From NCBI GenBank assembly GCA_903884105.1, contig CAISDJ010000016.1:62001-126000 (forward strand): a DNA stretch of 64,000 nucleotides, read 5' to 3'. Made by a program: the position numbers and the translations under genes. Each line of letters opens with the position of its first letter. The first letter of the stretch is position 1. This document shows, in pieces, positions 1 through 64,000 of the stretch. The DNA is from an uncultured Pseudomonadota bacterium. Lineage in GTDB: Bacteria; Pseudomonadota; Gammaproteobacteria; Steroidobacterales; Steroidobacteraceae. Below the pieces are notes generated by a model. That model did not search any database and was not told the origin of the DNA. It saw nothing but the letters and a program-made list of their open reading frames with translations.

Positions 1-1730
1 AAGTCAGCGATACCATATTCGGTCACGACGATATCGCGGAGATGACGGGGAATGGTCGTGTGTCCGTAGTTCCACAGAATGTTGGACGAAACAGTTCCCG
101 CCTTGCTCCGGGTGCTGCGCAGGCACAGGATTGAACGCGCGCCAGGCAACAGGTGCGCCATGGCCACGAAGTTGTATTGTCCCCCCACGCCGCTCACCAC
201 GCGCCCGTCCGCAAGGCCGTCGGATATGGCGCTGCCAAGCGCGGTCACCATCATCGTCGTATTGACGAAGCGGGCATGGCGCCGCTGCGCGCTCTTGAGC
301 TCGAGTTCCGGGCCAAACAGCTCGTTGATGAAGCTGATGCCGCGCATGGAAAACTGCCTCCGAGTGGTCGCAGGCATGTTCCGCAATTTCCTATAGAAGG
401 AAGCCGGCCCGAAAAAGAAGCCTGCGTCCAGTACGCTGCCATTGCGAAGGCAAGCGCCGAGGCAATGCGTCGCGATGGCTGCCCTGCTGACGGGATCTTC
501 GAGATTGACGGGGATGCCAACTCCTTGCGCCGTGATCAGCATGCCGTTTTCGAAACGGATTTCCTCGCGCAGTACGCCGACATCACGAAGTTCCTGGAAG
601 TCCACGTACGACAGCCGCCTGACGCCTGCCTCGTACAATGCATCGACGCAACTCGCATCGAGTTTCTCCGTGATGGAGCCCTCGTCCAGGAGCTGCTGGA
701 TGCGGGCGCTCGGATAGACCCGTCGCTTCAGGATGCCGCTCTCGTGGAGGTCGAGAAAGCCGTCGACGAGCATCTCCGAACAGGCGTATACCCCCCGATC
801 GAACTGGGTCGTTCCGCCTTCTGTCTCGATCAGTGTCCCCGCTGCTCGCAACAATCCGGTGCTCTCCAGCGCCTCCCGATACAGGGCCGGGCGCTGATGC
901 CGCAGCAGTAACCCATGAGCCACCGCGTCTCCAAGCTCGCCGATTCCAAGCTGGAGCGTTCCTCCATCCTTCACGAGAGAGCTGACGGCGAGGCCGATCA
1001 TGTGATCGGTTATGTCGATTGCGGGATTCGGCGGGCTGAACAACCGGAAGTCGTGTTCCGGTGGATCGATCAGGAAGTCGAAAGAGTCCTCGGGGACGAC
1101 GGCATCGCCGTACATGAACGGCAGGTCACGATGCAGCGCGCCGATCAGGGCAAAGGGCTTGCCGTTGGCGCGCATCGCTGCGATGTGAGGCAGCAGGTCC
1201 ACTGTCAGGTCAGGATTACAACTCAGGCTCAATTGCCCTGCCAGGCCATCGTCCGCACCCGGTGGCGCAACCAGCTGGGCCAGCACATTCAGGCCGCGAG
1301 CGAGGGCATCGCGAATGACATGGGTGTAGTTGGCGCTCAAGTAGTGCTGTTGCAGGTGTCCGTTGCCTACCCAGGCTCCAGGCTCCAGGAAAAATTCGGT
1401 GACCTCAATGTTTGCTGGCAGCCGGCCTGCTTCAAGCAGCGACACATAGTCGAGTGCCGGCGTGTCGCCGAACAGTCGCCTCGCCAGCGGTTCGACGAGG
1501 CGGCGCTCCAGCTCGCTGTGTCCCTTGGGTGTCCTGAATGACAGTGCCGTCATGATCGTCAGGTGAATACTGGAGTCACGACATGCACGCTGCACCATCG
1601 CGTTGACGAACGGGATTGGCTTGCCAAGGCCGACTGGCAGGCCGAGCACAATCCGCTTGCCGAGTCGCGCCAGCGTCGCGTCGACACAGGCCTCCGGATC
1701 GGTAAAGCGGCGGGGTGAAGAGGGACTCAA
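1..1730 (-). CDS. Acetyl-CoA hydrolase/transferase family protein (3' end off the left edge)
   Basis: Class I CoA-transferase-fold protein expected to move or hydrolyse CoA from acetyl-CoA or other short acyl-CoAs in the cytoplasm. The reading frame is open from the left edge up to about 1730. Its translation shows an N-terminal stretch ending in GKRIVLGLPVGLGKP, a glycine-rich LQLGIGELGDA loop in the middle, and a C-terminal domain with NELFGPE, SGVGGQYNFV and DIVVTEYGIADL, the hallmarks of the acetyl-CoA hydrolase C-terminal domain. No ATG is suitably placed. A TTG at 1728-1730 gives an N-terminus (MSPSSPRRFTDPEACV) that aligns well with the family, and it lies 7 bases after the VOC gene stop. 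It is last in a minus-strand run with hemH and the VOC gene. The C-terminus is missing here, and the exact substrate cannot be told. Confidence 0.88.
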   Translation of the reverse strand, partial: MSPSSPRRFTDPEACVDATLARLGKRIVLGLPVGLGKPIPFVNAMVQRACRDSSIHLTIMTALSFRTPKGHSELERRLVEPLARRLFGDTPALDYVSLLEAGRLPANIEVTEFFLEPGAWVGNGHLQQHYLSANYTHVIRDALARGLNVLAQLVAPPGADDGLAGQLSLSCNPDLTVDLLPHIAAMRANGKPFALIGALHRDLPFMYGDAVVPEDSFDFLIDPPEHDFRLFSPPNPAIDITDHMIGLAVSSLVKDGGTLQLGIGELGDAVAHGLLLRHQRPALYREALESTGLLRAAGTLIETEGGTTQFDRGVYACSEMLVDGFLDLHESGILKRRVYPSARIQQLLDEGSITEKLDASCVDALYEAGVRRLSYVDFQELRDVGVLREEIRFENGMLITAQGVGIPVNLEDPVSRAAIATHCLGACLRNGSVLDAGFFFGPASFYRKLRNMPATTRRQFSMRGISFINELFGPELELKSAQRRHARFVNTTMMVTALGSAISDGLADGRVVSGVGGQYNFVAMAHLLPGARSILCLRSTRSKAGTVSSNILWNYGHTTIPRHLRDIVVTEYGIAD

Positions 1731-1737
1731 GTGGGGT

Positions 1738-2487
1738 CTACTGCAGTCGATGCTGGCCGGGCGCGCCGTCTGGTTCCGTGCTGAGCAAGAGCAGGCGTGT
1801 GCCCTCGGGTGCCTTGATGACGGCATTGGTTGCCGCATCGAGTGAATCCGGCATGTCGTCGAGCAGTTCAATTCCCTTGCGCCGCAGTACATCGAGCCGA
1901 CGCTTCATGTCCACGTCTTCAAACGTCAGGACCGGCATGCGCAACGCCCGTGTGCGGTACAGACCCACATTGAGCCGGTCGCTCGTGAGCGTCCTGCGCA
2001 GGAAGGGTTCTTTAGTCTCGACCAGGCTGATGAAGCCCAGCGATTCCCAGAAGGACGTCGCGGCTTCGAAGTCGCGAACGGGCAGACCGTATTCTGCAAA
2101 GTAACCGAGCGATGACTCCTGCCCGTGATCAAGGAGCAGGGGCGAGAAAGTCCTTGCCTCGACGAGCGTGATTCTCTGACCCGTCGGGTCGACGAGGCTG
2201 GCCTGGTTGAATGATTCGCCATCAAGCCGTTCGTCGACGAGCTCAAATCCGCTGGCTCGGAGCCGCTCCGCGTGGCGGGCAAGGTCGGGCTGCATATAGG
2301 TCAGCGTCAATGCCGGAAGCGATGATTGATGCAGGCCGAGGTAGAGGCGCCCATCGGTCAGCACGGCATAGGGATGCGGCCACGTCTCGCCGGTGGCGGC
2401 CTGCACAAAGCCGAGCTTCTCGTAGAACGCGATGGATTCCAGGATGTCGTCGACCGGAATGCTGATCTCGAGGAAGCGTCCGATCAT
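1738..2487 (-). CDS. Double VOC (glyoxalase/bleomycin-resistance fold) protein
   Basis: A 249-residue cytoplasmic protein with two vicinal-oxygen-chelate modules. The first begins at the N-terminus (FLEISIPVDDI, FYEKLGF, then a DPTGQRITLVE strand near residue 130). The second starts near residue 150 (GLPVRDFEAATSFWESLGF). Family members are metal-dependent lyases, dioxygenases or resistance proteins; nothing here fixes the reaction. The start is ATG, 15 bases downstream of the hemH stop and just upstream of the acyl-CoA hydrolase gene, so the three are probably co-transcribed. Confident at the fold level only. Confidence 0.85.
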   Translation of the reverse strand: MIGRFLEISIPVDDILESIAFYEKLGFVQAATGETWPHPYAVLTDGRLYLGLHQSSLPALTLTYMQPDLARHAERLRASGFELVDERLDGESFNQASLVDPTGQRITLVEARTFSPLLLDHGQESSLGYFAEYGLPVRDFEAATSFWESLGFISLVETKEPFLRRTLTSDRLNVGLYRTRALRMPVLTFEDVDMKRRLDVLRRKGIELLDDMPDSLDAATNAVIKAPEGTRLLLLSTEPDGAPGQHRLQ

Positions 2488-2502
2488 TGGGGGCGGCGTT
2501 CC

Positions 2503-3627
2503 TTATCCCAATGCGCCGCGTGCGCGTGCGCGCTCGGCAGTCAGGCCTTCCGTCTTGGCCAGTGCTGCCAAGTCCCGGCTACCACTCGTTTCGGGCCAGC
2601 CCTGCGCATGTCGGACGAGCAACTGTGTCAGGGTGCTGACGTGGGCGGAGGAGGCATTGAGCGCCGGCACGTAGTCGAACTCCTCGCCGCCGAGCGTCAG
2701 GAAGTCGGCGCGATTGCGCAGCACGATTTCTTCAAGGGTCTCGAGACAGTCTGTTGCAAATCCCGGGCAGACTACAGTCACGCGCTTGTGTGCACCTGCC
2801 GCGTAGCTGGCGAGGATTTCGTCCGTGTAGGGCTTGAGCCAGGTTTCTCGTGTAACGCGGGACTGGAAGCTGACGGTCCATTCGTCTTTCTGCAGACCAA
2901 GGCTTGTGGCCACCAGTCGCGCCGTCTTGTGACACTGGCAGAAATAGGGATCGCCAGCGAGTAAGTACCGTTCTGGCAATCCATGAAAAGAAAAGACCAG
3001 GTGCTTGGACCCGTGGGTGTGCCAGTGTTCAAGGATGCTGGAAGCGATGGCATCAATGTAGGGACCCTCGTCGTGGTACTGGCCGATGAAGCGGATCTCG
3101 GGTACCCAGCGCCAGCGAGACAGCACTTTGCCCACCTGGTCGAACACGGGCCCGGTGCTGGTGGCAGAGTATTGCGGATACAACGGCAGCACCAACAAGC
3201 GCCTGACATTGGCCGCCTGCAGCGCAGCCAGCGCGCTCTCGATCGACGGGTTGCCATAGGTCATGCCGAGGGCAACGGGCACGTCGTCACCCAGCTCGCG
3301 CGTGAGATCGCCCGCAAGAGCGTCCGCGAGCTGACGGGAATAGACCATCAGCGGCGAGCCCGCGGGTGTCCACACTTGCGCGTACGCGTGGGCGCTGCGC
3401 CGCGGGCGAATGCGCAGGATCACGCCGTGCAGGATCAGCCACCAGAGTGGGCGCGACATTTCAATGACGCGCGGATCCCAGAGGAACCGGGCCAGGAACT
3501 TGCGCACATCCTTCGGAGTGGGGGAGTCGGGCGTGCCGAGATTGACGACAAGCACACCAAGGCGGCCGCGCACGTCGTGCTGGTAGCCGCCCGGTCCCGG
3601 AGGAGTTGTTCCCAGATACTGCTGCAT
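2503..3627 (-). CDS. hemH: Ferrochelatase (protoheme ferro-lyase)
   Basis: Inserts ferrous iron into protoporphyrin IX in the last step of heme synthesis; expected at the inner face of the cytoplasmic membrane. The 374-residue product has the family start GVLVVNLGTPDSPTP, the motif FSFHGLPERY with the metal-site His, the CQCHKTA segment, and ETLEEI with the conserved Glu. The frame is open a further 93 codons upstream, but that extension looks like non-coding sequence. The ATG at 3625-3627 (MQQYLGTTPP) places the conserved domain at the expected distance. No strong ribosome-binding site is visible. Heme supply fits the cbb3 oxidase cluster further right, although they are not linked. Confidence 0.95.
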   Translation of the reverse strand: MQQYLGTTPPGPGGYQHDVRGRLGVLVVNLGTPDSPTPKDVRKFLARFLWDPRVIEMSRPLWWLILHGVILRIRPRRSAHAYAQVWTPAGSPLMVYSRQLADALAGDLTRELGDDVPVALGMTYGNPSIESALAALQAANVRRLLVLPLYPQYSATSTGPVFDQVGKVLSRWRWVPEIRFIGQYHDEGPYIDAIASSILEHWHTHGSKHLVFSFHGLPERYLLAGDPYFCQCHKTARLVATSLGLQKDEWTVSFQSRVTRETWLKPYTDEILASYAAGAHKRVTVVCPGFATDCLETLEEIVLRNRADFLTLGGEEFDYVPALNASSAHVSTLTQLLVRHAQGWPETSGSRDLAALAKTEGLTAERARARGALG

Positions 3628-3782
3628 GAATCGTCTTTGAGCGGTCCGATGAATCTCGCCACGATACCCTAAAGACAGGCGACCGCAGAGCACAAAGCGG
3701 GCCGGGCGATGATGCGGTCTGTAATCCCGACAGGTGCCCCTGTTCGGCCGGGCTTCCGCGCTGGAAGTCCGATCCAGGACGC

Positions 3783-3954
3783 GGACGGTGCGGTGGGCGG
3801 AAACCCACCCTGCGAGGCGCGTCGAAAAACAGTTGTGAGGGAATTGCGACGCAGTTGTCGCTTTATGGAGTCTGGACTCGCGCGTACGTGGAAAGGGGGT
3901 CTCCACAAGGATCTTTAAGGATGAGGCGCGCGACTGGGCATGGATGCCCTTTTT
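3783..3954 (+). ncRNA. Candidate Csr/Rsm-type GGA-rich small RNA
   Basis: The plus strand carries nine GGA trinucleotides in about 160 bases (3783, 3799, 3840, 3867, 3874, 3890, 3909, 3919, 3942). Several sit in predicted hairpin loops: GGTGGG/CCCACC (3792-3809) exposes CGGAAA, GAG/CTC (3868-3879) exposes TCTGGA, and the terminal stem GGGC/GCCC exposes ATGGAT. A T5 tract follows. GGA in hexaloops plus an intrinsic terminator is the pattern of RsmY/RsmZ/CsrB RNAs that titrate CsrA/RsmA. There is no coding gene on this strand for the terminator to serve. The 5' end and promoter are not identified and no GacA-box match was found, so this is a candidate only. Confidence 0.35.
3936..3954 (+). terminator. 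Intrinsic terminator on the plus strand
   Basis: GGGCA-TGGA-TGCCC stem-loop (3936-3949) directly followed by TTTTT (3950-3954). The minus strand lacks a U-tract after the same stem, so it does not serve rimI. No upstream plus-strand protein gene exists, which is why a small RNA is proposed. Confidence 0.6.
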
Positions 3955-3960
3955 GATTCA

Positions 3961-4428
3961 TCAAACGTGGACCCGCAAGTTGCGGGCCATGCGGATCGCA
4001 TCTTCGATCCCGCTGTAGTACCGCGGGACTCGGAGGGTCTCCCGGTAACCCAGCGCCGCATAGAACTGCTTGGCGCCGGTATTGCCTGCCCGCAGTTCCA
4101 GCTCGACCATGAACACGCCTGCCGTCACGGCGGATTCCTCAATCCAGTCAATCAGTTGCCTGCCAACACCCCGTCGCTGGGCGCTTTCGGCCACTGCGAG
4201 CAGCGTGACATGTACGCTGTCATCGCCGAAGTGGGCCATGGCAAACCCCACCAGGTCCTTGTCCGTGCGGGCCGTGACAACCATGTTGTCACGTTGGCGC
4301 ATGTGGGCTGCCACACGGCGCGGCGTCCACGACCAGGGCAGTCCGGGTTCAATCAGTACTCGCGACATCCCTGCGATGCGGGCTGCCTCTCCCATCTTCG
4401 CGGGGCCCAGTGTGACGGTGGTCTTCAT
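3961..4428 (-). CDS. rimI: RimI-like ribosomal protein N-acetyltransferase
   Basis: GNAT-fold N-alpha-acetyltransferase of 155 residues, probably acetylating the N-terminus of ribosomal protein S18 from acetyl-CoA. The acetyl-CoA-binding signature is visible as VAESAQRRGVGRQL, followed by LELRAGNTGAKQFYAALGY and YYSGIEDAIRMARNL, a RimI-like ending. The start is ATG, 12 bases downstream of a small unknown gene, so the two are probably one transcript. RimI is often near tsaB in other proteobacteria; that neighbour is not here. Other GNAT substrates cannot be excluded. Confidence 0.8.
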   Translation of the reverse strand: MKTTVTLGPAKMGEAARIAGMSRVLIEPGLPWSWTPRRVAAHMRQRDNMVVTARTDKDLVGFAMAHFGDDSVHVTLLAVAESAQRRGVGRQLIDWIEESAVTAGVFMVELELRAGNTGAKQFYAALGYRETLRVPRYYSGIEDAIRMARNLRVHV

Positions 4429-4440
4429 TGAGGCCGTACT

Positions 4441-4719
4441 TTACTCAGTATCTTCGCCTGCGGCCGTGCGCGAGTCCGCACCCTCCCCATGTCGATCCGG
4501 GCGTCCGTCAACATCTGGATCCTGTTCCACCGACCATTGCTCCCTGAACGCCTGCAGCGCTTCGCCCTGGACGCTGGCATGGCGATTGGACAGAAGCAGG
4601 GAAGACAGCGAGCAGACGCGCGCTCTCAAGATACCCAGGTCGCAGGCGGCATCGAACAGCGTCGGGTACCAGCTTTCCCAGTTGGGCAGAAGTTGCTCGA
4701 CTTGTTCGCGAAGGTTCAT
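4441..4719 (-). CDS. Small protein of unknown function upstream of rimI
   Basis: A 92-residue product beginning MNLREQVEQLLPNWESWYP with a hydrophilic, acidic C-terminal tail and no membrane segment. A longer open frame exists to 4878, but its N-terminal part is Arg-rich and looks non-coding; the ATG at 4717-4719 marks the change to normal composition. It lies 12 bases before rimI on the same strand. I do not recognise the family. Confidence 0.6.
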   Translation of the reverse strand: MNLREQVEQLLPNWESWYPTLFDAACDLGILRARVCSLSSLLLSNRHASVQGEALQAFREQWSVEQDPDVDGRPDRHGEGADSRTAAGEDTE

Positions 4720-4832
4720 TAGGCGGAGTTCAGTGTGTTCCGGCAAGGCCGGGCAAGGGGGACATAATAGGCGATACCGTGCGCCTCTTGACGGACCTCG
4801 ATCAAGGGTCTGCCGCCGGGCAGACCGGGTGT

Positions 4833-6116
4833 CTAGCGTTCGAGAATCGCGGAGACGCCCATGCCGCCCGCCGTGCACACCGAGATCAGGCCGCGCTTGC
4901 CACCCCGCTCGGCGAGCAGCTTGGCCAGGGTCGACACGATGCGGGCGCCTGTCGCCGCAAAGGGGTGGCCGACTGCGAGGCTGCTACCGACGACATTGAG
5001 CTTGGTCCGGTCAATCGAGCCGAGAGGGCCGGGCAGTCCCAGTCGTTCGCGGCAGAACTCCGGCGTCTCCCAGGCTTTCAGCGTACACAGGACCTGCGCG
5101 GCGAAGGCTTCATGGATCTCGTAGTAGTCGAATTCCTGCAACGTCAGCCCCGCATCCGCGAGCATTCGCGGCACGGCATACGCTGGCGCCATGAGCAGTC
5201 CTTCCTTTTTCGTGACGAAATCGACCGCAGCAACCTTGCCGTACGTCAGGTAAGCAAGTACAGGCAGGCCGCGGGCGCGCGCCCACTCCTCTGATGCCAG
5301 CAATACCGCAGCCGCACCGTCGGTCAACGGCGTGGAATTCCCCGCGGTCAGCGTGCCGGCGCTACTGGAATCGAAGACGGGCTTGAGCTTGGCGAGCTTC
5401 TCCGTCGTGGTGTCCTTGCGGACATTGTTGTCGGCCTTGAGTCCCCGGAACTCGACGAGCAGGTCCTTGTAGAAGCCGGCCTCATAGGCGGCAGCGGCCT
5501 TCTTGTGGCTCTCGAAGGCGAGTTGGTCCTGGTCGGCGCGGCTGATCGACCACGTCTTGGCCATGAGTTCGCAGCTCTGACCCATCGACAAGCCGGTGCG
5601 AGGCTCGACAATGCCTGGCAGCTGGGGCTTGAAGTGCTTCGGTCGCAATCCGGCCCACGGCGCAAGGCGTTCCATGAACGTGCGTCCGCGAGCGCTGCGC
5701 AACAGAAGCTGTTGATAGGACCGCGGGTAGACGATCGGCACATCGCTTGAAGAGTCGACGCCCGCCGCAATACCTGAGTCAATCTGGCCATGGGCGATCT
5801 TGAGGCCGATCAGGATGGCGGTCTCGAGGCTCGTCCCGCAGGCGCGTTGCAGATCGAAACCGGGAGTCTCGGGCGCAAGGCCGCTCCCGAGCACGCTCTC
5901 GCGCACGAGATTGAAATCCCGGGAATGCTTCATCACCGCGCCTGCGCCTACGTCGCCGAGCACCTGGCCGCTCAAACCGAACTTGGCCACCACGCCCTGG
6001 AGTACGGCGGTGAGCATGTCCTGGTTGCTGCAGTCTGCGAAAGCGCCCATGGCCCTGGCGAAGGGAATGCGCGCGCCTCCCACGATAGCCACGCGCCTGA
6101 CAGTGCCGGTCAGCAT
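4833..6116 (-). CDS. fadI: Acetyl-CoA acyltransferase (FadI-like thiolase)
   Basis: Thiolase of about 427 residues that cleaves 3-ketoacyl-CoA with CoA (beta-oxidation), or condenses acyl-CoAs. Visible residues: nucleophile Cys in LQRACGTSLETA, His in YYEIHEAFAAQ, His in AVGHPFAATGAR, and the second Cys in SVCTAGGMG. Overall it resembles E. coli FadI (GADSSS-type, MGQSCELMAKT and NSTPLTDGAAAV segments). The ATG at 6114-6116 has a good AGGGAGAG ribosome-binding site; an ATG ten codons upstream does not. A FadJ partner is not in the window, so acetoacetyl-CoA thiolase is possible, for example feeding PhaC at 28 kb. Confidence 0.88.
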   Translation of the reverse strand: MLTGTVRRVAIVGGARIPFARAMGAFADCSNQDMLTAVLQGVVAKFGLSGQVLGDVGAGAVMKHSRDFNLVRESVLGSGLAPETPGFDLQRACGTSLETAILIGLKIAHGQIDSGIAAGVDSSSDVPIVYPRSYQQLLLRSARGRTFMERLAPWAGLRPKHFKPQLPGIVEPRTGLSMGQSCELMAKTWSISRADQDQLAFESHKKAAAAYEAGFYKDLLVEFRGLKADNNVRKDTTTEKLAKLKPVFDSSSAGTLTAGNSTPLTDGAAAVLLASEEWARARGLPVLAYLTYGKVAAVDFVTKKEGLLMAPAYAVPRMLADAGLTLQEFDYYEIHEAFAAQVLCTLKAWETPEFCRERLGLPGPLGSIDRTKLNVVGSSLAVGHPFAATGARIVSTLAKLLAERGGKRGLISVCTAGGMGVSAILER

Positions 6117-6266
6117 GAGAACTCTCCCTGTTGATAGCGTGACCACAAGCTTACCAGCATGCCGTCTCCCAAGGATGGCGACAGCATGGACAAGTCCTGC
6201 GGCGGATGAATTGGCGCGCTCTTTCCGCTATGTTGCGGGGCGGCGGGTTCCGCCCGTGGAGACAGC

Positions 6267-8096
6267 ATGTCCGCACCTGTTCGACAAAGCTTCTGGCATG
6301 CCTTGGCGTGTGCGGCCGTGCTGGCAATCGCGGGCTGCTCTCAATCGCCTGCACCTGACGCCCGAGATGCCGGCAAGGAGCTGAACGGCCTGGTGGAGCA
6401 GTACTTCGATGAGCGGCTGCCGCTCGATCCCCTGTATGCCACGTTCATTGGCGACAATCGCTACAACGACCGTCTTGCGAACGACCTCTCTCCAGAGCAC
6501 ATCGTGCGCCGCCGCGAGCTGGAGCAGCGCTTCCTCACGCAGGTACAAGCCATCCCGGTTGAGTCCCTCACCGAGCAGAACAGACTCACGTTCGATATCT
6601 TCGTCCGTGAGCGCACCACGATGCTCATGCGGTTGTCGTTTCCCGGGCAACTGCTGCCGATCGACCAGCTCTATTCTCTGCCTTCGGTCTTTGCGCAGCT
6701 TGGGTCGGGCACCAGCGCGCAGCCCTTTGCGACGGTGGCGGACTACGAGAGCTTCCTGGGACGGATGCGCGATTTCTCGACGTGGGCCGATCAGGCCATC
6801 GTGAACATGCGGGAGGGCGTCAAGCAGCGGGTGGTACAGCCGCGAATCGTGATGGAGTCGGTTCTGAAGCAGCTCGACGATTTGGCTGTCGAGGCGGCTG
6901 AAAAGAGCATCTTCTTTCAGCCGATCGAGAAGCTGCCGGCCAGCTTTACCGACGCCGACAAGGAGCGGCTCAGGGCGGAGTATCGCCAGGCCATCAATGA
7001 AACGGTCTTGCCTGCCTATCGGCGTCTGGCCGAGTTCGTCCGCAAGGACTATCTCCCGGCCACTCGCGAGACTGTTGCGTGGTCTGCGTTGCCGGAAGGG
7101 GCGGCGTGGTATCGATTCCTCATCGAGGTCATGACGACGACGTCCCTTTCACCCGATGAGATCCATGAGACGGGGCTCAAGGAAGTTGCGCGCATTCACG
7201 CAGAAATGGAGAAAGTGAAAGAACAGGTGGGATTCAAGGGGGATCTCCCGGCCTTCTTCCGGCATCTGGAAGCCGAAAAGGACTTTTACTACCAGCGTCC
7301 GGCCGACTTGCTGTCCGGATACAGGAAACTCAAGTCGAAAATCGACCCGCTGCTGTCGCCGCTCTTCTCCAACATACCGGCTGTCGACTACGAGGTCCGC
7401 GAAGTCGAGGCCTTCCGTGCCGAGTCGGCGGCAGGCGCCTCTTACCAGGCGCCATCGCCCGATGGGTCGCGTCCCGGCATCTTCTACATCAATACCTTCA
7501 ACCTCCGGGCGCAGCCCAACTTCGGCATGGAAACGTTGTCGCTGCACGAGGCCTCTCCCGGCCATCATTTCCAGCAGTCGATGCAGCTCAGCCTGTCTTC
7601 CCTGCCTCGCTTCCGCCGGTTTGGCGGCGACTACGTTGCGTATGTCGAGGGCTGGGCGCTGTATGCGGAATCGCTCGGGACCGAGCTCGGGCTGTTCACT
7701 GATCCCTACCAGTACTACGGGCGGCTGAGTGATGAAATGCTGCGAGCCATGCGACTGGTCGTGGACACCGGGCTGCATAGCCGCAACTGGACCCGCGAGC
7801 AGGCGATCCGGTTCATGCGGGATAACTCATCGATGGCAGATTCGGACGTGCGATCGGAGGTAGACCGCTATATTGCCGATCCGGGCCAGGCGCTGGGGTA
7901 CAAGATCGGCGAGCTCCGGATTCGGGCCCTGCGCACCAAGGCGGAAGCCACGCTCGGCGACCGCTTCGATGTTCAAGAGTTTCACAATGAAATCCTCAAG
8001 GATGGCGCCCTGCCTATCGACGTCCTCGAGGTCAAGATGGATCGCTGGCTCGCGGCGATGACCAGACAAAGCTACGGAAAAGACCCCCAGAAATGA
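6267..8096 (+). CDS. DUF885 lipoprotein, first of a tandem pair
   Basis: A 609-residue predicted lipoprotein (hydrophobic N-terminus ending LAIAGC, Cys as the lipidation site) with a full-length DUF885 domain. The family is thought to be metallopeptidase-like: the motif HEASPGHH starts at residue 427 and is followed by YVEGWALYAE, presumably the metal ligands. Expected location is the periplasmic face of a membrane. GGAG precedes the ATG. It overlaps the next gene by 4 bases (ATGA) and is clearly paralogous to it. The substrate is unknown. Confidence 0.88.
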   Translation: MSAPVRQSFWHALACAAVLAIAGCSQSPAPDARDAGKELNGLVEQYFDERLPLDPLYATFIGDNRYNDRLANDLSPEHIVRRRELEQRFLTQVQAIPVESLTEQNRLTFDIFVRERTTMLMRLSFPGQLLPIDQLYSLPSVFAQLGSGTSAQPFATVADYESFLGRMRDFSTWADQAIVNMREGVKQRVVQPRIVMESVLKQLDDLAVEAAEKSIFFQPIEKLPASFTDADKERLRAEYRQAINETVLPAYRRLAEFVRKDYLPATRETVAWSALPEGAAWYRFLIEVMTTTSLSPDEIHETGLKEVARIHAEMEKVKEQVGFKGDLPAFFRHLEAEKDFYYQRPADLLSGYRKLKSKIDPLLSPLFSNIPAVDYEVREVEAFRAESAAGASYQAPSPDGSRPGIFYINTFNLRAQPNFGMETLSLHEASPGHHFQQSMQLSLSSLPRFRRFGGDYVAYVEGWALYAESLGTELGLFTDPYQYYGRLSDEMLRAMRLVVDTGLHSRNWTREQAIRFMRDNSSMADSDVRSEVDRYIADPGQALGYKIGELRIRALRTKAEATLGDRFDVQEFHNEILKDGALPIDVLEVKMDRWLAAMTRQSYGKDPQK

Positions 8097-9967
8097 CACG
8101 GACTGCATCGAACGGATTGCGCATGCCTGCTCATGCGAGAAGGGGCGTGACGGCAGTTCTGGCGGCTGCCGGATTGCTGCTGGCGGCATGCGGACAGGCA
8201 CCTCCTTCCGATGCGGGCACTGCCGCCACCGAGGCGCAGGCCCCATCCAGGGTACTGGACACCCTCGTTGAGGATTACTACGAGCACTATCTTGAGTTGA
8301 ATCCGCTGGTGGCCACGGCCAACGGAGACATGCGCTTCAACGATCGCCTGCCGAATACGTTGAGTGAGCAATGGCTTGCCGATCTGCTGGCACTGGAGCA
8401 GGACTCGCTGGCGCGAGTTACCGCCATTGATCCCGCATCGCTTGATGAGCAGCGCCGGCTCACCTACGAACAGTTTCGCTATGGGCGCGAACTGGCTGTT
8501 GCAGGATTCCGCTTCCCGGATGAACTGCTGCCGTTCAACCAGTTCTTCGGGTTGCCCGTATTCTTCGGGCAGATGGGGGCGGGTAACGGCATCCAGCCAT
8601 TTGCAACGGTGCGGGACTACGACAACTTCCTGGCGCGAATGCGGGACTTCGTGGTGTGGTCAGACCAGGCGATCGTGAACATGAAGGCTGGCGTGGAGCA
8701 GGGCGTCGTCCTGCCCAAGGTCGTTGTCGAGAAATCGATCCCGCAGATTGCGAGCTTTCTGGTCGAGGACTCCGGCACCAGTATCTTCGCTGCACCGATC
8801 AAGGCATTTCCAGAATCGATCCCGATGGCCGACCGCACGCGGCTGTCTGACGCGTACGTAAAGGCAATTGCGGGCGAGTTGCTGCCGGCCTACAAGCGGC
8901 TGCACGAATTCCTTCTACACGACTACCTCCCCGCGGCAAGGGAATCGATCGCGGCTACCGCGTTGCCCAATGGCATCGCCTGGTATGCCCATCAGGTGCG
9001 GATGCATACGACGACAGCGTTCTCGCCAGAGGAGATTCACCAGATTGGACTGGACGAAGTGAGGCGCATCAGGGGCGAAATGGAGCAAGTGAAGGCGAAG
9101 CTGGGGTTTGCAGGGGATCTGCCAGCATTTTTCGAAAATCTGCGCGCGGATCCGAAGTTCCGCTTTGAGTCGCCAGAGCAACTCGTGGATGCCTATCGTG
9201 CGCTGAAGGACCGGGTTGCGGCCGCCATTCCTGCCCAGTTCAATGTCGTGCCGAAGGGCGATTTCGAGGTGAGGGCCGTCGAGCCGTTCCGCGAAAGATC
9301 CGAAGCGACGGCTTCCTACATGCCGGGCACGCCCGACGGCGTGCGGCCGGGGGTGTTCTACGTGAACACCTATGATCTGTCTGCCCGGCCGAGCTACATG
9401 AGCGAAAGCATCTTCCTGCACGAGGCGATCCCCGGACACCATTTCCAGATCTCGCTGCAGCAGGAGATTGCCGAGTTGCCGCGGTTCAGGCGCTTCGGTG
9501 GTGATACTGCCTACGTCGAGGGTTGGGGGCTATACGCGGAATCGCTGGGTCGCGAGATGGGCCTCTATGCGGATCCGTACCAGTACTTCGGTGCACTGAC
9601 GGCGGAAATGTGGCGGGCGGTGCGGCTCGTGGTTGACACCGGCCTGCATGCCAAGGGGTGGTCGCGCGACCGCGCCATCGACTACATGCGGCAGAACACG
9701 GCGCTAGGAGATGCAGACATCGTCGCGGAAGTGGAGCGCTACATTGCGGAACCCGGGCAGGCGCTTGCCTACAAGATCGGCCAGCGCAAGATCCGCGAAC
9801 TCAAGGAGCGCGCGATGCGTGCACTCAAGGATCGTTTCGACGTGAAGGCCTTTCACGCACAGATCCTGATGGATGGATCATTGCCGCTCGCTGTGCTCGA
9901 TGCCAAAGTGGAACGCTGGATCGAGGCCACCGCCGAGCATGCGGCACCCCCATCGCAAGGCAAGTAA
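8093..9967 (+). CDS. DUF885 lipoprotein, second of a tandem pair
   Basis: A 624-residue paralogue of the preceding gene, with lipobox LLLAAC and motif HEAIPGHH from residue 443, followed by AYVEGWGLYAE. It starts inside the stop codon of the first copy (ATGA overlap), so the pair is translationally coupled. Copies are similar along their whole length but diverged, indicating an old duplication. Expected to be an outer- or inner-membrane-anchored peptidase-like enzyme facing the periplasm. An ATG ten codons in is an alternative start but would leave a shorter basic N-region. Confidence 0.88.
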   Translation: MTRTASNGLRMPAHARRGVTAVLAAAGLLLAACGQAPPSDAGTAATEAQAPSRVLDTLVEDYYEHYLELNPLVATANGDMRFNDRLPNTLSEQWLADLLALEQDSLARVTAIDPASLDEQRRLTYEQFRYGRELAVAGFRFPDELLPFNQFFGLPVFFGQMGAGNGIQPFATVRDYDNFLARMRDFVVWSDQAIVNMKAGVEQGVVLPKVVVEKSIPQIASFLVEDSGTSIFAAPIKAFPESIPMADRTRLSDAYVKAIAGELLPAYKRLHEFLLHDYLPAARESIAATALPNGIAWYAHQVRMHTTTAFSPEEIHQIGLDEVRRIRGEMEQVKAKLGFAGDLPAFFENLRADPKFRFESPEQLVDAYRALKDRVAAAIPAQFNVVPKGDFEVRAVEPFRERSEATASYMPGTPDGVRPGVFYVNTYDLSARPSYMSESIFLHEAIPGHHFQISLQQEIAELPRFRRFGGDTAYVEGWGLYAESLGREMGLYADPYQYFGALTAEMWRAVRLVVDTGLHAKGWSRDRAIDYMRQNTALGDADIVAEVERYIAEPGQALAYKIGQRKIRELKERAMRALKDRFDVKAFHAQILMDGSLPLAVLDAKVERWIEATAEHAAPPSQGK

Positions 9968-10013
9968 CAGGACTGGCTGAGCGTAGCGCGCCCGGAGAGC
10001 CGGACTGCCGCCG

Positions 10014-10808
10014 CTAGGAAGCGAGGTCAACAGCGACGATTTCGAGTCCCGACGCGGTCTTGACGGCAACCCGGTTCCTGCCCAGACACTTGGCGCGATA
10101 GAGCGCAGCATCCGCAGAGTTGAGCAGGACTTCCGGGGCCCTCGCAAGCAGTGAGGCGTCGCTCGCAAGCTCTGCGGAAGTCAGCGAGGCGACACCGGCG
10201 CTGATGGTCAGGCGGTCTCCAACGGGCGCACCGGCGAACGGAATTCCGAGGCACCAGATCTGTCGCCGCAGTCTTTCTGCAAACAGGGAAGCCTGGGAAA
10301 CATCGACGCCGGGCAATACGACAACAAACTCTTCGCCGCCGTAGCGCGCTGCCAGTTCACTGCCGCGCCTGAACGTCTCTGCCAGCGTCTGCGCCACCAG
10401 TGTCAGCGCTTCATCGCCCCGGGCGTGTCCCTGCGTGTCGTTGAAGGCCTTGAAGCCGTCGATGTCGCAGAAGATCACGGAGATGGGGATGGCTTCGCGC
10501 CGTGCGCGACGGACTTCCCGTTCCAGGGTGCGGTCGAAATGGCGGCGATTGGCAATCCCGGTCAGCGGATCGATGGCAACGAGGCGCTTGAGCTTCTTGA
10601 GGCGTTGCGTCGAGGTCGCAAGCTCCATCTCGAGCCGATTGATCTCGAACTGCCTGGCGTCGAGCACGCTCGTGTGCAGGTGCAGTCGGTCTTCGAGCTC
10701 GTCGACCCTGCGCTGCATCCGGTGCCTGATCGCCCACAGCACGACGGCCATGCCGAGAACGACGAGCGCACTGACCCAGCCCCAGGTCACCCAGTCATAT
10801 GCCGACAC
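10014..10808 (-). CDS. Membrane-anchored diguanylate cyclase
   Basis: Makes cyclic di-GMP from two GTP. From the GTG at 10806-10808, which is preceded by AGGAGG, the product is 264 residues: one N-terminal membrane helix (about 8-27), a coiled-coil linker (30-75), then a GGDEF domain with DPLTGIANRRHFD and active motif GGEEF at 157-161. The inhibitory site position reads RGSE rather than RxxD, so product inhibition may be weak or absent. The frame extends upstream as non-coding-like sequence. Convergent with the DUF885 pair. Confidence 0.9.
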   Translation of the reverse strand: MSAYDWVTWGWVSALVVLGMAVVLWAIRHRMQRRVDELEDRLHLHTSVLDARQFEINRLEMELATSTQRLKKLKRLVAIDPLTGIANRRHFDRTLEREVRRARREAIPISVIFCDIDGFKAFNDTQGHARGDEALTLVAQTLAETFRRGSELAARYGGEEFVVVLPGVDVSQASLFAERLRRQIWCLGIPFAGAPVGDRLTISAGVASLTSAELASDASLLARAPEVLLNSADAALYRAKCLGRNRVAVKTASGLEIVAVDLAS

Positions 10809-11290
10809 GTTCCTGTCCTCCTGATCGGGAACCGGCGACCGATCCCGCCCCTTCTGGGGCTGCTCATGACGCGCCTTCGATGGACGCTGCGTGCATGGCG
10901 CGGGGTTTGCGGATGCCGACGGGAAAGCACCTTGCCTTCCAACGTAGTGGCATAAGAGCACACATTTATTGCGGTTGTGTAGCGTACTTGACGAAAGTCC
11001 TGTGGTTGGAGAGCCTGTCCCAACCACACCGTCTCCGGAGGGTCGACTCGGCGTGCGCGGGGGGGGCTCCGCATTCCGGAGGGCGGAACGGAAGCTTGCT
11101 TGACGGCTTTCCCTGCGCTCGACACACTTGCGCCCCGCTTGACAAGGGGGTGCCAAGCGCCGGAATCCGCTGAAGACTTGCGGATTTCCTCCGCCGTCCC
11201 CCTGACCAGGCCAGAGATAGAGGTTTCCTTGAGTATCCTGAATGCCAGCGCACGCAGAGCCGTCAACCGCAGCCTCACCGAGGCGCGCCA
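10809..11290. other. 482-base gene-free interval upstream of gshA with two inverted repeats
   Basis: Divergent region between a diguanylate cyclase and gshA. It contains a perfect 9-bp inverted repeat (TGTGGTTGG at 11001-11009, CCAACCACA at 11020-11028) and an imperfect one (11162-11170 with 11180-11189). Neither is followed by a U-tract. Promoters for both flanking genes are expected here but cannot be assigned confidently. No credible protein gene is seen. Confidence 0.5.
11001..11028. repeat. 9-bp inverted repeat with 10-base spacer
   Basis: TGTGGTTGG pairs exactly with CCAACCACA across ten bases. It could be an operator or an RNA hairpin in a leader; there is no T-run on either strand, so it is not a simple terminator. 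Confidence 0.5.
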
Positions 11291-12871
11291 GTGACGGTAT
11301 TGGGTGTCGACAGGGTATTCGAGAAGCGTCTCGCCGGGTTCGTCAACGCCCGGGAGCCCGGCGTGCTGCGGGGTGGCCTTAAGGGTCTGGAAAAGGAATC
11401 ACTGCGGGTCACGCCCGATGGCCAGATCGCCCAGACTCGACACCCCGAGGCGATGGGATCCGCGCTGACCAACGAAGTCATCACGACAGACTATTCCGAA
11501 TCGCTGATCGAACTGGTGACTCCGCCGTTCCGCGAGTCCTGGGAGTTGCTCCAATACCTCTGTGACCTTCATCAGTTCGTTTATCGCCATCTGGGCGACG
11601 AACTGCTGTGGGCAACGAGCATGCCCTGCGTTCTCAAAGGCGATGCCAGCGTCCCCATCGCGCGTTTCGGGCGCTCCAACGTCGCGCAGATGAAGGAAGC
11701 CTACCGCGAGGGACTGGGGCATCGCTATGGGAGGGTGATGCAGGCCATCTCTGGGGTGCATTTCAACTACTCCTTTCCGGAGCAATTCTGGCCGGTGTTC
11801 GAGACGGTGCTCGAATCGAAGCTCACCGGGCAGGCCTTCTCGTCAGAGCAATACTTCTCCGTCCTCCGGAACTACCGCCGCTATGGCTGGCTGGTGCTGT
11901 ACCTCTTTGGCAACTCCCCGGCGTTCTGCAGCTCGTTCCTGGGCGGTCGCGACCACGACCTCAAGGAGCTCAGGCCCGGCACGCTCTATGCACCCGACGC
12001 GACCTCGCTGCGGATGAGCGACCTTGGCTATCGGAACAAGAACCAGGCGGGCGTCAACATCTCGGTGAACAGCCTCGAGGAATACCTGCGAGACCTGAAT
12101 CGCGCGGTCAATATTCCTCATCCCGAGTACGAGCGCATCGGCGTCAAGGTCGATGGCCAGTACCGGCAGCTGAATGCCAACCTGCTGCAGATCGAAAACG
12201 AGTACTACAGCTTCATTCGCCCGAAGCGGGTGGCACGCTCCGGCGAACGTCCCTCCCAGGCACTGGCTCGCGCCGGCGTTCAATACGTCGAAGTTCGCGC
12301 GCTCGATGTCAGCGCGTTCGATCCGGTTGGCGTCAACCAGAACAAGCTGCGTTTCCTGGAAGCTTTCGTGCTGCTGTGCGTCCTCAAGGACAGCCAGCCC
12401 ATATCCTCCTCCGAACAGACAGACCTCGACGCGAATCACGCGATTGTCGCCAGGCGGGGTCGCGAGCGCGGCTTGCAGTTGAAGCGCGAGGGCCGGCCGA
12501 TCGGGTTGCGCAGCTGGGGTCTCGAGCTCATCGACTCGATGCGGGGCATCTGCGAAATGCTGGATGAAGGCCAGTCTCGTCGTCCCTATATCGCGGCGCT
12601 CGAGGTGCAGGAAGCCAAGTTGCACGATCCCGCGCTCACGCCCTCGGCGCGCTCGCTGGCCGAGCTCGCGTCGAGTGGCGACTCCTTCTTCGACTACGCG
12701 CTGCGCATGTCAACTGCGCACAAGTCCTATTTCCTGGAGCTGCACCCTCCCAATGAGCAGCGACTGCAGGAGTTCCGTGCGGCAGCCGACGAATCTTTGC
12801 GGCACCAGGCCGCCATCGAGGCTGCGGACGCGATCGGGTTCGACGAGTACCTGGCGCGCTATTTCGCCTGA
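11291..12871 (+). CDS. gshA: Glutamate-cysteine ligase
   Basis: Catalyses ATP-dependent joining of glutamate and cysteine, the first step of glutathione synthesis, in the cytoplasm. The 526-residue length is typical of the proteobacterial GshA class. Recognisable segments include GLEKESLRVTPDG near residue 31, SESLIELVTPP, SGVHFNYSFPEQFW, NSPAFCSSF, and VEVRALDVSAFDPVGVN. gshB is not in the window. It lies alone between two oppositely regulated-looking GGDEF genes. The start ATG has no strong ribosome-binding site but matches the family N-terminus. Confidence 0.95.
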   Translation: MTVLGVDRVFEKRLAGFVNAREPGVLRGGLKGLEKESLRVTPDGQIAQTRHPEAMGSALTNEVITTDYSESLIELVTPPFRESWELLQYLCDLHQFVYRHLGDELLWATSMPCVLKGDASVPIARFGRSNVAQMKEAYREGLGHRYGRVMQAISGVHFNYSFPEQFWPVFETVLESKLTGQAFSSEQYFSVLRNYRRYGWLVLYLFGNSPAFCSSFLGGRDHDLKELRPGTLYAPDATSLRMSDLGYRNKNQAGVNISVNSLEEYLRDLNRAVNIPHPEYERIGVKVDGQYRQLNANLLQIENEYYSFIRPKRVARSGERPSQALARAGVQYVEVRALDVSAFDPVGVNQNKLRFLEAFVLLCVLKDSQPISSSEQTDLDANHAIVARRGRERGLQLKREGRPIGLRSWGLELIDSMRGICEMLDEGQSRRPYIAALEVQEAKLHDPALTPSARSLAELASSGDSFFDYALRMSTAHKSYFLELHPPNEQRLQEFRAAADESLRHQAAIEAADAIGFDEYLARYFA

Positions 12872-13036
12872 GAAGGCCTGCTCTCCAGAGCGTGAAACGC
12901 GTCATGGTCTCGGCAGGCAATCCGGGATTCTTGCGACTTGCCTATTGAACGCGTTAGGGGATTCCCTGTACGGTTGTCGCATTCCGTCCCGATGCGACTT
13001 TTCGCCCCGATTCCGTTGAGGCTGATCCTTAACTAC

Positions 13037-14290
13037 ATGCCAGAAAGCGAGAGTCCGCCCGGCTCCCAATCCCCGCTCGAATCTCCGTCTGCCGAACAGC
13101 TGCGCAGGGGATTCCCATGGCTCAAGTTCAGCGAGCCGCTGGAGAAAGATTTCCGGGAGGCCTATCGCGCCCAGTCGCGCGTAGCGGTACAGCTGAACCT
13201 GTGGTTATGCCTCAGCCTCGTGATCATGTTCGCCCTCATCGCGCGCACTATCCTGCCCGAAGGGCCGGACCGCCTTGCGACCCTTTTCAGCGTGGGCATC
13301 TTCGTGCCCATCGTGCTGCTTTCCCTGCTGGGTGCGTACTCGCCGCTGTACTGGCGCTGGCACTCGTCCATGGTGCAGGTGCTGGCGCCCGCCTTCGGCG
13401 TCACTCTGGTCCTCCTGGCCCTGATGTCGCGCGGCCTTGAGACGACCTTCCTGCCCTGCCTCGTGCTTGCCATCATTTGCATCCACTTCCTGGCCGGGCT
13501 GACGTTCTTCCCCGCTGTGCGTTCCGGACTGATCGTGCTGATCGCTTATGTCTTCGGCAGCGCATTTTCAGAAATCCAGCTGGACCGCGCTGCCTTTGGC
13601 AGCCTGGTGCTGCTCGCGTCCAACATCATCGGTGCGACGGTCTGTTACCGTCTGGAGAAGGTCAATCGGACCAACTTCCTCGAGGCACGGTTGCTCAAGG
13701 AAATGGCGAGCCGCGACGGTCTCACGGGCATCTACAATCGACGCATTCTTGATGAGCATGTTGACACGGTGTGGCAACAGGCCATGCGCGAGCGAGCGCC
13801 CATCGCGCTGCTCCTCGTCGACATCGACTACTTCAAGGCCTACAACGACTATTTCGGTCACCAGGCGGGTGACGAAGCCCTCCGCCACGTTGCGCAGTCG
13901 CTCGCACTTTCCGCTCGACGCCCCCTCGACTTTACGGCGCGCTACGGCGGGGAAGAGTTTGCAGTTGTCCTGTACTACGCGAGCCGCGAGTACGTGGACG
14001 AAGTGGCCCGCCGCATCCAGCAGAACATGGAGGCGTTGGCGCTCAAGCATCCCGTTTCGCCCATCGCGAAGCACCTGACGGTCAGCATCGGCGCTGCTTG
14101 TATTGTGCCGGCACCCGACCGCAGTCCATTCGGGTTTGTTCAACTTGCTGACGAGGCGCTGTACGAGGCCAAGGGCCAGGGGCGCAATCGTTGCGTCATC
14201 ATGGACAAGGAATACGAGCAGATGTCGACAGGCTCATTCCGCAAGAGCCACGACAGCGGACTCCGCCAGGGCAACGTTCGCCGCGCCTGA
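13037..14290 (+). CDS. Multipass diguanylate cyclase
   Basis: 417-residue membrane-integral cyclic di-GMP synthase. A hydrophilic N-terminus is followed by about six hydrophobic segments between residues 50 and 205, then a GGDEF domain (SRDGLTGIYNRR at about 225, GGEEF at 304-308). The inhibitory site RPLD at 295-298 keeps the RxxD form, unlike the cyclase at 10 kb, so feedback inhibition is expected. The start is uncertain: ATG at 13037 is chosen, with in-frame upstream ATGs at 12992 and 12938 as alternatives. The input signal is probably sensed by the membrane domain. Confidence 0.88.
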   Translation: MPESESPPGSQSPLESPSAEQLRRGFPWLKFSEPLEKDFREAYRAQSRVAVQLNLWLCLSLVIMFALIARTILPEGPDRLATLFSVGIFVPIVLLSLLGAYSPLYWRWHSSMVQVLAPAFGVTLVLLALMSRGLETTFLPCLVLAIICIHFLAGLTFFPAVRSGLIVLIAYVFGSAFSEIQLDRAAFGSLVLLASNIIGATVCYRLEKVNRTNFLEARLLKEMASRDGLTGIYNRRILDEHVDTVWQQAMRERAPIALLLVDIDYFKAYNDYFGHQAGDEALRHVAQSLALSARRPLDFTARYGGEEFAVVLYYASREYVDEVARRIQQNMEALALKHPVSPIAKHLTVSIGAACIVPAPDRSPFGFVQLADEALYEAKGQGRNRCVIMDKEYEQMSTGSFRKSHDSGLRQGNVRRA

Positions 14291-14319
14291 TGCCTGGCCC
14301 ACGCGGGCCGGAGATTCCT

Positions 14320-15406
14320 TCAGCCGATTTCGTCCGGCGGCACCGGAGCGCCCACCGCGAACCCCTGCGCAAAGTCGCAGCCGATCTTTGAGAGTTTCGC
14401 CAGGATCTGTTCGTGTTCGACGGATTCCGCAATCACTTTCTTGCCCATCGCGTGCCCGATATCCGTGATCGAACGGACCATCTCGTAGTCGATCGGGTCG
14501 TTCACGATATTGCTGACGAACAGGCCATCGATCTTGAGGTAGTCGACTGCAAGCGCTTTCAGGTAGGCAAAGGACGACACGCCGCTGCCAAAGGCGTCGG
14601 GCTGCAAACTTGCAGCCCAGCTGCTTCAGGGCGTTGATGAGCTGGTTTGCGCTCGTCAAGTTGTTGATGGCCGCGGTCTCGGTGATCTCGAAGCCGACGC
14701 GCGCCGCAGAGACGCCGGTCTCCCGCAGCTTCGCCACGACGAAATCGAGCAGCTGTTCGTCCCCCAGCCTTGCGACGCAATCATTTGTACGGATCTTCTC
14801 CGAGAGGACCTGTGCAAGCTGTCGCAGCAGTTCGTCTCCGGCGATGTGACCGCACGTGTCGTTGATGATCTTGAACTGATCGAGGTCCAGATAGCAGACC
14901 GCGTGACTGGTGTCCGTCGCCTGCGTCGTGTCGATCGCCTGCTGCAGGCGATTCTCGAACTCGCGGCGATTGAGCAGGCCCGTCAGCGGCATCGTGGCTG
15001 GCCTCGAATGACAGCTGCCGCGAGCGTTCGTGAGCCTCCGTAATGTCGGTCAGCGTACCTTCGTAGTAGAGCACTTCGCCTTCATCGCCGGTCACGGCCC
15101 GGGAGTTCTCCAGGACCACGATCTTGCGACCGTCTTTGCGCCTCAAGGTCAGTTCCGCGTTGCGAAGGTCCCGGGATGACGCCATCGTCCGCGCCCCAGA
15201 TCGAGCTCCAGCAGTTCGTCTTCGGAGTCGTATCCCAGTAGCCGCACCAGCGCGTCGGCGACGGCATGCACCACTTCTACCGTGAAGGGTTCGCCGCGGA
15301 GCTGCTCAAGTTCACCGCGGATCAGTCGCCCGTCATCTAGGTGGGCATCGGCCAGCAGGACATGGGCGGCATTCATCTCGCGCCTGAGTATCCAGGAGCG
15401 GTCCAC
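14320..15406 (-). pseudogene. Decayed PAS-GGDEF-EAL cyclic di-GMP gene
   Basis: Pieces of one regulator are found in three different minus-strand frames. From 15406: a PAS start (VVHAVADALVRLLGYDSEDELLELDLG). Then a shift to ELTLRRKDGRKIVVLENSRA and LTDITEAHERSRQLSFEASHD. Then a shift to PLTGLLNRREFENRL, CYLDLDQFKIINDTCGH and ARLGDE, which runs straight into LLDFVVAKLRETG and FEITETAAIN of the EAL domain. Then a final shift to AFGSGVSSFAYLKAL, YLKIDGLFV and VIAESVEHE, ending near 14320. So there are at least three frameshifts plus an in-frame deletion that removed the second half of GGDEF and the EAL motif itself. It cannot make or break c-di-GMP. Confidence 0.85.
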
Positions 15407-15622
15407 TCGCCCCCGGTGGCCAACTCGCCTTGTTCCGGACGCGATCCGCCTTTCCTTTGCGGGCAGTACCTAGACGCGAGCCATCCAATCACGGCCGGCC
15501 CGTATAGGGCTGATGAGTGCGCGGATTTAGCATGCGAGCTCGGCATTTGTGCAATGCCGCACCAGTGCGGCCAGCCCGTGCCAGCAAGCCCAAGCCAGGT
15601 CCGATTCGAGGTTCAAAGGCTG

Positions 15623-17092
15623 ATGAGTACAGTAGCGAGCGATGTAACCGGAATGCTGGGGAGCCAGGCGCAGGCCCGGATCCACGCCGCCTACAACGAT
15701 GGCATCGTCCGCCAGTTCGTGATCATGACGATCGTCTGGGGTGTGGTGGGCATGCTGGTCGGCGTGATCATCGCGGCGCAGCTCGCGTGGCCCGCCCTCA
15801 ACTTCGACGTTCCCTGGCTCACCTACAGCCGCCTGAGGCCATTGCACACCAATGCGGTGATCTTCGCGTTCGGTGGCTCGGCGCTGTTCGCTAGTTCGTA
15901 CCACATCGTCCAGCGCACCTGCCACGTCCGTCTTTTTTCGGATCGCCTCGCAGCCCTCACGTTCTGGGGCTGGCAACTGGTGATCGTGCTGGCGGCCATC
16001 ACGCTGCCGCTCGGGATCACGCAGGGCAAGGAATACGCCGAACTCGAATGGCCGATCGACCTGCTCATCGCAGTGGTCTGGGTGGCCTATGCGGTCGTGT
16101 TCTTCGGCACGATCGCGCTGCGCAAAGTGCGGCATATCTATGTCGCGAACTGGTTCTTTGCCGCCTACATCGTGACGATTGCAGTGCTGCACATCGTCAA
16201 CAACATTGCCATTCCCGTGAGCCTGACCAAGTCCTACATCGTCTACTCCGGCGTGGTCGACGCGATGGTTCAGTGGTGGTACGGCCACAATGCCGTCGGC
16301 TTCTTCCTGACGGCCGCATTCCTCGGGATGATGTACTACTTCGTGCCAAAGCAGGCGGGCAGGCCGATCTATTCGTATCGCCTGTCGATCGTCCACTTCT
16401 GGGCGCTGATCTCCATCTACATGTGGGCGGGTCCGCATCACCTGCACTACACGACATTGCCGGACTGGGCACAGTCGCTCGGTGTCGTCTTCTCGCTGAT
16501 CCTGCTTGCGCCCTCGTGGGGTGGAATGATCAACGGCATCATGACCCTCTCGGGCGCGTGGCACAAACTGCGAACCGATCCCATCCTGAAGTTCCTCATC
16601 GTATCGCTGTCCTTCTACGGCATGTCGACGTTCGAGGGACCGATGATGTCCATCAAGACCGTGAATGCGCTGTCGCACTACACGGACTGGACCATCGGCC
16701 ATGTCCACTCCGGCGCGCTGGGCTGGGTGGCGTTCATGACCATCGGTTCGATGTACGCCCTGTTACCGAAGCTCTATGGGCGTGAGCGCATGTGGAGCCT
16801 GCGCCTGATCGACATCCACTTCTGGATCGCGACGATCGGCGTAGTCCTTTATGTGGCCGCCATGTGGATCGCGGGCGTGATGCAGGGCCTCATGTGGCGC
16901 GCAGTCAACGACGACGGCACGCTCACCTACACGTTCGTGGAAGCATTGGCAGCCACGCACCCCTTCTACGTCGTCCGGCTGCTGGGGGGCTCACTGTTCC
17001 TCGTGGGCATGCTGATCATGGTCTACAACACGGTGCGCACGATCCAGGGATCGATGATTCCCGCCGACACGCCGATCCCACAGGCCGCCTGA
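15623..17092 (+). CDS. ccoN: cbb3 cytochrome c oxidase subunit I
   Basis: Catalytic heme-copper subunit of the high-affinity cbb3 oxidase in the inner membrane; reduces oxygen to water and pumps protons. From the ATG at 15623 (AAAGG just upstream) the 489-residue product has about 12 hydrophobic helices. It carries heme/copper ligand motifs such as [37 protein letters not shown] and [15 protein letters not shown]. It heads the ccoNOQP operon. The leader carries a short hairpin (GGCATT/AATGCC, 15542-15558). I searched for an FNR/Anr box (TTGATnnnnATCAA) and saw none, so oxygen control by FNR is not supported by sequence. Confidence 0.97.
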
Positions 17093-17145
17093 GTCATGGC
17101 CGGCCCTTCTTGTCGCATCCCGCCACCTTCTGAGCGAAAACGGAA

Positions 17146-17772
17146 ATGAGTCACGAGATTGTCGAGAGAAAAATCGGCCTGATGGGCGTGTTGATTGCGC
17201 TCGTGATCAGCATCGGCGGGCTGGTCGAAATCGTGCCGCTCTATTTCCAGAGTACCGTCACCGAGCCGGCTCCGGGCGTCAAGCCGTATGGGCCACTCGA
17301 GCTCGAAGGGTTCGATACCTATATCAGCGAGGGATGTTACAACTGCCACTCGCAGATGGTCCGGCCGTTGCAGGCGGAAACGGAGCGATATGGGCATTAC
17401 TCGCTCGCAGGCGAGTCCGTCTACGACCATCCGTTCCAGTTCGGTTCCAAGCGCACCGGCCCCGATCTGGCCCGCGTCGGCGGACGCTACTCGGATGAGT
17501 GGCAGCGTATTCACCTGACGAATCCCCGCGACGTGGTGCCCGAATCGAACATGCCCGGCTTTCCGTGGCTGGCAAAGCAGCAGATCGATGCCACCTCGAC
17601 GATGGCCAAGATGCATGCACTCAGGACGATCGGCGTGCCGTACACGGATTCCGATATCGCTGCCGCTGCCGAGCAGGTGAAAGGGCGCTCGAAGATGGAT
17701 GCGCTGATCGCGTATCTCCAGAGCCGCAAGTACAACGTACCGGCTGCGCCCGCATCTGCGGGCCAGCCCTGA
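17146..17772 (+). CDS. ccoO: cbb3 oxidase subunit II, monoheme cytochrome c
   Basis: 208-residue membrane-anchored electron-entry subunit. One N-terminal helix (about 11-30) is followed by the heme c site CYNCH at 64-68 in the family motif [13 protein letters not shown], and the distal Met region SNMPGFPWL. It passes electrons from CcoP toward CcoN. 53 bases after ccoN on the same strand. Confidence 0.97.
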
Positions 17773-17787
17773 TACGAGGAGCACAGC

Positions 17788-17961
17788 GTGGATATTGGAG
17801 TCATTCGCGGTCTGATCACACTGGTGCTGATGGTGGCGTTCCTTGCCATGGTGGTCATCGTCTGGAGCCGCCGTCGCTCGGCGGAGTTTGAATCTGCAGC
17901 CCGGTTGCCGCTCGAGGATGTTCCTCTCAAGCACCCGGCTGTCCAACCCGGCAGAGAGTAG
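17788..17961 (+). CDS. ccoQ: cbb3 oxidase small subunit
   Basis: 57-codon gene starting with GTG and preceded by GAGGAG. The product (MDIGVIRGLITLVLMVAF... ending VQPGRE) has one membrane helix followed by an Arg-rich step (WSRRRSAEF), the usual CcoQ/FixQ layout. It fits exactly between ccoO (15-base gap) and ccoP (3-base gap). CcoQ stabilises the complex. Easily missed because of size and GTG start. Confidence 0.9.
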   Translation: MDIGVIRGLITLVLMVAFLAMVVIVWSRRRSAEFESAARLPLEDVPLKHPAVQPGRE

Positions 17962-17964
17962 GTC

Positions 17965-18912
17965 ATGGGCAACGGCACCAGTCTTGTCGTCATCGTCGTG
18001 ACGCTCGCCAATATTGCAGGCTGCCTGTGGTTGATCTGGTGGACGTCCCGTACCCGCCCCGATGAAGCGTCGCAAGGGAATACCACCGGACATGTCTGGG
18101 ACGGCGACCTGTCCGAGTACAACAACCCGATGCCGCGGTGGTGGCTTGGCCTGTTCCTGTTGACGATCGTCTTCGGCTTCCTTTATCTGGCGCTGTATCC
18201 GGGACTCGGCTCCTTCACCGGGGTCAATGGCTGGTCGCAGATATCCCAGTATGAAGAGGAAGTGCGGCAGGCAGATGCCCGTACCAGCGCGCTGTACGAG
18301 CCTCTCGCCAAGCTCTCGGTGACCGAGCTCGCCGACAATCGCCAGGCGATGGCGGCCGCCCGGAACCTCTTTGCGAACAACTGCTCCACCTGTCACGGCT
18401 CCGACGCGCGGGGTGCGCGCAGCTTCCCCAACCTGACGGACAAGGACTGGTTGTGGGGTGGTGCCCCCGAGACGATCGAACAGACGATCCTCAATGGTCG
18501 CGTCGGCGTAATGCCGGCATTGGGCGCGGCACTCGGCAATGAAGGCACGGAGCAGGTTGTTGCCTATGTGCTCAGCCTGAGCGGCCACAAGGCGCCAGCG
18601 GACTGGGTCGAGCAGGGCAAGCAACGCTTCTCGACCCTCTGCGCCGCGTGCCATGGTCCGGATGCAAAGGGAAATCCGTTACTCGGTGCCCCCAACCTGA
18701 CCGACGATGTGTGGTTGTACGGCGGCTCGCCCGCAGTCCTTCGAGAGACGGTGACCGTGGGCCGCAACAACGCCATGCCCGCACACAAACCGCTCCTCGG
18801 CGAAACCAAGGTTCGGTTGCTCGCGGGGTACGTGTACGGTCTTTCGCGCGGCGATCATGACAATGCGAAGAGTGGCGAAGGCGAGCGCGAGAAGGGTCAT
18901 GAGCGCGAGTGA
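17965..18912 (+). CDS. ccoP: cbb3 oxidase subunit III, diheme cytochrome c
   Basis: 315 residues with two N-terminal helices (about 5-27 and 58-80), an amphipathic linker with the CcoP signature TGHVWDGDLSEYNNPMPRWW, and two heme c sites, CSTCH at 140-144 and CAACH at 226-230. Accepts electrons from soluble cytochromes and passes them to CcoO. The charged C-terminal tail overlaps the next gene by 14 bases. Confidence 0.97.
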   Translation: MGNGTSLVVIVVTLANIAGCLWLIWWTSRTRPDEASQGNTTGHVWDGDLSEYNNPMPRWWLGLFLLTIVFGFLYLALYPGLGSFTGVNGWSQISQYEEEVRQADARTSALYEPLAKLSVTELADNRQAMAAARNLFANNCSTCHGSDARGARSFPNLTDKDWLWGGAPETIEQTILNGRVGVMPALGAALGNEGTEQVVAYVLSLSGHKAPADWVEQGKQRFSTLCAACHGPDAKGNPLLGAPNLTDDVWLYGGSPAVLRETVTVGRNNAMPAHKPLLGETKVRLLAGYVYGLSRGDHDNAKSGEGEREKGHERE

Positions 18913-19189
18913 CGCAGATCGTCCGCCGCCCTGGTCGCGCCTGCGTCAGGACGTGGGAGCTGTGGTGTGGTCGTCGTTCCTGGCGGCCTGCCTTGCCGCG
19001 ATGCTGTTCTTCGCGGCATTCGATCCGCTCACGCTTGCGAGTGACGACAATCCTCCCTGGTGGCTCGAGAGCCGCATGACGGGATACAGCGTCGGCTTCT
19101 TCTTTTTCTGGTTCGTCTGCGCAGTCGCCGGCTTCCTGACCAGCGCCTTGCTGCATTCGTCGGCAGGCGCAGGACAGCGGGGCGACTGA
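18899..19189 (+). CDS. Small membrane protein inside the cco cluster
   Basis: 96 residues from the ATG at 18899, which has AGAAGGG upstream and overlaps the ccoP end. Two hydrophobic helices (AVVWSSFLAACLAAMLFFAAF and SVGFFFFWFVCAVAGFL) flank a short polar loop with DDNPPWW. It overlaps ccoG by one base. Position suggests a role in cbb3 assembly, but I cannot name a family. Confidence 0.75.
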   Translation: MSASDADRPPPWSRLRQDVGAVVWSSFLAACLAAMLFFAAFDPLTLASDDNPPWWLESRMTGYSVGFFFFWFVCAVAGFLTSALLHSSAGAGQRGD

Positions 19190-20565
19190 TGAATGCCCCA
19201 TCCGGAGACGTCGGCGGTGGGCTGTACGCGGCCCAGCAGAAGGTCTATCCACGTGAAGTGACGGGACGCTTCCGTACGCTGCGGACCGCAGCCATATTCG
19301 CGTTGCTCGGATTGTTCTACCTCGTGCCGTGGACCCAGTGGTCAGCCCGGCAGGCTGTGCTGTTCGATCTGCCGGCGCGCCGCTTCTACATCTTCAGCCT
19401 GACGTTCTTTCCGCAGGACTTCTTCTTTCTCACGTGGCTGCTCATCATCGCTGCGTTGTCCCTGTTCTTCTTCACGGCGGTGGCAGGTCGTCTCTGGTGC
19501 GGCTTCGCCTGTCCGCAGACGGTGTGGACCGAAGTTTTCGTGTGGATGGAGCGCTTGACAGAAGGCAATCGCTCGCAGCGCATGAAGCTGGACAAGGCGC
19601 CCTGGTCGCCGCGCAAGCTGGGGCGAAAATCGGCCAAGCAAGTGCTGTGGGTTGGCTTCGCCATGCTCACCGGATTCACTTTCGTCGGCTTCTTCTCTCC
19701 TATCCGGGAGCTGATGACCTCGGCGTTCGCGCTGTCCCTCGGACCCTGGGAGACGTTCTGGATCCTGTTCTACGGCTTCGCCGCGTATGGCAATGCCGGC
19801 TACCTGCGCGAGCAGGTGTGCAAGTACATGTGCCCCTATGCGCGCTTCCAGAGTGCGATGTTCGACAAGCAGACGCTGATCATTTCTTATGACACCGCCC
19901 GCGGCGAGCCGCGAGGTGCGCGCGGCCGCGACAGCGACTACAAAGCCAAGGGGCTCGGGGACTGCATCGACTGCACGCTGTGCGTCCAGGTGTGTCCAAC
20001 GGGAATCGATATCCGCAAGGGGTTGCAGTACGAGTGCATTGCCTGCGCGGCATGCATCGATGCCTGCAACGACGTCATGACGAAAATGAGCTATCCAAAA
20101 GGACTCATCCGCTATTCGACGCAGGCGGCCCTCGAGGGCAAGCCGACCCGCATCCTGAGGCCGCGCAGTGTGGTCTATGGAATCCTGCTGCTCGGGTTGA
20201 TGGTGGGATTCGTCGTGGCAGTGGCGGCCCGCTCCCCCATAGGGATTGAAGTGCTGCGTGACCGCAACGCGCTCTATCGCGAGACGGGAGAAGGCTGGGT
20301 CGAGAACGTGTACACCGTCCGCGTCGTGAACAAGGATGCGGGACCGCGGCGGCTCCTTCTGACCCTTGAGGGGCCGAAGGAGTTGTCGCTGGAAGCCGAG
20401 ACCACCGAACTGCAACTGGAAGCCGGCGAAGTGAAGGGCTTTCCGGTGCGCATCCGGATGCGTGCCGGGGCTCTGCGGGGTGGGCACGAGATCGAGCTTG
20501 AAGCGAAGAGCCTTGAGACCGGAAAGAAGCTAGCACGCGGCGAGAGCCGGTTTATCGCCCCTTGA
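19189..20565 (+). CDS. ccoG: Cytochrome oxidase assembly ferredoxin-like protein
   Basis: 458-residue inner-membrane copper(II) reductase/assembly factor for cbb3 oxidase. Polytopic with FxN-type CxxxCP (WCGFACPQTVW), a CKYMCPYARFQ loop, and two 4Fe-4S ferredoxin motifs, CIDCTLCVQVCPTG and CIACAACIDACND. The C-terminal third is a periplasmic Ig-like domain. It begins in the last base of the preceding gene's stop. Confidence 0.95.
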   Translation: MNAPSGDVGGGLYAAQQKVYPREVTGRFRTLRTAAIFALLGLFYLVPWTQWSARQAVLFDLPARRFYIFSLTFFPQDFFFLTWLLIIAALSLFFFTAVAGRLWCGFACPQTVWTEVFVWMERLTEGNRSQRMKLDKAPWSPRKLGRKSAKQVLWVGFAMLTGFTFVGFFSPIRELMTSAFALSLGPWETFWILFYGFAAYGNAGYLREQVCKYMCPYARFQSAMFDKQTLIISYDTARGEPRGARGRDSDYKAKGLGDCIDCTLCVQVCPTGIDIRKGLQYECIACAACIDACNDVMTKMSYPKGLIRYSTQAALEGKPTRILRPRSVVYGILLLGLMVGFVVAVAARSPIGIEVLRDRNALYRETGEGWVENVYTVRVVNKDAGPRRLLLTLEGPKELSLEAETTELQLEAGEVKGFPVRIRMRAGALRGGHEIELEAKSLETGKKLARGESRFIAP

Positions 20566-20587
20566 GGACGACCAGGAGCAAGAGACT

Positions 20588-20809
20588 ATGAATCAGGACG
20601 TCGATACGATTCCATGGTACCGCCAAGTCTGGCCGTGGCTCGTGTTCCTGCCGCCCGCAGTCGCGGTGTTGGGAGGCTTTGCCACACTGTACCTCGCGTT
20701 CAGCCACGCGGACCCGGAAGTGTGCGGACATTACGTCCGTGATGCTTTTGCGGCGCGAGAAGAGGCCGGATCGCCTGCGACGCGGCATGCGACGGACTGC
20801 CTTCAGTAG
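20588..20809 (+). CDS. Short FixH/CcoH-like membrane protein
   Basis: 73 residues: a polar start with PWYRQVWPWLVFLPPA, one helix (about 17-40), and a short C-terminal stretch ending TDCLQ. The N-terminal half looks like FixH/CcoH, but the usual periplasmic domain is absent; full-length family members run to about 150-170 residues. AGGAG precedes the ATG. It lies 22 bases after ccoG and 2 before ccoI, exactly where fixH normally sits, so it is probably a reduced version. Confidence 0.7.
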   Translation: MNQDVDTIPWYRQVWPWLVFLPPAVAVLGGFATLYLAFSHADPEVCGHYVRDAFAAREEAGSPATRHATDCLQ

Positions 20810-20811
20810 CG

Positions 20812-23349
20812 ATGAACGCGCCAATCCCTCCAGCAGCAGGTGAGTGCTACCACTGTGGCCAGGCGTTGCAGCGTGGCGCAGTGTTCGTCGCGCAGCTGCC
20901 GCAAGGACCGGAGCCTGTGTGCTGCGCCGGATGCCAGGCCGTTGCAGAGATGATAGCGGGCGCGGGTCTCTCGGATTTCTATCGCTTCCGGGCGGGTCCT
21001 TCAACGACTCCCGACCAGAGAGTCGCTTCGGGATCGAGTCCCGGAGGCACCGATTGGACTGTATACGACCGACCGGATGTCGTCGCTTCGCTGCTTCGCA
21101 GCCAACAAACCCCCGGGGGCGAGGGGCAGGCCGTCATGCTGGCGCTGTCCGGGATGCGGTGCGCCGCCTGTTCCTGGTTGATCGAACGGGCCGTGCTGCA
21201 ATTGCCGGGCGTTCTCGAGTGCCGCGTCAACACAGCCACTGCGCGAGCGATGATCGTCATCGACCCTGACAGGATCCTGCTGTCCGCCGTCCTCGAGCGC
21301 ATCGCGCGGCTCGGCTACCAGCCCCATCCCGTCGGTGGCGCCGCCGCGGCGGATGCAGTTCGCGACGAACGCCGGACAGGACTCAAACGCCTGGCGGTCG
21401 CAGGCTTCGGCATGATGCAGGTCATGATGTTTTCGGTGGCGCTGTACTTCGGCGCGTATCGGGGCATGGACCCGCGTCTTGAAACCTACCTGCGCCTCGC
21501 CAGCATGCTGGTGACAGTGCCGGTGGCTCTCTATGCCGGCCGGCCCTTCCTGCAGAGTGGGTGGATTTCACTGCGTGCACGTACCATCGGCATGGATGTT
21601 CCGGTCAGCATCGCCTTGATCCTCGCGTTTGCAGCAAGTGTCGTGAATTCGCTGCGCAGCAGAGGCGAGGTGTACTTCGATTCCGTGACCATGTTCATCT
21701 TCTTCCTGACTCTGGGCCGTTACATCGAGATGGTGGCGCGGCACCGTACCAGCAGCGTCACGGATGCGCTGGCAAGGCTGACTCCGTTCACCGCTCATCG
21801 TCTCGGAGCGCGCGGGCTCGAGGACGTGTCAACGGCAGCGCTGGTCACCGGTGACCGAATACTAGTTCGTACGGGTGAAAGCGTGCCTGCCGATGGCGAG
21901 GTCCGCGTCGGGAAAAGTCGCTGCGACGAATCGCTGTTGACGGGTGAATCGCAGCCCGTCCTACGGCGCGTCGGTGACGCGGTAATCGCGGGTGCGCTGT
22001 TGCTTGATTCGCCTATTGAAGTTCGTGTGACAGCCACGGGGGAGGCGACTGTCCTGTCGGGGATCATGCGGCTGCTTGATCGTGCGCAGACCGAGAAGCC
22101 GCGCCTTTCGAGCGCGGCCGATCGCACAGCCGCCTGGTTCCTGAGCCGCATCCTGATCGGTGCATTCCTGGTGGGCCTGTTCTGGTTGTGGGTCGATCCG
22201 GATCGGGCACTGGCGGCCACGCTTGCCGTGCTGGTCGTCACCTGCCCGTGCGCCTTGTCGCTGGCAACGCCGGCAGCGATCAGTGCTGCCACGGCCGGGC
22301 TGGCCCGGCGTGGCATTCTGGTGACAAAGCCGGACGCCATCGAGGCGCTGGCCAACGCTGACGCGGCGGTATTCGACAAGACGGGCACCCTGACGCGAGG
22401 TCTCGTGCGGCTTGAGCGCTGTGCAACGCTCGCGAATGTGGATGAAGCAACGTGTCATGACATCGCGGCCGCGCTTGAGCGCGGATCGGAGCATCCGCTG
22501 GCTCGCGCGTTCATGAAATCAGCGACAGTCATGACCGACGTGACGGAGCTCCATGTGGAGCCGGGCGCAGGCATCGAGGGAAAGGTGGCGGGTCGTCGCT
22601 ACCGCATCGGACGCCCCGACTACGTGACGTTACTGCAGGGCGCAAGCAAGCCTCTGGGCATGGACACGGGAGCCGACGACGACGTCGTGGTGCTTGGCGA
22701 CGAGCACGGATTCCTCGCCGCATTTCACCTTGAGGACGCCCTGCGCGCGGAGGCGCCCAATGTCATCGCTGCCATGAGATCACAGGGGTTGTCGGTTGCT
22801 TTGCTGTCCGGCGACGCCGCGACCAAGGTGGAAGCCATTGCAGGGCGATGCCACATGGACAGCTGGCTTGCTCGCCAGACGCCGGCGGACAAGCTTGAGC
22901 AGGTCCGTGGCATGGCTGCTGCTGGAAAGAAGGTCCTGATGATCGGTGATGGCATCAACGATGCTCCCGTGCTCAAGGGCGCCGCAGTGGCCATCGCAAT
23001 GGGACGGGGTTCCGCGCTCGCGCAGGCCAGTGCCGATCTCGTGCTAGTGAACGACGATCTCGCTGCCGTGCCGGCTGCCATCGAGACTGCACGGCGCACG
23101 CTCAAAGTCATCCGGCAGAACCTCGCCTGGGCGGCGGCCTACAATTTCCTGGCGCTGCCGCTGGCGGCACTCGGGATGGTGCCTCCGTGGGCTGCTGCCA
23201 TCGGCATGTCGCTGAGTTCGATTCTCGTCGTGTTGAATGCCTTGCGGCTCGCACCAGCGAGTACTGACCGTATTCACGCTCCCACGACTCCTGCGCTGCG
23301 CGTCGAGCCTGTGCCCCTTTCTGTTACAGCAGGCGGGATCGCGTCATGA
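20812..23349 (+). CDS. ccoI: Copper-exporting P-type ATPase for cbb3 assembly
   Basis: 845-residue CopA2/CcoI-type ATPase thought to deliver copper for the CcoN site. An N-terminal Cys-rich domain (CYHC at 12-15, CCAGC at 37-41) precedes an HMA domain with GMRCAAC at 115-120. Then come membrane helices, an actuator LLTGESQPV, the CPC metal-binding helix (TCPCALSLATP), the phosphorylation motif DKTGTLT near residue 522, and GDGINDAPVL. Overlaps ccoS by four bases. Confidence 0.95.
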   Translation: MNAPIPPAAGECYHCGQALQRGAVFVAQLPQGPEPVCCAGCQAVAEMIAGAGLSDFYRFRAGPSTTPDQRVASGSSPGGTDWTVYDRPDVVASLLRSQQTPGGEGQAVMLALSGMRCAACSWLIERAVLQLPGVLECRVNTATARAMIVIDPDRILLSAVLERIARLGYQPHPVGGAAAADAVRDERRTGLKRLAVAGFGMMQVMMFSVALYFGAYRGMDPRLETYLRLASMLVTVPVALYAGRPFLQSGWISLRARTIGMDVPVSIALILAFAASVVNSLRSRGEVYFDSVTMFIFFLTLGRYIEMVARHRTSSVTDALARLTPFTAHRLGARGLEDVSTAALVTGDRILVRTGESVPADGEVRVGKSRCDESLLTGESQPVLRRVGDAVIAGALLLDSPIEVRVTATGEATVLSGIMRLLDRAQTEKPRLSSAADRTAAWFLSRILIGAFLVGLFWLWVDPDRALAATLAVLVVTCPCALSLATPAAISAATAGLARRGILVTKPDAIEALANADAAVFDKTGTLTRGLVRLERCATLANVDEATCHDIAAALERGSEHPLARAFMKSATVMTDVTELHVEPGAGIEGKVAGRRYRIGRPDYVTLLQGASKPLGMDTGADDDVVVLGDEHGFLAAFHLEDALRAEAPNVIAAMRSQGLSVALLSGDAATKVEAIAGRCHMDSWLARQTPADKLEQVRGMAAAGKKVLMIGDGINDAPVLKGAAVAIAMGRGSALAQASADLVLVNDDLAAVPAAIETARRTLKVIRQNLAWAAAYNFLALPLAALGMVPPWAAAIGMSLSSILVVLNALRLAPASTDRIHAPTTPALRVEPVPLSVTAGGIAS

Positions 23350-23558
23350 ACATCATCCTGATGCTCATCCCGTTGACACTGGTGCTGGTGTTGGTCGCGG
23401 GCTGGGGATTTTTCTGGGCGGTGGAAACCGGTCAGTTCGACGACCTCGATTCGCCGGGCTGGGATGTGCTGGTGGACGACGTTGCTACCTGCACGGTGCC
23501 GATTGCTGGCAACTCGGAATCCTTTGACGAAATCGGTCGGCGAGAAGAGTCGCCATGA
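23346..23558 (+). CDS. ccoS: cbb3 oxidase assembly protein
   Basis: 70 residues with one helix followed by FFWAVETGQFDDLDSPGWDVL, the CcoS hallmark. Required in other bacteria for cofactor insertion into CcoN. ATGA overlaps on both sides (ccoI and the TauE-like gene) show tight coupling. Confidence 0.93.
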   Translation: MNIILMLIPLTLVLVLVAGWGFFWAVETGQFDDLDSPGWDVLVDDVATCTVPIAGNSESFDEIGRREESP

Positions 23559-24328
23559 GCGCGGGGCCGGACGTCGTCCACGTGATCTCCCTCGTTGCCG
23601 CGTTTGCGACCGGCATTGCAGGGACCGCGCATTGCTTTGGCATGTGCGGCGGGATGGCGGCGGCAGTCGGCGGCAAAGCGCGCCGCGATGTGGCGGGCGC
23701 GCCGAATCAAGCCGCTCGAGCCTTCGTGCAAGTGGTGCTCTATCACCTCGGCCGGCTCGGGGGGTACGCGCTGCTCGGAGCAGCGGCGGGTGCTGCGGGG
23801 AGTGTGCTTCTCGGCGCCTTCGATCTCTTGCGACTGGCGACGGTCCTGCGGCTCGCTACGGGCGTGTTGATCATCGCAATGGGAGTGCGCTTGCTGGCCG
23901 GCCTTGGTGGTATTGGCTTTCTGGAGAAGGCGGGTGCCCGGTTCTGGCGGCACCTTGCTCCCGCGGCACGCCGGCTCGCCGCCAGCAACGGAGTGGCTGC
24001 CGCGCTCGGTGCAGGGCTCATCTGGGGATGGCTTCCCTGTGGTCTCGTGTACTCCATGCTCGCGCTGGCAGCAGCCACAGCAACGCCATCCATGGGGGCG
24101 GCCACGTTACTCGCTTTCGGGGCCGGGACCTTGCCGGCGATGGTGGCAAGCGGTCTCCTGGCATCGCAACTGTCCCGGGTGCTCAAGAGTCCCCGAGCGC
24201 GCCCGATCGCGGGCATCGCCCTTGTGGCTTGCGGCGTGTGGACGGTACTGGCCGCACACGGTCACGCCCACATAGCGACTGCCGAGCCTTCGCAGGCCAG
24301 TTTCACCCACGTGCATTCACCACCGTAA
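23555..24328 (+). CDS. TauE/SafE-UreH-type membrane protein of the cbb3 cluster
   Basis: 257 residues, about six helices, beginning with the family's GIAGTAHCFGMCGGM motif (paired Cys near the first helix) and with GLIWGWLPCGLVYSML later. These Cys/Met-containing helices are typical of the DsbD_2/UreH-like group found beside ccoIS in many bacteria and suspected to move copper. Ends with a His-rich tail (HGHAHIATAEPSQ..HVHS). Overlaps ccoS by 4 bases. Confidence 0.88.
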   Translation: MSAGPDVVHVISLVAAFATGIAGTAHCFGMCGGMAAAVGGKARRDVAGAPNQAARAFVQVVLYHLGRLGGYALLGAAAGAAGSVLLGAFDLLRLATVLRLATGVLIIAMGVRLLAGLGGIGFLEKAGARFWRHLAPAARRLAASNGVAAALGAGLIWGWLPCGLVYSMLALAAATATPSMGAATLLAFGAGTLPAMVASGLLASQLSRVLKSPRARPIAGIALVACGVWTVLAAHGHAHIATAEPSQASFTHVHSPP

Positions 24329-24343
24329 AGGATGACTCTAGTC

Positions 24344-25072
24344 ATGCGATCAGACCGCGATGCGTCTTCTGGAGCACCGGAGTCAAGGGAGGCGGAACCC
24401 GTCCTTCCGGAGTTGGGCGGGAACCAGTCTACAATGCAGCCGACAATGCAGCCGCAGCCCACCTCGCCAGGTCCCCATGTCTTCGTCGTCGATGACGACC
24501 TCGCGATCCGTGAATGGCTGGAAGTGCTGCTCAGGGCCGCTGGACACAGCGTCGTGAGCTTTGCGTCGGCCCCCGCGTTTCTCGAGGCCTACCGACAAGA
24601 CCAGCCTGGTTGCCTCGTGCTCGACATCCGCATGCCGGAGATGTCGGGACTCGAGCTGCAGGCCAGGCTCCGGGAGCGCGACGCCGTCCTGCCTGTCATT
24701 TTCATTACCAGCCACGGTGATGTACCGATGGCCGTCGAAGCGATGCGTTCCGGCGCCGTCGACTTCCTGTTGAAGCCATTCCAGGACAACGACCTGCTGG
24801 ACCGCGTGCGCCAGGCGCTGGCGATGGATGCAGCCAACCAGGTGGAGCGCAGCGAGCTCGCTGCGACCAGGGTCCGGATTGCATGCCTGACGCCACGCGA
24901 ACTGGAAGTGATGCACCTGGTCGTGCAAGGCAAGGCGAACAAGTTGATTGCGACCGACTTGAACCTCAGCCAGCGCACCGTCGAGATTCATCGGGCGCGG
25001 GTCATGGACAAGATGGGCGCGACGTCGCTTGCTCACCTGGTCCGCATGGTGTTCGACGTCGAAGCGGGCTAG
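24344..25072 (+). CDS. FixJ-family two-component response regulator
   Basis: A receiver domain (VFVVDDDLAIREW; phosphoacceptor Asp in LVLDIRMPEMSG; TSHGDVPMAVEAM; LKPF) is joined to a LuxR-type helix-turn-helix (LTPRELEVMHLVVQGKANKLIATDLNLSQRTVEIHRARVM). In rhizobia FixJ responds to low oxygen and drives fixNOQP-type genes, so its place at the end of the cco cluster is suggestive. No FixL sensor kinase is adjacent. The start is uncertain: 24344 has AAAGG upstream, 24332 is also possible, and 24434 or 24446 would give a tighter N-terminus. Confidence 0.88.
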   Translation: MRSDRDASSGAPESREAEPVLPELGGNQSTMQPTMQPQPTSPGPHVFVVDDDLAIREWLEVLLRAAGHSVVSFASAPAFLEAYRQDQPGCLVLDIRMPEMSGLELQARLRERDAVLPVIFITSHGDVPMAVEAMRSGAVDFLLKPFQDNDLLDRVRQALAMDAANQVERSELAATRVRIACLTPRELEVMHLVVQGKANKLIATDLNLSQRTVEIHRARVMDKMGATSLAHLVRMVFDVEAG

Positions 25073-25079
25073 ACCGGCG

Positions 25080-26018
25080 CTAGGTCAGTTCCGCACGAGG
25101 ATCGAATGGCAGCTCGCGCTGCATCTGCTCGTAGAGCGCAATGGCTTCAGGCGAGTCTGCCGGCGGCAGCACGATTTTCAATTCGATCAACTGGTCGCCT
25201 GGCGGGTTGCCCGGGAGTCCCCTGCCTTTCAGGCGCAGGCGCTGACCCGCGCGAGCCCCTTTGGGGATTCGCATCTCCACGCGTCCGCCCAAGGTTGGCA
25301 CGGGAACGGTCGCACCGAAGACGGCTTCCCACGGCGAAATCGGCAGGACCAGATGGATGTCCCGGCCTTCAGGCGTGAAATGCGAATGCTTCTGCAGCCC
25401 GATCTCAAGATACAGATCGCCAGCGCGGCCGCCGCCCATCCCACGGCTCCCCTGGCCTGCGAGCCGAATGCGCTGCCCGGCCGTGACGCCCGCCGGAATC
25501 GTGACCTTCAGCGTGCGCGTCTGGCCTTCCACGCCGCGATCGGGCGAGGTCAGTTCGATATTCCGGGCGCTGCCGGCGAAGGCTTCTTCCAGGCTGATGT
25601 CGATGGCCGCCGTCTGGTCCTGTCCAGGCGCGCTGAAGCCACCCCGGCCACGACCCCGGCCACCTGCCGATCCCATGCCCCCATCGCCGAAGAGGGAGGA
25701 AAAGAAATCACTGAAGCCCGCGTCATCGCCGCCGCGACGGCCTGACGAAGACTCGTATTCCTTCTGCCAGTCCGGGGGCGGCCTGAATTCCTGGCCGGAC
25801 TTCCAGTTGGCACCGAGTTGGTCGTAGGCGGCGCGCTTTTCCGGGTCCTTGAGGACCTCATACGCTTCCTGCATCGCCTTGAACTTTTCTTCCGCCCCCT
25901 TCTCCTTGCTCACGTCAGGGTGGTATTTGCGGGCGAGCTTTCGATAGGCGCGCTTGATGTCGTCCGCGCTCGCAGTGCGAGGGACGGCCATCGTCTCGTA
26001 GTAGTCCTTGTAGTCCAT
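25080..26018 (-). CDS. cbpA: CbpA-like DnaJ co-chaperone
   Basis: 312 residues. A J domain ([21 protein letters not shown], then HPD near residue 36) is followed by a Gly/Phe-rich linker ([23 protein letters not shown]) and two DnaJ C-terminal substrate-binding domains. There is no Cys-rich zinc finger, which separates it from DnaJ. Stimulates DnaK; E. coli CbpA also binds DNA. The ATG at 26016-26018 is chosen because the 29 residues before it are not J-domain-like. Convergent with the FixJ-like gene (7-base gap). Confidence 0.9.
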
Positions 26019-26189
26019 GCCTCGATTGCGTGTCTTTAAGTTGTCTGGCTTGTGAACGAACTTGAGCGGCGGCGACCCACGGTAAGTCGCGGCGGGCAGT
26101 TTCACGCCTTAAGTGTAGTCGGGATCGGCGGGATTCAAGGGAAATACCGCATCACCGCGGATGAGGCAGCAGCGTCCGGAGGAGTCGGC

Positions 26190-26369
26190 TCAGTATCTCC
26201 TGCGGAACCGTTGGCGGCCGGCCGCCAAGAGGGCGAGTCCTGCGAGGGCGGGAATTTCCAGTGCGCCGCCGCCCCCGCTGTTTTGGGGTACGCCCGTCGG
26301 GGCAGTATCCGGAGGAACGACGACGGGCACTGCATCTACCGAGAGCGAGGCGGTTGCACTGTTGTTCGC
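26190..26369 (-). other. C-terminal anchor-like tail behind an in-frame TAG
   Basis: Directly after the TAG of the gene at 26370-26942, the same frame stays open for 59 codons to a TGA (26190-26192). It encodes a Val/Pro/Thr linker, then NSGGGGALEIPALAGLALLAAG and a basic end RQRFRRRY. A Gly run, short hydrophobic helix and Arg cluster is the tripartite layout of C-terminal sorting tails (GlyGly-CTERM, IPTL/PEP-CTERM types). The exact class is not certain. Confidence 0.6.
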
Positions 26370-26942
26370 CTACTTGCCGTCGTTCGTGGCGGTGCCGACG
26401 GCCGTCACCGCGAAAGTACCTGAGGCAAGTGCCTTGAGCGTCAAGCCCACCGCGCGGCTGGTGCCTGCATCCACCAGCACGGCGTCATGGGCCGCAGAAG
26501 CAGAGGCATATCGAGCCAGGAAGCTGGCATCACCCAGCGCAAACAGGTTCAGAGACCGGGTAGCACCGGCCGCCTGGCTGAGGACCAGCTGTGACTTCAA
26601 TTCGCCCGTCATCGACTTGAAGGTAGACAGGCCTGTTGCTGCGGGATTCCGGGAGACGTCGTCGACAGCGCCGCAGTATCCAGGGCCGAGATCGACGAGC
26701 GTATCGCTCAACCTGTAAATCACGTGGCTGCCGGGCGCAGCATCAGGAGGCGTGACCATGAAGGCCCGCGCCTCGCTTGCCCTGATTGAAGAGGCTGCGG
26801 CCGGAAACGCTTCGGCATAGAGAATGCGGAAGTCGTCGACCCCGTTTGCCGCAAAGGTCGCCGTTGCGGTGAGCAGCAGCGCCAGCAGCACGGTTGCCCG
26901 TCCCGTCAGTCCGCCGGGTTGTCCCGCCGATGGCAGCATCAT
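26370..26942 (-). CDS. Exported protein of unknown function, ending at a possible nonsense codon
   Basis: From the ATG at 26942 (AAGGA upstream) the product is 190 residues with a signal peptide (GRATVLLALLLTATATFA, cleavage before ANGVDD). The body has FRILYAEAFPAAASS, ARAFMVTPPDAAPGSHVIYRL and LFALGDASFLARY, plus an internal Cys. It stops at TAG (26370-26372), but the frame then continues into an anchor-like tail (separate entry). So it is either a recent nonsense mutant, a sequence error, or a readthrough case. Function not recognised. Confidence 0.7.
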   Translation of the reverse strand: MMLPSAGQPGGLTGRATVLLALLLTATATFAANGVDDFRILYAEAFPAAASSIRASEARAFMVTPPDAAPGSHVIYRLSDTLVDLGPGYCGAVDDVSRNPAATGLSTFKSMTGELKSQLVLSQAAGATRSLNLFALGDASFLARYASASAAHDAVLVDAGTSRAVGLTLKALASGTFAVTAVGTATNDGK

Positions 26943-27065
26943 TGATCCTTGAGTCGCAGAGGCCGTGCTCTCGCACATCGGCAAGGCGGCGTACCAGCAC
27001 GCGCTCGGGGGAAGGGGACTTGAATCACACTCCCCGTTCGGTTGCGACTGTTCGGGCCGGGAGCG

Positions 27066-27695
27066 CTAGGCGGCAGGCTTGCGCAGGACCGAAATGAGGT
27101 GCGGTTTGTTCCAGCCCTGGCGCAGCACCGTGAAGGCGCCCGTGAAACCATAGATCCGGGCCCAGGTCTTGCTGTCGTCGAAGTAGTTGGCGAACGTGGC
27201 TTCCGTGATGATGTTGACGTGGGTCGGATCCTGGAAGGCCTGCGGGTACGGATAGGCGGGGGTGTGCGACAACAGGACGCCACCGGGCTTCAGGACGCGG
27301 TGGATTTCATTCATCAATTCCACGAACGGAAAGCGCCGCGCCGGGGCGTACAGGATGCGCGGAACATGCTCCAGGAATTCAAATGCAGTCACGTAATCGA
27401 AAGTGTTGTCCGCGTAGGGGATGGCCTCGACGGCCAGGTCCGCGTATTTGATATTGCGTGCCACGTCATCGCGGATATCGATGCCGAATACGCCGTCCGC
27501 ATTGAACGGATTGCGCGGAGTCGTGCCGCAGCCGATATCGAGGGCCTGGGTCGCCGCGCCGCTGCGGGAACGTGCCGCGTAGTCTGTGCAGAAGGCGCCG
27601 ATGTCACCGAAGTCGCCAAGCTTGATGCGGACGGCGCGCGCCGATTCCCGCTTGCGTCGTTGCCGGTCGAAGTGCTTCCAGAGGGGAGAAAACAT
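27066..27695 (-). CDS. Class I SAM-dependent methyltransferase
   Basis: 209 residues. SAM-binding motif I is ALDIGCGTTPRNPF, motif II region GVFGIDIRDD, and later DYVTAFEFLEHVPR and HRVLKPGGVLLSHTPAYP, typical of methyltransferase domain 11/23 proteins. No membrane segments. 15 bases downstream of phaC on the same strand, so probably co-transcribed; a role in polymer metabolism is not implied by the domain. Confidence 0.85.
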   Translation of the reverse strand: MFSPLWKHFDRQRRKRESARAVRIKLGDFGDIGAFCTDYAARSRSGAATQALDIGCGTTPRNPFNADGVFGIDIRDDVARNIKYADLAVEAIPYADNTFDYVTAFEFLEHVPRILYAPARRFPFVELMNEIHRVLKPGGVLLSHTPAYPYPQAFQDPTHVNIITEATFANYFDDSKTWARIYGFTGAFTVLRQGWNKPHLISVLRKPAA

Positions 27696-27710
27696 GTTGC
27701 TTGCGAAAGA

Positions 27711-29507
27711 CTACCGCTGTAGTACGTACGATCCTGGCGCATCGGTGACGGGGAAAAAGCCTTCTTCGGGGGCTCCCATCGCTGGCGGGGCGACACGCTT
27801 GGCATTCGAATGGTCGACCAGCCATTGCTGCCACACAGGCCACCAGGAACCGGGTTGCTTTTCGGTGCTGGCCACAAAGCCGTCCGCTCCAAGTTGCGCT
27901 TCTTCGCTCGTGAAGCGGTGCAGACGATAGTGCCTGCGCGGGTGCACGCGACCGCTGATGATGCCGGCGTTGTGGCCGCCGCTCGTCAGCAGGAACGAAT
28001 AGTCCCTGGACCGCGTGAGGTCACGCACCTTGTATACCGATTTCCAAGGCGCAACGTGATCCGTTTCCGTGCCGACGACGAACATCGGTACTGCAATGGC
28101 CTTCAGGTCCACGAGCTCCCCGTGAGAACAGTACCGGCCGCCCGCGAGATCGTTGTTCAGGTACAGCTGGAACAGGTAGTCGGTATGCATGCGGTGCGCC
28201 ATGCGCGTCCCGTCCGCATTCCATGACATGAGGTCGTTCGTTTTGGCGCGCTGACCCTGCAGGTAGGTCGATACCATCGGGTTCCAGATCAGGTCGCGCG
28301 AACGCAGCAGCGCAAAGGCGCCCGACATGTTCTTGGCTTCGAGTACGCCGGATTGCGACATCTTCGCCTCCAGCATGGCCAGCTGGTCGGGGTTGATGAA
28401 GAGCGAAAGCTCTCCCGGTTCGCTGAAGTCGGTCTGGGCCGCGAGCAGCGTGACGCTGCCGATGCGCTTGTCCCCCGCGTTCGCGAGTCGTGCCGCAGCG
28501 ATCGACAGCAATGTGCCACCGATGCAATAACCGACGGCATGTACTTTCTTGCGTGGACAGACGGCGGCCACGACATCCAGCGCGTCGCCGACCCCAAGTG
28601 AAACATAGTCGTCCATCGCGAGGGCGCGATCCGTGGCAGCCGGGTTCTTCCACGAGATCATGAACACGGTGTGGCCCTGCTCCACGAGATAGCGCACCAG
28701 CGAATTGGCCGGCGACAGGTCGAGGATGTAGTACTTCATGATCCACGCCGGCACGATCAGGATCGGCTCTGCGTAAACGTCCGGGGTCGCCGGCGAGTAC
28801 TGGATCAACTCGATCAGGTTGTTGCGGAACACGACCTTGCCCGGCGAGATGGCAACCTGCTCGCCGACCTTGAATGTTCCGCTATCGCCAACGCTGCCGG
28901 GGTCGATGGTGCGCTTCAGGTCTTCCAGCCAGTTTTCGAACCCGCGCTGCAGGTTCCGTCCGTTCTCTTCCGCAGTCTGGTCGAGGAGTTCCGGATTCGT
29001 GAGCAGGAAGTTCTGAGGCGAGACGGCTTCAAGCGCCTGCTTGATCGAGAACCGTGCGAGGTCGGACTTGTCCTTGTCCATGCCCGGCGCGGCATCGGCG
29101 GCCTGGTCCCACCAGGCCTGGGTGTGCAGATAGGATTGCGCCAGCACGTTGTAGGGCCAGCGTCCCCAAGCTCCCGCCTTGAAGCGCTGCGCTTCGGCGG
29201 GATTGTCCGTGACGGGCGCGTGCGGATTCCCATCCGCTGCCTGCGCGGCGAAGCCCCAGAGCTCCATGGTCTTCTCCATGGCGCTTTGTGCGAGTTCCGT
29301 CTGCTTGGAGGGGGATTGTGCGAGGCGTGACCACCAGTTCATCCAGGCGCCGCCAAAGGGCAGGGGCGAGAGTCCGCCTGTGACCTGGGCCAGAGCAGCG
29401 AGATACTGACGTGTCCATTCCGCCGTCGGGTCCGGCCCCGGCATCGCGTGGCCAGACGCGGGCAGCGCCTCAGAGGCGGGCTGCGTGGAACGGTTCGATT
29501 CGGTCAT
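27711..29507 (-). CDS. phaC: Class I polyhydroxyalkanoate synthase
   Basis: Polymerises (R)-3-hydroxyacyl-CoA into PHA granules. 598 residues from the ATG at 29507; an ATG ten codons upstream is an alternative. The alpha/beta-hydrolase domain has the modified lipase box GYCIGG with catalytic Cys328, the Asp in VVGTETDHVAPW and the His in TSGGHNAGI. Length and the N-terminal domain (FGGAWMNWWSRLAQSP) match class I enzymes that act without PhaE or PhaR. phaA/phaB are not adjacent; the thiolase at 5 kb could supply acetoacetyl-CoA. Confidence 0.95.
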   Translation of the reverse strand: MTESNRSTQPASEALPASGHAMPGPDPTAEWTRQYLAALAQVTGGLSPLPFGGAWMNWWSRLAQSPSKQTELAQSAMEKTMELWGFAAQAADGNPHAPVTDNPAEAQRFKAGAWGRWPYNVLAQSYLHTQAWWDQAADAAPGMDKDKSDLARFSIKQALEAVSPQNFLLTNPELLDQTAEENGRNLQRGFENWLEDLKRTIDPGSVGDSGTFKVGEQVAISPGKVVFRNNLIELIQYSPATPDVYAEPILIVPAWIMKYYILDLSPANSLVRYLVEQGHTVFMISWKNPAATDRALAMDDYVSLGVGDALDVVAAVCPRKKVHAVGYCIGGTLLSIAAARLANAGDKRIGSVTLLAAQTDFSEPGELSLFINPDQLAMLEAKMSQSGVLEAKNMSGAFALLRSRDLIWNPMVSTYLQGQRAKTNDLMSWNADGTRMAHRMHTDYLFQLYLNNDLAGGRYCSHGELVDLKAIAVPMFVVGTETDHVAPWKSVYKVRDLTRSRDYSFLLTSGGHNAGIISGRVHPRRHYRLHRFTSEEAQLGADGFVASTEKQPGSWWPVWQQWLVDHSNAKRVAPPAMGAPEEGFFPVTDAPGSYVLQR

Positions 29508-29618
29508 GAGTTCACACCTGGAGGAACTGGCGAGCATCGATTGTGCACTGCATTCAAACTCGCTGCCACGGTATCGGGCCCTGCCTCAGTTGGTTATACC
29601 GCGAGCGCAGCCCGTTTC

Positions 29619-29633
29619 GCACCATAGTTGGGC
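29619..29633 (+). promoter_or_regulatory. NtrC-like binding site
   Basis: GCACCATAGTTGGGC resembles the NtrC consensus GCACCA-N3-TGGTGC, with a perfect left half and a partly conserved right half. It lies about 110 bases upstream of the proposed -24 element, a normal enhancer distance. Confidence 0.4.
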
Positions 29634-29724
29634 ATGCATGATCCTGCTCGCGCCATGACGGTGCGAATCCAGGGCAAGAACGGCCATGATTTCGCGCAAG
29701 CTCAATGACTGACCGTGCACTGCC

Positions 29725-29742
29725 TGCGGCATGAAAACTGCA
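29725..29742 (+). promoter_or_regulatory. Sigma-54 (RpoN) -24/-12 promoter for the PII gene
   Basis: The sequence GCGGCATGAAAACTGCAT has GG (29728-29729) and GC (29740-29741) at exactly the 12-base spacing of the consensus YTGGCACGRNNNTTGCW, with GGCA and TGCA conserved. It would start transcription near 29752, leaving a leader of about 180 bases. Confidence 0.45.
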
Positions 29743-29904
29743 TAGGTACCCCGCGTGCCGCGATCCCGTACTTCGCCATCCAAACCATGGCGAGGCACGG
29801 GGCAGCGACCGTAATGGAACGACAATCGACGCCAGTGGTTGGATTCGTCTATCACGCTGGATTGGTCCCGCGGGTTGGACGGACAGGCAGCCCTGGTCCT
29901 TTAG

Positions 29905-30273
<369 letters not shown>

Positions 30274-30320
30274 CCCCGCTTCGAGTCAGGTCGCAGGCAG
30301 GTCCTGAACAGGACATCCTC

Positions 30321-30352
30321 GCCCGGAGCTGTCGGCTTCCGGGCGCGGTTTT
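30321..30352 (+). terminator. Intrinsic terminator after the PII gene
   Basis: GCCCGGA (30321-30327) pairs with TCCGGGC (30338-30344), followed four bases later by TTTT. A perfect palindrome GTCCTGAACAGGAC (30301-30314) stands just upstream. Confidence 0.65.
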
Positions 30353-30526
30353 CCTGGTGGCGCAATTCAGTTGCACGCTGCGCTTCGTGGATCCCGGCGC
30401 GGCACGCGCGTGTTGTCCGGTTTCTACAATCAGGGCGACACGACATGGTCCTCCCGGGGCCCGTCAGCTAAACTCGTTGTCATTACGCAATTCCGCACGG
30501 TGCGGCTATCCGCGACGACGACGCCT

Positions 30527-31498
30527 ATGGCACAAGCAATCCGCATCCATGAGCATGGAGGCCCCGAGGTCCTGCGACTCGAGGCAGTGACGGTCGGCGA
30601 ACCGGGTCCCGGCGAGCTGCGTTTGCGCCAGACCGCGATCGGTCTCAACTTCATCGACGTTTACCAGCGTACCGGGCTGTATCCCACCTCGTTGCCGGCC
30701 GGGCTCGGGCGCGAAGCGGCTGGGATCGTCGAGGCGGTAGGATCCAAAGTGCGCGGTTTTTCCCCGGGGGATCGGGTCGCTTACGCGCTGGCGACGTCGG
30801 GCGCTTACGCCGATGTGCGGTTGCTTCCGGCCGAGCGCGTACTCAGGCTTCCCGACAATGTCAGCGAACGGGATGCTGCAGCCAGCTTGCTGAAAGGGCT
30901 GACTGCCCATGCCTTGCTGCGACGTAGCTACCGAGTGCGCAAGGGCGACTGGATCGTCGTGCATGCTGCTGCCGGCGGGGTCGGCATGATTCTCGTCCAA
31001 TGGGCCAGGCATCTCGGCGCAAGAGTCATTGGCGTTGTCGGTACGGAAGGGAAGGCAGAACAAGTGCGGCAGCTGGGTGCCGACCATGTGCTGGTCGATA
31101 CGACGGATCTCGCTCCGCGCGTTCGCGGCCTCACCCGCGGCAAAGGTGTGGCAGTGGTTTACGACTCCATTGGCAAGGATACGTTTGCTGCGTCGCTGGA
31201 TTGCCTGCAACCGCTTGGCATGATGGTGACGTTTGGCAATGCGTCGGGTCCGGTGCCGGCAATTGCTCCGCTTGAGCTGGGCCGGCGAGGATCGCTGTTC
31301 CTCACCCGGCCGATGCTGTTCGACTACATCAAGAAGACGGCCGACCTGCGCAAGGCGGCTCACGAACTGTTTGCAGTGCTTGGAACCGGGATCGTGAAGA
31401 TCCATGTGGGGCAGACCTACCGGCTGGCAGACATCGCGACTGCCCATGCCGACCTCGAAGCACGTCGGACTACCGGGTCGACAGTCATCATTCCTTGA
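30527..31498 (+). CDS. NADPH:quinone oxidoreductase (zeta-crystallin type)
   Basis: 323-residue zinc-independent medium-chain reductase that reduces quinones with NADPH. Begins AQAIRIHEHGGPEVL, has LNFIDVYQRTGLYP, PAGLGREAAGIVEAVG, and the nucleotide-binding VVHAAAGGVGMILVQWA near residue 150. Close to QorA. The ATG at 30527 is chosen because the frame upstream has no family-like sequence. Its stop overlaps the TTG start of the next gene. Confidence 0.92.
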   Translation: MAQAIRIHEHGGPEVLRLEAVTVGEPGPGELRLRQTAIGLNFIDVYQRTGLYPTSLPAGLGREAAGIVEAVGSKVRGFSPGDRVAYALATSGAYADVRLLPAERVLRLPDNVSERDAAASLLKGLTAHALLRRSYRVRKGDWIVVHAAAGGVGMILVQWARHLGARVIGVVGTEGKAEQVRQLGADHVLVDTTDLAPRVRGLTRGKGVAVVYDSIGKDTFAASLDCLQPLGMMVTFGNASGPVPAIAPLELGRRGSLFLTRPMLFDYIKKTADLRKAAHELFAVLGTGIVKIHVGQTYRLADIATAHADLEARRTTGSTVIIP

Positions 31499-33246
31499 GT
31501 ACTCTTCCCGCCTTCTCGAGCGGGAAACAGCGATATTGCCTGCATCGCGCGGCAGCGCGTCTTCTCGGCGTCCTCCCAGCCGCCTTGCTGCTGCCCGCAC
31601 TGTCGTTGTCGGCGACGGTTCCGCCGGCCTTGTCACCCCAGGAGATTGAGACCTCTGGCGCGGTGATCGGTCACATCCGCATCGTCACGGTCAATGTCTT
31701 CGATCTCGACGACCCTGCTGACGACAAGAAGTTGTTCCGGCTTGCGAACCGGCTGCACATCCTGACGCGTCCAGCCATTATCGAGCAGCAGCTCTTGTTC
31801 AAATCCGGCGATGTCTATTCAGAACAGCTGGCGCGCGAAACAGCGCGGCTGCTGCGCGACCAGCGCTATCTGTACGAAGCCAGCGTCACCCCCACGCTTG
31901 CAGAGCGAGGCAAGGTCGATCTCGAGGTGCGCACGAAGGATGTGTGGACGCTGAATCCCGGCATCAGCTTCGACCGGGCAGGCGGCAAGAACTCGGCCAG
32001 CATGAAGTTCGAGGAATCCAACCTCCTCGGCTTTGGCAAGGAAGTGCAACTGGAATACGCGTCCGACGTCGATCGGGCTTCGACGCGGCTTGGATACTAC
32101 GATCCACTGCTGCTCGGGTCACGCAATCGCCTGCGGGCCGGCCACGCAGACAGCAGCGACGGCAGGCAACGGGAACTGCAGTTCGATCGTCCCTTTTACT
32201 CGCTCGACAGTCGCTGGTCGGCGGGAATCGGCGTGCTTGACTGGACCCGTACCGACAGCCGCTATGACCGTGGCGTTGCTGTAGACGAGTTCCGTCACGA
32301 CGAGCAGCGGTTCGGCGCGCACTTCGGTTTATCCCGAGGATTGCGGAAAGGCTGGGTGCAACGCTGGACCTATGGATTTGCTTTCGAGCGCGATCGCTTT
32401 GCACAGGCCACAGGCGAGTTGCCGGCTGCCGTCTTGCCCGCAGACCGCACGCTCGCGTATCCGCTCGTTGGCTTCGAGCTGCTTGAGGACAGCTACGAAG
32501 AACGGCGCAACGAGAACCAGATTGCAAGAACCGAGGACGTATACACGGGGGCCTTCGTGCGGGCGATGCTTGGCTGGTCCTCGTCGGCGCTCGGTGCCGA
32601 TCGTACCGCGACACTGGTGTCGCTCGAAGCGGGACGCAGCTTCGAGTTGGCGGAGCGGCGCCACACGATCCTGTTGGCGGCGACTGCGGACGGCAGGATC
32701 GAGGGAGGTACCCTCAGGAATGCGGCCGTGAATGCCGACGCCCAATACTACTGGCGAGCCAGCGACCGCCAGTTGTTCTTTGCGTCGTTGACCGGTGTAT
32801 TGACCCGCCATCCGGATGCGGAAACACAATTGTTGCTGGGCGGCGATGCGTCCGGCCTGACGACGGGGGCACCGCGGAATCCGAGTGCCACCGAACCGTT
32901 GTTCAGCGGCAGCCAGACGTCGTTGCGCGGCTACCCGCTGCGTTACCAGGATGGGACGGCGCTCGCGCTCCTGACGCTGGAGCATCGCGTCTACACCGAC
33001 TACTACCTCTTCAGGCTCTTTCACCTGGGGGGCGCAGTGTTCTTCGACGCTGGGCGGACATGGGGCAAAGGCAATGCCGGCGGCACGAGCGACGGCTGGC
33101 TGACGGATGCGGGATTCGGCCTGCGCTTCGCGTCGAGTCGCTCGTCATTCGGCAACGTGATTCACATCGACCTGGCCTTTCCATTCGACGGCGACTCATC
33201 CATCGACAACGTCCAGTTCCTGGTGGAAACCAAACGCAGCTTCTAG
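31495..33246 (+). CDS. POTRA/beta-barrel outer-membrane protein (BamA/TamA superfamily)
   Basis: 583 residues with an N-terminal hydrophobic signal (LLGVLPAALLLPALSLSA), one POTRA-like module (about 55-145: HIRIVTVNVFDLDDP, LARETARLLRDQRYLYEASV), then a long beta-rich region with alternating aromatic residues ending in F, the outer-membrane protein C-terminal signature. The late motif GSQTSLRGYPLRYQDG is the Omp85 VRGY/F-type loop. Start is TTG inside the qor stop (TTGA). Too short for BamA, so a single-POTRA relative; its client is unknown. Confidence 0.82.
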   Translation: MSTLPAFSSGKQRYCLHRAAARLLGVLPAALLLPALSLSATVPPALSPQEIETSGAVIGHIRIVTVNVFDLDDPADDKKLFRLANRLHILTRPAIIEQQLLFKSGDVYSEQLARETARLLRDQRYLYEASVTPTLAERGKVDLEVRTKDVWTLNPGISFDRAGGKNSASMKFEESNLLGFGKEVQLEYASDVDRASTRLGYYDPLLLGSRNRLRAGHADSSDGRQRELQFDRPFYSLDSRWSAGIGVLDWTRTDSRYDRGVAVDEFRHDEQRFGAHFGLSRGLRKGWVQRWTYGFAFERDRFAQATGELPAAVLPADRTLAYPLVGFELLEDSYEERRNENQIARTEDVYTGAFVRAMLGWSSSALGADRTATLVSLEAGRSFELAERRHTILLAATADGRIEGGTLRNAAVNADAQYYWRASDRQLFFASLTGVLTRHPDAETQLLLGGDASGLTTGAPRNPSATEPLFSGSQTSLRGYPLRYQDGTALALLTLEHRVYTDYYLFRLFHLGGAVFFDAGRTWGKGNAGGTSDGWLTDAGFGLRFASSRSSFGNVIHIDLAFPFDGDSSIDNVQFLVETKRSF

Positions 33247-33248
33247 GC

Positions 33249-33758
33249 TCAGGTTACATGCAGCGTCTGGGTCCCGCGCAGGACCGCGAGGGCGCCGCTG
33301 CGGACCACTTCGAGGACTTCGCCAAACTGAGCCATGTGTGCAATGAAGCGGCTGATCTGCGATTCGCTGTCGGTCAATTCGATCAGGAAGCTTTCGACAT
33401 CATCCGCGAGGATGCGGCCGCCCGCCCGTTCCACGGCAGCGCGGACAGCGCCGACCTGGCTGGTCCCGAGCCGCAGCTTGAGCAGCAGCAGCTCGCGCTC
33501 CACGTGCTGGTCCCGCGTCACGTCGTCCACGTTCACGACGTCCACGAGCTTCAGCGACTGATTGACGATCTGGCTGACCACGGCATCCGTTCCGGTCGTA
33601 ACCAGCGTGAGGCGCGAGACGGTCGGGTCGTCCGTCGCCGACACATTCAGCGATTCGATGTTGTAGCCCCGGGTCGAGAACAGGCCGGCGACACGTGTCA
33701 GGGCGCCCACTTCGTTCTGCAGCAGGATGGAGATGATGTGGCGCTTGCGGGTCGTCAT
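33249..33758 (-). CDS. ilvH: Acetolactate synthase small (regulatory) subunit
   Basis: 169 residues. An N-terminal ACT domain (HIISILLQNEVGALTRVAGLF, then RGYNIESLNV) binds valine for feedback inhibition; the C-terminal domain (ERELLLLKLRL) activates the large subunit. The chosen ATG at 33758 (MTTRKRHII) matches the family start. It is divergent from ilvB rather than downstream of it, and convergent with the beta-barrel gene (2-base gap). Confidence 0.94.
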   Translation of the reverse strand: MTTRKRHIISILLQNEVGALTRVAGLFSTRGYNIESLNVSATDDPTVSRLTLVTTGTDAVVSQIVNQSLKLVDVVNVDDVTRDQHVERELLLLKLRLGTSQVGAVRAAVERAGGRILADDVESFLIELTDSESQISRFIAHMAQFGEVLEVVRSGALAVLRGTQTLHVT

Positions 33759-33950
33759 CGAAACGGTCCTTTTGGCAACGGGGCGAACTTGAAGAGGGGG
33801 CCGCCAGATCCGCGGCGGGACGAAGCCGTCCACCGCCCTGCATCGAATTCCCCAGGTGCCGGCCAGAATAGACTGAGAGGGAGCGTTACTGCTAGGCTAC
33901 TTTGCAGTGCACACAAGTGCATTCCAGCGGATAAATCGACGGTACCCACG

Positions 33951-35798
33951 GTGAAAGAGAGTTACGCCACCCTAGACTCGACGGCACATCCCTTGGCGGG
34001 TCAAACGCTTACGGGCGCCAGCATCATCGTCCAGGTGCTTGCGGACGAGGGTGTCCAGACGGTCTTCGGCTATAGCGGCGGCGCCATTCTGCCGACGTAC
34101 GACGCGATTTTCGTCTACAACCAGACCCAGTCTCAGGGCGGTGGCCAGCGCATGCCGCTCGTGGTTCCCGCGAACGAGCAGGCGGCCGGTTTCATGGCGG
34201 CCGGGTATGCCCGTGCCAGTGGCAAGGTCGGCGTTTGCATCGTCACCTCAGGGCCTGGCGCCACCAACACCGTGACCCCCGTTCGCGACTGCATGGCGGA
34301 TTCGATTCCCATCGTCGTGGTCTGTGGCCAGGTGGGCACCTCGGCGATTGGCAGCGATGCCTTTCAGGAAGCACCCGTGGCCGCGATCATGGGGTCGGTG
34401 GCCAAGCACGTGTTCCTCGTGACTGACCCGACCAAGCTGGAAGCGACGGTCCGTACCGCCTTCGAGATCGCCCGCACCGGCCGTCCCGGTCCCGTGGTGA
34501 TCGACGTGCCAAAGGACGTGCAGAACTGGCAGGGCGTGTTCCAGGGATCGGGTCGCTTGCCCATGGCGGGTTACCGGCAGCGAATGAACCGCCTGGCGCG
34601 CAGCGTCCTGGGCGAAGCGCAGGCGACGCAATTCTTCGACCTGCTGGCGCAGAGCGAGCGGCCTCTCATCTATGCAGGCGGCGGCGTCATCAACGGGGGT
34701 GCCACCAAGGCGCTGCGCGAATTTTCTCGCGAATTCAACATTCCGATCGTGACGACGTTGATGGGCCTGGGTGTCGACGACACCACTCATCCGCTGTCCA
34801 TGCGAATGCTGGGCATGCACGGCGCAGCCTTCGCCAACTACGCCGTGGACGATTGCGATTTCCTGATCACGCTCGGCGCCCGGTTCGATGATCGCGTGGC
34901 CGGCAATCCGCCGAAGTTTGCCAGGCATGCGAAGCACATCGCGCAGATCGATATCGATGCCTCCGAGATCAACAAGGTCAAGAACGTGCACTGGCACCAC
35001 GTCGGCCTGCTGCCCGAGGCGCTGCACGCGTTGATCTCGCACGGCCGGCGCACGCGCTTCTCGCGCGACTGGACTCCCTGGCTCAAGCATTGCGCGGACA
35101 TGAAAGCCGCGCATCCGATGAACTACGACCGCGAGAGTCCGTTGATCCAGCCGTACTACGTCATCGAGGAAATCAACCGGCTGACGGGCGGCGAAGCGAT
35201 CATTGCAACGGGCGTTGGCCAGCACCAGATGTGGGCCGCGCAGTACTTCGATTTCAAGAGCCCGCGCTTGTGGCTCACTTCCGGCAGCATGGGGACAATG
35301 GGCTTTGGGCTGCCGGCCGCTATCGGCGCCAAGTTCGCGCACCCTGAGCGCCTGGTCATCGACATTGATGGCGACGGCAGCATCCGCATGAACCTGGGCG
35401 AGCTTGAAACCGTCACCACGTACGATCTCGCGGTGAAGGTGGTTCTCCTCAACAACTTCGGCGACGGCATGGTCAGGCAGTGGCAGAAGCTCTTCTACAA
35501 GGGCCGCATGTCCGCGAGCGACAAGTCGCTGCACAAAAAGGATTTCGTGAAGGCCGCGCAGGCCGATGGCTTTCGGTTCGCCGTGCGTCTCGACCGCAAG
35601 GAAGACGTACCGCGCGTCGTGAAGGAGTTCATCGAGTTCCCGGGCCCCGCCTTCCTCGAAGTCGTGATCGATCCGGATGCAGGCGTGTATCCGATGGTCG
35701 GCCCCGGCCAGGCTTATGACGCCATGATCACCGGCGACCACATCGTGTCGCGGACCGAGCCGGTGGTCGCAGAGCCTGGCGCATCGGAAATGTTCTAG
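33951..35798 (+). CDS. ilvB: Acetolactate synthase large (catalytic) subunit
   Basis: 615 residues, ThDP-dependent; makes acetolactate or acetohydroxybutyrate for valine, leucine and isoleucine. The ThDP-activating Glu lies in VPANEQAAGFMAAGYARASG. The FAD-linked middle domain has RFDDRVAGNPPKF, and the C-terminal ThDP/Mg motif is DGDGSIRMN...LNN. Start is GTG at 33951, as no ATG fits. A TGCAC-ACAA-GTGCA hairpin (33908-33921) lies in the leader. ilvA at 39 kb serves the same pathway. Confidence 0.94.
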   Translation: MKESYATLDSTAHPLAGQTLTGASIIVQVLADEGVQTVFGYSGGAILPTYDAIFVYNQTQSQGGGQRMPLVVPANEQAAGFMAAGYARASGKVGVCIVTSGPGATNTVTPVRDCMADSIPIVVVCGQVGTSAIGSDAFQEAPVAAIMGSVAKHVFLVTDPTKLEATVRTAFEIARTGRPGPVVIDVPKDVQNWQGVFQGSGRLPMAGYRQRMNRLARSVLGEAQATQFFDLLAQSERPLIYAGGGVINGGATKALREFSREFNIPIVTTLMGLGVDDTTHPLSMRMLGMHGAAFANYAVDDCDFLITLGARFDDRVAGNPPKFARHAKHIAQIDIDASEINKVKNVHWHHVGLLPEALHALISHGRRTRFSRDWTPWLKHCADMKAAHPMNYDRESPLIQPYYVIEEINRLTGGEAIIATGVGQHQMWAAQYFDFKSPRLWLTSGSMGTMGFGLPAAIGAKFAHPERLVIDIDGDGSIRMNLGELETVTTYDLAVKVVLLNNFGDGMVRQWQKLFYKGRMSASDKSLHKKDFVKAAQADGFRFAVRLDRKEDVPRVVKEFIEFPGPAFLEVVIDPDAGVYPMVGPGQAYDAMITGDHIVSRTEPVVAEPGASEMF

Positions 35799-35926
35799 AG
35801 GTATCGTCTTCGGAGGCAATCCCGGAGACGGGGCGCTTTCCCCGAAAGTCCTCTCACCCAGCCGAATCCGCCAGCCGGACGGCCGCGAACTGCCTGGTGT
35901 TCTCTTCGCAGTTCAGGCGGGATCCC

Positions 35927-36481
35927 ATGGCAGACGGCATACGCAGATTCCTCCTCGTTCCACTCCGGACGCTATTCCTTTGCGTCCTCATGGCAGGGTG
36001 CCAGGTGATGCCCGCCCAGTCCCGTCTTGAAACCGTTCGCAGTGTCGATCTCAAGCGCTTCATGGGCGACTGGTACATCATTGCCAGCATTCCCACGTTC
36101 ATCGAGAAGGGTGCCTTCGCCGGTATCGAGTCCTATGCGCTCAATGCCGACGGTACCGTGGCCACGACGTTCACCTTCCGCAAAGGGGGCTTTGATGGAC
36201 CCCAGAAGCGCTATACCCCGAAGGGATTCATCGTTGATTCCACGACGAATGCCACCTGGGGCATGCGGTTCATCTGGCCGATCAAGGCCGAATACCTGAT
36301 CCTTGACCTTGCGCCCGACTATTCCACGACGATCATCGGTCGCAACAAGCGCGACTACCTGTGGATCATGGCCCGCACGCCCGTCCTGACCGGGGACGAG
36401 TACGCGGCGCTGGTACGCAAGGCAGAGTCGTACGGCTATGACGCGAGCCTCATCAGGAAAGTGCCGCAGCGCATGCGGTAA
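35927..36481 (+). CDS. blc: Bacterial lipocalin lipoprotein (Blc-like)
   Basis: 184 residues with signal and lipobox CVLMAGC, followed by the lipocalin motif RFMGDWYIIASIPTFIEKGA (the GxW element) and later YLILDLAPDYSTTIIGRNKRDYLWIMARTP. Outer-membrane lipocalins bind lipids or lysophospholipids. GGCGGGAT upstream supports the ATG at 35927; one ten codons upstream is the alternative. Confidence 0.9.
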   Translation: MADGIRRFLLVPLRTLFLCVLMAGCQVMPAQSRLETVRSVDLKRFMGDWYIIASIPTFIEKGAFAGIESYALNADGTVATTFTFRKGGFDGPQKRYTPKGFIVDSTTNATWGMRFIWPIKAEYLILDLAPDYSTTIIGRNKRDYLWIMARTPVLTGDEYAALVRKAESYGYDASLIRKVPQRMR

Positions 36482-36690
36482 ACTCCCGGCAGCGTACCGG
36501 CACCGGTTGCTGCCCCACTGAGCAGGCGATGCGGGAAGTCGCGCCTGGCCTGCGGACGGTCAGGCTTTCCCTGCGTACGCACTTGAAAGCAGCAGTAACG
36601 GGCCAAGCTGAGACCCAATTCCATGCCGGTGCCACGCTTGTGGCGGTAGAGTCGCCCCGTTTCCAAGTCACCGGAGTCCTCGGAGCCATC

Positions 36691-37401
36691 GTGACCCAAG
36701 CTCGTCGCCGTTCGCAGCCCGCAAGCCAGCCCGCAGTCGCACACGCCCACACCCGGCGCGCCTATTCAGATGGCCGCAACGGGCAGCTGCATCTCATGAC
36801 GGCATACCCGTCAGGAGGCGGCTTCGACGAACGCACTCCCCTGGTGTGCCTGCATCCGGAGGCGGCCACCGGCAACTGGTTCAAGTCATTGCTACCTGAG
36901 CTCGGGCGCGAGCGCAGCGCCTATGCCCCGGACCTGCCCGCACATGGCCATTCCGATCCCGCCCCGGGAGCGGTGTTGGGCCTGGCCGATCACGTGGCGG
37001 CCATTGGTGACTTCCTTGACAGCATGCGGCTGCGTGCCGTCGACCTCGTAGGGCATGAGCTCGGCGCTCTCATCGCTGCTGAACTCGCCGTGCAGCGGCC
37101 GCAACAGATTCGACGGGTGGTCTTGGTCTCGCTGCCCGATCAGGTGCCTGCTTCCAAGTCAGTGGCTACGTCGACCGCCCGCCCTGCGACAGCTGCGGCC
37201 AGACCAGCCTCAGTACGACTTGCAGCCATTACGCAGCAGGCGCTGCTGCTGTATCCCGCCGACGCGCCGGCCAACGTCAAACGCCTCGAGCCCGTTCAGA
37301 CGCAGCATGCCGCGAGCTCGCTTGCGCAGCGGACTGACGATCTGTACGGCGCGGCTGCGCCGGAACTCGCACGCTTGTTGCGCACTTTCCTGGATCGCTG
37401 A
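36691..37401 (+). CDS. Alpha/beta-hydrolase-fold protein lacking the nucleophile
   Basis: 236 residues from GTG (GGAG upstream). The fold is clear: PLVCLHPEAATG, YAPDLPAHGHSDP, DLVGHELGALIAAELAV, RRVVLVSLPD. The nucleophile elbow that is normally GxSxG reads GHELG, with Glu in place of Ser, and no obvious catalytic His is seen near the C-terminus. The cap/C-terminal part is short and Ala-rich. Probably a non-catalytic or repurposed relative. The frame is open upstream to 36529. Confidence 0.65.
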   Translation: MTQARRRSQPASQPAVAHAHTRRAYSDGRNGQLHLMTAYPSGGGFDERTPLVCLHPEAATGNWFKSLLPELGRERSAYAPDLPAHGHSDPAPGAVLGLADHVAAIGDFLDSMRLRAVDLVGHELGALIAAELAVQRPQQIRRVVLVSLPDQVPASKSVATSTARPATAAARPASVRLAAITQQALLLYPADAPANVKRLEPVQTQHAASSLAQRTDDLYGAAAPELARLLRTFLDR

Positions 37402-37414
37402 TCCCGAGCCAGGG

Positions 37415-37843
37415 TCACTGCACCGCTTCCGTGATCCATGCGCAGGCGAGGCCTGCCATCACGCACGTGTAGCTCCATTCGAGCAGCAGCAACCCGACCT
37501 TCTTGGGCCGCAGCCCCGTTCGCAGCGCCGTGCCTGCGAGCACCGGGAGCGCGAGCGTGATTGCGCAAGCACAGCCGAAGGCCAGGCCTCGGACCCACCA
37601 CGGCACGGTGACGATTGCCGCAAAGCCCCAGCTCAACCAGAACAGCAGACCGATCCCCGCGCCCGTGAAGACGTGCGTCGCAGCCTCGATTATCTCCTTC
37701 CAGGAGGGCAGCCACGAAGGCGGAGTCGCGGGTTCAGGCAGGCTACGTTTGCCGGCGGCCAGCATCGAGCGCAGCAACGCAGCCACGAGAACGCTGGCGA
37801 GGCCGCCGATCGCTCCATACAGCAACAGCAGTCTGATTGGCAT
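37415..37843 (-). CDS. Small integral membrane protein of unknown function
   Basis: 142 residues with about four helices: LLLLYGAIGGLASVLVAALL, VFTGAGIGLLFWLSWGFAAIV, VRGLAFGCACAITLALPVLAG and VGLLLLEWSYTCVMAGLACAW. A proline-rich loop (PEPATPPSWLPSWKE) lies between the first two. Nine bases downstream of the Tat-exported PLP enzyme gene on the same strand, so probably co-transcribed. Family not recognised. Confidence 0.7.
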   Translation of the reverse strand: MPIRLLLLYGAIGGLASVLVAALLRSMLAAGKRSLPEPATPPSWLPSWKEIIEAATHVFTGAGIGLLFWLSWGFAAIVTVPWWVRGLAFGCACAITLALPVLAGTALRTGLRPKKVGLLLLEWSYTCVMAGLACAWITEAVQ

Positions 37844-37852
37844 GGCGCGACT

Positions 37853-39187
37853 TCAGGCGAGATGCTGCTTGACGCCGAACAGCAGGCGATCGATGTCGTC
37901 ATGCGAGTTATAGATATGCGCCGCCACCCTGAGTGCCTCGAACCCGATGCTGCTGTGGGCGACATGGCGGATCACGGTCGATTCCTTCTCTGCCAGCGCT
38001 GAGGCGAGCGGCTTCAGGGCTTGTCCGCGGATCGTGAACGACACGATGCCAGCCCACAACGAGGGGTGGATCGGCGTGACGAGACTGAGCCCCGGAATTT
38101 CCTGCAGCTTGAGTTGCGCATAGATGGCCAGCTCGCGAATACGGGCCTCGATTCGTGCCCGGCCGATGCGCTCCTGCAGGTCGAAGGCCACGCTCAGCCC
38201 CTGGAACAGTGGCACGAAGGAACGATAGTTCGTGCCTAACTTGCGCAGGGCAGCCGGCCAGCCGGAACGCAGCTCGGCATCGGCCGGATCTGCGAGGCCG
38301 AAGCTGCCGCCTTCGTTCCAGCCTGCGGGGCCGTCGGCGGTGAGCGGCCACAGCTGGTCGAGCCATTCACGGCGAACGTAGAGGAGGCCCAACCCCAGGC
38401 CGCCGTTCAGCCACTTCGCGAGACTGGCAGCGTAAAAATCGCAGCCGAGATCGCGAATCGCGAAGTTCAACATGCCGAAAGCCTGGGCGCCATCGACCAC
38501 AGACACGATACCGTGGGAGCGCGCGAGTTCGCAGAGCTCGCGGACCGGCAGCACCGTGCCGTCGCTGTATTGCACGTGACTCATGGCCAAGACGCGGGTC
38601 CGGGGCGTAATCGCGGCAGTGAACGCTTCGAGGATCTGGACGGGATCTCCGAGCGGCGCCGGCATGGCGATCTGCCTCACGACGATGCACCTTCGGCGGG
38701 CCTGCAGCAGCCAGGCATGCAAGTGGGCCGCGTGTTCATGGGTTGTCACGACGATTTCGTCGCCAGGCTCGAGCGGCAGTCCGTTCGCAACCAGGTTCAG
38801 CGATTCGGTGGCTCCCGTCGTGAAGGTCATTTCGTCCGTCTCTGTGCCTGCGAATGCAGCCACGCGCTGGACGAACTGCGTAACCGCAGCCGGGCTGAGC
38901 CATGCACGCGAGTACTCGCCGAAATTGAGGTTGATCGCCTCGCGACTGCGGTACTCGGCGACAAGTGCTGTCCGCAGCGCGGGGCCAGTCGATGCGGTGT
39001 CGAGATACGTGATACCCGTCTGCAGTACCGGCTGCGCCCGCACCCAGTCCCACAGTTCGCGGGACGAGAGCGGCAGTTCCACTGCTGCTGCAGGCACCGC
39101 GCCTGGCCACAACGAGGCCGCGCCGGCGGCGGCACCCAGCGTGGCGAGGATGTCGCGGCGGGAAAGTGGCATGGGGCGATCCGTCAT
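37853..39187 (-). CDS. Tat-exported class V aminotransferase-like PLP enzyme
   Basis: 444 residues from the ATG at 39187. The N-terminus carries a twin-arginine signal (PLSRRDILATLGAAAGAASLWPGAVPAAA). The rest is a class V fold (isopenicillin-N-epimerase/NifS-like): TGATESLNLVANGL, TTHEHAAHLHAW, SVVDGAQAFG, and the PLP lysine region ASLAKWLNGGLGLG. A periplasmic PLP enzyme must be folded with cofactor before export, which suits Tat. Substrate unknown; epimerase, desulfurase or lyase activity are all possible. Confidence 0.85.
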   Translation of the reverse strand: MTDRPMPLSRRDILATLGAAAGAASLWPGAVPAAAVELPLSSRELWDWVRAQPVLQTGITYLDTASTGPALRTALVAEYRSREAINLNFGEYSRAWLSPAAVTQFVQRVAAFAGTETDEMTFTTGATESLNLVANGLPLEPGDEIVVTTHEHAAHLHAWLLQARRRCIVVRQIAMPAPLGDPVQILEAFTAAITPRTRVLAMSHVQYSDGTVLPVRELCELARSHGIVSVVDGAQAFGMLNFAIRDLGCDFYAASLAKWLNGGLGLGLLYVRREWLDQLWPLTADGPAGWNEGGSFGLADPADAELRSGWPAALRKLGTNYRSFVPLFQGLSVAFDLQERIGRARIEARIRELAIYAQLKLQEIPGLSLVTPIHPSLWAGIVSFTIRGQALKPLASALAEKESTVIRHVAHSSIGFEALRVAAHIYNSHDDIDRLLFGVKQHLA

Positions 39188-39303
39188 CGAGGACTTCTCT
39201 TGAAGTTGTGCATGGCAGTCGTGGGCGTCGGCCCCGCCCGGGTCCTGCCCGGGCCGGATGCAACCGACCGCCGTGTACTCGAGAAATGGCCGTGTTACTG
39301 TAC

Positions 39304-39332
39304 TTGAAGGACTCGCAGTGCGGGTCCAGAAT
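39304..39332 (+). promoter_or_regulatory. Sigma-70-type promoter for ilvA
   Basis: TTGAAG (39304-39309) and CAGAAT (39327-39332) with a 17-base spacer, about 25 bases before the ilvA ATG. Confidence 0.4.
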
Positions 39333-39357
39333 GTCAATCGGATTACAAACTTAAAGC

Positions 39358-40878
39358 ATGTCCAGCCCCTACCTCGAACGTATCCTGAAGGCGCGCGTCT
39401 ACGACGTGGCCATCGAATCGCCTCTCGAGCTCGCTCCGCGTCTCAGTCGTCGCCTCGGCAACACGGTGTTGTTCAAGCGCGAGGACCTGCAGCCGGTGTT
39501 TTCTTTCAAGCTGCGCGGCGCGTACAACCGGATTTCGCATCTGTCGGCGACGGTGGCGGGCCGCGGCGTGATCTGCGCGTCCGCCGGCAACCACGCCCAG
39601 GGAGTTGCCCTCGCCGCGAAGCGCCGTGGCATTCCGGCGGTTATCGTGATGCCGCTGACGACCCCGCAGATCAAGGTGCAGGCAGTGCGTGACCTCGGTG
39701 GCGAGGTCGTGCTGAGCGGGGACGACTACGACCACGCTTATGACCACGCACTGGAAGTGGCGCGTGCACGAGGCCTCACGTTCATTCATCCGTTCGACGA
39801 TCCGGATGTCATTGCAGGACAGGGCACCATCGGCATGGAGATTCTCCGTCAGCGGGCCGGGGAAGAAATCGACGCGATCTTCATTCCCATCGGCGGCGGC
39901 GGGCTGGCGGCCGGCATTGCCGCCTACGTCAAGTCGCTGTTCCCGAAGATCCGCATCATCGGCGTGGAGCCAGAAGATGCAGCGGGCATGTATGAGTCGC
40001 TGAAGGCTGGCAAGCGGGTCTCGCTTGAGCGCGTCGGCATCTTTGCCGATGGCGTTGCGGTTCGCCGCGTAGGCGAGGAAACCTTCAAGCTGTGCCAGGA
40101 ATTCGTCGACGAGATCCTGCTGGTGACCAGTGACGAGCTGTGTGCCGGCATCCAGGACATCTTCGAGGACAACCGGACCATCGTCGAGCCTGCCGGCGCG
40201 CTTGCGGTGGCCGGGATCAAGAAGTACATCACCCGTGAGGGCTGCACCGGCCGCACCTTCATCTCGATCAACTGCGGCGCCAACATGAACTTCGACCGGT
40301 TGCGGTATGTGGCCGAGCGGGCCCAGCTCGGCGCGCAGCGCGAGGCGCTCGTGGCCGTCGAGATTCCAGAGGAGAAAGGCAGCTTCCTGAAGTTCTGCGA
40401 GGTTCTCGGCAAGCGCAGCGTCACCGAGTTCAACTACCGGCATGCCGGGGCGACCGGTGCGCGGATCTTCGTGGGCATCGCATTGACGGAGGGACGCAAA
40501 GAACGTGAGACGCTGGTGCGGACGTTGACTGATGCCGGCTACCCCGTCGTCGACATGACGGACAACGAAATGGCGAAGCTGCATGTCCGCTACATGGTCG
40601 GCGGGCATTCGCGCGGCCTCGAGCATGAACGACTGTTCCGCTTCGAGTTTCCCGAGCGGCCTGGCGCGCTGCTCAAGTTCCTGAATGCGATCGGTACCAA
40701 CTGGAATATCACGCTCTTCCACTATCGCAATCAGGGGTCCGACTATGGCCGTGTCCTGGCCGGCGTGCAGGTGCCGCCGCAGGAGAACGAAGAGTTCACG
40801 CAGCATCTCAAGGAACTGAAGTACGTCTTCACCGAAGAGACGGCGAACCCGGTGTACCGTCTGTTCCTGGGTTCGTGA
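39358..40878 (+). CDS. ilvA: Threonine ammonia-lyase, biosynthetic
   Basis: 506 residues; converts threonine to 2-oxobutyrate for isoleucine synthesis. The PLP lysine is K51 in FSFKLRGAYN; SAGNHAQGVA and the phosphate-binding IGGGGLAAG are clear. Two C-terminal ACT-like regulatory domains (from about residue 325: REALVAVEIPEEKGSFLKFC, and from about 420: ERLFRFEFPERPGALLKFL) show the isoleucine-inhibited long form. Confidence 0.96.
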   Translation: MSSPYLERILKARVYDVAIESPLELAPRLSRRLGNTVLFKREDLQPVFSFKLRGAYNRISHLSATVAGRGVICASAGNHAQGVALAAKRRGIPAVIVMPLTTPQIKVQAVRDLGGEVVLSGDDYDHAYDHALEVARARGLTFIHPFDDPDVIAGQGTIGMEILRQRAGEEIDAIFIPIGGGGLAAGIAAYVKSLFPKIRIIGVEPEDAAGMYESLKAGKRVSLERVGIFADGVAVRRVGEETFKLCQEFVDEILLVTSDELCAGIQDIFEDNRTIVEPAGALAVAGIKKYITREGCTGRTFISINCGANMNFDRLRYVAERAQLGAQREALVAVEIPEEKGSFLKFCEVLGKRSVTEFNYRHAGATGARIFVGIALTEGRKERETLVRTLTDAGYPVVDMTDNEMAKLHVRYMVGGHSRGLEHERLFRFEFPERPGALLKFLNAIGTNWNITLFHYRNQGSDYGRVLAGVQVPPQENEEFTQHLKELKYVFTEETANPVYRLFLGS

Positions 40879-40899
40879 CCGCTGCCGGTGGGGTCCGAC

Positions 40900-42147
40900 A
40901 TGAACGCAGGTCCATTGCGTAGCGGAGCGCTGCGGCACCGCGATTTCGCGTTCCTGCTGAGTGGCCGGTTCCTCACGAGCCTCGCCGCCCAAATGATGAC
41001 GGTGGCGGTGGGCTGGCAGGTCTATGCGATTACCCACGATCCGCTTGACCTGGGTCTCGTCGGCCTGTCGCAGTTCCTCCCCTTCGTGATGTTGATTCTG
41101 CCCGCGGGTTACGCCGCCGATCACCTTGACCGGCGGCGGATCGTGACTGCCTGTTACCTCACTCAGGCCCTGTCCGCCGCGGCACTGCTCTTGCTGACAG
41201 CGTCCGGCATGCAGTCCATCCGGCTCGTGTTTGCCGTCATGGTATTGCTCGGGATCGCGCGTGCGTTCTCGATGCCGACCGGCCAGGCATTGTTGCCGAA
41301 TGTCGTCCCGCCTGCCGATTTCAACCAGGCGATCGCACTCAGTTCATCAACCATGCATATCGCCACAGTGGTTGGTCCCGTGCTGGGTGGCGTGCTGTTC
41401 CTGGGTGGCGCAGAGATTGTCTACGGGGCCGCCGGCGTGCTGCTGCTCATGTCGACCGCCATGACGCTCGGTATCCGCGGCGGCGGCCGCAGCAAGGCGG
41501 AGCGGGAGCCCCTGAACCTGCATGAATTGCTGTCAGGGCTGCGCTTCGTGCGATCAAAGCCGGTGGTACTCGGCGCGATTTCGCTGGATCTGTTCGCGGT
41601 GCTGTTCGGCGGAGCTACGGCGCTGCTGCCGGCCTTTGCAAGCGACATCCTGCATGTCGGCCCGGTCGGACTGGGATTCCTGCGCACGGCTCCCGGTGTC
41701 GGCGCGGCCCTCTGTGCCCTCGTCATCGCCTACGTGCCCATCAACCGGCATGTAGGCGGGTGGATGTTCGGCAGCGTGGCCTTGTTCGGTGTGGCGACGA
41801 TCGTCTTCGGTGCATCGACCGTATTCCTGTTGTCACTCGGCGCACTGGTCGTGCTCGGCGCGGCCGACATGATCAGCGTCTACATCCGGCACCTGCTGGT
41901 GCAGCTCGAGACTCCCGACGCCATCCGGGGCCGGGTCAGTGCCGTCAGTGCCGTGTTCATCGGCGCATCCAACGAGCTGGGCGAGTTCGAGTCCGGCGTG
42001 ACGGCCGCCTGGTGGGGTGTGGTCCGGGCCGTCGTCATCGGTGGCATCGCCAGCGTCGCGGTAGCCGGTTTGTGGACGAAGCTGTTCCCCGTGCTCGCGC
42101 GGATGCACACCTTTCCGCTGCCAGTAGAGCGAATCGACACACCCTGA
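40900..42147 (+). CDS. MFS transporter (EntS-like)
   Basis: About 415 residues with 11-12 helices. Begins FLLSGRFLTSLAAQMMTVAVGWQVY, then LPAGYAADHLDRRRIVT (the MFS loop 2-3 motif) and GIARAFSMPTGQALLPNVVP, as in the enterobactin-exporter-like branch. Substrate unknown. The ATG at 40900 has GGTGGGG upstream; a GTG four codons earlier is possible. 21 bases after ilvA. Confidence 0.85.
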   Translation: MNAGPLRSGALRHRDFAFLLSGRFLTSLAAQMMTVAVGWQVYAITHDPLDLGLVGLSQFLPFVMLILPAGYAADHLDRRRIVTACYLTQALSAAALLLLTASGMQSIRLVFAVMVLLGIARAFSMPTGQALLPNVVPPADFNQAIALSSSTMHIATVVGPVLGGVLFLGGAEIVYGAAGVLLLMSTAMTLGIRGGGRSKAEREPLNLHELLSGLRFVRSKPVVLGAISLDLFAVLFGGATALLPAFASDILHVGPVGLGFLRTAPGVGAALCALVIAYVPINRHVGGWMFGSVALFGVATIVFGASTVFLLSLGALVVLGAADMISVYIRHLLVQLETPDAIRGRVSAVSAVFIGASNELGEFESGVTAAWWGVVRAVVIGGIASVAVAGLWTKLFPVLARMHTFPLPVERIDTP

Positions 42148-42323
42148 AGGCGCGGCGGGGGGATGTTTCACTTAAGGTTCCATCGTTTCCAGGCTGGTGC
42201 AAATTCCAGCCACGACATCGTTTGCGGCGTGCTGGCGTTCCCCGTGGTTCCTTGGCGTATACTCGTTTCACAGCTCTTGGAAACTACCTCGGGTTCTGGT
42301 TCTTGCGCCTGACGGAGCGTCCC

Positions 42324-43124
42324 ATGTCGTTCTCCGCACTGCTCCATTCTCCGGGTCGCGTCCGCCTGCGGCGCGCAGTCAAGCGCGCCTTGCCCGCAGC
42401 CGCAACGCTGTCCGCAGGGGTGCTGCTGGCGGGCTGCATGACGGCCAAGATCGAGGAAAACCGCCAGGCCGCCACCAAGATCACCTCCAATGAAGCCGTC
42501 GTCCTGCTGGCCAAGCCGCACCTCGAGGGTGCGGGGACCGAGAGCGCCTTCCTCGACTGTCTTGAGCGTGAACTCGTCGGCCGCAAGATCTCCGCGGAAA
42601 CCCAGACAGCACAGGAAGCTGGCAAGTGGAAGGATCCACGCAGCCATCTGGCGAACAAGCCGTTCCAGATCTACGCCGATGGAGAGTTCGTTGATGCGCT
42701 GTACCCCTGGCTCGAACCGAGCACGGCACCTGCTAACGCCGACGGACTGACAGCCTTGCTTGCGCGTCCCGGAGTGGGTGAGCGAGTCAGTGCGATGGGC
42801 GTTCGCTACATCATCTGGATTGACGGAGCCACCAAGAAAACCGACGGCGGCGGTAGCGTCGCGTGTGGCGCAGGTCCGGGCGGCGCCGGTTGCATCGGCC
42901 TCGGATGGTGGGAAAAGCAGTCCGACTACCAGGCCACGGTCTGGGACCTGCGGGACAAGATTGGCGTTGGCGACGTCACGACCGCTGTCAGCGGCACGTC
43001 CGTTTTCATTGGCGCCATTGCGCCCATCCCGATCATCATGCCGGTGCAAAGCACGGCCTGCGACCGGATGGCCGCACAGCTCAAGTCCTTCTTGGTGGGC
43101 GACGGCCAGGATGCGGTGAACTGA
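42324..43124 (+). CDS. Lipoprotein heading the kinase/VWA locus
   Basis: 266 residues with a basic N-region, hydrophobic segment and lipobox LLAGC, then TSNEAVVLLAKPHLEGAGTE. Later segments include RYIIWIDG and a Gly/Cys-rich loop (SVACGAGPGGAGCIGLGWW). Composition suggests a compact alpha/beta periplasmic domain anchored to the outer membrane. The upstream region has a TATACT box (42258-42263) and a GGCTGG/CCAGCC hairpin. Family not recognised. First gene of the 42-56 kb locus by position. Confidence 0.75.
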   Translation: MSFSALLHSPGRVRLRRAVKRALPAAATLSAGVLLAGCMTAKIEENRQAATKITSNEAVVLLAKPHLEGAGTESAFLDCLERELVGRKISAETQTAQEAGKWKDPRSHLANKPFQIYADGEFVDALYPWLEPSTAPANADGLTALLARPGVGERVSAMGVRYIIWIDGATKKTDGGGSVACGAGPGGAGCIGLGWWEKQSDYQATVWDLRDKIGVGDVTTAVSGTSVFIGAIAPIPIIMPVQSTACDRMAAQLKSFLVGDGQDAVN

Positions 43125-43350
43125 CCGGCCGGATAGCGTTGCCTTGTGCTCAGTCCGGGAAACCACCGCGGTCTCCCGAGAGAATAAAGCGTTGTAGAGA
43201 CTTGAGCCTGCAGGCTGCGACAGCTGAACGATAGTCAGGTGACGTTCAGGTTCAACGGTTCACACTCGACCGACACGCGCAGTGGACGGGACCGATAACC
43301 GGCTGGATTTATAGACAAGGGACATTGGCGTTCCCGAAGGTGCTGGGCCT

Positions 43351-45021
43351 ATGGATCGAGTAACCACCGTCGTAGCATCGCAGCTGCAGCGCGCGGCCAG
43401 CTTGGCGGCCGTGGGCCTGCTGCTGGTCACGGCAGGTTGCGCCACGTCTTCGTCCTCCAGCAGCTCGTCGAGCGGCATGCCGTCTTCAGGCGGGTCGCCG
43501 TCTTCGGGTTCATCGTCTCCTTCGTCCTCCCCGTCTTCTTCCTCGTCATCGACGTCGAGTGGTTCGGGTAGTCGCCCGAGCACGAGCACAGGCAGGCCGA
43601 GCGGCTCGTCAGGCAGCGCGCCTCAGACCTCCACCTCAACGGGGACGTCAGCGTCGACCTCCGATCCGAGCGGCGCCTCTTCGGCCGGCGGCCTTCCCGG
43701 CACCGAATCGTCAGGGCAATCCGGTGCGACGGGCCGGCAGACGTCTCAGGGCTCTCAGTCAGGCACGCAATCCGGTAGCACCGCCGGACAGGCAGGTCAG
43801 TCGGGTCAAGCGGGGCAGACCGGTTCAACGGGGATGCCGACACCGGGTGGCGGCGCCAGCGCGTCGGCCGGATTTCCCAGCGCGGGGGGCGGTGGCTTGC
43901 CGAGTGCCGGTCTGCCGGGCGAAGGCTCGAGCTCGGCCGGTGGCGAAGCGGGACAGGCCGGTGCGTCCGGCAGTTCATCACCTGCACCTTCTTCTTCCTC
44001 CAGCTCAACCGCCGCCGGTGGCGGCGAAGAAAGCATTTTTGCCAGCACAGGCGCCCAGAGCAGCGCGGGTTCCGAGGCAGGCGGCGTCAGCTCCACATCG
44101 GGCGGCGGAGCGGCGGGCTCGGCGGGCGGCTCGCAAGGAAACGGTGCCGGCGATCCTTCCGGACAGCAAGGCGGGCAGCAGGGCGACCAACAGAGTGGCC
44201 AGCAGGGTGGCCAGGGTGGGGCCGGTTCCGCTGGCGGAGTCCCCTCTGCGGCAGGCGATGGCTCTACCGCGGCCACCGGAGGCGCAGCGGGCGCGGGTGG
44301 CGCGGCGGCAAGATCTCAGTCCGGGCAGCCCGGTGGGCAAGGTGGCGCAGGCGGCGACTCCGCAGCGGGCGGGGTTCCCTCCGCAGGAGGTGCCGGCGGC
44401 ACTGGCAGCAATGGCGGCTCGTCGGGCGCCACAGGCACGGCGGGTGCGGGCGGGAACGCTGGCGGCTCAGGTCGCCCCGCGTCGGGTACCGGCGGCGCAG
44501 GCAGCGGCCCGATGACGGCGGATGAACAGCGAGCGGACATCAACCGTCGCATCGAAGAAACCTTCCGCGTCTTCGACGGTCACCTGCGCAAGGAGCAGGC
44601 GGTGCTCGCCCAGTCTCGCGGCACTGGCTCGGGTGCTGGCGCAGGTGGGGCCGATCCATCAGGTGCGGGCGGTGCAGGGTCAGAACAAGGAGCGGCTGGC
44701 GGTCAGGGCGATCGTCAGGGCAACGGCCAAGGCGACGGTAGAGGCAACACCGAAGGCTCGGGCGAGAAAGACGGCGGCGTTGCCGGCGGTCAGGGCTCCG
44801 AATCTCAGGGAAGTGGCAACCAGCAAGGAGGTGGCGGAGGCGTCGGCGGAGGCGGCAAGGGCGGAGGCTCTGGTCCGTCAACGGTGCCTGCCGGCATTCC
44901 GGATGGCAGCGATGATGACATCGTGGCGCGCCAGCTGCGCGAAGCTGCCATGAAGGAAACCGATCCTGAGCTCCGTGACAAGCTGTGGCAGGAATACCGC
45001 AAATACAAGAAGAGCGGCTGA
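43351..45021 (+). CDS. Ser/Gly-rich low-complexity lipoprotein
   Basis: 556 residues. A signal with lipobox LLVTAGC is followed by a Ser/Pro/Thr-rich stretch and then several hundred residues dominated by Gly, Ser, Ala and Gln (for example GQQGGQQGDQQSGQQGG). Only two segments look ordered: a charged helix near 388-425 (TADEQRADINRRIEETFRVF) and a C-terminal helix near 520-556 (DIVARQLREAAMKETDPELR..KLWQEYRKYKKSG). It could act as a flexible tether or brush between the outer membrane and the machinery encoded next. The reading frame keeps an exported-protein layout from end to end, supporting a real gene despite its composition. Confidence 0.75.
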   Translation: MDRVTTVVASQLQRAASLAAVGLLLVTAGCATSSSSSSSSSGMPSSGGSPSSGSSSPSSSPSSSSSSTSSGSGSRPSTSTGRPSGSSGSAPQTSTSTGTSASTSDPSGASSAGGLPGTESSGQSGATGRQTSQGSQSGTQSGSTAGQAGQSGQAGQTGSTGMPTPGGGASASAGFPSAGGGGLPSAGLPGEGSSSAGGEAGQAGASGSSSPAPSSSSSSTAAGGGEESIFASTGAQSSAGSEAGGVSSTSGGGAAGSAGGSQGNGAGDPSGQQGGQQGDQQSGQQGGQGGAGSAGGVPSAAGDGSTAATGGAAGAGGAAARSQSGQPGGQGGAGGDSAAGGVPSAGGAGGTGSNGGSSGATGTAGAGGNAGGSGRPASGTGGAGSGPMTADEQRADINRRIEETFRVFDGHLRKEQAVLAQSRGTGSGAGAGGADPSGAGGAGSEQGAAGGQGDRQGNGQGDGRGNTEGSGEKDGGVAGGQGSESQGSGNQQGGGGGVGGGGKGGGSGPSTVPAGIPDGSDDDIVARQLREAAMKETDPELRDKLWQEYRKYKKSG

Positions 45022-45022
45022 C

Positions 45023-46294
45023 ATGACGAATGCGATGACATCAGAGCGGCAACTCGTGACCGCGCGCTGGCGGGGAGTGACCTTGGCGGCGTGCGCGGCG
45101 ATGAGTCTCGGTGCCTGCGTCGTCGAAACCCGTCCTGTCGACCGCATCAACGCCGTTCAGGCCACGACGGAGATCGCCGCCAACCAGTTGCTCGACGTTG
45201 GCGTGCAGCTGCTCGATCCCAATGTGCCTGATGACGAAAAGACCCAGGAGAACCAGAAGATCTTCCCGGATGTGCGCAAGGCAGAATCGCGCTACATGCC
45301 GATGCGATTGCGCAGCACGCTTGAAGGGACCGGCCAATGGGGCCAGGTGCGGGTCGTGCCCATGGAAGAAGACTCTCTCGATGTGATGGTCTCGGGAAAG
45401 ATCCTCGAGTCGAATGGCATGGACCTGAAGGTGGAGTTCACTGTCCGCGATGCGGCCGGCCGCATCTGGTTCACCAAGGTTTACCAGGCGCCGGCTGACA
45501 CGCGCTCCTATCGCGATACCAGCGGCCGTCCCCGAGACCCGTTCCAGAACCTCTACTCCGAGGTTGCGAACGACATGCTGGCTGCACGCCAGAAGCTGGC
45601 GACGAACGATCTCGAAAGCATCCGCCGGGTGTCCGACCTGCGCTTTGCATCGGATCTCGCGCCCTATGCGTTCAAGGGTTACCTCAAACAGGACAAGAGA
45701 GGCATCTATCAGGTCCAGCGCCTGCCCGCAGAGGGGGATCCGCTGCCTGCGCGCATCCAGCTCATCCGCGAGCGTGATTACGCCTTCGTGGATACGCTCA
45801 ATGAGCACTACGCACTGTTCAGCGACAACGTGGCGGAGCCGTACCAGAACTGGCGGCGGTACAGCTACGACGAGATCGAACAGGAAACGTCGGCGAGACG
45901 CTCTGCGATGAGCCGCAAGCTGCTCGGAGCCGCGGCCATCGTTGCTGGCGTCGTCGCGGGCGCCAATTCGAATACCTACGTGGGCAGCGCTGCGGCAACT
46001 GCGGGCATCATCGGTGGCGTGTATGCAATCAAGAGCGGATTCGACAAGGCGGCCGAAGCCAAGATGCATTCGGACTCGTTGAAGCAACTCGGGCAGTCTT
46101 TCCAGTCCGAGGTGCAACCGATGGTCGTCGAGGTGGAGGGGCGGACGTTGCAGCTGACGGGCTCCGCCGAAGAACAATTCCACGAATGGCGCCGCTTGCT
46201 GAAGGAACTGTACGAGAACGAAACCGGAATTCCGGTCTCGGCCCCGGATGCCGTGGCGGGCCAGGGCAGCGAGGGGAATGCCGCGCGTCGCTGA
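45023..46294 (+). CDS. Lipoprotein with late hydrophobic hairpin
   Basis: 423 residues, signal with lipobox MSLGAC, one base after the previous gene's stop. The body starts AVQATTEIAANQLLDVGVQLLDP, includes RYMPMRLRSTLEGTGQWGQVRVVP and a SGKILESNGMDLKVEFTVRDAAGRIWFTK stretch that resembles lipoproteins with an unassigned beta-sandwich. Near 310-345 a Gly/Ala-rich hydrophobic pair (AAAIVAGVVAGANS, AATAGIIGGVYAI) could insert in a membrane. Function not recognised; the context ties it to the kinase that follows 46 bases later. Confidence 0.75.
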   Translation: MTNAMTSERQLVTARWRGVTLAACAAMSLGACVVETRPVDRINAVQATTEIAANQLLDVGVQLLDPNVPDDEKTQENQKIFPDVRKAESRYMPMRLRSTLEGTGQWGQVRVVPMEEDSLDVMVSGKILESNGMDLKVEFTVRDAAGRIWFTKVYQAPADTRSYRDTSGRPRDPFQNLYSEVANDMLAARQKLATNDLESIRRVSDLRFASDLAPYAFKGYLKQDKRGIYQVQRLPAEGDPLPARIQLIRERDYAFVDTLNEHYALFSDNVAEPYQNWRRYSYDEIEQETSARRSAMSRKLLGAAAIVAGVVAGANSNTYVGSAAATAGIIGGVYAIKSGFDKAAEAKMHSDSLKQLGQSFQSEVQPMVVEVEGRTLQLTGSAEEQFHEWRRLLKELYENETGIPVSAPDAVAGQGSEGNAARR

Positions 46295-46340
46295 GCGATG
46301 GTCATCTGCTGGCTTAGTGGTTCCTCAATTCGGGCATCCC

Positions 46341-48677
46341 ATGATCATGAACAGCGGGCACGAGCTGTCTGCAAGATTCGTTTTGGTTCGTCCCCTGGGG
46401 CAGAGCGCTGTGGGAGAAGTCTGGCTCGCCGAGGACCGCGAACTGGGGGGGCACGTTGCGCTCAAGCTCCTGGCCGCCCGGGTCGCGGGCAATTCCGTCC
46501 TTGGAGCGGCCCTCGAGCGCGAGTGTGAGCGCCTCAAGTCGCTCGTCCATCCGAACATCGTGCGCGTCGACGGCTTCTATCGCGAGGGCGACCAGGTCTG
46601 GATCGCGATGGAGTACCTCGCCGGCGGCGATCTCACGCAGTATCGGGGGCGGCCTGCCCATGAAGTGCTCCACGCGGTGATTCCCGTCGCAGAGGCGTTG
46701 GCCTATGCCCATGCCGCTGGCATCGTGCACAGGGACGTGAAGACCACGAACGTGCTGATGTCGATCGATGGCGGTCCGCGCCTCGCTGATTTCGGCCTCG
46801 CGCTCGCCATGGACGGCGCGCCCGACCTCAAGCTGGGTGCCGGTTCGCCGTACAGCATGAGTCCGCAGCAATTGAATGGCGCCCCCGCAATGGCGGCAGA
46901 CGACGTGTACGCCTTTGGCGTGCTGCTGTACGAGTTGCTGTCCGGGTATCCGCCTTTCTATCCCGACATTGATGCCACGAAGGTCCAGTCGCAGCCCGCG
47001 CCACCGCTGGTGTCGCGGTATCCCGTGGCAGAGGACGTCACGGTGCTGGTGCATTGCTGCCTGGAAAAGGATCCAGAGCAGCGACCCGAAATGGCAGCGG
47101 TTGCAGGCCAGTTGCGGGCTGCCCTCGAAGCAGAGCGCAGTCGGCGCACGGGTCCGCCGGCGACTGTAGCGCCTGTTCTCAAGCCTCCTCCCGTCACCGA
47201 AGTGCCGTTGCAGGCCGGGTGGCAACGGAGCGCGACAGCGAGCGCAGTTCCGACGCCCGCCGAACTCCGGGGTGAGGGGTTCCGGAAGGGCCTCACCGCA
47301 GCCGCCTTGCTGCTGTTGCTTGCGGCGGCTGGCGTCGTCTTCTTCGTGTTGCCCAATCGGGTCGCTGCCCCTCCGCCGGTTGTGGCGGCGGCACCGGCCC
47401 CCGCGCCGAAAGTCGAAGACAAAGCGCTGACACCCGCGGAGCTGGAGGCGCTGGCGGTACTGAAGCAGCAGGCGGACGATGTGTTCGAGGCCCTCACGCC
47501 CCGCGTCGACGCCCTCAAGGCGAGGGCGGTTGAACAATGGGCAACCGACCCCTGGGCCGCCTTGCATGTGGGCATCTCTTCGGCTGCCGCGAGCTACGCG
47601 GCACGGGATTATGCTGCGGCCACGAGCAGCTACGAAGCTGCAGCAAAATCGGTCACTGAGATTGAGGCCCGCGCAGGCGAAGTCCTGAAGGAAGCCCTTG
47701 TCCGGGGCGCGGCGGCGCTAGATTCGGGCAACGCCGCTGCTGCACAGGAAGCCTACGAGCTGGCATTGAAGCTCGCGCCCGGCCAGGTCGCTGCCACTCG
47801 GGGAATGCGTCGGGCGCAGTCGCTCGACGCCGTCATGGCGCTGCTCAAGCAAGCCGAAATCGATGAAAAAGAAGAGCGTCTGACCGCCGCAGCAGACGCC
47901 TTTGGCCGTGCAGCAAAACTCGACCCTGAAGCGCGTCTTGCGACCGATGGGCTGGCGCGGGTGCAGGCGCGAGTGGCAGGTGATGCCTTCGCAGCCGCCA
48001 TGGCCGGCGGTTTTACCGCCATGACGGCGAAGGACTATGCCGGCGCCCGGAAGGCCTTTGAGCGGGCGCGTGCCATGCGGACCCAGGCGCCGGAAGTGCA
48101 ACAAGCCCTGCAGCACCTGGCGCAGGAAGAGCGTACTGCGACGATCGCGTCCCGCCTCGCCAGCGCCCGCTCCCATGAGGCAGCAGAGCGGTGGCAACAG
48201 GCACTCGCGGACTATCAGGCCGTCGCCGCGCTCGACTCGACGGTGGCGGCAGCCCAGCAGGGCGAGGAGCGGACCGGCCCTCGTGCGACGCTCAACGACG
48301 AGTTGCAGCTGTACGTGACCCAGCCCGAGCGTTTGTTCAGCGCACCAGTGCGCGATTCGGCGACGGTCACGCTCAATCGCGCCAAGGCGTTGACCCCCGG
48401 ACCGGTCCTCGCCAAACAGATCGCGACGCTCGATGAATGGCTCAAGCGGGTGTCGGTCCCCGTACAGGTGGCGCTCGAATCCGACAACCTGACGCAGGTG
48501 ACCATCTATCGCGTCGGGGATCTCGGGCCGTTCACACGCAAGGCCGTCGATCTGCCTCCCGGCAAGTACACCGTCGTCGGTACGCGGCCGGGCTTCCGCG
48601 ACGTTCGCCGTGAGATCACCGTAGTACCCGGGGCCGCGTCGGCCCCGGTCGTCATTCGCTGTGAGGACAAGATTTGA
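46341..48677 (+). CDS. Transmembrane serine/threonine protein kinase with periplasmic repeats
   Basis: 778 residues. An N-terminal Hanks-type kinase domain (1-265) has all key residues: K42 in VALKLL, HRDVKTTN at 130-137, DFG at 150-152. One membrane helix lies at 316-337 (GLTAAALLLLLAAAGVVFFVLP). The roughly 440-residue periplasmic part is Ala-rich and helical with TPR-like units (AAAQEAYELALKLAPGQ, AGARKAFERAR). It ends in a PEGA-like beta domain (DLPPGKYTVVGTRPGFRDVRREI). Two ATGs (46341, 46347) are possible. Its stop overlaps the TTG start of the next gene. Likely partners are the FHA proteins of the same locus. Confidence 0.92.
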   Translation: MIMNSGHELSARFVLVRPLGQSAVGEVWLAEDRELGGHVALKLLAARVAGNSVLGAALERECERLKSLVHPNIVRVDGFYREGDQVWIAMEYLAGGDLTQYRGRPAHEVLHAVIPVAEALAYAHAAGIVHRDVKTTNVLMSIDGGPRLADFGLALAMDGAPDLKLGAGSPYSMSPQQLNGAPAMAADDVYAFGVLLYELLSGYPPFYPDIDATKVQSQPAPPLVSRYPVAEDVTVLVHCCLEKDPEQRPEMAAVAGQLRAALEAERSRRTGPPATVAPVLKPPPVTEVPLQAGWQRSATASAVPTPAELRGEGFRKGLTAAALLLLLAAAGVVFFVLPNRVAAPPPVVAAAPAPAPKVEDKALTPAELEALAVLKQQADDVFEALTPRVDALKARAVEQWATDPWAALHVGISSAAASYAARDYAAATSSYEAAAKSVTEIEARAGEVLKEALVRGAAALDSGNAAAAQEAYELALKLAPGQVAATRGMRRAQSLDAVMALLKQAEIDEKEERLTAAADAFGRAAKLDPEARLATDGLARVQARVAGDAFAAAMAGGFTAMTAKDYAGARKAFERARAMRTQAPEVQQALQHLAQEERTATIASRLASARSHEAAERWQQALADYQAVAALDSTVAAAQQGEERTGPRATLNDELQLYVTQPERLFSAPVRDSATVTLNRAKALTPGPVLAKQIATLDEWLKRVSVPVQVALESDNLTQVTIYRVGDLGPFTRKAVDLPPGKYTVVGTRPGFRDVRREITVVPGAASAPVVIRCEDKI

Positions 48678-51082
48678 GCTTCACGCTGACATTGAGCGAT
48701 GCGCTGGGCGAGAGGACCTTCACCCGCGAGGAGTTCCCCTTGAGCCTCGGAGGTGCCGGCTCGACCATTGTGCTTGCGGGCGGGTTCAACGGCCCCGCGG
48801 CATGGTGCGGACTGCATGAGGAAACACTGTTCCTCCAGCCCGCGGAAGGTGTTGAGCTGGGTTACAACGGTGTGCCGGCCCGCAGTTCCGTGTGGTTGAA
48901 GTCGGGTGATGTCGTGACGCTGGGCGCGGCGCGGCTGCGCCTTGGTAGCCGCGACGGTCGCCCTGTCCTCAACGTAGAGGACGGCAGCGTAGGCAACATC
49001 ACCGCGCCACCTGTCGTCGAGTCGGGGCAGCGGGTTTCCGGCGGTACGGACGTGGACGAAGAGCGCATCGAAGCCATCCGCTTTCGCTCCGAAGGCGCCG
49101 CTACGGTGGGTAGCCGCAGTTTCAACCCCCGTCGGGTCGTCGTGCCGACCCTTGCAGTGCTCTTCGCGGCAGCGATCTGGTTCGTATTCACGTCCGTGTC
49201 GCTCACCGTCACAGTGGCATCCGGTGCCGACCGCATCTCACTGAAGGGCGGGCTGCCTGCGCTTGGGTTGGGCTCGCAATACCTGCTAAGACCCGGTCAG
49301 TACCTGCTGCAAGTCGAGCGAGCGGGGTACAAGCCGTGGACGCAGACGGTCAATGTGACTCAACAAACGAACCAGCGCCTCGAGGTTGCTCTCGAGAAAT
49401 TGCCGGGCTTGCTCAGCATCGAAGTACCGGTGGCATCGACCGTCAGCATTGACGGGCTGGAGGTTGGATCCGCGCCCGGGGTCTTTGAAGTGCCGCCGGG
49501 CAAGCGAACTGTTGCCATCCGTGCGCCACGCTATCGAGCCTTCAGCGCCGAACTGGATGTGGAGGGGGCAGGCGTCAAGCAATCGTTGGCGCCCGAGCTC
49601 GTTCCAGCGTGGGCGAAGATCAGTGTCATCTCCGAACCTGCCGGCGCAGAGCTGTATGTCAGCGGTGAACTGCGCGGCGTCACTCCGCTTGAGACGGAGA
49701 TTCTGGAAGGCAGCCAGCCGCTCGAACTTCGGCTCAAGGGGTTCACTCCGTGGGCGACCGATCTCAGCGTGGTGGCCGATCAAGTGCAGACGGTCGGCCC
49801 GGTACGCCTCGGATTGCCTGACGGTCGGCTGGTGATCCGGAGCAATCCGGCCGGCGCCAGCGTGACCGTGGGCGGTGCGTATCGAGGCCAGACCCCGCTC
49901 GAGTTGCCGGTGCGTCCCGATCTGTCGCAGTCCATCGTCCTTGCCAAGCCCGGGTACGAGCCGGCCGAGCGCAGCGTCAGCGTCGGGCCGGGTGCGCGGC
50001 AGGTCATCGACCTGGAGCTGACTGGCATCTACGGTGAACTGACCGTGGCCGCCCAACCGGTCGACGCGCAACTGTTCGTGGACGGTGCGCTGCGTGGCGC
50101 CGCCAACCAGCAGCTGCGGCTGACCGCGACGACCCACGATATCGAGATCCGCAAGGCCGGGCTCATCACCCACAAGGTGTCGGTTACTCCGCGTCCTGGT
50201 CTGTCCCAGGCCGTGAACGTCACGCTGCTGACAGCGGAGGAAGCGAAGGTGGCCGCGATCCCTGTGGCGATCCCTTCCAAAGCAGGCGAACTCAGGTTGA
50301 TGCCCGCCGGCCGGTTCGTGATGGGTAGTTCACGCCGCGAACCCGGGCGTCGTGCCAACGAAGCGCAACGGGAAGTAGAGCTCAAGCGGCGTTTCTATCT
50401 CGGTACCCGCGAAGTGACGAACGCGGAGTACCGCCAGTACCGCGCGGATCATCGCTCTGGGTTCGTCGGCGCACACTCGCTCGACCTTGACCGGCAGCCC
50501 GCAGTCAATGTCGGCTGGCAGCAAGCCGCCGCGTTCTGCAACTGGCTCTCGGAGCAGGAGGGCCTGCCCGCCGCCTTTGAAACGAAGAATGGCGCGCTGG
50601 TACCGATCGTGCCGGCGACGACCGGCTATCGCCTGCCGACCGAGGCTGAATGGGAATGGGCGGCCCGCTACGAACGGGGCACCGCGACACGCCGGTATCC
50701 GTGGGGCGAGGCGCTGCCCGTGGCGCCGCGGTCGGGCAATTATGCCGACTTCTCTGCTCGGATCGTCATCCAGGACGTGATCCCGGACTACGACGACGGC
50801 TATCCCGCCGCAGCGCCCGTCGGTTCATTCGCCGCGAATGCCCTCGGTCTGTTCGACATGGGAGGCAATGTCGCCGAGTGGTCGCAGGACCTCTACACTG
50901 TGACTACAGACGCCAGCGTGCTAGCGATCGATCCGGTGAGCGGTGGCGAGGTCGGCCAGCGCGTGATTCGCGGATCGAGCTGGCGGCAATCCGGTTTGAC
51001 TGATTTGAGGCTAACCGCCCGTGACTTCGGGTCTGCGACCCGGACCGATCTCGGCTTCCGGCTGGCCCGCTACGCGGAGTGA
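48674..51082 (+). CDS. Transmembrane FHA-like/PEGA/SUMF1-fold protein
   Basis: 802 residues, TTG start inside the kinase stop. Residues 1-105 are a cytoplasmic beta domain with FHA-like spacing (FPLSLGG..., GYNGVPARSSVWLKSGDVVTLGAARLRL). One helix is at 153-173. The periplasmic part has about five PEGA-like repeats (for example LVIRSNPAGASVTVGGAYRG) and, from about residue 536, a formylglycine-generating-enzyme/SUMF1 fold (LMPAGRFVMGSS, GYRLPTEAEWEWAARY, GGNVAEW, RVIRGSSW). The paired active-site Cys of true FGE are absent near RGSSW, so a binding rather than oxidising role is likely. Confidence 0.88.
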   Translation: MSFTLTLSDALGERTFTREEFPLSLGGAGSTIVLAGGFNGPAAWCGLHEETLFLQPAEGVELGYNGVPARSSVWLKSGDVVTLGAARLRLGSRDGRPVLNVEDGSVGNITAPPVVESGQRVSGGTDVDEERIEAIRFRSEGAATVGSRSFNPRRVVVPTLAVLFAAAIWFVFTSVSLTVTVASGADRISLKGGLPALGLGSQYLLRPGQYLLQVERAGYKPWTQTVNVTQQTNQRLEVALEKLPGLLSIEVPVASTVSIDGLEVGSAPGVFEVPPGKRTVAIRAPRYRAFSAELDVEGAGVKQSLAPELVPAWAKISVISEPAGAELYVSGELRGVTPLETEILEGSQPLELRLKGFTPWATDLSVVADQVQTVGPVRLGLPDGRLVIRSNPAGASVTVGGAYRGQTPLELPVRPDLSQSIVLAKPGYEPAERSVSVGPGARQVIDLELTGIYGELTVAAQPVDAQLFVDGALRGAANQQLRLTATTHDIEIRKAGLITHKVSVTPRPGLSQAVNVTLLTAEEAKVAAIPVAIPSKAGELRLMPAGRFVMGSSRREPGRRANEAQREVELKRRFYLGTREVTNAEYRQYRADHRSGFVGAHSLDLDRQPAVNVGWQQAAAFCNWLSEQEGLPAAFETKNGALVPIVPATTGYRLPTEAEWEWAARYERGTATRRYPWGEALPVAPRSGNYADFSARIVIQDVIPDYDDGYPAAAPVGSFAANALGLFDMGGNVAEWSQDLYTVTTDASVLAIDPVSGGEVGQRVIRGSSWRQSGLTDLRLTARDFGSATRTDLGFRLARYAE

Positions 51083-51086
51083 ATTC

Positions 51087-51392
51087 ATGAAAGCAAGAAA
51101 CATGAGAACGGTCATCGCCGTCGTCGCATCGCTGGCAGGGCTCGCAGCGTTGGCTGCAGCGCCGGCGACTTCTCCACCGGCACCCGCGGTCACACAACCC
51201 GCCAAGGCTGAGCCTGCCAAGCCGGCGGCTGCGCCGACGACTGCGGCGACGCCGCCGACCTCGCCATCAGCGCCCAAGCCGGCGGCAACCACCACACCGA
51301 ATGCGCCTGCGTCTGGCGCATCGCCCCAGCGCTTCGTCCCGAGCGAATCGGTGCGCGCAGACTTCGACGTCTCTTTCCCCATCGATATCTGA
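51087..51392 (+). CDS. Small exported Pro/Ala-rich protein
   Basis: 101 residues, ATG four bases after the previous stop. Signal-like N-terminus (MRTVIAVVASLAGLAALAAAPA), a Pro/Ala/Thr linker of about 50 residues, and a tail with normal composition, RFVPSESVRADFDVSFPIDI. The tail looks like the conserved functional piece, perhaps a peptide that docks on a partner. It sits directly before the proton-channel gene. Confidence 0.65.
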   Translation: MKARNMRTVIAVVASLAGLAALAAAPATSPPAPAVTQPAKAEPAKPAAAPTTAATPPTSPSAPKPAATTTPNAPASGASPQRFVPSESVRADFDVSFPIDI

Positions 51393-51410
51393 CCGGTCCT
51401 TGAGAACGCC

Positions 51411-52208
51411 ATGAAAAAGTTCACGTCCTCCGATTTCCTGTTCGAGGTCTTTGCGCTCGTGATCATCATCACGATCGTGCAGGGCATCTATGCGACGGTG
51501 ATCCGGCCAACGGCCGAGGGTATCCGGCAGAAGGATCTCGTGGCCATGGCAGGCGATTCGAACTACGTGCCCGAGCTGCATGCGTGGGTCGTGATCAAGG
51601 ACTACGAGCCCGAGGTCTGCTTTGTCTTTGCGGCGTGGGCCCTCACCATCATGGGCCGCCGCGCCATGCGCGTAGGCAGGCAGCGCAAATTGCTCGACAC
51701 CGACATCCTGCAGCTGCGTGAAGGGATGAAGATCCTTCCGGAGGATTCGCGGGAGTATGCACGGCAGATCGAATCGCTGTCACCCGAGACCCGCAGCTTC
51801 CTGCTGCCGCGAGCACTGCTGACGGCACTGCATCGCTTCGGCGCAACCCGCAACATCCAGGATGTGGCGACGGCGGCCCGCAGCGTCTGCCAGCATGAGA
51901 ACGACCGCCTCGATTCCGAGTTGTCGATGGTGCGCTTCGTCGCGTGGGCCATCCCCGCCATCGGCTTCGTCGGCACGGTGCGCGGCATCGGGGCTTCGCT
52001 GCAGCAGGCTCACAAGGCCGTCGAAGGCGACGTATCGGGTGTCGTGGCCGGCCTCGGCACGGCGTTCAACGCAACGTTGGTCGCGCTGTCGCTCAGCATC
52101 CTGGTGATGCTCGTACTCCACCAGCTGCAACTGCGGCAGGAACGAATGGTGCTTGATACCGAGGACTACCTCGACACGCACGTCGTCAGGCATATGCTCT
52201 CCCGCTGA
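51411..52208 (+). CDS. MotA/TolQ/ExbB-family proton channel
   Basis: 265 residues. Helices at about 8-30 and 68-85, then a cytoplasmic stretch, then the family's two conserved channel helices: VRFVAWAIPAIGFVGTVRGIGASL near 175-198 and VVAGLGTAFNATLVALSLSILVML near 210-235. This matches TolQ/ExbB TM2-TM3, so it should conduct protons with a single-helix Asp partner. No tolR/exbD/motB gene is present; the two VWA proteins downstream supply candidate partner helices. Confidence 0.9.
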   Translation: MKKFTSSDFLFEVFALVIIITIVQGIYATVIRPTAEGIRQKDLVAMAGDSNYVPELHAWVVIKDYEPEVCFVFAAWALTIMGRRAMRVGRQRKLLDTDILQLREGMKILPEDSREYARQIESLSPETRSFLLPRALLTALHRFGATRNIQDVATAARSVCQHENDRLDSELSMVRFVAWAIPAIGFVGTVRGIGASLQQAHKAVEGDVSGVVAGLGTAFNATLVALSLSILVMLVLHQLQLRQERMVLDTEDYLDTHVVRHMLSR

Positions 52209-52253
52209 TCACGGCATCCTTCGCCACGCACGCCTCAGGAAACGGTTGCCGCA

Positions 52254-53663
52254 GTGACATTGCTCGCCCTCGAACTCAACGACGCCGGACTGATCCTCGC
52301 GCGCATTGCCGCGGGCGGCGAGAGCGAAATCCTGGCCGAAAGTCCGGGCTTCGCGCTGCTTGAGGGCAACACGGTACTCACCGGAGTAACGGCCGCCGCG
52401 CGCGCGCGCCAACGGCCCTTGTTCGCCCACAGCACGTTCTGGCGCGAGCTGGGTGTGACGCCCTTGCCCAGGCCAACGGCTACCGTGCAGACCACGGCGG
52501 ATGTGGCATTCACTCATCTCTCTGACCTGCTGAAGCCGCTCTCCTCCGGAACGGAGCGCATGGTGATCGCGGTGCCGGCCGGCTACTCCCGCGACCAGCT
52601 CGGCATCCTCATCGGCATGGCGAATGAGGTCGGCGTGCCGCTCGTGGGGCTGGTTGATGCCGGGCTCGCTGCGTCATCGCTCGAGGCGGCCCCGCGCCGC
52701 GTCCTGCATCTCGACCTCGAATTGCATCGAGCCGCGCTGACGGTGCTCGAGCATCAGGGCGATGGTGAAGGCCTCCGGCGCAGCCACTTCGAGCTGCAGC
52801 CGCGACTGGGCTGGCTCTCGCTGCAGCAGGCGTGGATCGAGGCGATCGCAGAAACGTTCGTCCGCAGGACGCGCTTCGATCCCCTGCACCAGGCCGTCAC
52901 TGAACAGGCGCTGGTCGACTTGCTGCCAGGCTGGCTCGCGGCGCTCAAGGATGCAGAAGCGGTTGATGCCGAGATGATCTTCGGCGGCCAGACGCACCGC
53001 GTCGAACTCGCCCGCAAGCAGATGATCGACGCAGTCCGGGGCAAGTATTCAGACCTGTTGCGGCTGGTGCAGTCGGCCCGTCCGGCCGGAGAAGCGGTTG
53101 AGCTGCGGCTCGGCCAGCGACTCGCCGATCTGCCGGGAGCGATCGAACAGTTTGCCGCGCTCCGTGATTGCGAGCTCAAGGTGCTTCCGCGCGGCGCGGC
53201 GGCGCGCGGCGCGTTGCTGCATGCCCCACACATCGAAAGACCAGCTGATGCGCTGACGTTGGTCTATCGTCTCCCCGTTCCTTTCGCAGCGGGTGCGGGC
53301 CTGGTCAACGCACCTGGCGAGACCCTGGCAGTTGAGCATCGCCCGACGCACGTGCTCTTTGCCGGGCGCGCATGGCCGATTACCGCAGAGCCGCTCAAAC
53401 TCGGCTGGGCTGTCCCCGAAGGGCAGCGCCGCCTCACGGTGCCGGCGGGAGCGCCCGGCGTCTCACGGGTCCACTGCACGCTCGTCCGCCACGATGGCGT
53501 GACCACCCTTGAGGACCACAGTACGTATGGCACCTTCGTCAACGACGAGCGAGTGAAGGGCACCACAGTGCTGCGCGTCGGCGACCGGTTGCGCCTCGGC
53601 GCGCCGGGCGTGCAACTCGAACTCATCCAGCTGGTGAACGAGCATGGCACGCCGTCAGTTTGA
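52254..53663 (+). CDS. Actin/Hsp70-fold-like protein with C-terminal FHA domain
   Basis: 469 residues from GTG. The N-terminal 330 residues (ALELNDAGLILARI, RMVIAVPAGYSRDQLGILIGMANEVGVPLVGLVDAGLAAS) read like the actin/Hsp70/FtsA ATPase fold, with HLDLELHRAALTVLE as the second beta-hairpin; ATP binding is not proved. The C-terminal 85 residues are an FHA domain (GVSRVHCTLVR, LEDHSTYGTFVN) that should bind phosphothreonine. No membrane helix, so cytoplasmic; a natural reader for the nearby kinase. Its end overlaps the next gene by 20 bases. Confidence 0.82.
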   Translation: MTLLALELNDAGLILARIAAGGESEILAESPGFALLEGNTVLTGVTAAARARQRPLFAHSTFWRELGVTPLPRPTATVQTTADVAFTHLSDLLKPLSSGTERMVIAVPAGYSRDQLGILIGMANEVGVPLVGLVDAGLAASSLEAAPRRVLHLDLELHRAALTVLEHQGDGEGLRRSHFELQPRLGWLSLQQAWIEAIAETFVRRTRFDPLHQAVTEQALVDLLPGWLAALKDAEAVDAEMIFGGQTHRVELARKQMIDAVRGKYSDLLRLVQSARPAGEAVELRLGQRLADLPGAIEQFAALRDCELKVLPRGAAARGALLHAPHIERPADALTLVYRLPVPFAAGAGLVNAPGETLAVEHRPTHVLFAGRAWPITAEPLKLGWAVPEGQRRLTVPAGAPGVSRVHCTLVRHDGVTTLEDHSTYGTFVNDERVKGTTVLRVGDRLRLGAPGVQLELIQLVNEHGTPSV

Positions 53664-54738
53664 CGTTTTCAGCATGTCGTTCCTCGACACGATCTGCTGC
53701 GCGTTCGGCGCCATCGTGCTGCTGTACATGATCATCAATGCCTCGAGCGGGCGCAGCTTCCAGAAGGACACGGCTGCGCTGCGTGCGGAGGCGAACCGGC
53801 TTGAACAGGAGGTCCTCGAGGGCTACCAGTCACTGGCCGACGCCCGCAATGCCATGAGCGAGACCACTGACGAAGCCGCCCGCATGGAAGGTCTCGGTAC
53901 GCGCGTGCTGGAGGAAACCGAGAAGCTGAAAGTGGAGCTCGCCGAAGCCGACGGAACGACGCTCTCGCGCCGCGAGGCGATCGAGCGACTGAAAGCGGAT
54001 CTCAAGGCGCTCGATGAAGGGACGCGCCGTCTCGAAGGAGGCGCGCAGAGTCCGGGTGCGCCCGGCAATCGGGTACGCGGTTTCATCGGCCAGGGCGATC
54101 GCCAGTACCTCACCGGACTCAAGGTCGGTGGCTCGCATGTCTTCATCCTGGTCGATGTGTCGGCAAGCATGCTGGATGAAACCGTCGTCAACGTGCTGCG
54201 GATGCGCAACATGACGGATTCGCGGAAGCTCCTTTCCGAGAAATGGCAACGAGCGGTCGGCACGGTCGACTGGTTGCTCGCCCAAGTGCCCAGCGCCTCC
54301 AAGTTCCAGGTCTACGCGTTCAACACGACCGCGACGCCGCTCGTCAAGGACAGTGCGGGCAAGTGGCTCGAAGGCAGCAATGCCGAAGTGTTGAATTCCG
54401 CAGTCATGGCGCTGCGCGAACGCGTCCCGAAGGACGGGACGAGCCTCGAGAATGCGTTCGCGGCGATCACGACGATGACGCCGAAGCCCGACAACGTCAT
54501 CCTGATCACGGACGGTCTGCCGACCCAGGGCGTGTCGGCACCGCTGCTTGCCAAGGCGGTAGACGGCGAGGCGCGACTCAAGCTCTTCGAGCGCGCAATG
54601 GGCCGCTATCCACGCGACATCCCGCTCAATGTCATCTTGCTGCCGATGGAAGGCGATCCGTCCGCACCCGCGGCCTACTGGGTCGCCTCCCGCAATACCG
54701 GCGGCTCGTTCCTGAGTCCGGCGAGGGACTGGCCATGA
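53644..54738 (+). CDS. VWA protein with ExbD/TolR-like N-terminal helix (1)
   Basis: 364 residues. The N-terminus FDVFSMSFLDTICCAFGAIVLL is a single membrane helix with an Asp at its entry and two Cys, followed by a coiled coil (about 38-130). A von Willebrand A domain starts near 164: the MIDAS motif is complete in appearance (DVSAS, Thr in KDGTSLENA, Asp in ITDGLPTQG). The placement of Asp resembles ExbD/TolR/MotB helices that pair with the upstream channel. Ends in a 4-base overlap with its paralogue. Confidence 0.85.
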   Translation: MARRQFDVFSMSFLDTICCAFGAIVLLYMIINASSGRSFQKDTAALRAEANRLEQEVLEGYQSLADARNAMSETTDEAARMEGLGTRVLEETEKLKVELAEADGTTLSRREAIERLKADLKALDEGTRRLEGGAQSPGAPGNRVRGFIGQGDRQYLTGLKVGGSHVFILVDVSASMLDETVVNVLRMRNMTDSRKLLSEKWQRAVGTVDWLLAQVPSASKFQVYAFNTTATPLVKDSAGKWLEGSNAEVLNSAVMALRERVPKDGTSLENAFAAITTMTPKPDNVILITDGLPTQGVSAPLLAKAVDGEARLKLFERAMGRYPRDIPLNVILLPMEGDPSAPAAYWVASRNTGGSFLSPARDWP

Positions 54739-55790
54739 AGCGACGGCAGGAATTCCAGGTCTTCAGCATGTCGTTCCTCGACACGATCTGCTGCGCGTTC
54801 GGCGCGGTGATCCTGTTGTTCATGCTGAGCAAGTTCGGCGAACCGAAGGCGCTCGAACAGGCGCGGGAGCAGCTGGAGGGCCAGATCGTCGCGCTTGACC
54901 AGGAGCTGAATGAACTCAAGGGCCAGTCGGTCGTGCTCAATCGCGACCTCAATTCGAAGCAGGAACAGGTCTCGGAAGAGAAGGCGCGCATTGCCCGGTT
55001 ACGCGGCGACCTGAGCACTATCCAGGGCCGCTATGCCGCGTCGAAGCAGGAATCCGAGGTGGCCAACCAGATCCAGGGCCAGCTGGTCGCCGCGCAGCAG
55101 CAGCTCAGCGACGAAATGAAGCGGCTGCTCGGCAGCAACTTCCGGCGCCGGCCCGACGACGAGACCATCGGCGGCATTCCCGTTGACAGCGAATATGTCA
55201 TCTTCCTCATCGACACTTCGGGAAGCATGTTCAACTACGAATGGCCGCAGATGCTGCAGAAGGTCGAGGAGACGTTGAACATCTACCCGAAGCTGAAGGG
55301 CTTCCAGGTGATGAACGACGTCGGTACGCCAATGTTTCCGAGCTATGCCGGCAAGTGGATTCCGGACAGTCCGGGGCAGCGCAAAACCGTAATCGACCGG
55401 CTGCGCAACTGGAATGCGTTCTCCGCGTCGAATCCGGCGGGCGGCATCGTGTCTGCCATCCAGACGTACTGGGCCAGGGACAAGAAGATCAGCCTCTACG
55501 TGTTCGGCGACGAATTCACCGGGTCATCCATCGATTCTGTCGTCAAGACAGTGGACCTCGTCAACCGTGAGGGGCAGACCGGGGAGCGGCTGGTCCGCAT
55601 CCACGCCATCGGCTTTCCGGTCCGGCCGGATGCGCCCCAATACACCAGTATCCGCTTCGCAACGCTCATGAGGATTCTGTGCGCGCGGAATGGTGGGACC
55701 TTCGTCGGACTTCAGGAACCGCGAGGCCGGGGAGGGATCCGTATTGGCCAGGCGGAGAAGAAGGAACAAGCCGGCACGCCCCCTACGTAA
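54735..55790 (+). CDS. VWA protein with ExbD/TolR-like N-terminal helix (2)
   Basis: 351 residues, same plan as the preceding gene: FQVFSMSFLDTICCAFGAVILLFML helix, long coiled coil (about 35-130, QLEGQIVALDQELNELKGQ), VWA domain from about 153 (IDTSGSMFN). The helix is nearly identical to its neighbour, but the VWA domains have diverged and the MIDAS threonine is less clear (ASNPAGGIV). Ends with a basic tail. Suggests a heteromeric pair. Confidence 0.85.
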   Translation: MKRRQEFQVFSMSFLDTICCAFGAVILLFMLSKFGEPKALEQAREQLEGQIVALDQELNELKGQSVVLNRDLNSKQEQVSEEKARIARLRGDLSTIQGRYAASKQESEVANQIQGQLVAAQQQLSDEMKRLLGSNFRRRPDDETIGGIPVDSEYVIFLIDTSGSMFNYEWPQMLQKVEETLNIYPKLKGFQVMNDVGTPMFPSYAGKWIPDSPGQRKTVIDRLRNWNAFSASNPAGGIVSAIQTYWARDKKISLYVFGDEFTGSSIDSVVKTVDLVNREGQTGERLVRIHAIGFPVRPDAPQYTSIRFATLMRILCARNGGTFVGLQEPRGRGGIRIGQAEKKEQAGTPPT

Positions 55791-55831
55791 TGGGCGTTGC
55801 ATCGGTGATCGCGAAGGAGTAACAAGTCTTC

Positions 55832-56629
55832 ATGACGCGCAGCTGGCAAACAGGGGGATGGATTGCGCTGGTCGCTGCATTAGCGTCACTTTCGGGATGC
55901 AGCACCGTACGTCTCGAGGCTCGCCCGAACATTCCCCAACCGGTCATCACGAAGATCCCGGTGTCGGTCGGCCTGTTCATGCCGATCGAATTCTCGAGTT
56001 ATGTCTACAAGGGCGACCGTTACGGCTTTAAATGGGAAGTCACCATGGGAGCCGCCCAGAGCGAAGGCGTGTCGCGCCTCTTCGCTGCCATGTTCGAGAA
56101 CGTGGTCCCCGTCGACAACATCACCGCCGCAGCGGCGACCGCTCCCGGAATCCGTGCAATTCTCGAGCCCGCAGTGGAGGATTTCTCCTTCATCACGCCG
56201 CGCGATGCGGGCACGCAGTTCTATGCCGTCAGCATCAAGTATCGCGTGAGCGTCTATACCCCCGATGGGCGACTTGCCGAGTCCTGGCCCTTTACGGGGT
56301 ATGGCATTGTCCCCGCCACCGGCATGAGCGCGGAGAAGCCGCTTGCACGTGCGACTTCCCTCGCCATGCGCGACGCGGCCGCCAAGCTGGTCGTTGAATT
56401 CCGTGAGCAGGCCATCATCCGGGGCCTGCTGCCTGATGGCCCCAAACCGGATACGTTGGGCGGTGCGGCAGTCTCCGATATCGCGGCAGCCGGATCCGCA
56501 TCTGGAGCTGCAGCGCCCGAGCCTGCCGCTGGCAGCGCCCCCTCCCCGCAAGGAGGCGAGGGAACGTCAACCCCCTCCGGCACGCCGGCTGCGCCCATCG
56601 GGCCGGCGGTCAGTTCTTCAAGTCCTTGA
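55832..56629 (+). CDS. Lipoprotein closing the kinase/VWA locus
   Basis: 265 residues, lipobox SLSGC. The compact domain (VSVGLFMPIEFSSYVYKGDRYGFKWEV, RLFAAMFENVVPVDN, FYAVSIKYRVSVYTPDGRL) resembles outer-membrane lipoproteins with a YceB/CsgG-like beta fold, though I cannot assign a family. A Pro/Ala/Ser-rich tail of about 60 residues follows. Its 3' end overlaps the convergent TPR gene by 20 bases, marking the end of the locus. Confidence 0.75.
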   Translation: MTRSWQTGGWIALVAALASLSGCSTVRLEARPNIPQPVITKIPVSVGLFMPIEFSSYVYKGDRYGFKWEVTMGAAQSEGVSRLFAAMFENVVPVDNITAAAATAPGIRAILEPAVEDFSFITPRDAGTQFYAVSIKYRVSVYTPDGRLAESWPFTGYGIVPATGMSAEKPLARATSLAMRDAAAKLVVEFREQAIIRGLLPDGPKPDTLGGAAVSDIAAAGSASGAAAPEPAAGSAPSPQGGEGTSTPSGTPAAPIGPAVSSSSP

Positions 56630-57956
56630 AGGTCTGCTGGTAACGGACGTTCGGTGTGTCGACAGGCACGCCGTTTTCAAACCGCGGGCGATACAGCGCC
56701 TCGCGAATCGACGCCAGTGTTTCCCGCTCCATCCGCTCCGTGGCATCGCTTTCCACAATGCGGGGATCCACGACCTCTCCGGTGCTCGTAACGGTGAACT
56801 CCATCGTGAGCTTGCGATCGATGAGCTTCTCCGGCGAGCGACTGCGCTCGAGATAACGGCGTGCGACCTGCGGTTGTGCGTAATCAAGCATTGCAGGGAA
56901 GCTTAAGGGATCGCCGACCAGCGACGTCTCGGTCGTGGTGGCCTGGGGCAATGTCAGGGCCTTGGCATAAAATTCCAGCGCCTTGCCGCGGTTGCTCTTG
57001 AGCAGGTACCAGTCGCCGGAGTCGATCAGGGCCACGCGAAACACGATTGGGCTGCGAGGGCCGTTCGCTTCCATGATCTGAACGGCTCGCACCATTGCTT
57101 CCTCACCTTCTGAGGGCAACCGGGAGCGGCTCAGCAAACGAAACCCGCCATTCGCAGGTACCCGCACCAGTCCGGCATTCGTGAAGAGCAGTTCGCGAAT
57201 GAAGCTCCTGCCGAGACTGCGCAGCGGATTGACCAGTTTCGGGTCGTTGGGGCCCGCCTTGGTTTCGATTATCTGGATGGAGCGACGATAGAGTTCCCTG
57301 CTGATCTCGAAAAATCCCCAACGCGAATACCAGTCGCCACCGACGTCCTCGATCTCAGCGAAACGCAGGTCGTTCTTTCCATAGGCGGTTTCCGCGGTCT
57401 GCAGCAGGTTCTGCATTTGCTGATGGGCTTCGAGGCCGCGGCCCGACTCGATGAGGCTGTTGGCCAGCTGCAGCCGCAGGCCGTTCTGGCTGACGTCGAA
57501 CAGGCCGTTCTGCCGCTGACTGACAAGCAGGGCGCGCTCGAGGATCTGGGTGGCTTCCACGTGGCGATTCGTCGCGGCGAGCGTGAGACCGAGACCGCTC
57601 AAGGGTTCTTCAAGCCCAGGAGCCAGCGCGCCGCCCTGCTTCTCACGAATCTTCAAGGCGGTGATGAAGTTCGCTTCCGCATTGGGGAAGTCCTTGATCT
57701 GGTACTGCACGCCACCGAGCCGGATCAGTGCTTCCGCCATGGGCAGCGATTGTTCCCCGTCCTTTGTACGGGTCAGGTCGACCAGTTGCTGCGCGGGGGA
57801 CAGGGCGTCCTCCCAGTGCCTCTCCTTGATGCTCGCCTGGTACCTGAAGAGCGGAGCGTCGCGGTCGCGATCAGTTGCATCGGCCGCCATGGACGGACCG
57901 TTTGCGGCAAGCAGCGCCACGCACCACAGAAGAGGACGATATCGACTACGGTCCAT
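56610..57956 (-). CDS. Exported TPR protein with TonB-like C-terminus
   Basis: 448 residues with a signal peptide (PLLWCVALLAANGPSMAA), several TPR repeats (MAEALIRLGGVQYQIKDFPNAEANFITALKIRE, QILERALLVSQRQN), and a C-terminal energy-transducer-like domain (LTMEFTVTSTGEVVDPRIVESDATERMERETLASIREALYRPRFENG) as in TonB/TolA-fold proteins. Convergent with the VWA locus, so its part in it is uncertain. Confidence 0.82.
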   Translation of the reverse strand: MDRSRYRPLLWCVALLAANGPSMAADATDRDRDAPLFRYQASIKERHWEDALSPAQQLVDLTRTKDGEQSLPMAEALIRLGGVQYQIKDFPNAEANFITALKIREKQGGALAPGLEEPLSGLGLTLAATNRHVEATQILERALLVSQRQNGLFDVSQNGLRLQLANSLIESGRGLEAHQQMQNLLQTAETAYGKNDLRFAEIEDVGGDWYSRWGFFEISRELYRRSIQIIETKAGPNDPKLVNPLRSLGRSFIRELLFTNAGLVRVPANGGFRLLSRSRLPSEGEEAMVRAVQIMEANGPRSPIVFRVALIDSGDWYLLKSNRGKALEFYAKALTLPQATTTETSLVGDPLSFPAMLDYAQPQVARRYLERSRSPEKLIDRKLTMEFTVTSTGEVVDPRIVESDATERMERETLASIREALYRPRFENGVPVDTPNVRYQQTFKDLKN

Positions 57957-58030
57957 GCACTACCCGATGCTCGTTGTAACGCGACGGAAAGAGGAGAGTG
58001 CGTGATTGTCATTCGGGACTTGGGCGGGTG

Positions 58031-59158
58031 TCAAAGAGTGGACTGAGCCAATTTGGCCCACTTTTGTGGGCGGCCCTGCTGCGGTGCGAAGAGGTAGTGG
58101 GAGACCAGCCATTCCTGCCCCCTCCCGTAGCCCCACAGTTCTGCGCAGGCCATGAAGAACACCCGCCAGTACACCCACCACTTGCGTGCGGCAGCCGCCC
58201 CATAAGTCGAGGCCATGATGGGCATGATTCGATCCCGGTGGGCATCCATGTTGGCAAGCCAGGCTTCACTGGTCTTCTGGTAGTGGCGGCCGTCCACATG
58301 CCAGTGCTTGAGTAGGCGCACATCCTTCTGGAAGTAGGTCAACAGGGAATCACTTGGCATGATGCCGCCCGTGAAGAAGTACCGCCCCATCCAGTCGCGT
58401 TCGCTCGTGACGTCGAACGGATACGCGTAGGTCCTGTGCGTGAAGATGTGCACGAACAGCGTGGCGTGCGGGCGCATCCACTCCGAGATGCGGGCGAGCA
58501 GCGTCGCGTAGTTGCGCATGTGCTCGAACATCTCGACCGAAACCACCCGGTCGAAGCGTTCGTCGGGCGGGAACTCCAGCACGTTGGCATCACAGGTGAT
58601 GACGCGGACGTTGCCGAGTCCCCGCTCGCGCGCAGTGGCTTCGATATGCAGGCGCTGCGTTCGCGAGTTCGATACGGCCGTGATGCGCGCAGCCGGATAG
58701 TGCTCGGCCATCCACAACGTCAGCGATCCCCAGCCGCAACCGAGTTCCAGAATGTCTTCGCCGTCCTTGAGCTGCGCCCGCTCGCAGGTCAGAGACAGCA
58801 TCCGCGCTTCCGCAACGTCCAGTGACGTGACACCGGGGTCGAAGTAGCAGGAGGAGTACTTGCGATGCTTGCCGAGGACCATGCCGAAAAAATCGCTGGG
58901 CAGTTCATAGTGCTGCTCGTTCGCCTCGCGGGTGTTGATGGCTACGGGGCTCGCTTTCAGTTGCTCGACGAACTGCATGAAGTGCCGGTGCTGCGCTTCC
59001 GTGTCGCCCTTGTTCTCGTCCCGCAGGCGCTCTGTCAGTAGCCGGCGGATGCCGATCCGGATCATCGCGTCCGGCAGCAGATCGCGTTCCATCAGCCAGA
59101 ACGGCAGCGAAGTGCCGGATTCAGCGGGGGGAGCGGCGTTGGTGATGGCAGTGGTCAT
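58031..59158 (-). CDS. Cyclopropane-fatty-acid synthase-like methyltransferase
   Basis: 375 residues. SAM motif [44 protein letters not shown] and [14 protein letters not shown] mark the CfaS/CMAS family that adds methylene or methyl groups to lipid acyl chains. Last of four coupled genes (DUF1475, DUF2062, DUF1295, this), a set seen beside lipid-modification enzymes in other proteobacteria. Confidence 0.9.
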
Positions 59159-59176
59159 GTCATGGTCCGCGGTGGG

Positions 59177-59986
59177 TCAGGGGGTCGCGTCGGGCTTCTT
59201 CGGAGGCAACGGAATAAAGGCACTCGTCGTGGCCTGATAGGCCCGATACGCATCGCCGCGCGAACGCAGTGCCTGCTCTTCCGTTGGCTTGACGCCGGTG
59301 ACATTGACGAGGAAGTGCAGCATCAAGAGCGGCATCGCGATCGCAATCCAGCCGAGCGGGGAGGCGAGTGCGAACAGTGCGTAGCCGATCCAGATCGTCC
59401 ATTCGAAGAAATAGTTGGGATGCCTTGAGTAACGCCACAGTCCGGTATTGCAGACCTTGCCGCGATTGTCCGGATTACGCTTGAAGGCAGCCAGTTGCCG
59501 ATCGGCCAGACTCTCTCCTGCCAGGCCGAGCAACCACACCGCAACGCCCAGGAATTCGAGTGGATGCAGGCCGGGTGTGGGGTTCAGGCAAGCAAGCAGC
59601 AGCGGCAGGACAAGGAAGACGTTCAGCACTCCCTGGAACAAGAAGAACGCGAGGAATTTCGCATTGACGCTGCCCTTCTGGCCCCACTCCTCGCGCAGGC
59701 GCACGTACCGACCTTCCTCGGGTTCTCCCAGGATGCGGGTCGCGAGGTGGGCTGCGAGCCGGAGGCCCCAGAACACGAACATGGCGGCGATCAGCCAGCG
59801 ACGCAGCGGCCAACCGTTGGTCAGCGAGGCATACAGAATCGCGAGCACGGCAAAGTTCCCAGACCAGCCGATGTCAACGTAGCTGAAATTCCGGAAGCGC
59901 AGTCCCAGCAGCCACAGGCTCGTCATGATGACCACGACGACCGCCAGGCCCAGCCCCAGTAGTACCAGGAAAAAGATCAGATCCAT
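59177..59986 (-). CDS. DUF1295 (steroid 5-alpha-reductase-like) membrane protein
   Basis: 269 residues, about six helices, with the C-terminal NADPH-site motif LWRYSRHPNYFFEWTIW and GDAYRAYQATTSAFIPL typical of DUF1295/isoprenylcysteine-methyltransferase-like reductases. Probably a lipid reductase or methyltransferase partner of the Cfa-like enzyme. Overlaps DUF2062 by one base. Confidence 0.88.
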   Translation of the reverse strand: MDLIFFLVLLGLGLAVVVVIMTSLWLLGLRFRNFSYVDIGWSGNFAVLAILYASLTNGWPLRRWLIAAMFVFWGLRLAAHLATRILGEPEEGRYVRLREEWGQKGSVNAKFLAFFLFQGVLNVFLVLPLLLACLNPTPGLHPLEFLGVAVWLLGLAGESLADRQLAAFKRNPDNRGKVCNTGLWRYSRHPNYFFEWTIWIGYALFALASPLGWIAIAMPLLMLHFLVNVTGVKPTEEQALRSRGDAYRAYQATTSAFIPLPPKKPDATP

Positions 59987-60474
59987 CAGCGCCTCCCTGC
60001 CGTTGCCTGGTTAAACAGCCGATGCTGTGTCGTCTTGAGCACCTGCGCCAGGATCACGTACACGACGACGAACAAAACGGGACACAGCAGCACCCAGCCC
60101 AGCATTGCATGCAGGATCGCGTCCCACAGCACCGCGACGGCATTGAGGGCACCTTGTGCGATTAGAGCGAGTCCTTCGCCGATGGACAGTGGCTGGGGTG
60201 CCTTCCCAAGTACCCACTCACCGACACGGACGAACGGGATGATCAGCAGCAGCTGGACCGGCGTCACTAGCAAGTGCACTGTTTGCACGGCGATGTGATT
60301 CAGGCGCAGCCCCGCGGCCACGAGCGTGCACAGCACGGTGGTCGTGCCGAGAACGGGAAAGATCCCCACAACCAGACCGACTGCCAGGCTGAGCGCCAGC
60401 AAGCGTGGGCTCAGCCCCTGCGTCAGAAGTGCGAGGACGGGTGCCAGCAGATACTTGTCGAGCAGTCGTTTCAT
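59986..60474 (-). CDS. DUF2062 membrane protein
   Basis: 162 residues. Begins KYLLAPVLALLTQGLSPRLLALSLAVGLVVGIFPVLGTTT, the DUF2062 pattern, with about three helices. Function unknown. Starts in a 4-base overlap with DUF1475. Confidence 0.85.
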   Translation of the reverse strand: MKRLLDKYLLAPVLALLTQGLSPRLLALSLAVGLVVGIFPVLGTTTVLCTLVAAGLRLNHIAVQTVHLLVTPVQLLLIIPFVRVGEWVLGKAPQPLSIGEGLALIAQGALNAVAVLWDAILHAMLGWVLLCPVLFVVVYVILAQVLKTTQHRLFNQATAGRR

Positions 60475-60821
60475 GGTTGCCTTGCGGGCTTGAGGATCGC
60501 GCTGACCGGTTCGTCAGGGCGGAGCCTTGCCAGTTGCAGCAACACAAAGGCGGACATCGCCATCGTGCCCAGCGCCATGATTGCGATGAACCAGCCGAGG
60601 CGCGCGACCGAGCCTCGCTCCTTGAACCAGACCCAGACATAGAACGTCAGGAACCCGTAGTAGGCGTCGATGAGCGTGGCGAGCGTCCACCAGCGATCCG
60701 GCCCGAGGGTGATGCCCTGCCAATCCCAGACCGCCTGCTGGGTGCTGGCCCAGAAGGTGTAACCAAATAGCGAGATCAGCATGAAGCCGAACAGGCAGCG
60801 CAGGAGCGTGCGGGACGGCAT
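60471..60821 (-). CDS. DUF1475 membrane protein
   Basis: 116 residues, about three helices (LLRCLFGFMLISLFGYTFWAS, TLIDAYYGFLTFYVWVWF, WFIAIMALGTMAMSAFVLLQL). The DUF1475-like WWTLATLIDAYYGF segment is clear. AAGGAAAC precedes the ATG at 60821. First gene of the lipid operon. The frame extends upstream without support. Confidence 0.82.
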   Translation of the reverse strand: MPSRTLLRCLFGFMLISLFGYTFWASTQQAVWDWQGITLGPDRWWTLATLIDAYYGFLTFYVWVWFKERGSVARLGWFIAIMALGTMAMSAFVLLQLARLRPDEPVSAILKPARQP

Positions 60822-60936
60822 GGCTTTGTTTCCTTGAGGTTCGGTAGCGGGCTCTGGTCTATTCGCAACAACCCGATGCAGCAGATTCGCGCCGGACGCG
60901 CCATACTCTTTGGCAAGCACCTGACGGAGAGAGAGG

Positions 60937-61560
60937 ATGCGCTCGTTGTGGACGATTTTCCTGAAAGGTCTCGCGGCAGTGCTGCCGGTCGCGTTGACGC
61001 TGTACCTGCTGCTCTGGCTGGGGTCGACCGCCGAGGCCATGCTGGGGCAGGGGTTGCGCCTGGCCATTCCTGAACACCGGTACTGGCCGGGACTCGGCCT
61101 CATCGTCGGGGTGGTGTTTGTCTTCGTGGTCGGCCTGCTGGTGAATGCCTACGTGGTTCGCCGCGTCATCCGCTACGGCGAGTCATTGCTCGAGCGGATT
61201 CCTGTGGTCAAGACCATCTACGGTGCGTTCAAGGATGTCACGCGGTTCTTGCCGGAAGGTGGCAAGAGTCGGGACCTCAAGAAGGTGGTGACCTGGCGCT
61301 GGGGGTCGGCCCACGTTATCGGGTTCGTCACGGAGGATCACGTGGATTCGCGCTCCCTCGGGATGGGGGAGTCGGATGTCGTCGCGGTGTATTTTCCGAT
61401 GAGCTACCAGATCGGCGGCTACACGCTATACCTGCCGCGGGCGGATCTGCACGAAACGGATCTGTCGGTACAGGAAGCCATGCGGCTCGTCCTGCTGGGC
61501 GGGATTTCGAGTCGGACTCCCGCCCCGGACCTACCGTCCGGAGCGGGAACGGCCCGATAG
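60937..61560 (+). CDS. DUF502 membrane protein
   Basis: 207 residues with two helices (FLKGLAAVLPVALTLYLLLWLGS and LGLIVGVVFVFVVGLLVNAY), then the DUF502 core ESLLERIPVVKTIYGAFKDVTRFLP and GYTLYLPRADLHETDLSVQEAM. Function unknown. Divergent from the lipid operon and convergent with the HiPIP gene. Confidence 0.9.
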   Translation: MRSLWTIFLKGLAAVLPVALTLYLLLWLGSTAEAMLGQGLRLAIPEHRYWPGLGLIVGVVFVFVVGLLVNAYVVRRVIRYGESLLERIPVVKTIYGAFKDVTRFLPEGGKSRDLKKVVTWRWGSAHVIGFVTEDHVDSRSLGMGESDVVAVYFPMSYQIGGYTLYLPRADLHETDLSVQEAMRLVLLGGISSRTPAPDLPSGAGTAR

Positions 61561-61570
61561 GGAGCGGGAC

Positions 61571-61921
61571 TCAGGCTGGCTTCTGGACCCAGACGCGGCA
61601 CCAGCCGTCGTTATTGACCTGCTTGCCCGGGAACAAGTTGCAACCGCGCCAGGCGTCGCCGTCCTTGCCCTGGACCTGCAGGCAGTTGCCGCAGTGTTGG
61701 CCGGCCTTGTAGGTCGGGTTCTTCGCGGCATCGACCTTCTTGGCGTCATGGACATAGCCAAGCGCCTTGGCTGTAGCGTCGTTTTCGTCGAGGTGGGCCG
61801 GCGCGGCCTGGGCGGCGGCACGCTCCATGACGGCAATGCCGGGCAGGGCTGCCAGGCCGGCAAGCGCACCCTTCAGCACCGAACGTCGGTCAAGGGCATG
61901 CTTGTCTTTCAAATCGCTCAT
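61571..61921 (-). CDS. High-potential iron-sulfur protein
   Basis: 116-residue periplasmic electron carrier. Twin-arginine signal (DRRSVLKGALAGLAALPG) and a mature domain with four cluster ligands, C77, C80, C94 and C108, spaced as in HiPIP (CGNC, GCNLFPGK, GWCRVW). It could donate electrons to the cbb3 oxidase; no direct linkage. Confidence 0.95.
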   Translation of the reverse strand: MSDLKDKHALDRRSVLKGALAGLAALPGIAVMERAAAQAAPAHLDENDATAKALGYVHDAKKVDAAKNPTYKAGQHCGNCLQVQGKDGDAWRGCNLFPGKQVNNDGWCRVWVQKPA

Positions 61922-62065
61922 CGTGTTGCTCCTTACGGCCGCGCCGGAAGGCGGGGCCGATCGTCAGGGTTCCTGAAAGTCTCGGAGCGGGATTCTAGCA
62001 GGCCGAACCTGAACCGCTACCAACACCCCAAGGGAACCCGAGCACAGACGGCGCAGACTTCCCGA

Positions 62066-63514
62066 TCAGCGGGTCAACTTGCCGACCAGCCGAGACAGCA
62101 GGGAGGGTTTGGCATCCATCCGGCGAATGCCGCTCGCAGACAGGACCACCTGGCGAGCTTCTTCATCGAGCAACTGGTTGAGTGACTGGTTGAGTGACTG
62201 GTTCTTGGCGGCAGGCCGCTTGACGGCGGCGGGACTGGACTTGCGTACTGCCGCGGCAGCTGCCGCCTGCTTGGCCGCAGGGGGCGTGACCGGCTTCGTG
62301 GCAGCGGGAGCCACCGCCTTGGGTGCCGGAGTATTGGTCAGGACCGGTGCGGTGGCGGGCTTGGCGTCGACATGCTTGTCAGGATGCAATTGGACGACCC
62401 GCGCGGATTTGCCCGCAGCGTCGTTCAGGACGGGGCGCGCCGGGGGATCGGCAAACCGGGACTGTTCCGCGGCACTGACGCGCATCACGCTCGGCGCGCT
62501 GAAGAACGTCTTGAGGTAACCGGACACCGCTTCCGCCGAGACCGACTCGCGGAAGAAGCCGACACGCAACGAATGTTCGATCCGGCCTTGGCGGGTCTGG
62601 GCGATGGAATAGAGCCGGAAGGCCTTGAAGATGTCGAGCTTCGGTATGGCTCCGAGATTGATTGGCTGATCCGACACCGTGACCTGCACTGAGAACCATG
62701 CCGGTGCTTCCGTATCGGCCAGCTCCGCTTCCGTGAGCATGCGCAGGGTCTGCGTGCTGTCGATCAGCACTGGACCTTTCGTCTTCAGATTCGCGGTGAC
62801 GTCGGCGAGCCTCCGGATATGCTCCGGCAACTCGGTTGCGAGCTCGAGATTGGCGGTCGCCTTGTTCATGACGGTGGAATCGACCGGTTTGACGCGGAAC
62901 GGTTCGGCGGCAGCCTCGACAGTCTGGGCCGCAGGGGAGCGGGGCGGTGTCTCCGGCAACAGCTCCATTCTAGAAATGGAAGTGGCTGGCGCGAGTGCAG
63001 TGGCTTGCAGCTTCGGTGTGGCTGCGGATGGGGCGACGGGCTTGGGCGCTGCGGCGACAGTCGCCGACGGCGACCTTGGCGCAACCGGCTTCATCGGTGC
63101 TGCGGCAGGCTGGACGTGTTGCATACTTGCGGTCGACGCGGTGTTGCGTGACACGGGTTGCGCCGGTTGCGTTCCCAGCGTGGCGGGATCGAATCCCGGG
63201 GCATGCTTCAGGTCGTCGTTGCCGGCTGGAACGCAGAAGGCCGCCGGATAGAATTCCCTGACGGCGGCCAGTGCGATTTCGGACGCGGCCTCGTCGGCAA
63301 AGAAGCCGAGCCGCAGGCGATAGCGCGGACGATTGTCCTCAACGCGGCGCACCTGGTAGAGCCGATAGCGCTCGAGGCCCGGCAGACTGCCAGCCTTCAG
63401 GTCGATCGGCGCGACCGACGCACACAGGTTGACGACGAACGGTCCTGACGCGGCTGGCGCGCCGGGCTCGAACCCAGGCTGCAGCGCAGTGCTGGTGTGA
63501 GTGCTCTGATCCAT
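62066..63514 (-). CDS. Double SPOR-domain protein under a c-di-GMP riboswitch
   Basis: 482 residues. Two related SPOR-like modules are seen: residues about 20-95 (PFVVNLCASVAPIDL, YRLYQVRRVED, YRLRLGFFADEAAS) and about 240-320 (AWFSVQVTVSDQPINL, FRLYSIAQTRQGR, HSLRVGFFRES). A long Pro/Ala linker separates them and a basic tail follows. SPOR domains bind denuded peptidoglycan, yet no signal peptide or helix is evident, so localisation is open. The ATG at 63514 has GGGGAAG upstream, better than the ATG at 63526. The leader carries a cyclic di-GMP aptamer. Confidence 0.82.
   Translation of the reverse strand: MDQSTHTSTALQPGFEPGAPAASGPFVVNLCASVAPIDLKAGSLPGLERYRLYQVRRVEDNRPRYRLRLGFFADEAASEIALAAVREFYPAAFCVPAGNDDLKHAPGFDPATLGTQPAQPVSRNTASTASMQHVQPAAAPMKPVAPRSPSATVAAAPKPVAPSAATPKLQATALAPATSISRMELLPETPPRSPAAQTVEAAAEPFRVKPVDSTVMNKATANLELATELPEHIRRLADVTANLKTKGPVLIDSTQTLRMLTEAELADTEAPAWFSVQVTVSDQPINLGAIPKLDIFKAFRLYSIAQTRQGRIEHSLRVGFFRESVSAEAVSGYLKTFFSAPSVMRVSAAEQSRFADPPARPVLNDAAGKSARVVQLHPDKHVDAKPATAPVLTNTPAPKAVAPAATKPVTPPAAKQAAAAAAVRKSSPAAVKRPAAKNQSLNQSLNQLLDEEARQVVLSASGIRRMDAKPSLLSRLVGKLTR
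62173..62203. repeat. 12-base tandem repeat inside the SPOR gene
   Basis: ACTGGTTGAGTG twice, plus seven bases of a third copy; encodes a repeated Asn-Gln-Ser-Leu unit. Confidence 0.85.
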
Positions 63515-63695
63515 AAACTTCCCCATTCCCGTGGCCCAAAACGGACGCAGAATGCAGGCGTCCGAAACGGATCGAAACTGCGCCAGGCAACGCGGAAGCG
63601 GGTCAGTTGGGAAACGAAGGTCAGGCGGGATCAGAGTGGCCACCCTCACGCGGGCGGACTCCGGGCTGACACGAAGAGAAGTCTGCGCGGCGGTT

Positions 63696-63730
63696 AAAAC
63701 CGTCTCGGGCCTTGTGGCCCGTGCTCAGAC
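63696..63730 (-). terminator. Candidate riboswitch-controlled terminator
   Basis: On the minus strand CGGGCC-ACAA-GGCCCG is flanked by GTCT and AGAC that can extend the stem, then GG and TTTT. It lies between the aptamer and the SPOR gene, as expected for transcriptional control. Confidence 0.45.
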
Positions 63731-63773
63731 TCGAATACACCGCAGCGCTACTTTCAATTCCTGCTACTGCGGC

Positions 63774-63865
63774 CTCGTGGCAACCCCGCTATCGTTAGGA
63801 CCTTCAAACCCTAAGACCGGAAGCTTTGCGTCCCCGCCTCTCGACGGGTTTGCTATTGGCACGAG
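63774..63865 (-). promoter_or_regulatory. Cyclic di-GMP-I (GEMM) riboswitch
   Basis: The minus strand shows the GEMM core in order: CTCGTG (P1, 63865-63860), AGCAAACC, a short hairpin, GGGACGCAAAGC, TTCCGG, and after a second hairpin ATAGCGGGGTTGCC, closing with CACGAG (63779-63774) that pairs with P1. This follows the Vibrio Vc2 aptamer nearly base for base in the conserved positions. It should sense c-di-GMP and control the SPOR gene about 260 bases downstream. Confidence 0.92.
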
Positions 63866-63868
63866 CTG

Positions 63869-63898
63869 ATTCTTTGTTAAGTGGGCTGCCCGCGTCAA
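63869..63898 (-). promoter_or_regulatory. Sigma-70-type promoter of the riboswitch transcript
   Basis: TTGACG (63898-63893) and AAGAAT (63874-63869) with an 18-base spacer on the minus strand. A start about 7 bases on lands just before the aptamer P1 stem. Confidence 0.5.
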
Positions 63899-64000
63899 GG
63901 GGGATATCGAGCCTGCTTCCGCCGAGCCGTGCGCAGGGCATTCCAGCGTCGAGTTATGTCTTAAAGCGGCGACAAGAGACTATCCTACGGACTTTGCCGC

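Follow-up and report, generated by a model that had tools for sequence, protein, structure and literature searches.

The window, the whole 64,000-nucleotide stretch of DNA that was analyzed, contains a unit of eleven + strand open reading frames at 42324-56629. The first start and the last end match exactly those of a first-pass annotation, which had described eleven same-strand genes with mostly tight junctions. The junction gaps from g1 to g11 are 226, 1, 46, -4, 4, 18, 45, -20, -4, and 41 nt, and 9 of the 10 junctions lie between -20 and +46 nt. The domains are essentially as first read, with Pfam matches for g4, g5, g7, g8, and g9 and a profile comparison for g10.

Four of the genes encode lipoproteins, the number proposed earlier. 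g1 (42324..43124, +) is an accessory gene with the lipobox LAGC. g11 (55832..56629, +) is also an accessory lipoprotein gene and travels with g1. g2 (43351..45021, +) encodes a Ser/Gly-rich, low-complexity lipoprotein with a conserved C-terminal segment and is present in 73 of 76 loci. The lipoboxes of g1, g2, and g11 were picked up by a lipobox scan. For g3 (45023..46294, +), the scan chose LAAC at 24; the nearly invariant cysteine is C32 (SLGAC), and the assignment follows that residue. The N-domain of g3 resembles the TolB-N/CsgG/PelC/FlgT fold group with Z scores of 6.4-9, a likeness that is suggestive only, and a Foldseek search with g3 returned nothing under 1e-3. It is followed by a long glycine-rich helical hairpin. 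g6 (51087..51392, +), often present, encodes a small protein that is rich in Pro and Ala and has a single hydrophobic segment at its N terminus. A gene for a TPR and TonB_C-domain protein (56610..57956, -) is convergent here and lies 5' of the core in other families. It is accessory, and it belongs to the unit, which extends the earlier bounds.

Two genes encode bitopic proteins. g4 (46341..48677, +) contains a Hanks-type Ser/Thr kinase domain (Pfam Pkinase, 9e-42), a transmembrane segment at about residues 318-336, and a periplasmic part made up of TPRs and a terminal PEGA-like segment. The kinase domain is optional and the periplasmic part is core. The kinase motifs are complete, with the VAIK Lys, the HRD Asp, the Asn, and the DFG Asp present as K, D, N, and D in the window protein. 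g5 (48674..51082, +) contains a cytosolic degenerate FHA-like domain, a transmembrane segment at about residues 155-173, periplasmic PEGA repeats (Pfam, 6e-45), and an FGE/SUMF1-fold domain (Pfam FGE-sulfatase, 1e-42). The FHA-like reading of its N terminus held up in hhalign (probability 96.7 versus the g8 FHA). The FGE-fold domain is noncatalytic: the aligned region of 102 g5 members has no conserved Cys corresponding to the catalytic cysteine pair near the FGE C terminus. Against the GldK model, g5 scored 127 bits, under the NCBIfam equivalog cutoff of 350 bits.

g7 (51411..52208, +) encodes a MotA/TolQ/ExbB channel and passes the cutoff for Pfam MotA_ExbB (3.2e-14). Its T189 and T222 align to T145 and T178 of TolQ (chains 8odt/9kpz), and each of these pore threonines is invariant (108/108). 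The proton channel of the first-pass annotation is upheld. g9 (53644..54738, +) encodes VWA motor subunit A, with a transmembrane helix carrying an invariant D15, a coiled stalk, and a VWA domain (Pfam, 2e-6) with a full MIDAS. g10 (54735..55790, +) encodes subunit B, with D16 in its transmembrane helix, a coiled stalk, and a diverged VWA domain with DxSxS. The g10 VWA falls under the Pfam cutoff (0.038), and its identity is confirmed by a profile comparison with g9 (probability 99.8) and by the MIDAS residues. The transmembrane Asp is conserved in 122/122 g9 and 119/120 g10 proteins. No OmpA-, TolR-, or ExbD-type partner domain was matched among the locus proteins, and when the VWA protein sequences were searched against solved structures, essentially all matches were to coiled coils. 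Because the helix of each is TolR/MotB-like and holds an invariant Asp, g9 and g10 are predicted to be the motor's own "B" subunits. The earlier proposal of the VWA proteins as the moving part is supported, as it is they that bear the motor's Asp helix. The TolR/MotB-type nature of these helices was missed in that first reading.

g8 (52254..53663, +) is optional. It encodes an Hsp70-type nucleotide-binding fold (Z 31.8 over 326 residues) fused to a C-terminal FHA domain (Pfam, 8e-14), which confirms the earlier actin-fold reading and refines it. The glycine motifs of the nucleotide-binding loops are not evident by eye in the family consensus. The FHA loops carry S-x-x-H and Asn, in GVSRVH and FVNDE. 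FHA domains usually have Arg after the first Gly. This site is G-W in the window protein and variable in its relatives, so phosphothreonine binding by g8 is not assured.

The eleven genes form one real, inherited unit. We examined 76 full-span loci, which belong to Gammaproteobacteria, Acidobacteriota, Desulfobacterota, and Myxococcota. The order g2-g3-g4-g5-(g6)-g7-(g8)-g9-g10 is retained in 73-74 of them. Some MAG contigs are fragmentary. g3 is present in all 76, a count that reflects its requirement in locus selection. g10 lies immediately 3' of g9 in 119/120 cases. Among 40 relatives, g1, g3, and g9 occur together in the identical 27 and are all absent from the identical 13, and a neighboring control gene is found in 39. 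g1 matches the profile of the core even where it is distant from it (G030 and G036). In a class-wide survey of 370 genomes, 30 were positive, and in 25 of these g3 and g9 occur together. The g1/g11 and TPR genes shift position around the core, and the flanking genes vary from lineage to lineage. The unit is beyond chance because of the synteny across 76 loci and the identical phylogenetic profiles. The earlier claim of a single envelope machine is supported.

The kinase and the FHA are optional and show strong correlated evolution. An intact kinase and the FHA S-R-x-H motif occur together in 32 loci and are both missing in 43, with 3 loci having the kinase only and 4 the motif only. In this comparison L079 was scored as unknown because of an assembly gap and L111 because of a contig edge; L055, with its FHA in a separate frame, was scored as FHA positive. 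The Pagel likelihood ratio was 39.7; the maximum of 200 simulated nulls was 16.4. The same test gave 3.6 for g6 and 7.5 for g8 presence. Two other control traits, g1 (20.9) and the g5 head (14.2), were raised but well below 39.7. In L026 and L066 a pseudokinase and a degraded FHA occur together. The rule is broken in L078, L114, L019, L052, L021, L032, and L096. Many lineages retain the whole motor and scaffold without the kinase or a functional FHA, with Pseudohalioglobus among the kinase-less relatives, and the kinase is therefore a bolt-on regulator outside the core. It had been proposed as the controller of the device: signaling through the FHA is indirectly supported by the correlated evolution, but an obligate controller is not.

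This gene set, conserved in many little-studied bacteria, probably encodes a proton-driven machine for pulling on or turning something across the cell envelope. We consider it likely that this is a trans-envelope 5:2 motor of the MotA/TolQ/ExbB kind with a VWA pair, a bitopic scaffold, and an optional kinase/FHA switch. g7 would form the proton-conducting ring, and one g9 and one g10 would form an inner dimer through their Asp-bearing N-terminal helices, so that proton flow would turn the pair directly. Coiled stalks of roughly 95 residues may place the VWA heads far into the periplasm. The heads, with intact metal (MIDAS) sites, could bind a partner and then pull or turn it. The likeliest partner would be a lipoprotein assembly, presumably at the outer membrane, of g3 and g2, joined by g1/g11 and the TPR-TonB_C protein in lineages that have them. 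g4 and g5, both bitopic, would act as the scaffold of the motor. Where present, the cytosolic kinase domain of g4 may add phosphothreonine to a component of the machine, and the FHA of the Hsp70-fold g8 may read it and switch or recruit the motor.

The same motor mechanism may have a narrower job in surface gliding, adhesion, or polymer or protein export, as in Agl-Glt or T9SS/Gld, with the FGE-fold protein as a ring or scaffold. This version is compatible with the trans-envelope motor, and we regard it as possible but doubtful. PorK of the T9SS hub ring, which is driven by PorLM, has a sulfatase-modifying-enzyme fold (PMC12635249), and GltG is bitopic with a cytosolic FHA and a TonB C terminus (PMC3169522). 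g5 matches GldK below the cutoff, and the g3 N-domain resembles the fold of CsgG, PelC, and FlgT. However, no adhesin, secretin, or track protein was recognized within the locus, and the flanks differ among lineages. It is improbable that the channel-VWA complex serves for sensing and not for producing force, in which case strain on the VWA heads would alter the channel or the scaffold, and the kinase/FHA pair would report this to the cytoplasm. The scaffolds to which the kinase and FHA are joined are bitopic and have periplasmic domains, and VWA/MIDAS sites typically bind ligands, but the full proton path (Asp and two Thr) is conserved even after kinase/FHA loss. The energized part therefore has a role independent of kinase/FHA signaling.

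A Zorya-like phage defense system with a ZorA/ZorB motor is very improbable. The matches of g7 to ZorA models (7e-6) are weak and those of g4 are to generic kinases, a PADLOC scan of ten locus proteins gave no match to ZorB, ZorC, ZorD, or ZorE, and the gene order is conserved over many genera with no plasmid copy. We rejected Zorya and other defense systems. A T6SS threonine phosphorylation pathway beside an unrelated channel would fit the weak match of the g8 FHA to TagH, but the sheath gene VipA is absent from the genome itself and present in just 2/40 relatives. This pathway was also rejected, as extremely improbable. We give equally little credence to a loose or chance adjacency of unrelated envelope units. 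The member families are diverse and the g1/g11 and TPR genes are mobile around the core, but the phylogenetic profiles, including those of the two genomes with a distant g1, and the cross-phylum order contradict it. A Tol-Pal substitute was rejected, with TolB_N in 39/40 genomes regardless of the locus, as was a mobile element, with no plasmid match.

The motor core has a published precedent. A putative, unnamed TolQ-like and paired TPH-vWA core (Idiomarina type) of unknown function was proposed in 2025 (PMC12204202). By gene layout and features it matches our locus, with a tolQ-like gene beside two different vWA genes, a proton-binding Asp in the helix, and no tolR/exbD, and it is mainly from Proteobacteria. 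In that paper, no kinase, FHA, Hsp70-fold, PEGA/FGE, or lipoprotein partner is named for this family. The first-pass annotation had not recognized the set as a named system, which stands for the name and these added parts but not for the core. Our analysis adds the full machine: two bitopic scaffold proteins, one with TPR/PEGA and one with PEGA and a sulfatase-modifying-factor fold, a lipoprotein with a TolB-N/CsgG-like fold, and a partner with TPR and TonB_C domains. It also adds the g8 Hsp70-FHA fusion and the optional, coevolving kinase/FHA. The attached scaffold, the lipoproteins, and the optional phosphorylation switch appear to be previously undescribed. A literature search, with most subscription papers and all preprints outside its coverage, found no paper linking the channel, VWA, FHA, and PEGA plus FGE domains. 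We tentatively propose, as plausible, a multiphylum proton-driven envelope motor with an obligate VWA-head pair as its output, a PEGA/sulfatase-modifying-factor-fold scaffold, and in some lineages a kinase/FHA switch that works by way of a pseudo-Hsp70. It would serve a transport, adhesion, or outer membrane task and would be a 5:2 motor under phosphorylation control inside its own complex. If this is right, a widespread envelope motor joins the short list of the flagellar stator, Tol, Ton, Agl, Gld/Por, and Zorya. Related motors with and without the kinase/FHA switch would then be a built-in natural experiment, and 5:2 motor switching and the target of the VWA heads would thus become open to direct tests in bacteria that can be cultured, for example Steroidobacter and Pseudohalioglobus.

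The 5:2 motors MotAB, TolQR, and ExbBD share with the locus the channel domain, the two pore threonines, and the Asp-bearing partner helix. They have an OmpA/TolR/ExbD partner domain, whereas the locus has two different partners whose VWA heads are carried by long coils. PorLM-PorKN (GldKLMN) of T9SS/gliding also combines a proton motor, a sulfatase-modifying-factor-fold periplasmic protein, and lipoproteins. In the locus, however, the FGE-fold domain belongs to a PEGA protein that is bitopic in the inner membrane, PorN, PorM, and secretion genes were not recognized, and the GldK score is far under the cutoff. Myxococcus Agl-Glt likewise couples a motor to a bitopic protein that has an FHA, to TPR proteins, and to a TonB C-terminal domain. 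It differs in that AglQ/S are TolR-like, and no Glt homologues were identified in this analysis. g8 has the same fold as the nucleotide-binding domain of Hsp70 (DnaK), and in g8 the FHA replaces the substrate-binding domain.

The locus contains eleven plus-strand genes (g1 to g11; window 42324-56629) with junctions of 226, 1, 46, -4, 4, 18, 45, -20, -4, and 41 nt. The source assembly contains 3.7 Mb in 144 contigs and is 99% complete. Lipoproteins are encoded by g1, g2, g3, and g11. g4 encodes a Hanks kinase that also has a TM segment and a TPR part, and g5 combines a degenerate FHA-like head with a TM segment, PEGA repeats, and a domain of the FGE/SUMF1 fold. g7 encodes a MotA/TolQ/ExbB channel, g8 an FHA-bearing protein, and g9 and g10 VWA proteins. 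Domain and profile comparison agreed with the first-pass annotation of these genes except in details. The minus strand of window 58031-61103 encodes a CFA-type methyltransferase, a DUF1295-like membrane protein, and small membrane proteins, all named by eye.

The N termini of g9 and g10 contain a helix with S-F-L-D...C.FGA. Its Asp is kept in 122/122 g9 and 119/120 g10 sequences, the MIDAS residues are almost invariant, and g10 lies directly 3' of g9 in 119/120 loci. The g7 channel keeps two threonines, aligned with TolQ T145 and T178, in all 108 sequences. No TolR, ExbD, or OmpA domain was found among the locus proteins scanned. Judged by their sequences, g9 and g10 are motor subunits; they themselves bear the motor-type Asp helix, in line with the earlier proposal that VWA domains are the moving or gripping part. 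This core is not new, because a TolQ-only family with paired TPH-vWA proteins was deduced in 2025 (PMC12204202); the likeness to the Idiomarina genes is one of arrangement. The first-pass annotation did not recognize this exact set as a named system, which is half right: the core has been published, as putative and unnamed. The text of PMC12204202 nowhere mentions a kinase, and its single match to "FHA" is the protein name FhaC. A T6SS pathway, Zorya, and a Tol-Pal substitute were each ruled out by the tests made.

g1, g3, and g9 are present in the same 27 of 40 related genomes and absent from the same 13. The control, a neighboring methyltransferase, has matches in 39/40 regardless of the motor. 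In some genomes (G030 and G036) g1 lies away from the core, yet the presence profile is unchanged. Among 370 Gammaproteobacteria genomes, list comparison gave strong matches to g9 in 29, to g3 in 26, and to both in 25. A GTDB genome scan retrieved 578 or more related stretches, and records labeled Acidobacteriota, Desulfobacterota/"Deltaproteobacteria," and Myxococcales are among the best 80. By g9, the nearest named matches are a Lysobacteraceae-labeled MAG and Steroidobacter and Peristeroidobacter species. We selected 76 loci spanning g3 to g10 for possessing g3, g9, and g10, so the counts of these three are by construction. g4 and g5 are each present in 76/76, g7 in 74, g2 in 73, g8 in 64, and g6 in 63. 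Several of the loci analyzed in this work are MAG fragments. The window gene order is kept in 73 of the 76, and one more deviates only through a stand-alone kinase gene. The genes form one unit. In L134 and L137, two loci of the same family, g7 is shifted from before g8 to after g10 (g8-g9-g10-g7). One locus 49% identical to the window (L103; CAMAXE010000004.1) comes from a record titled Klebsiella pneumoniae MAG, a doubtful label.

The g4 kinase domain is absent from many loci, which retain the TM-TPR-PEGA part. Losses at g8 range from the FHA motif through the entire FHA domain to the gene itself. We coded 82 loci for a catalytically intact g4 kinase and for S-R-x-H in the g8 FHA; 32 have both, 43 neither, 3 the kinase only, and 4 the motif only. 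The kinase has decayed along with the FHA in L026 and L066, and L114 and L078 are exceptions to the joint pattern. g8 does not retain the Arg that follows the first Gly in canonical FHA domains. On a g7+g9+g10 tree, the dependent model gave an LR of 39.7 over the independent one (maximum of 16.4 in 200 simulations under independence), and 33.9 with g8-bearing loci only; few events can mislead such tests, and parsimony gives 11 to 12 changes here. Control LRs were 3.6 (g6), 7.5 (g8 gene presence), 10.9 (g11), 14.2 (g5 head), and 20.9 (g1), those of g1 and g11 probably being affected by truncated loci. This correlated evolution supports kinase-to-FHA signaling. The earlier claim that the kinase controls the device is not supported in the sense of an obligate controller, since the motor genes are retained without kinase and FHA in many lineages. 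One genome (G032) contains two divergent locus copies, one with kinase and FHA and the other without kinase and g8 (L036/L038). Stand-alone kinase genes of ~440 aa lie near two loci (L033 1669-2991; L041 17016-18323) in addition to the g4 kinase.

The predicted structure of g8, with a mean pLDDT of 94.6, aligns with nucleotide-binding domains of Hsp70 (Z 31.8, rmsd 2.8, 326 residues), with the FHA at the position of the Hsp70 substrate-binding part. Nucleotide glycine loops are not evident in the g8 family consensus, so a scaffold role seems likelier than an ATPase. The g3 model (pLDDT 85) contains an N-domain with suggestive resemblance to TolB-N, CsgG, PelC, and FlgT (Z ~6.4-9) and, after it, a long helical hairpin rich in glycine. 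The g5 FGE-fold domain lacks the catalytic cysteines of FGE in essentially all 102 members, as would be expected of a structural part. The same fold occurs in PorK, the T9SS hub protein, a published case within a motor-driven ring (PMC12635249). In Myxococcus gliding, a TolQ-type motor is accompanied by the bitopic protein GltG, which has an FHA on the cytosolic side and a TonB domain at its C terminus (PMC3169522).

Most likely, protons passing through the g7 ring turn the pair formed by g9 and g10. Their stalks of ~95 residues, ~14 nm if fully helical, would position the metal-site VWA heads in the periplasm, where these would grip a partner and pull on it; the lipoprotein assembly is the probable partner. 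The motor would be held by g4 and g5, and the kinase and FHA, where present, would set its state. The force could serve a gliding- or export-type task or outer-membrane maintenance; both are allowed.

The accessory genes are g1, g11, and a minus-strand gene (56610-57956) for a TPR protein with a C-terminal TonB_C domain. Their position varies: they may precede the core, follow it, or be convergent with it. Strong matches to the TPR-TonB_C protein are confined to genomes with the motor locus, which its gene adjoins in several arrangements. In Pseudohalioglobus sediminis (L113), the gene directly 3' of g1 (13449-14828) resembles, by eye, an exported BepA-type metalloprotease.
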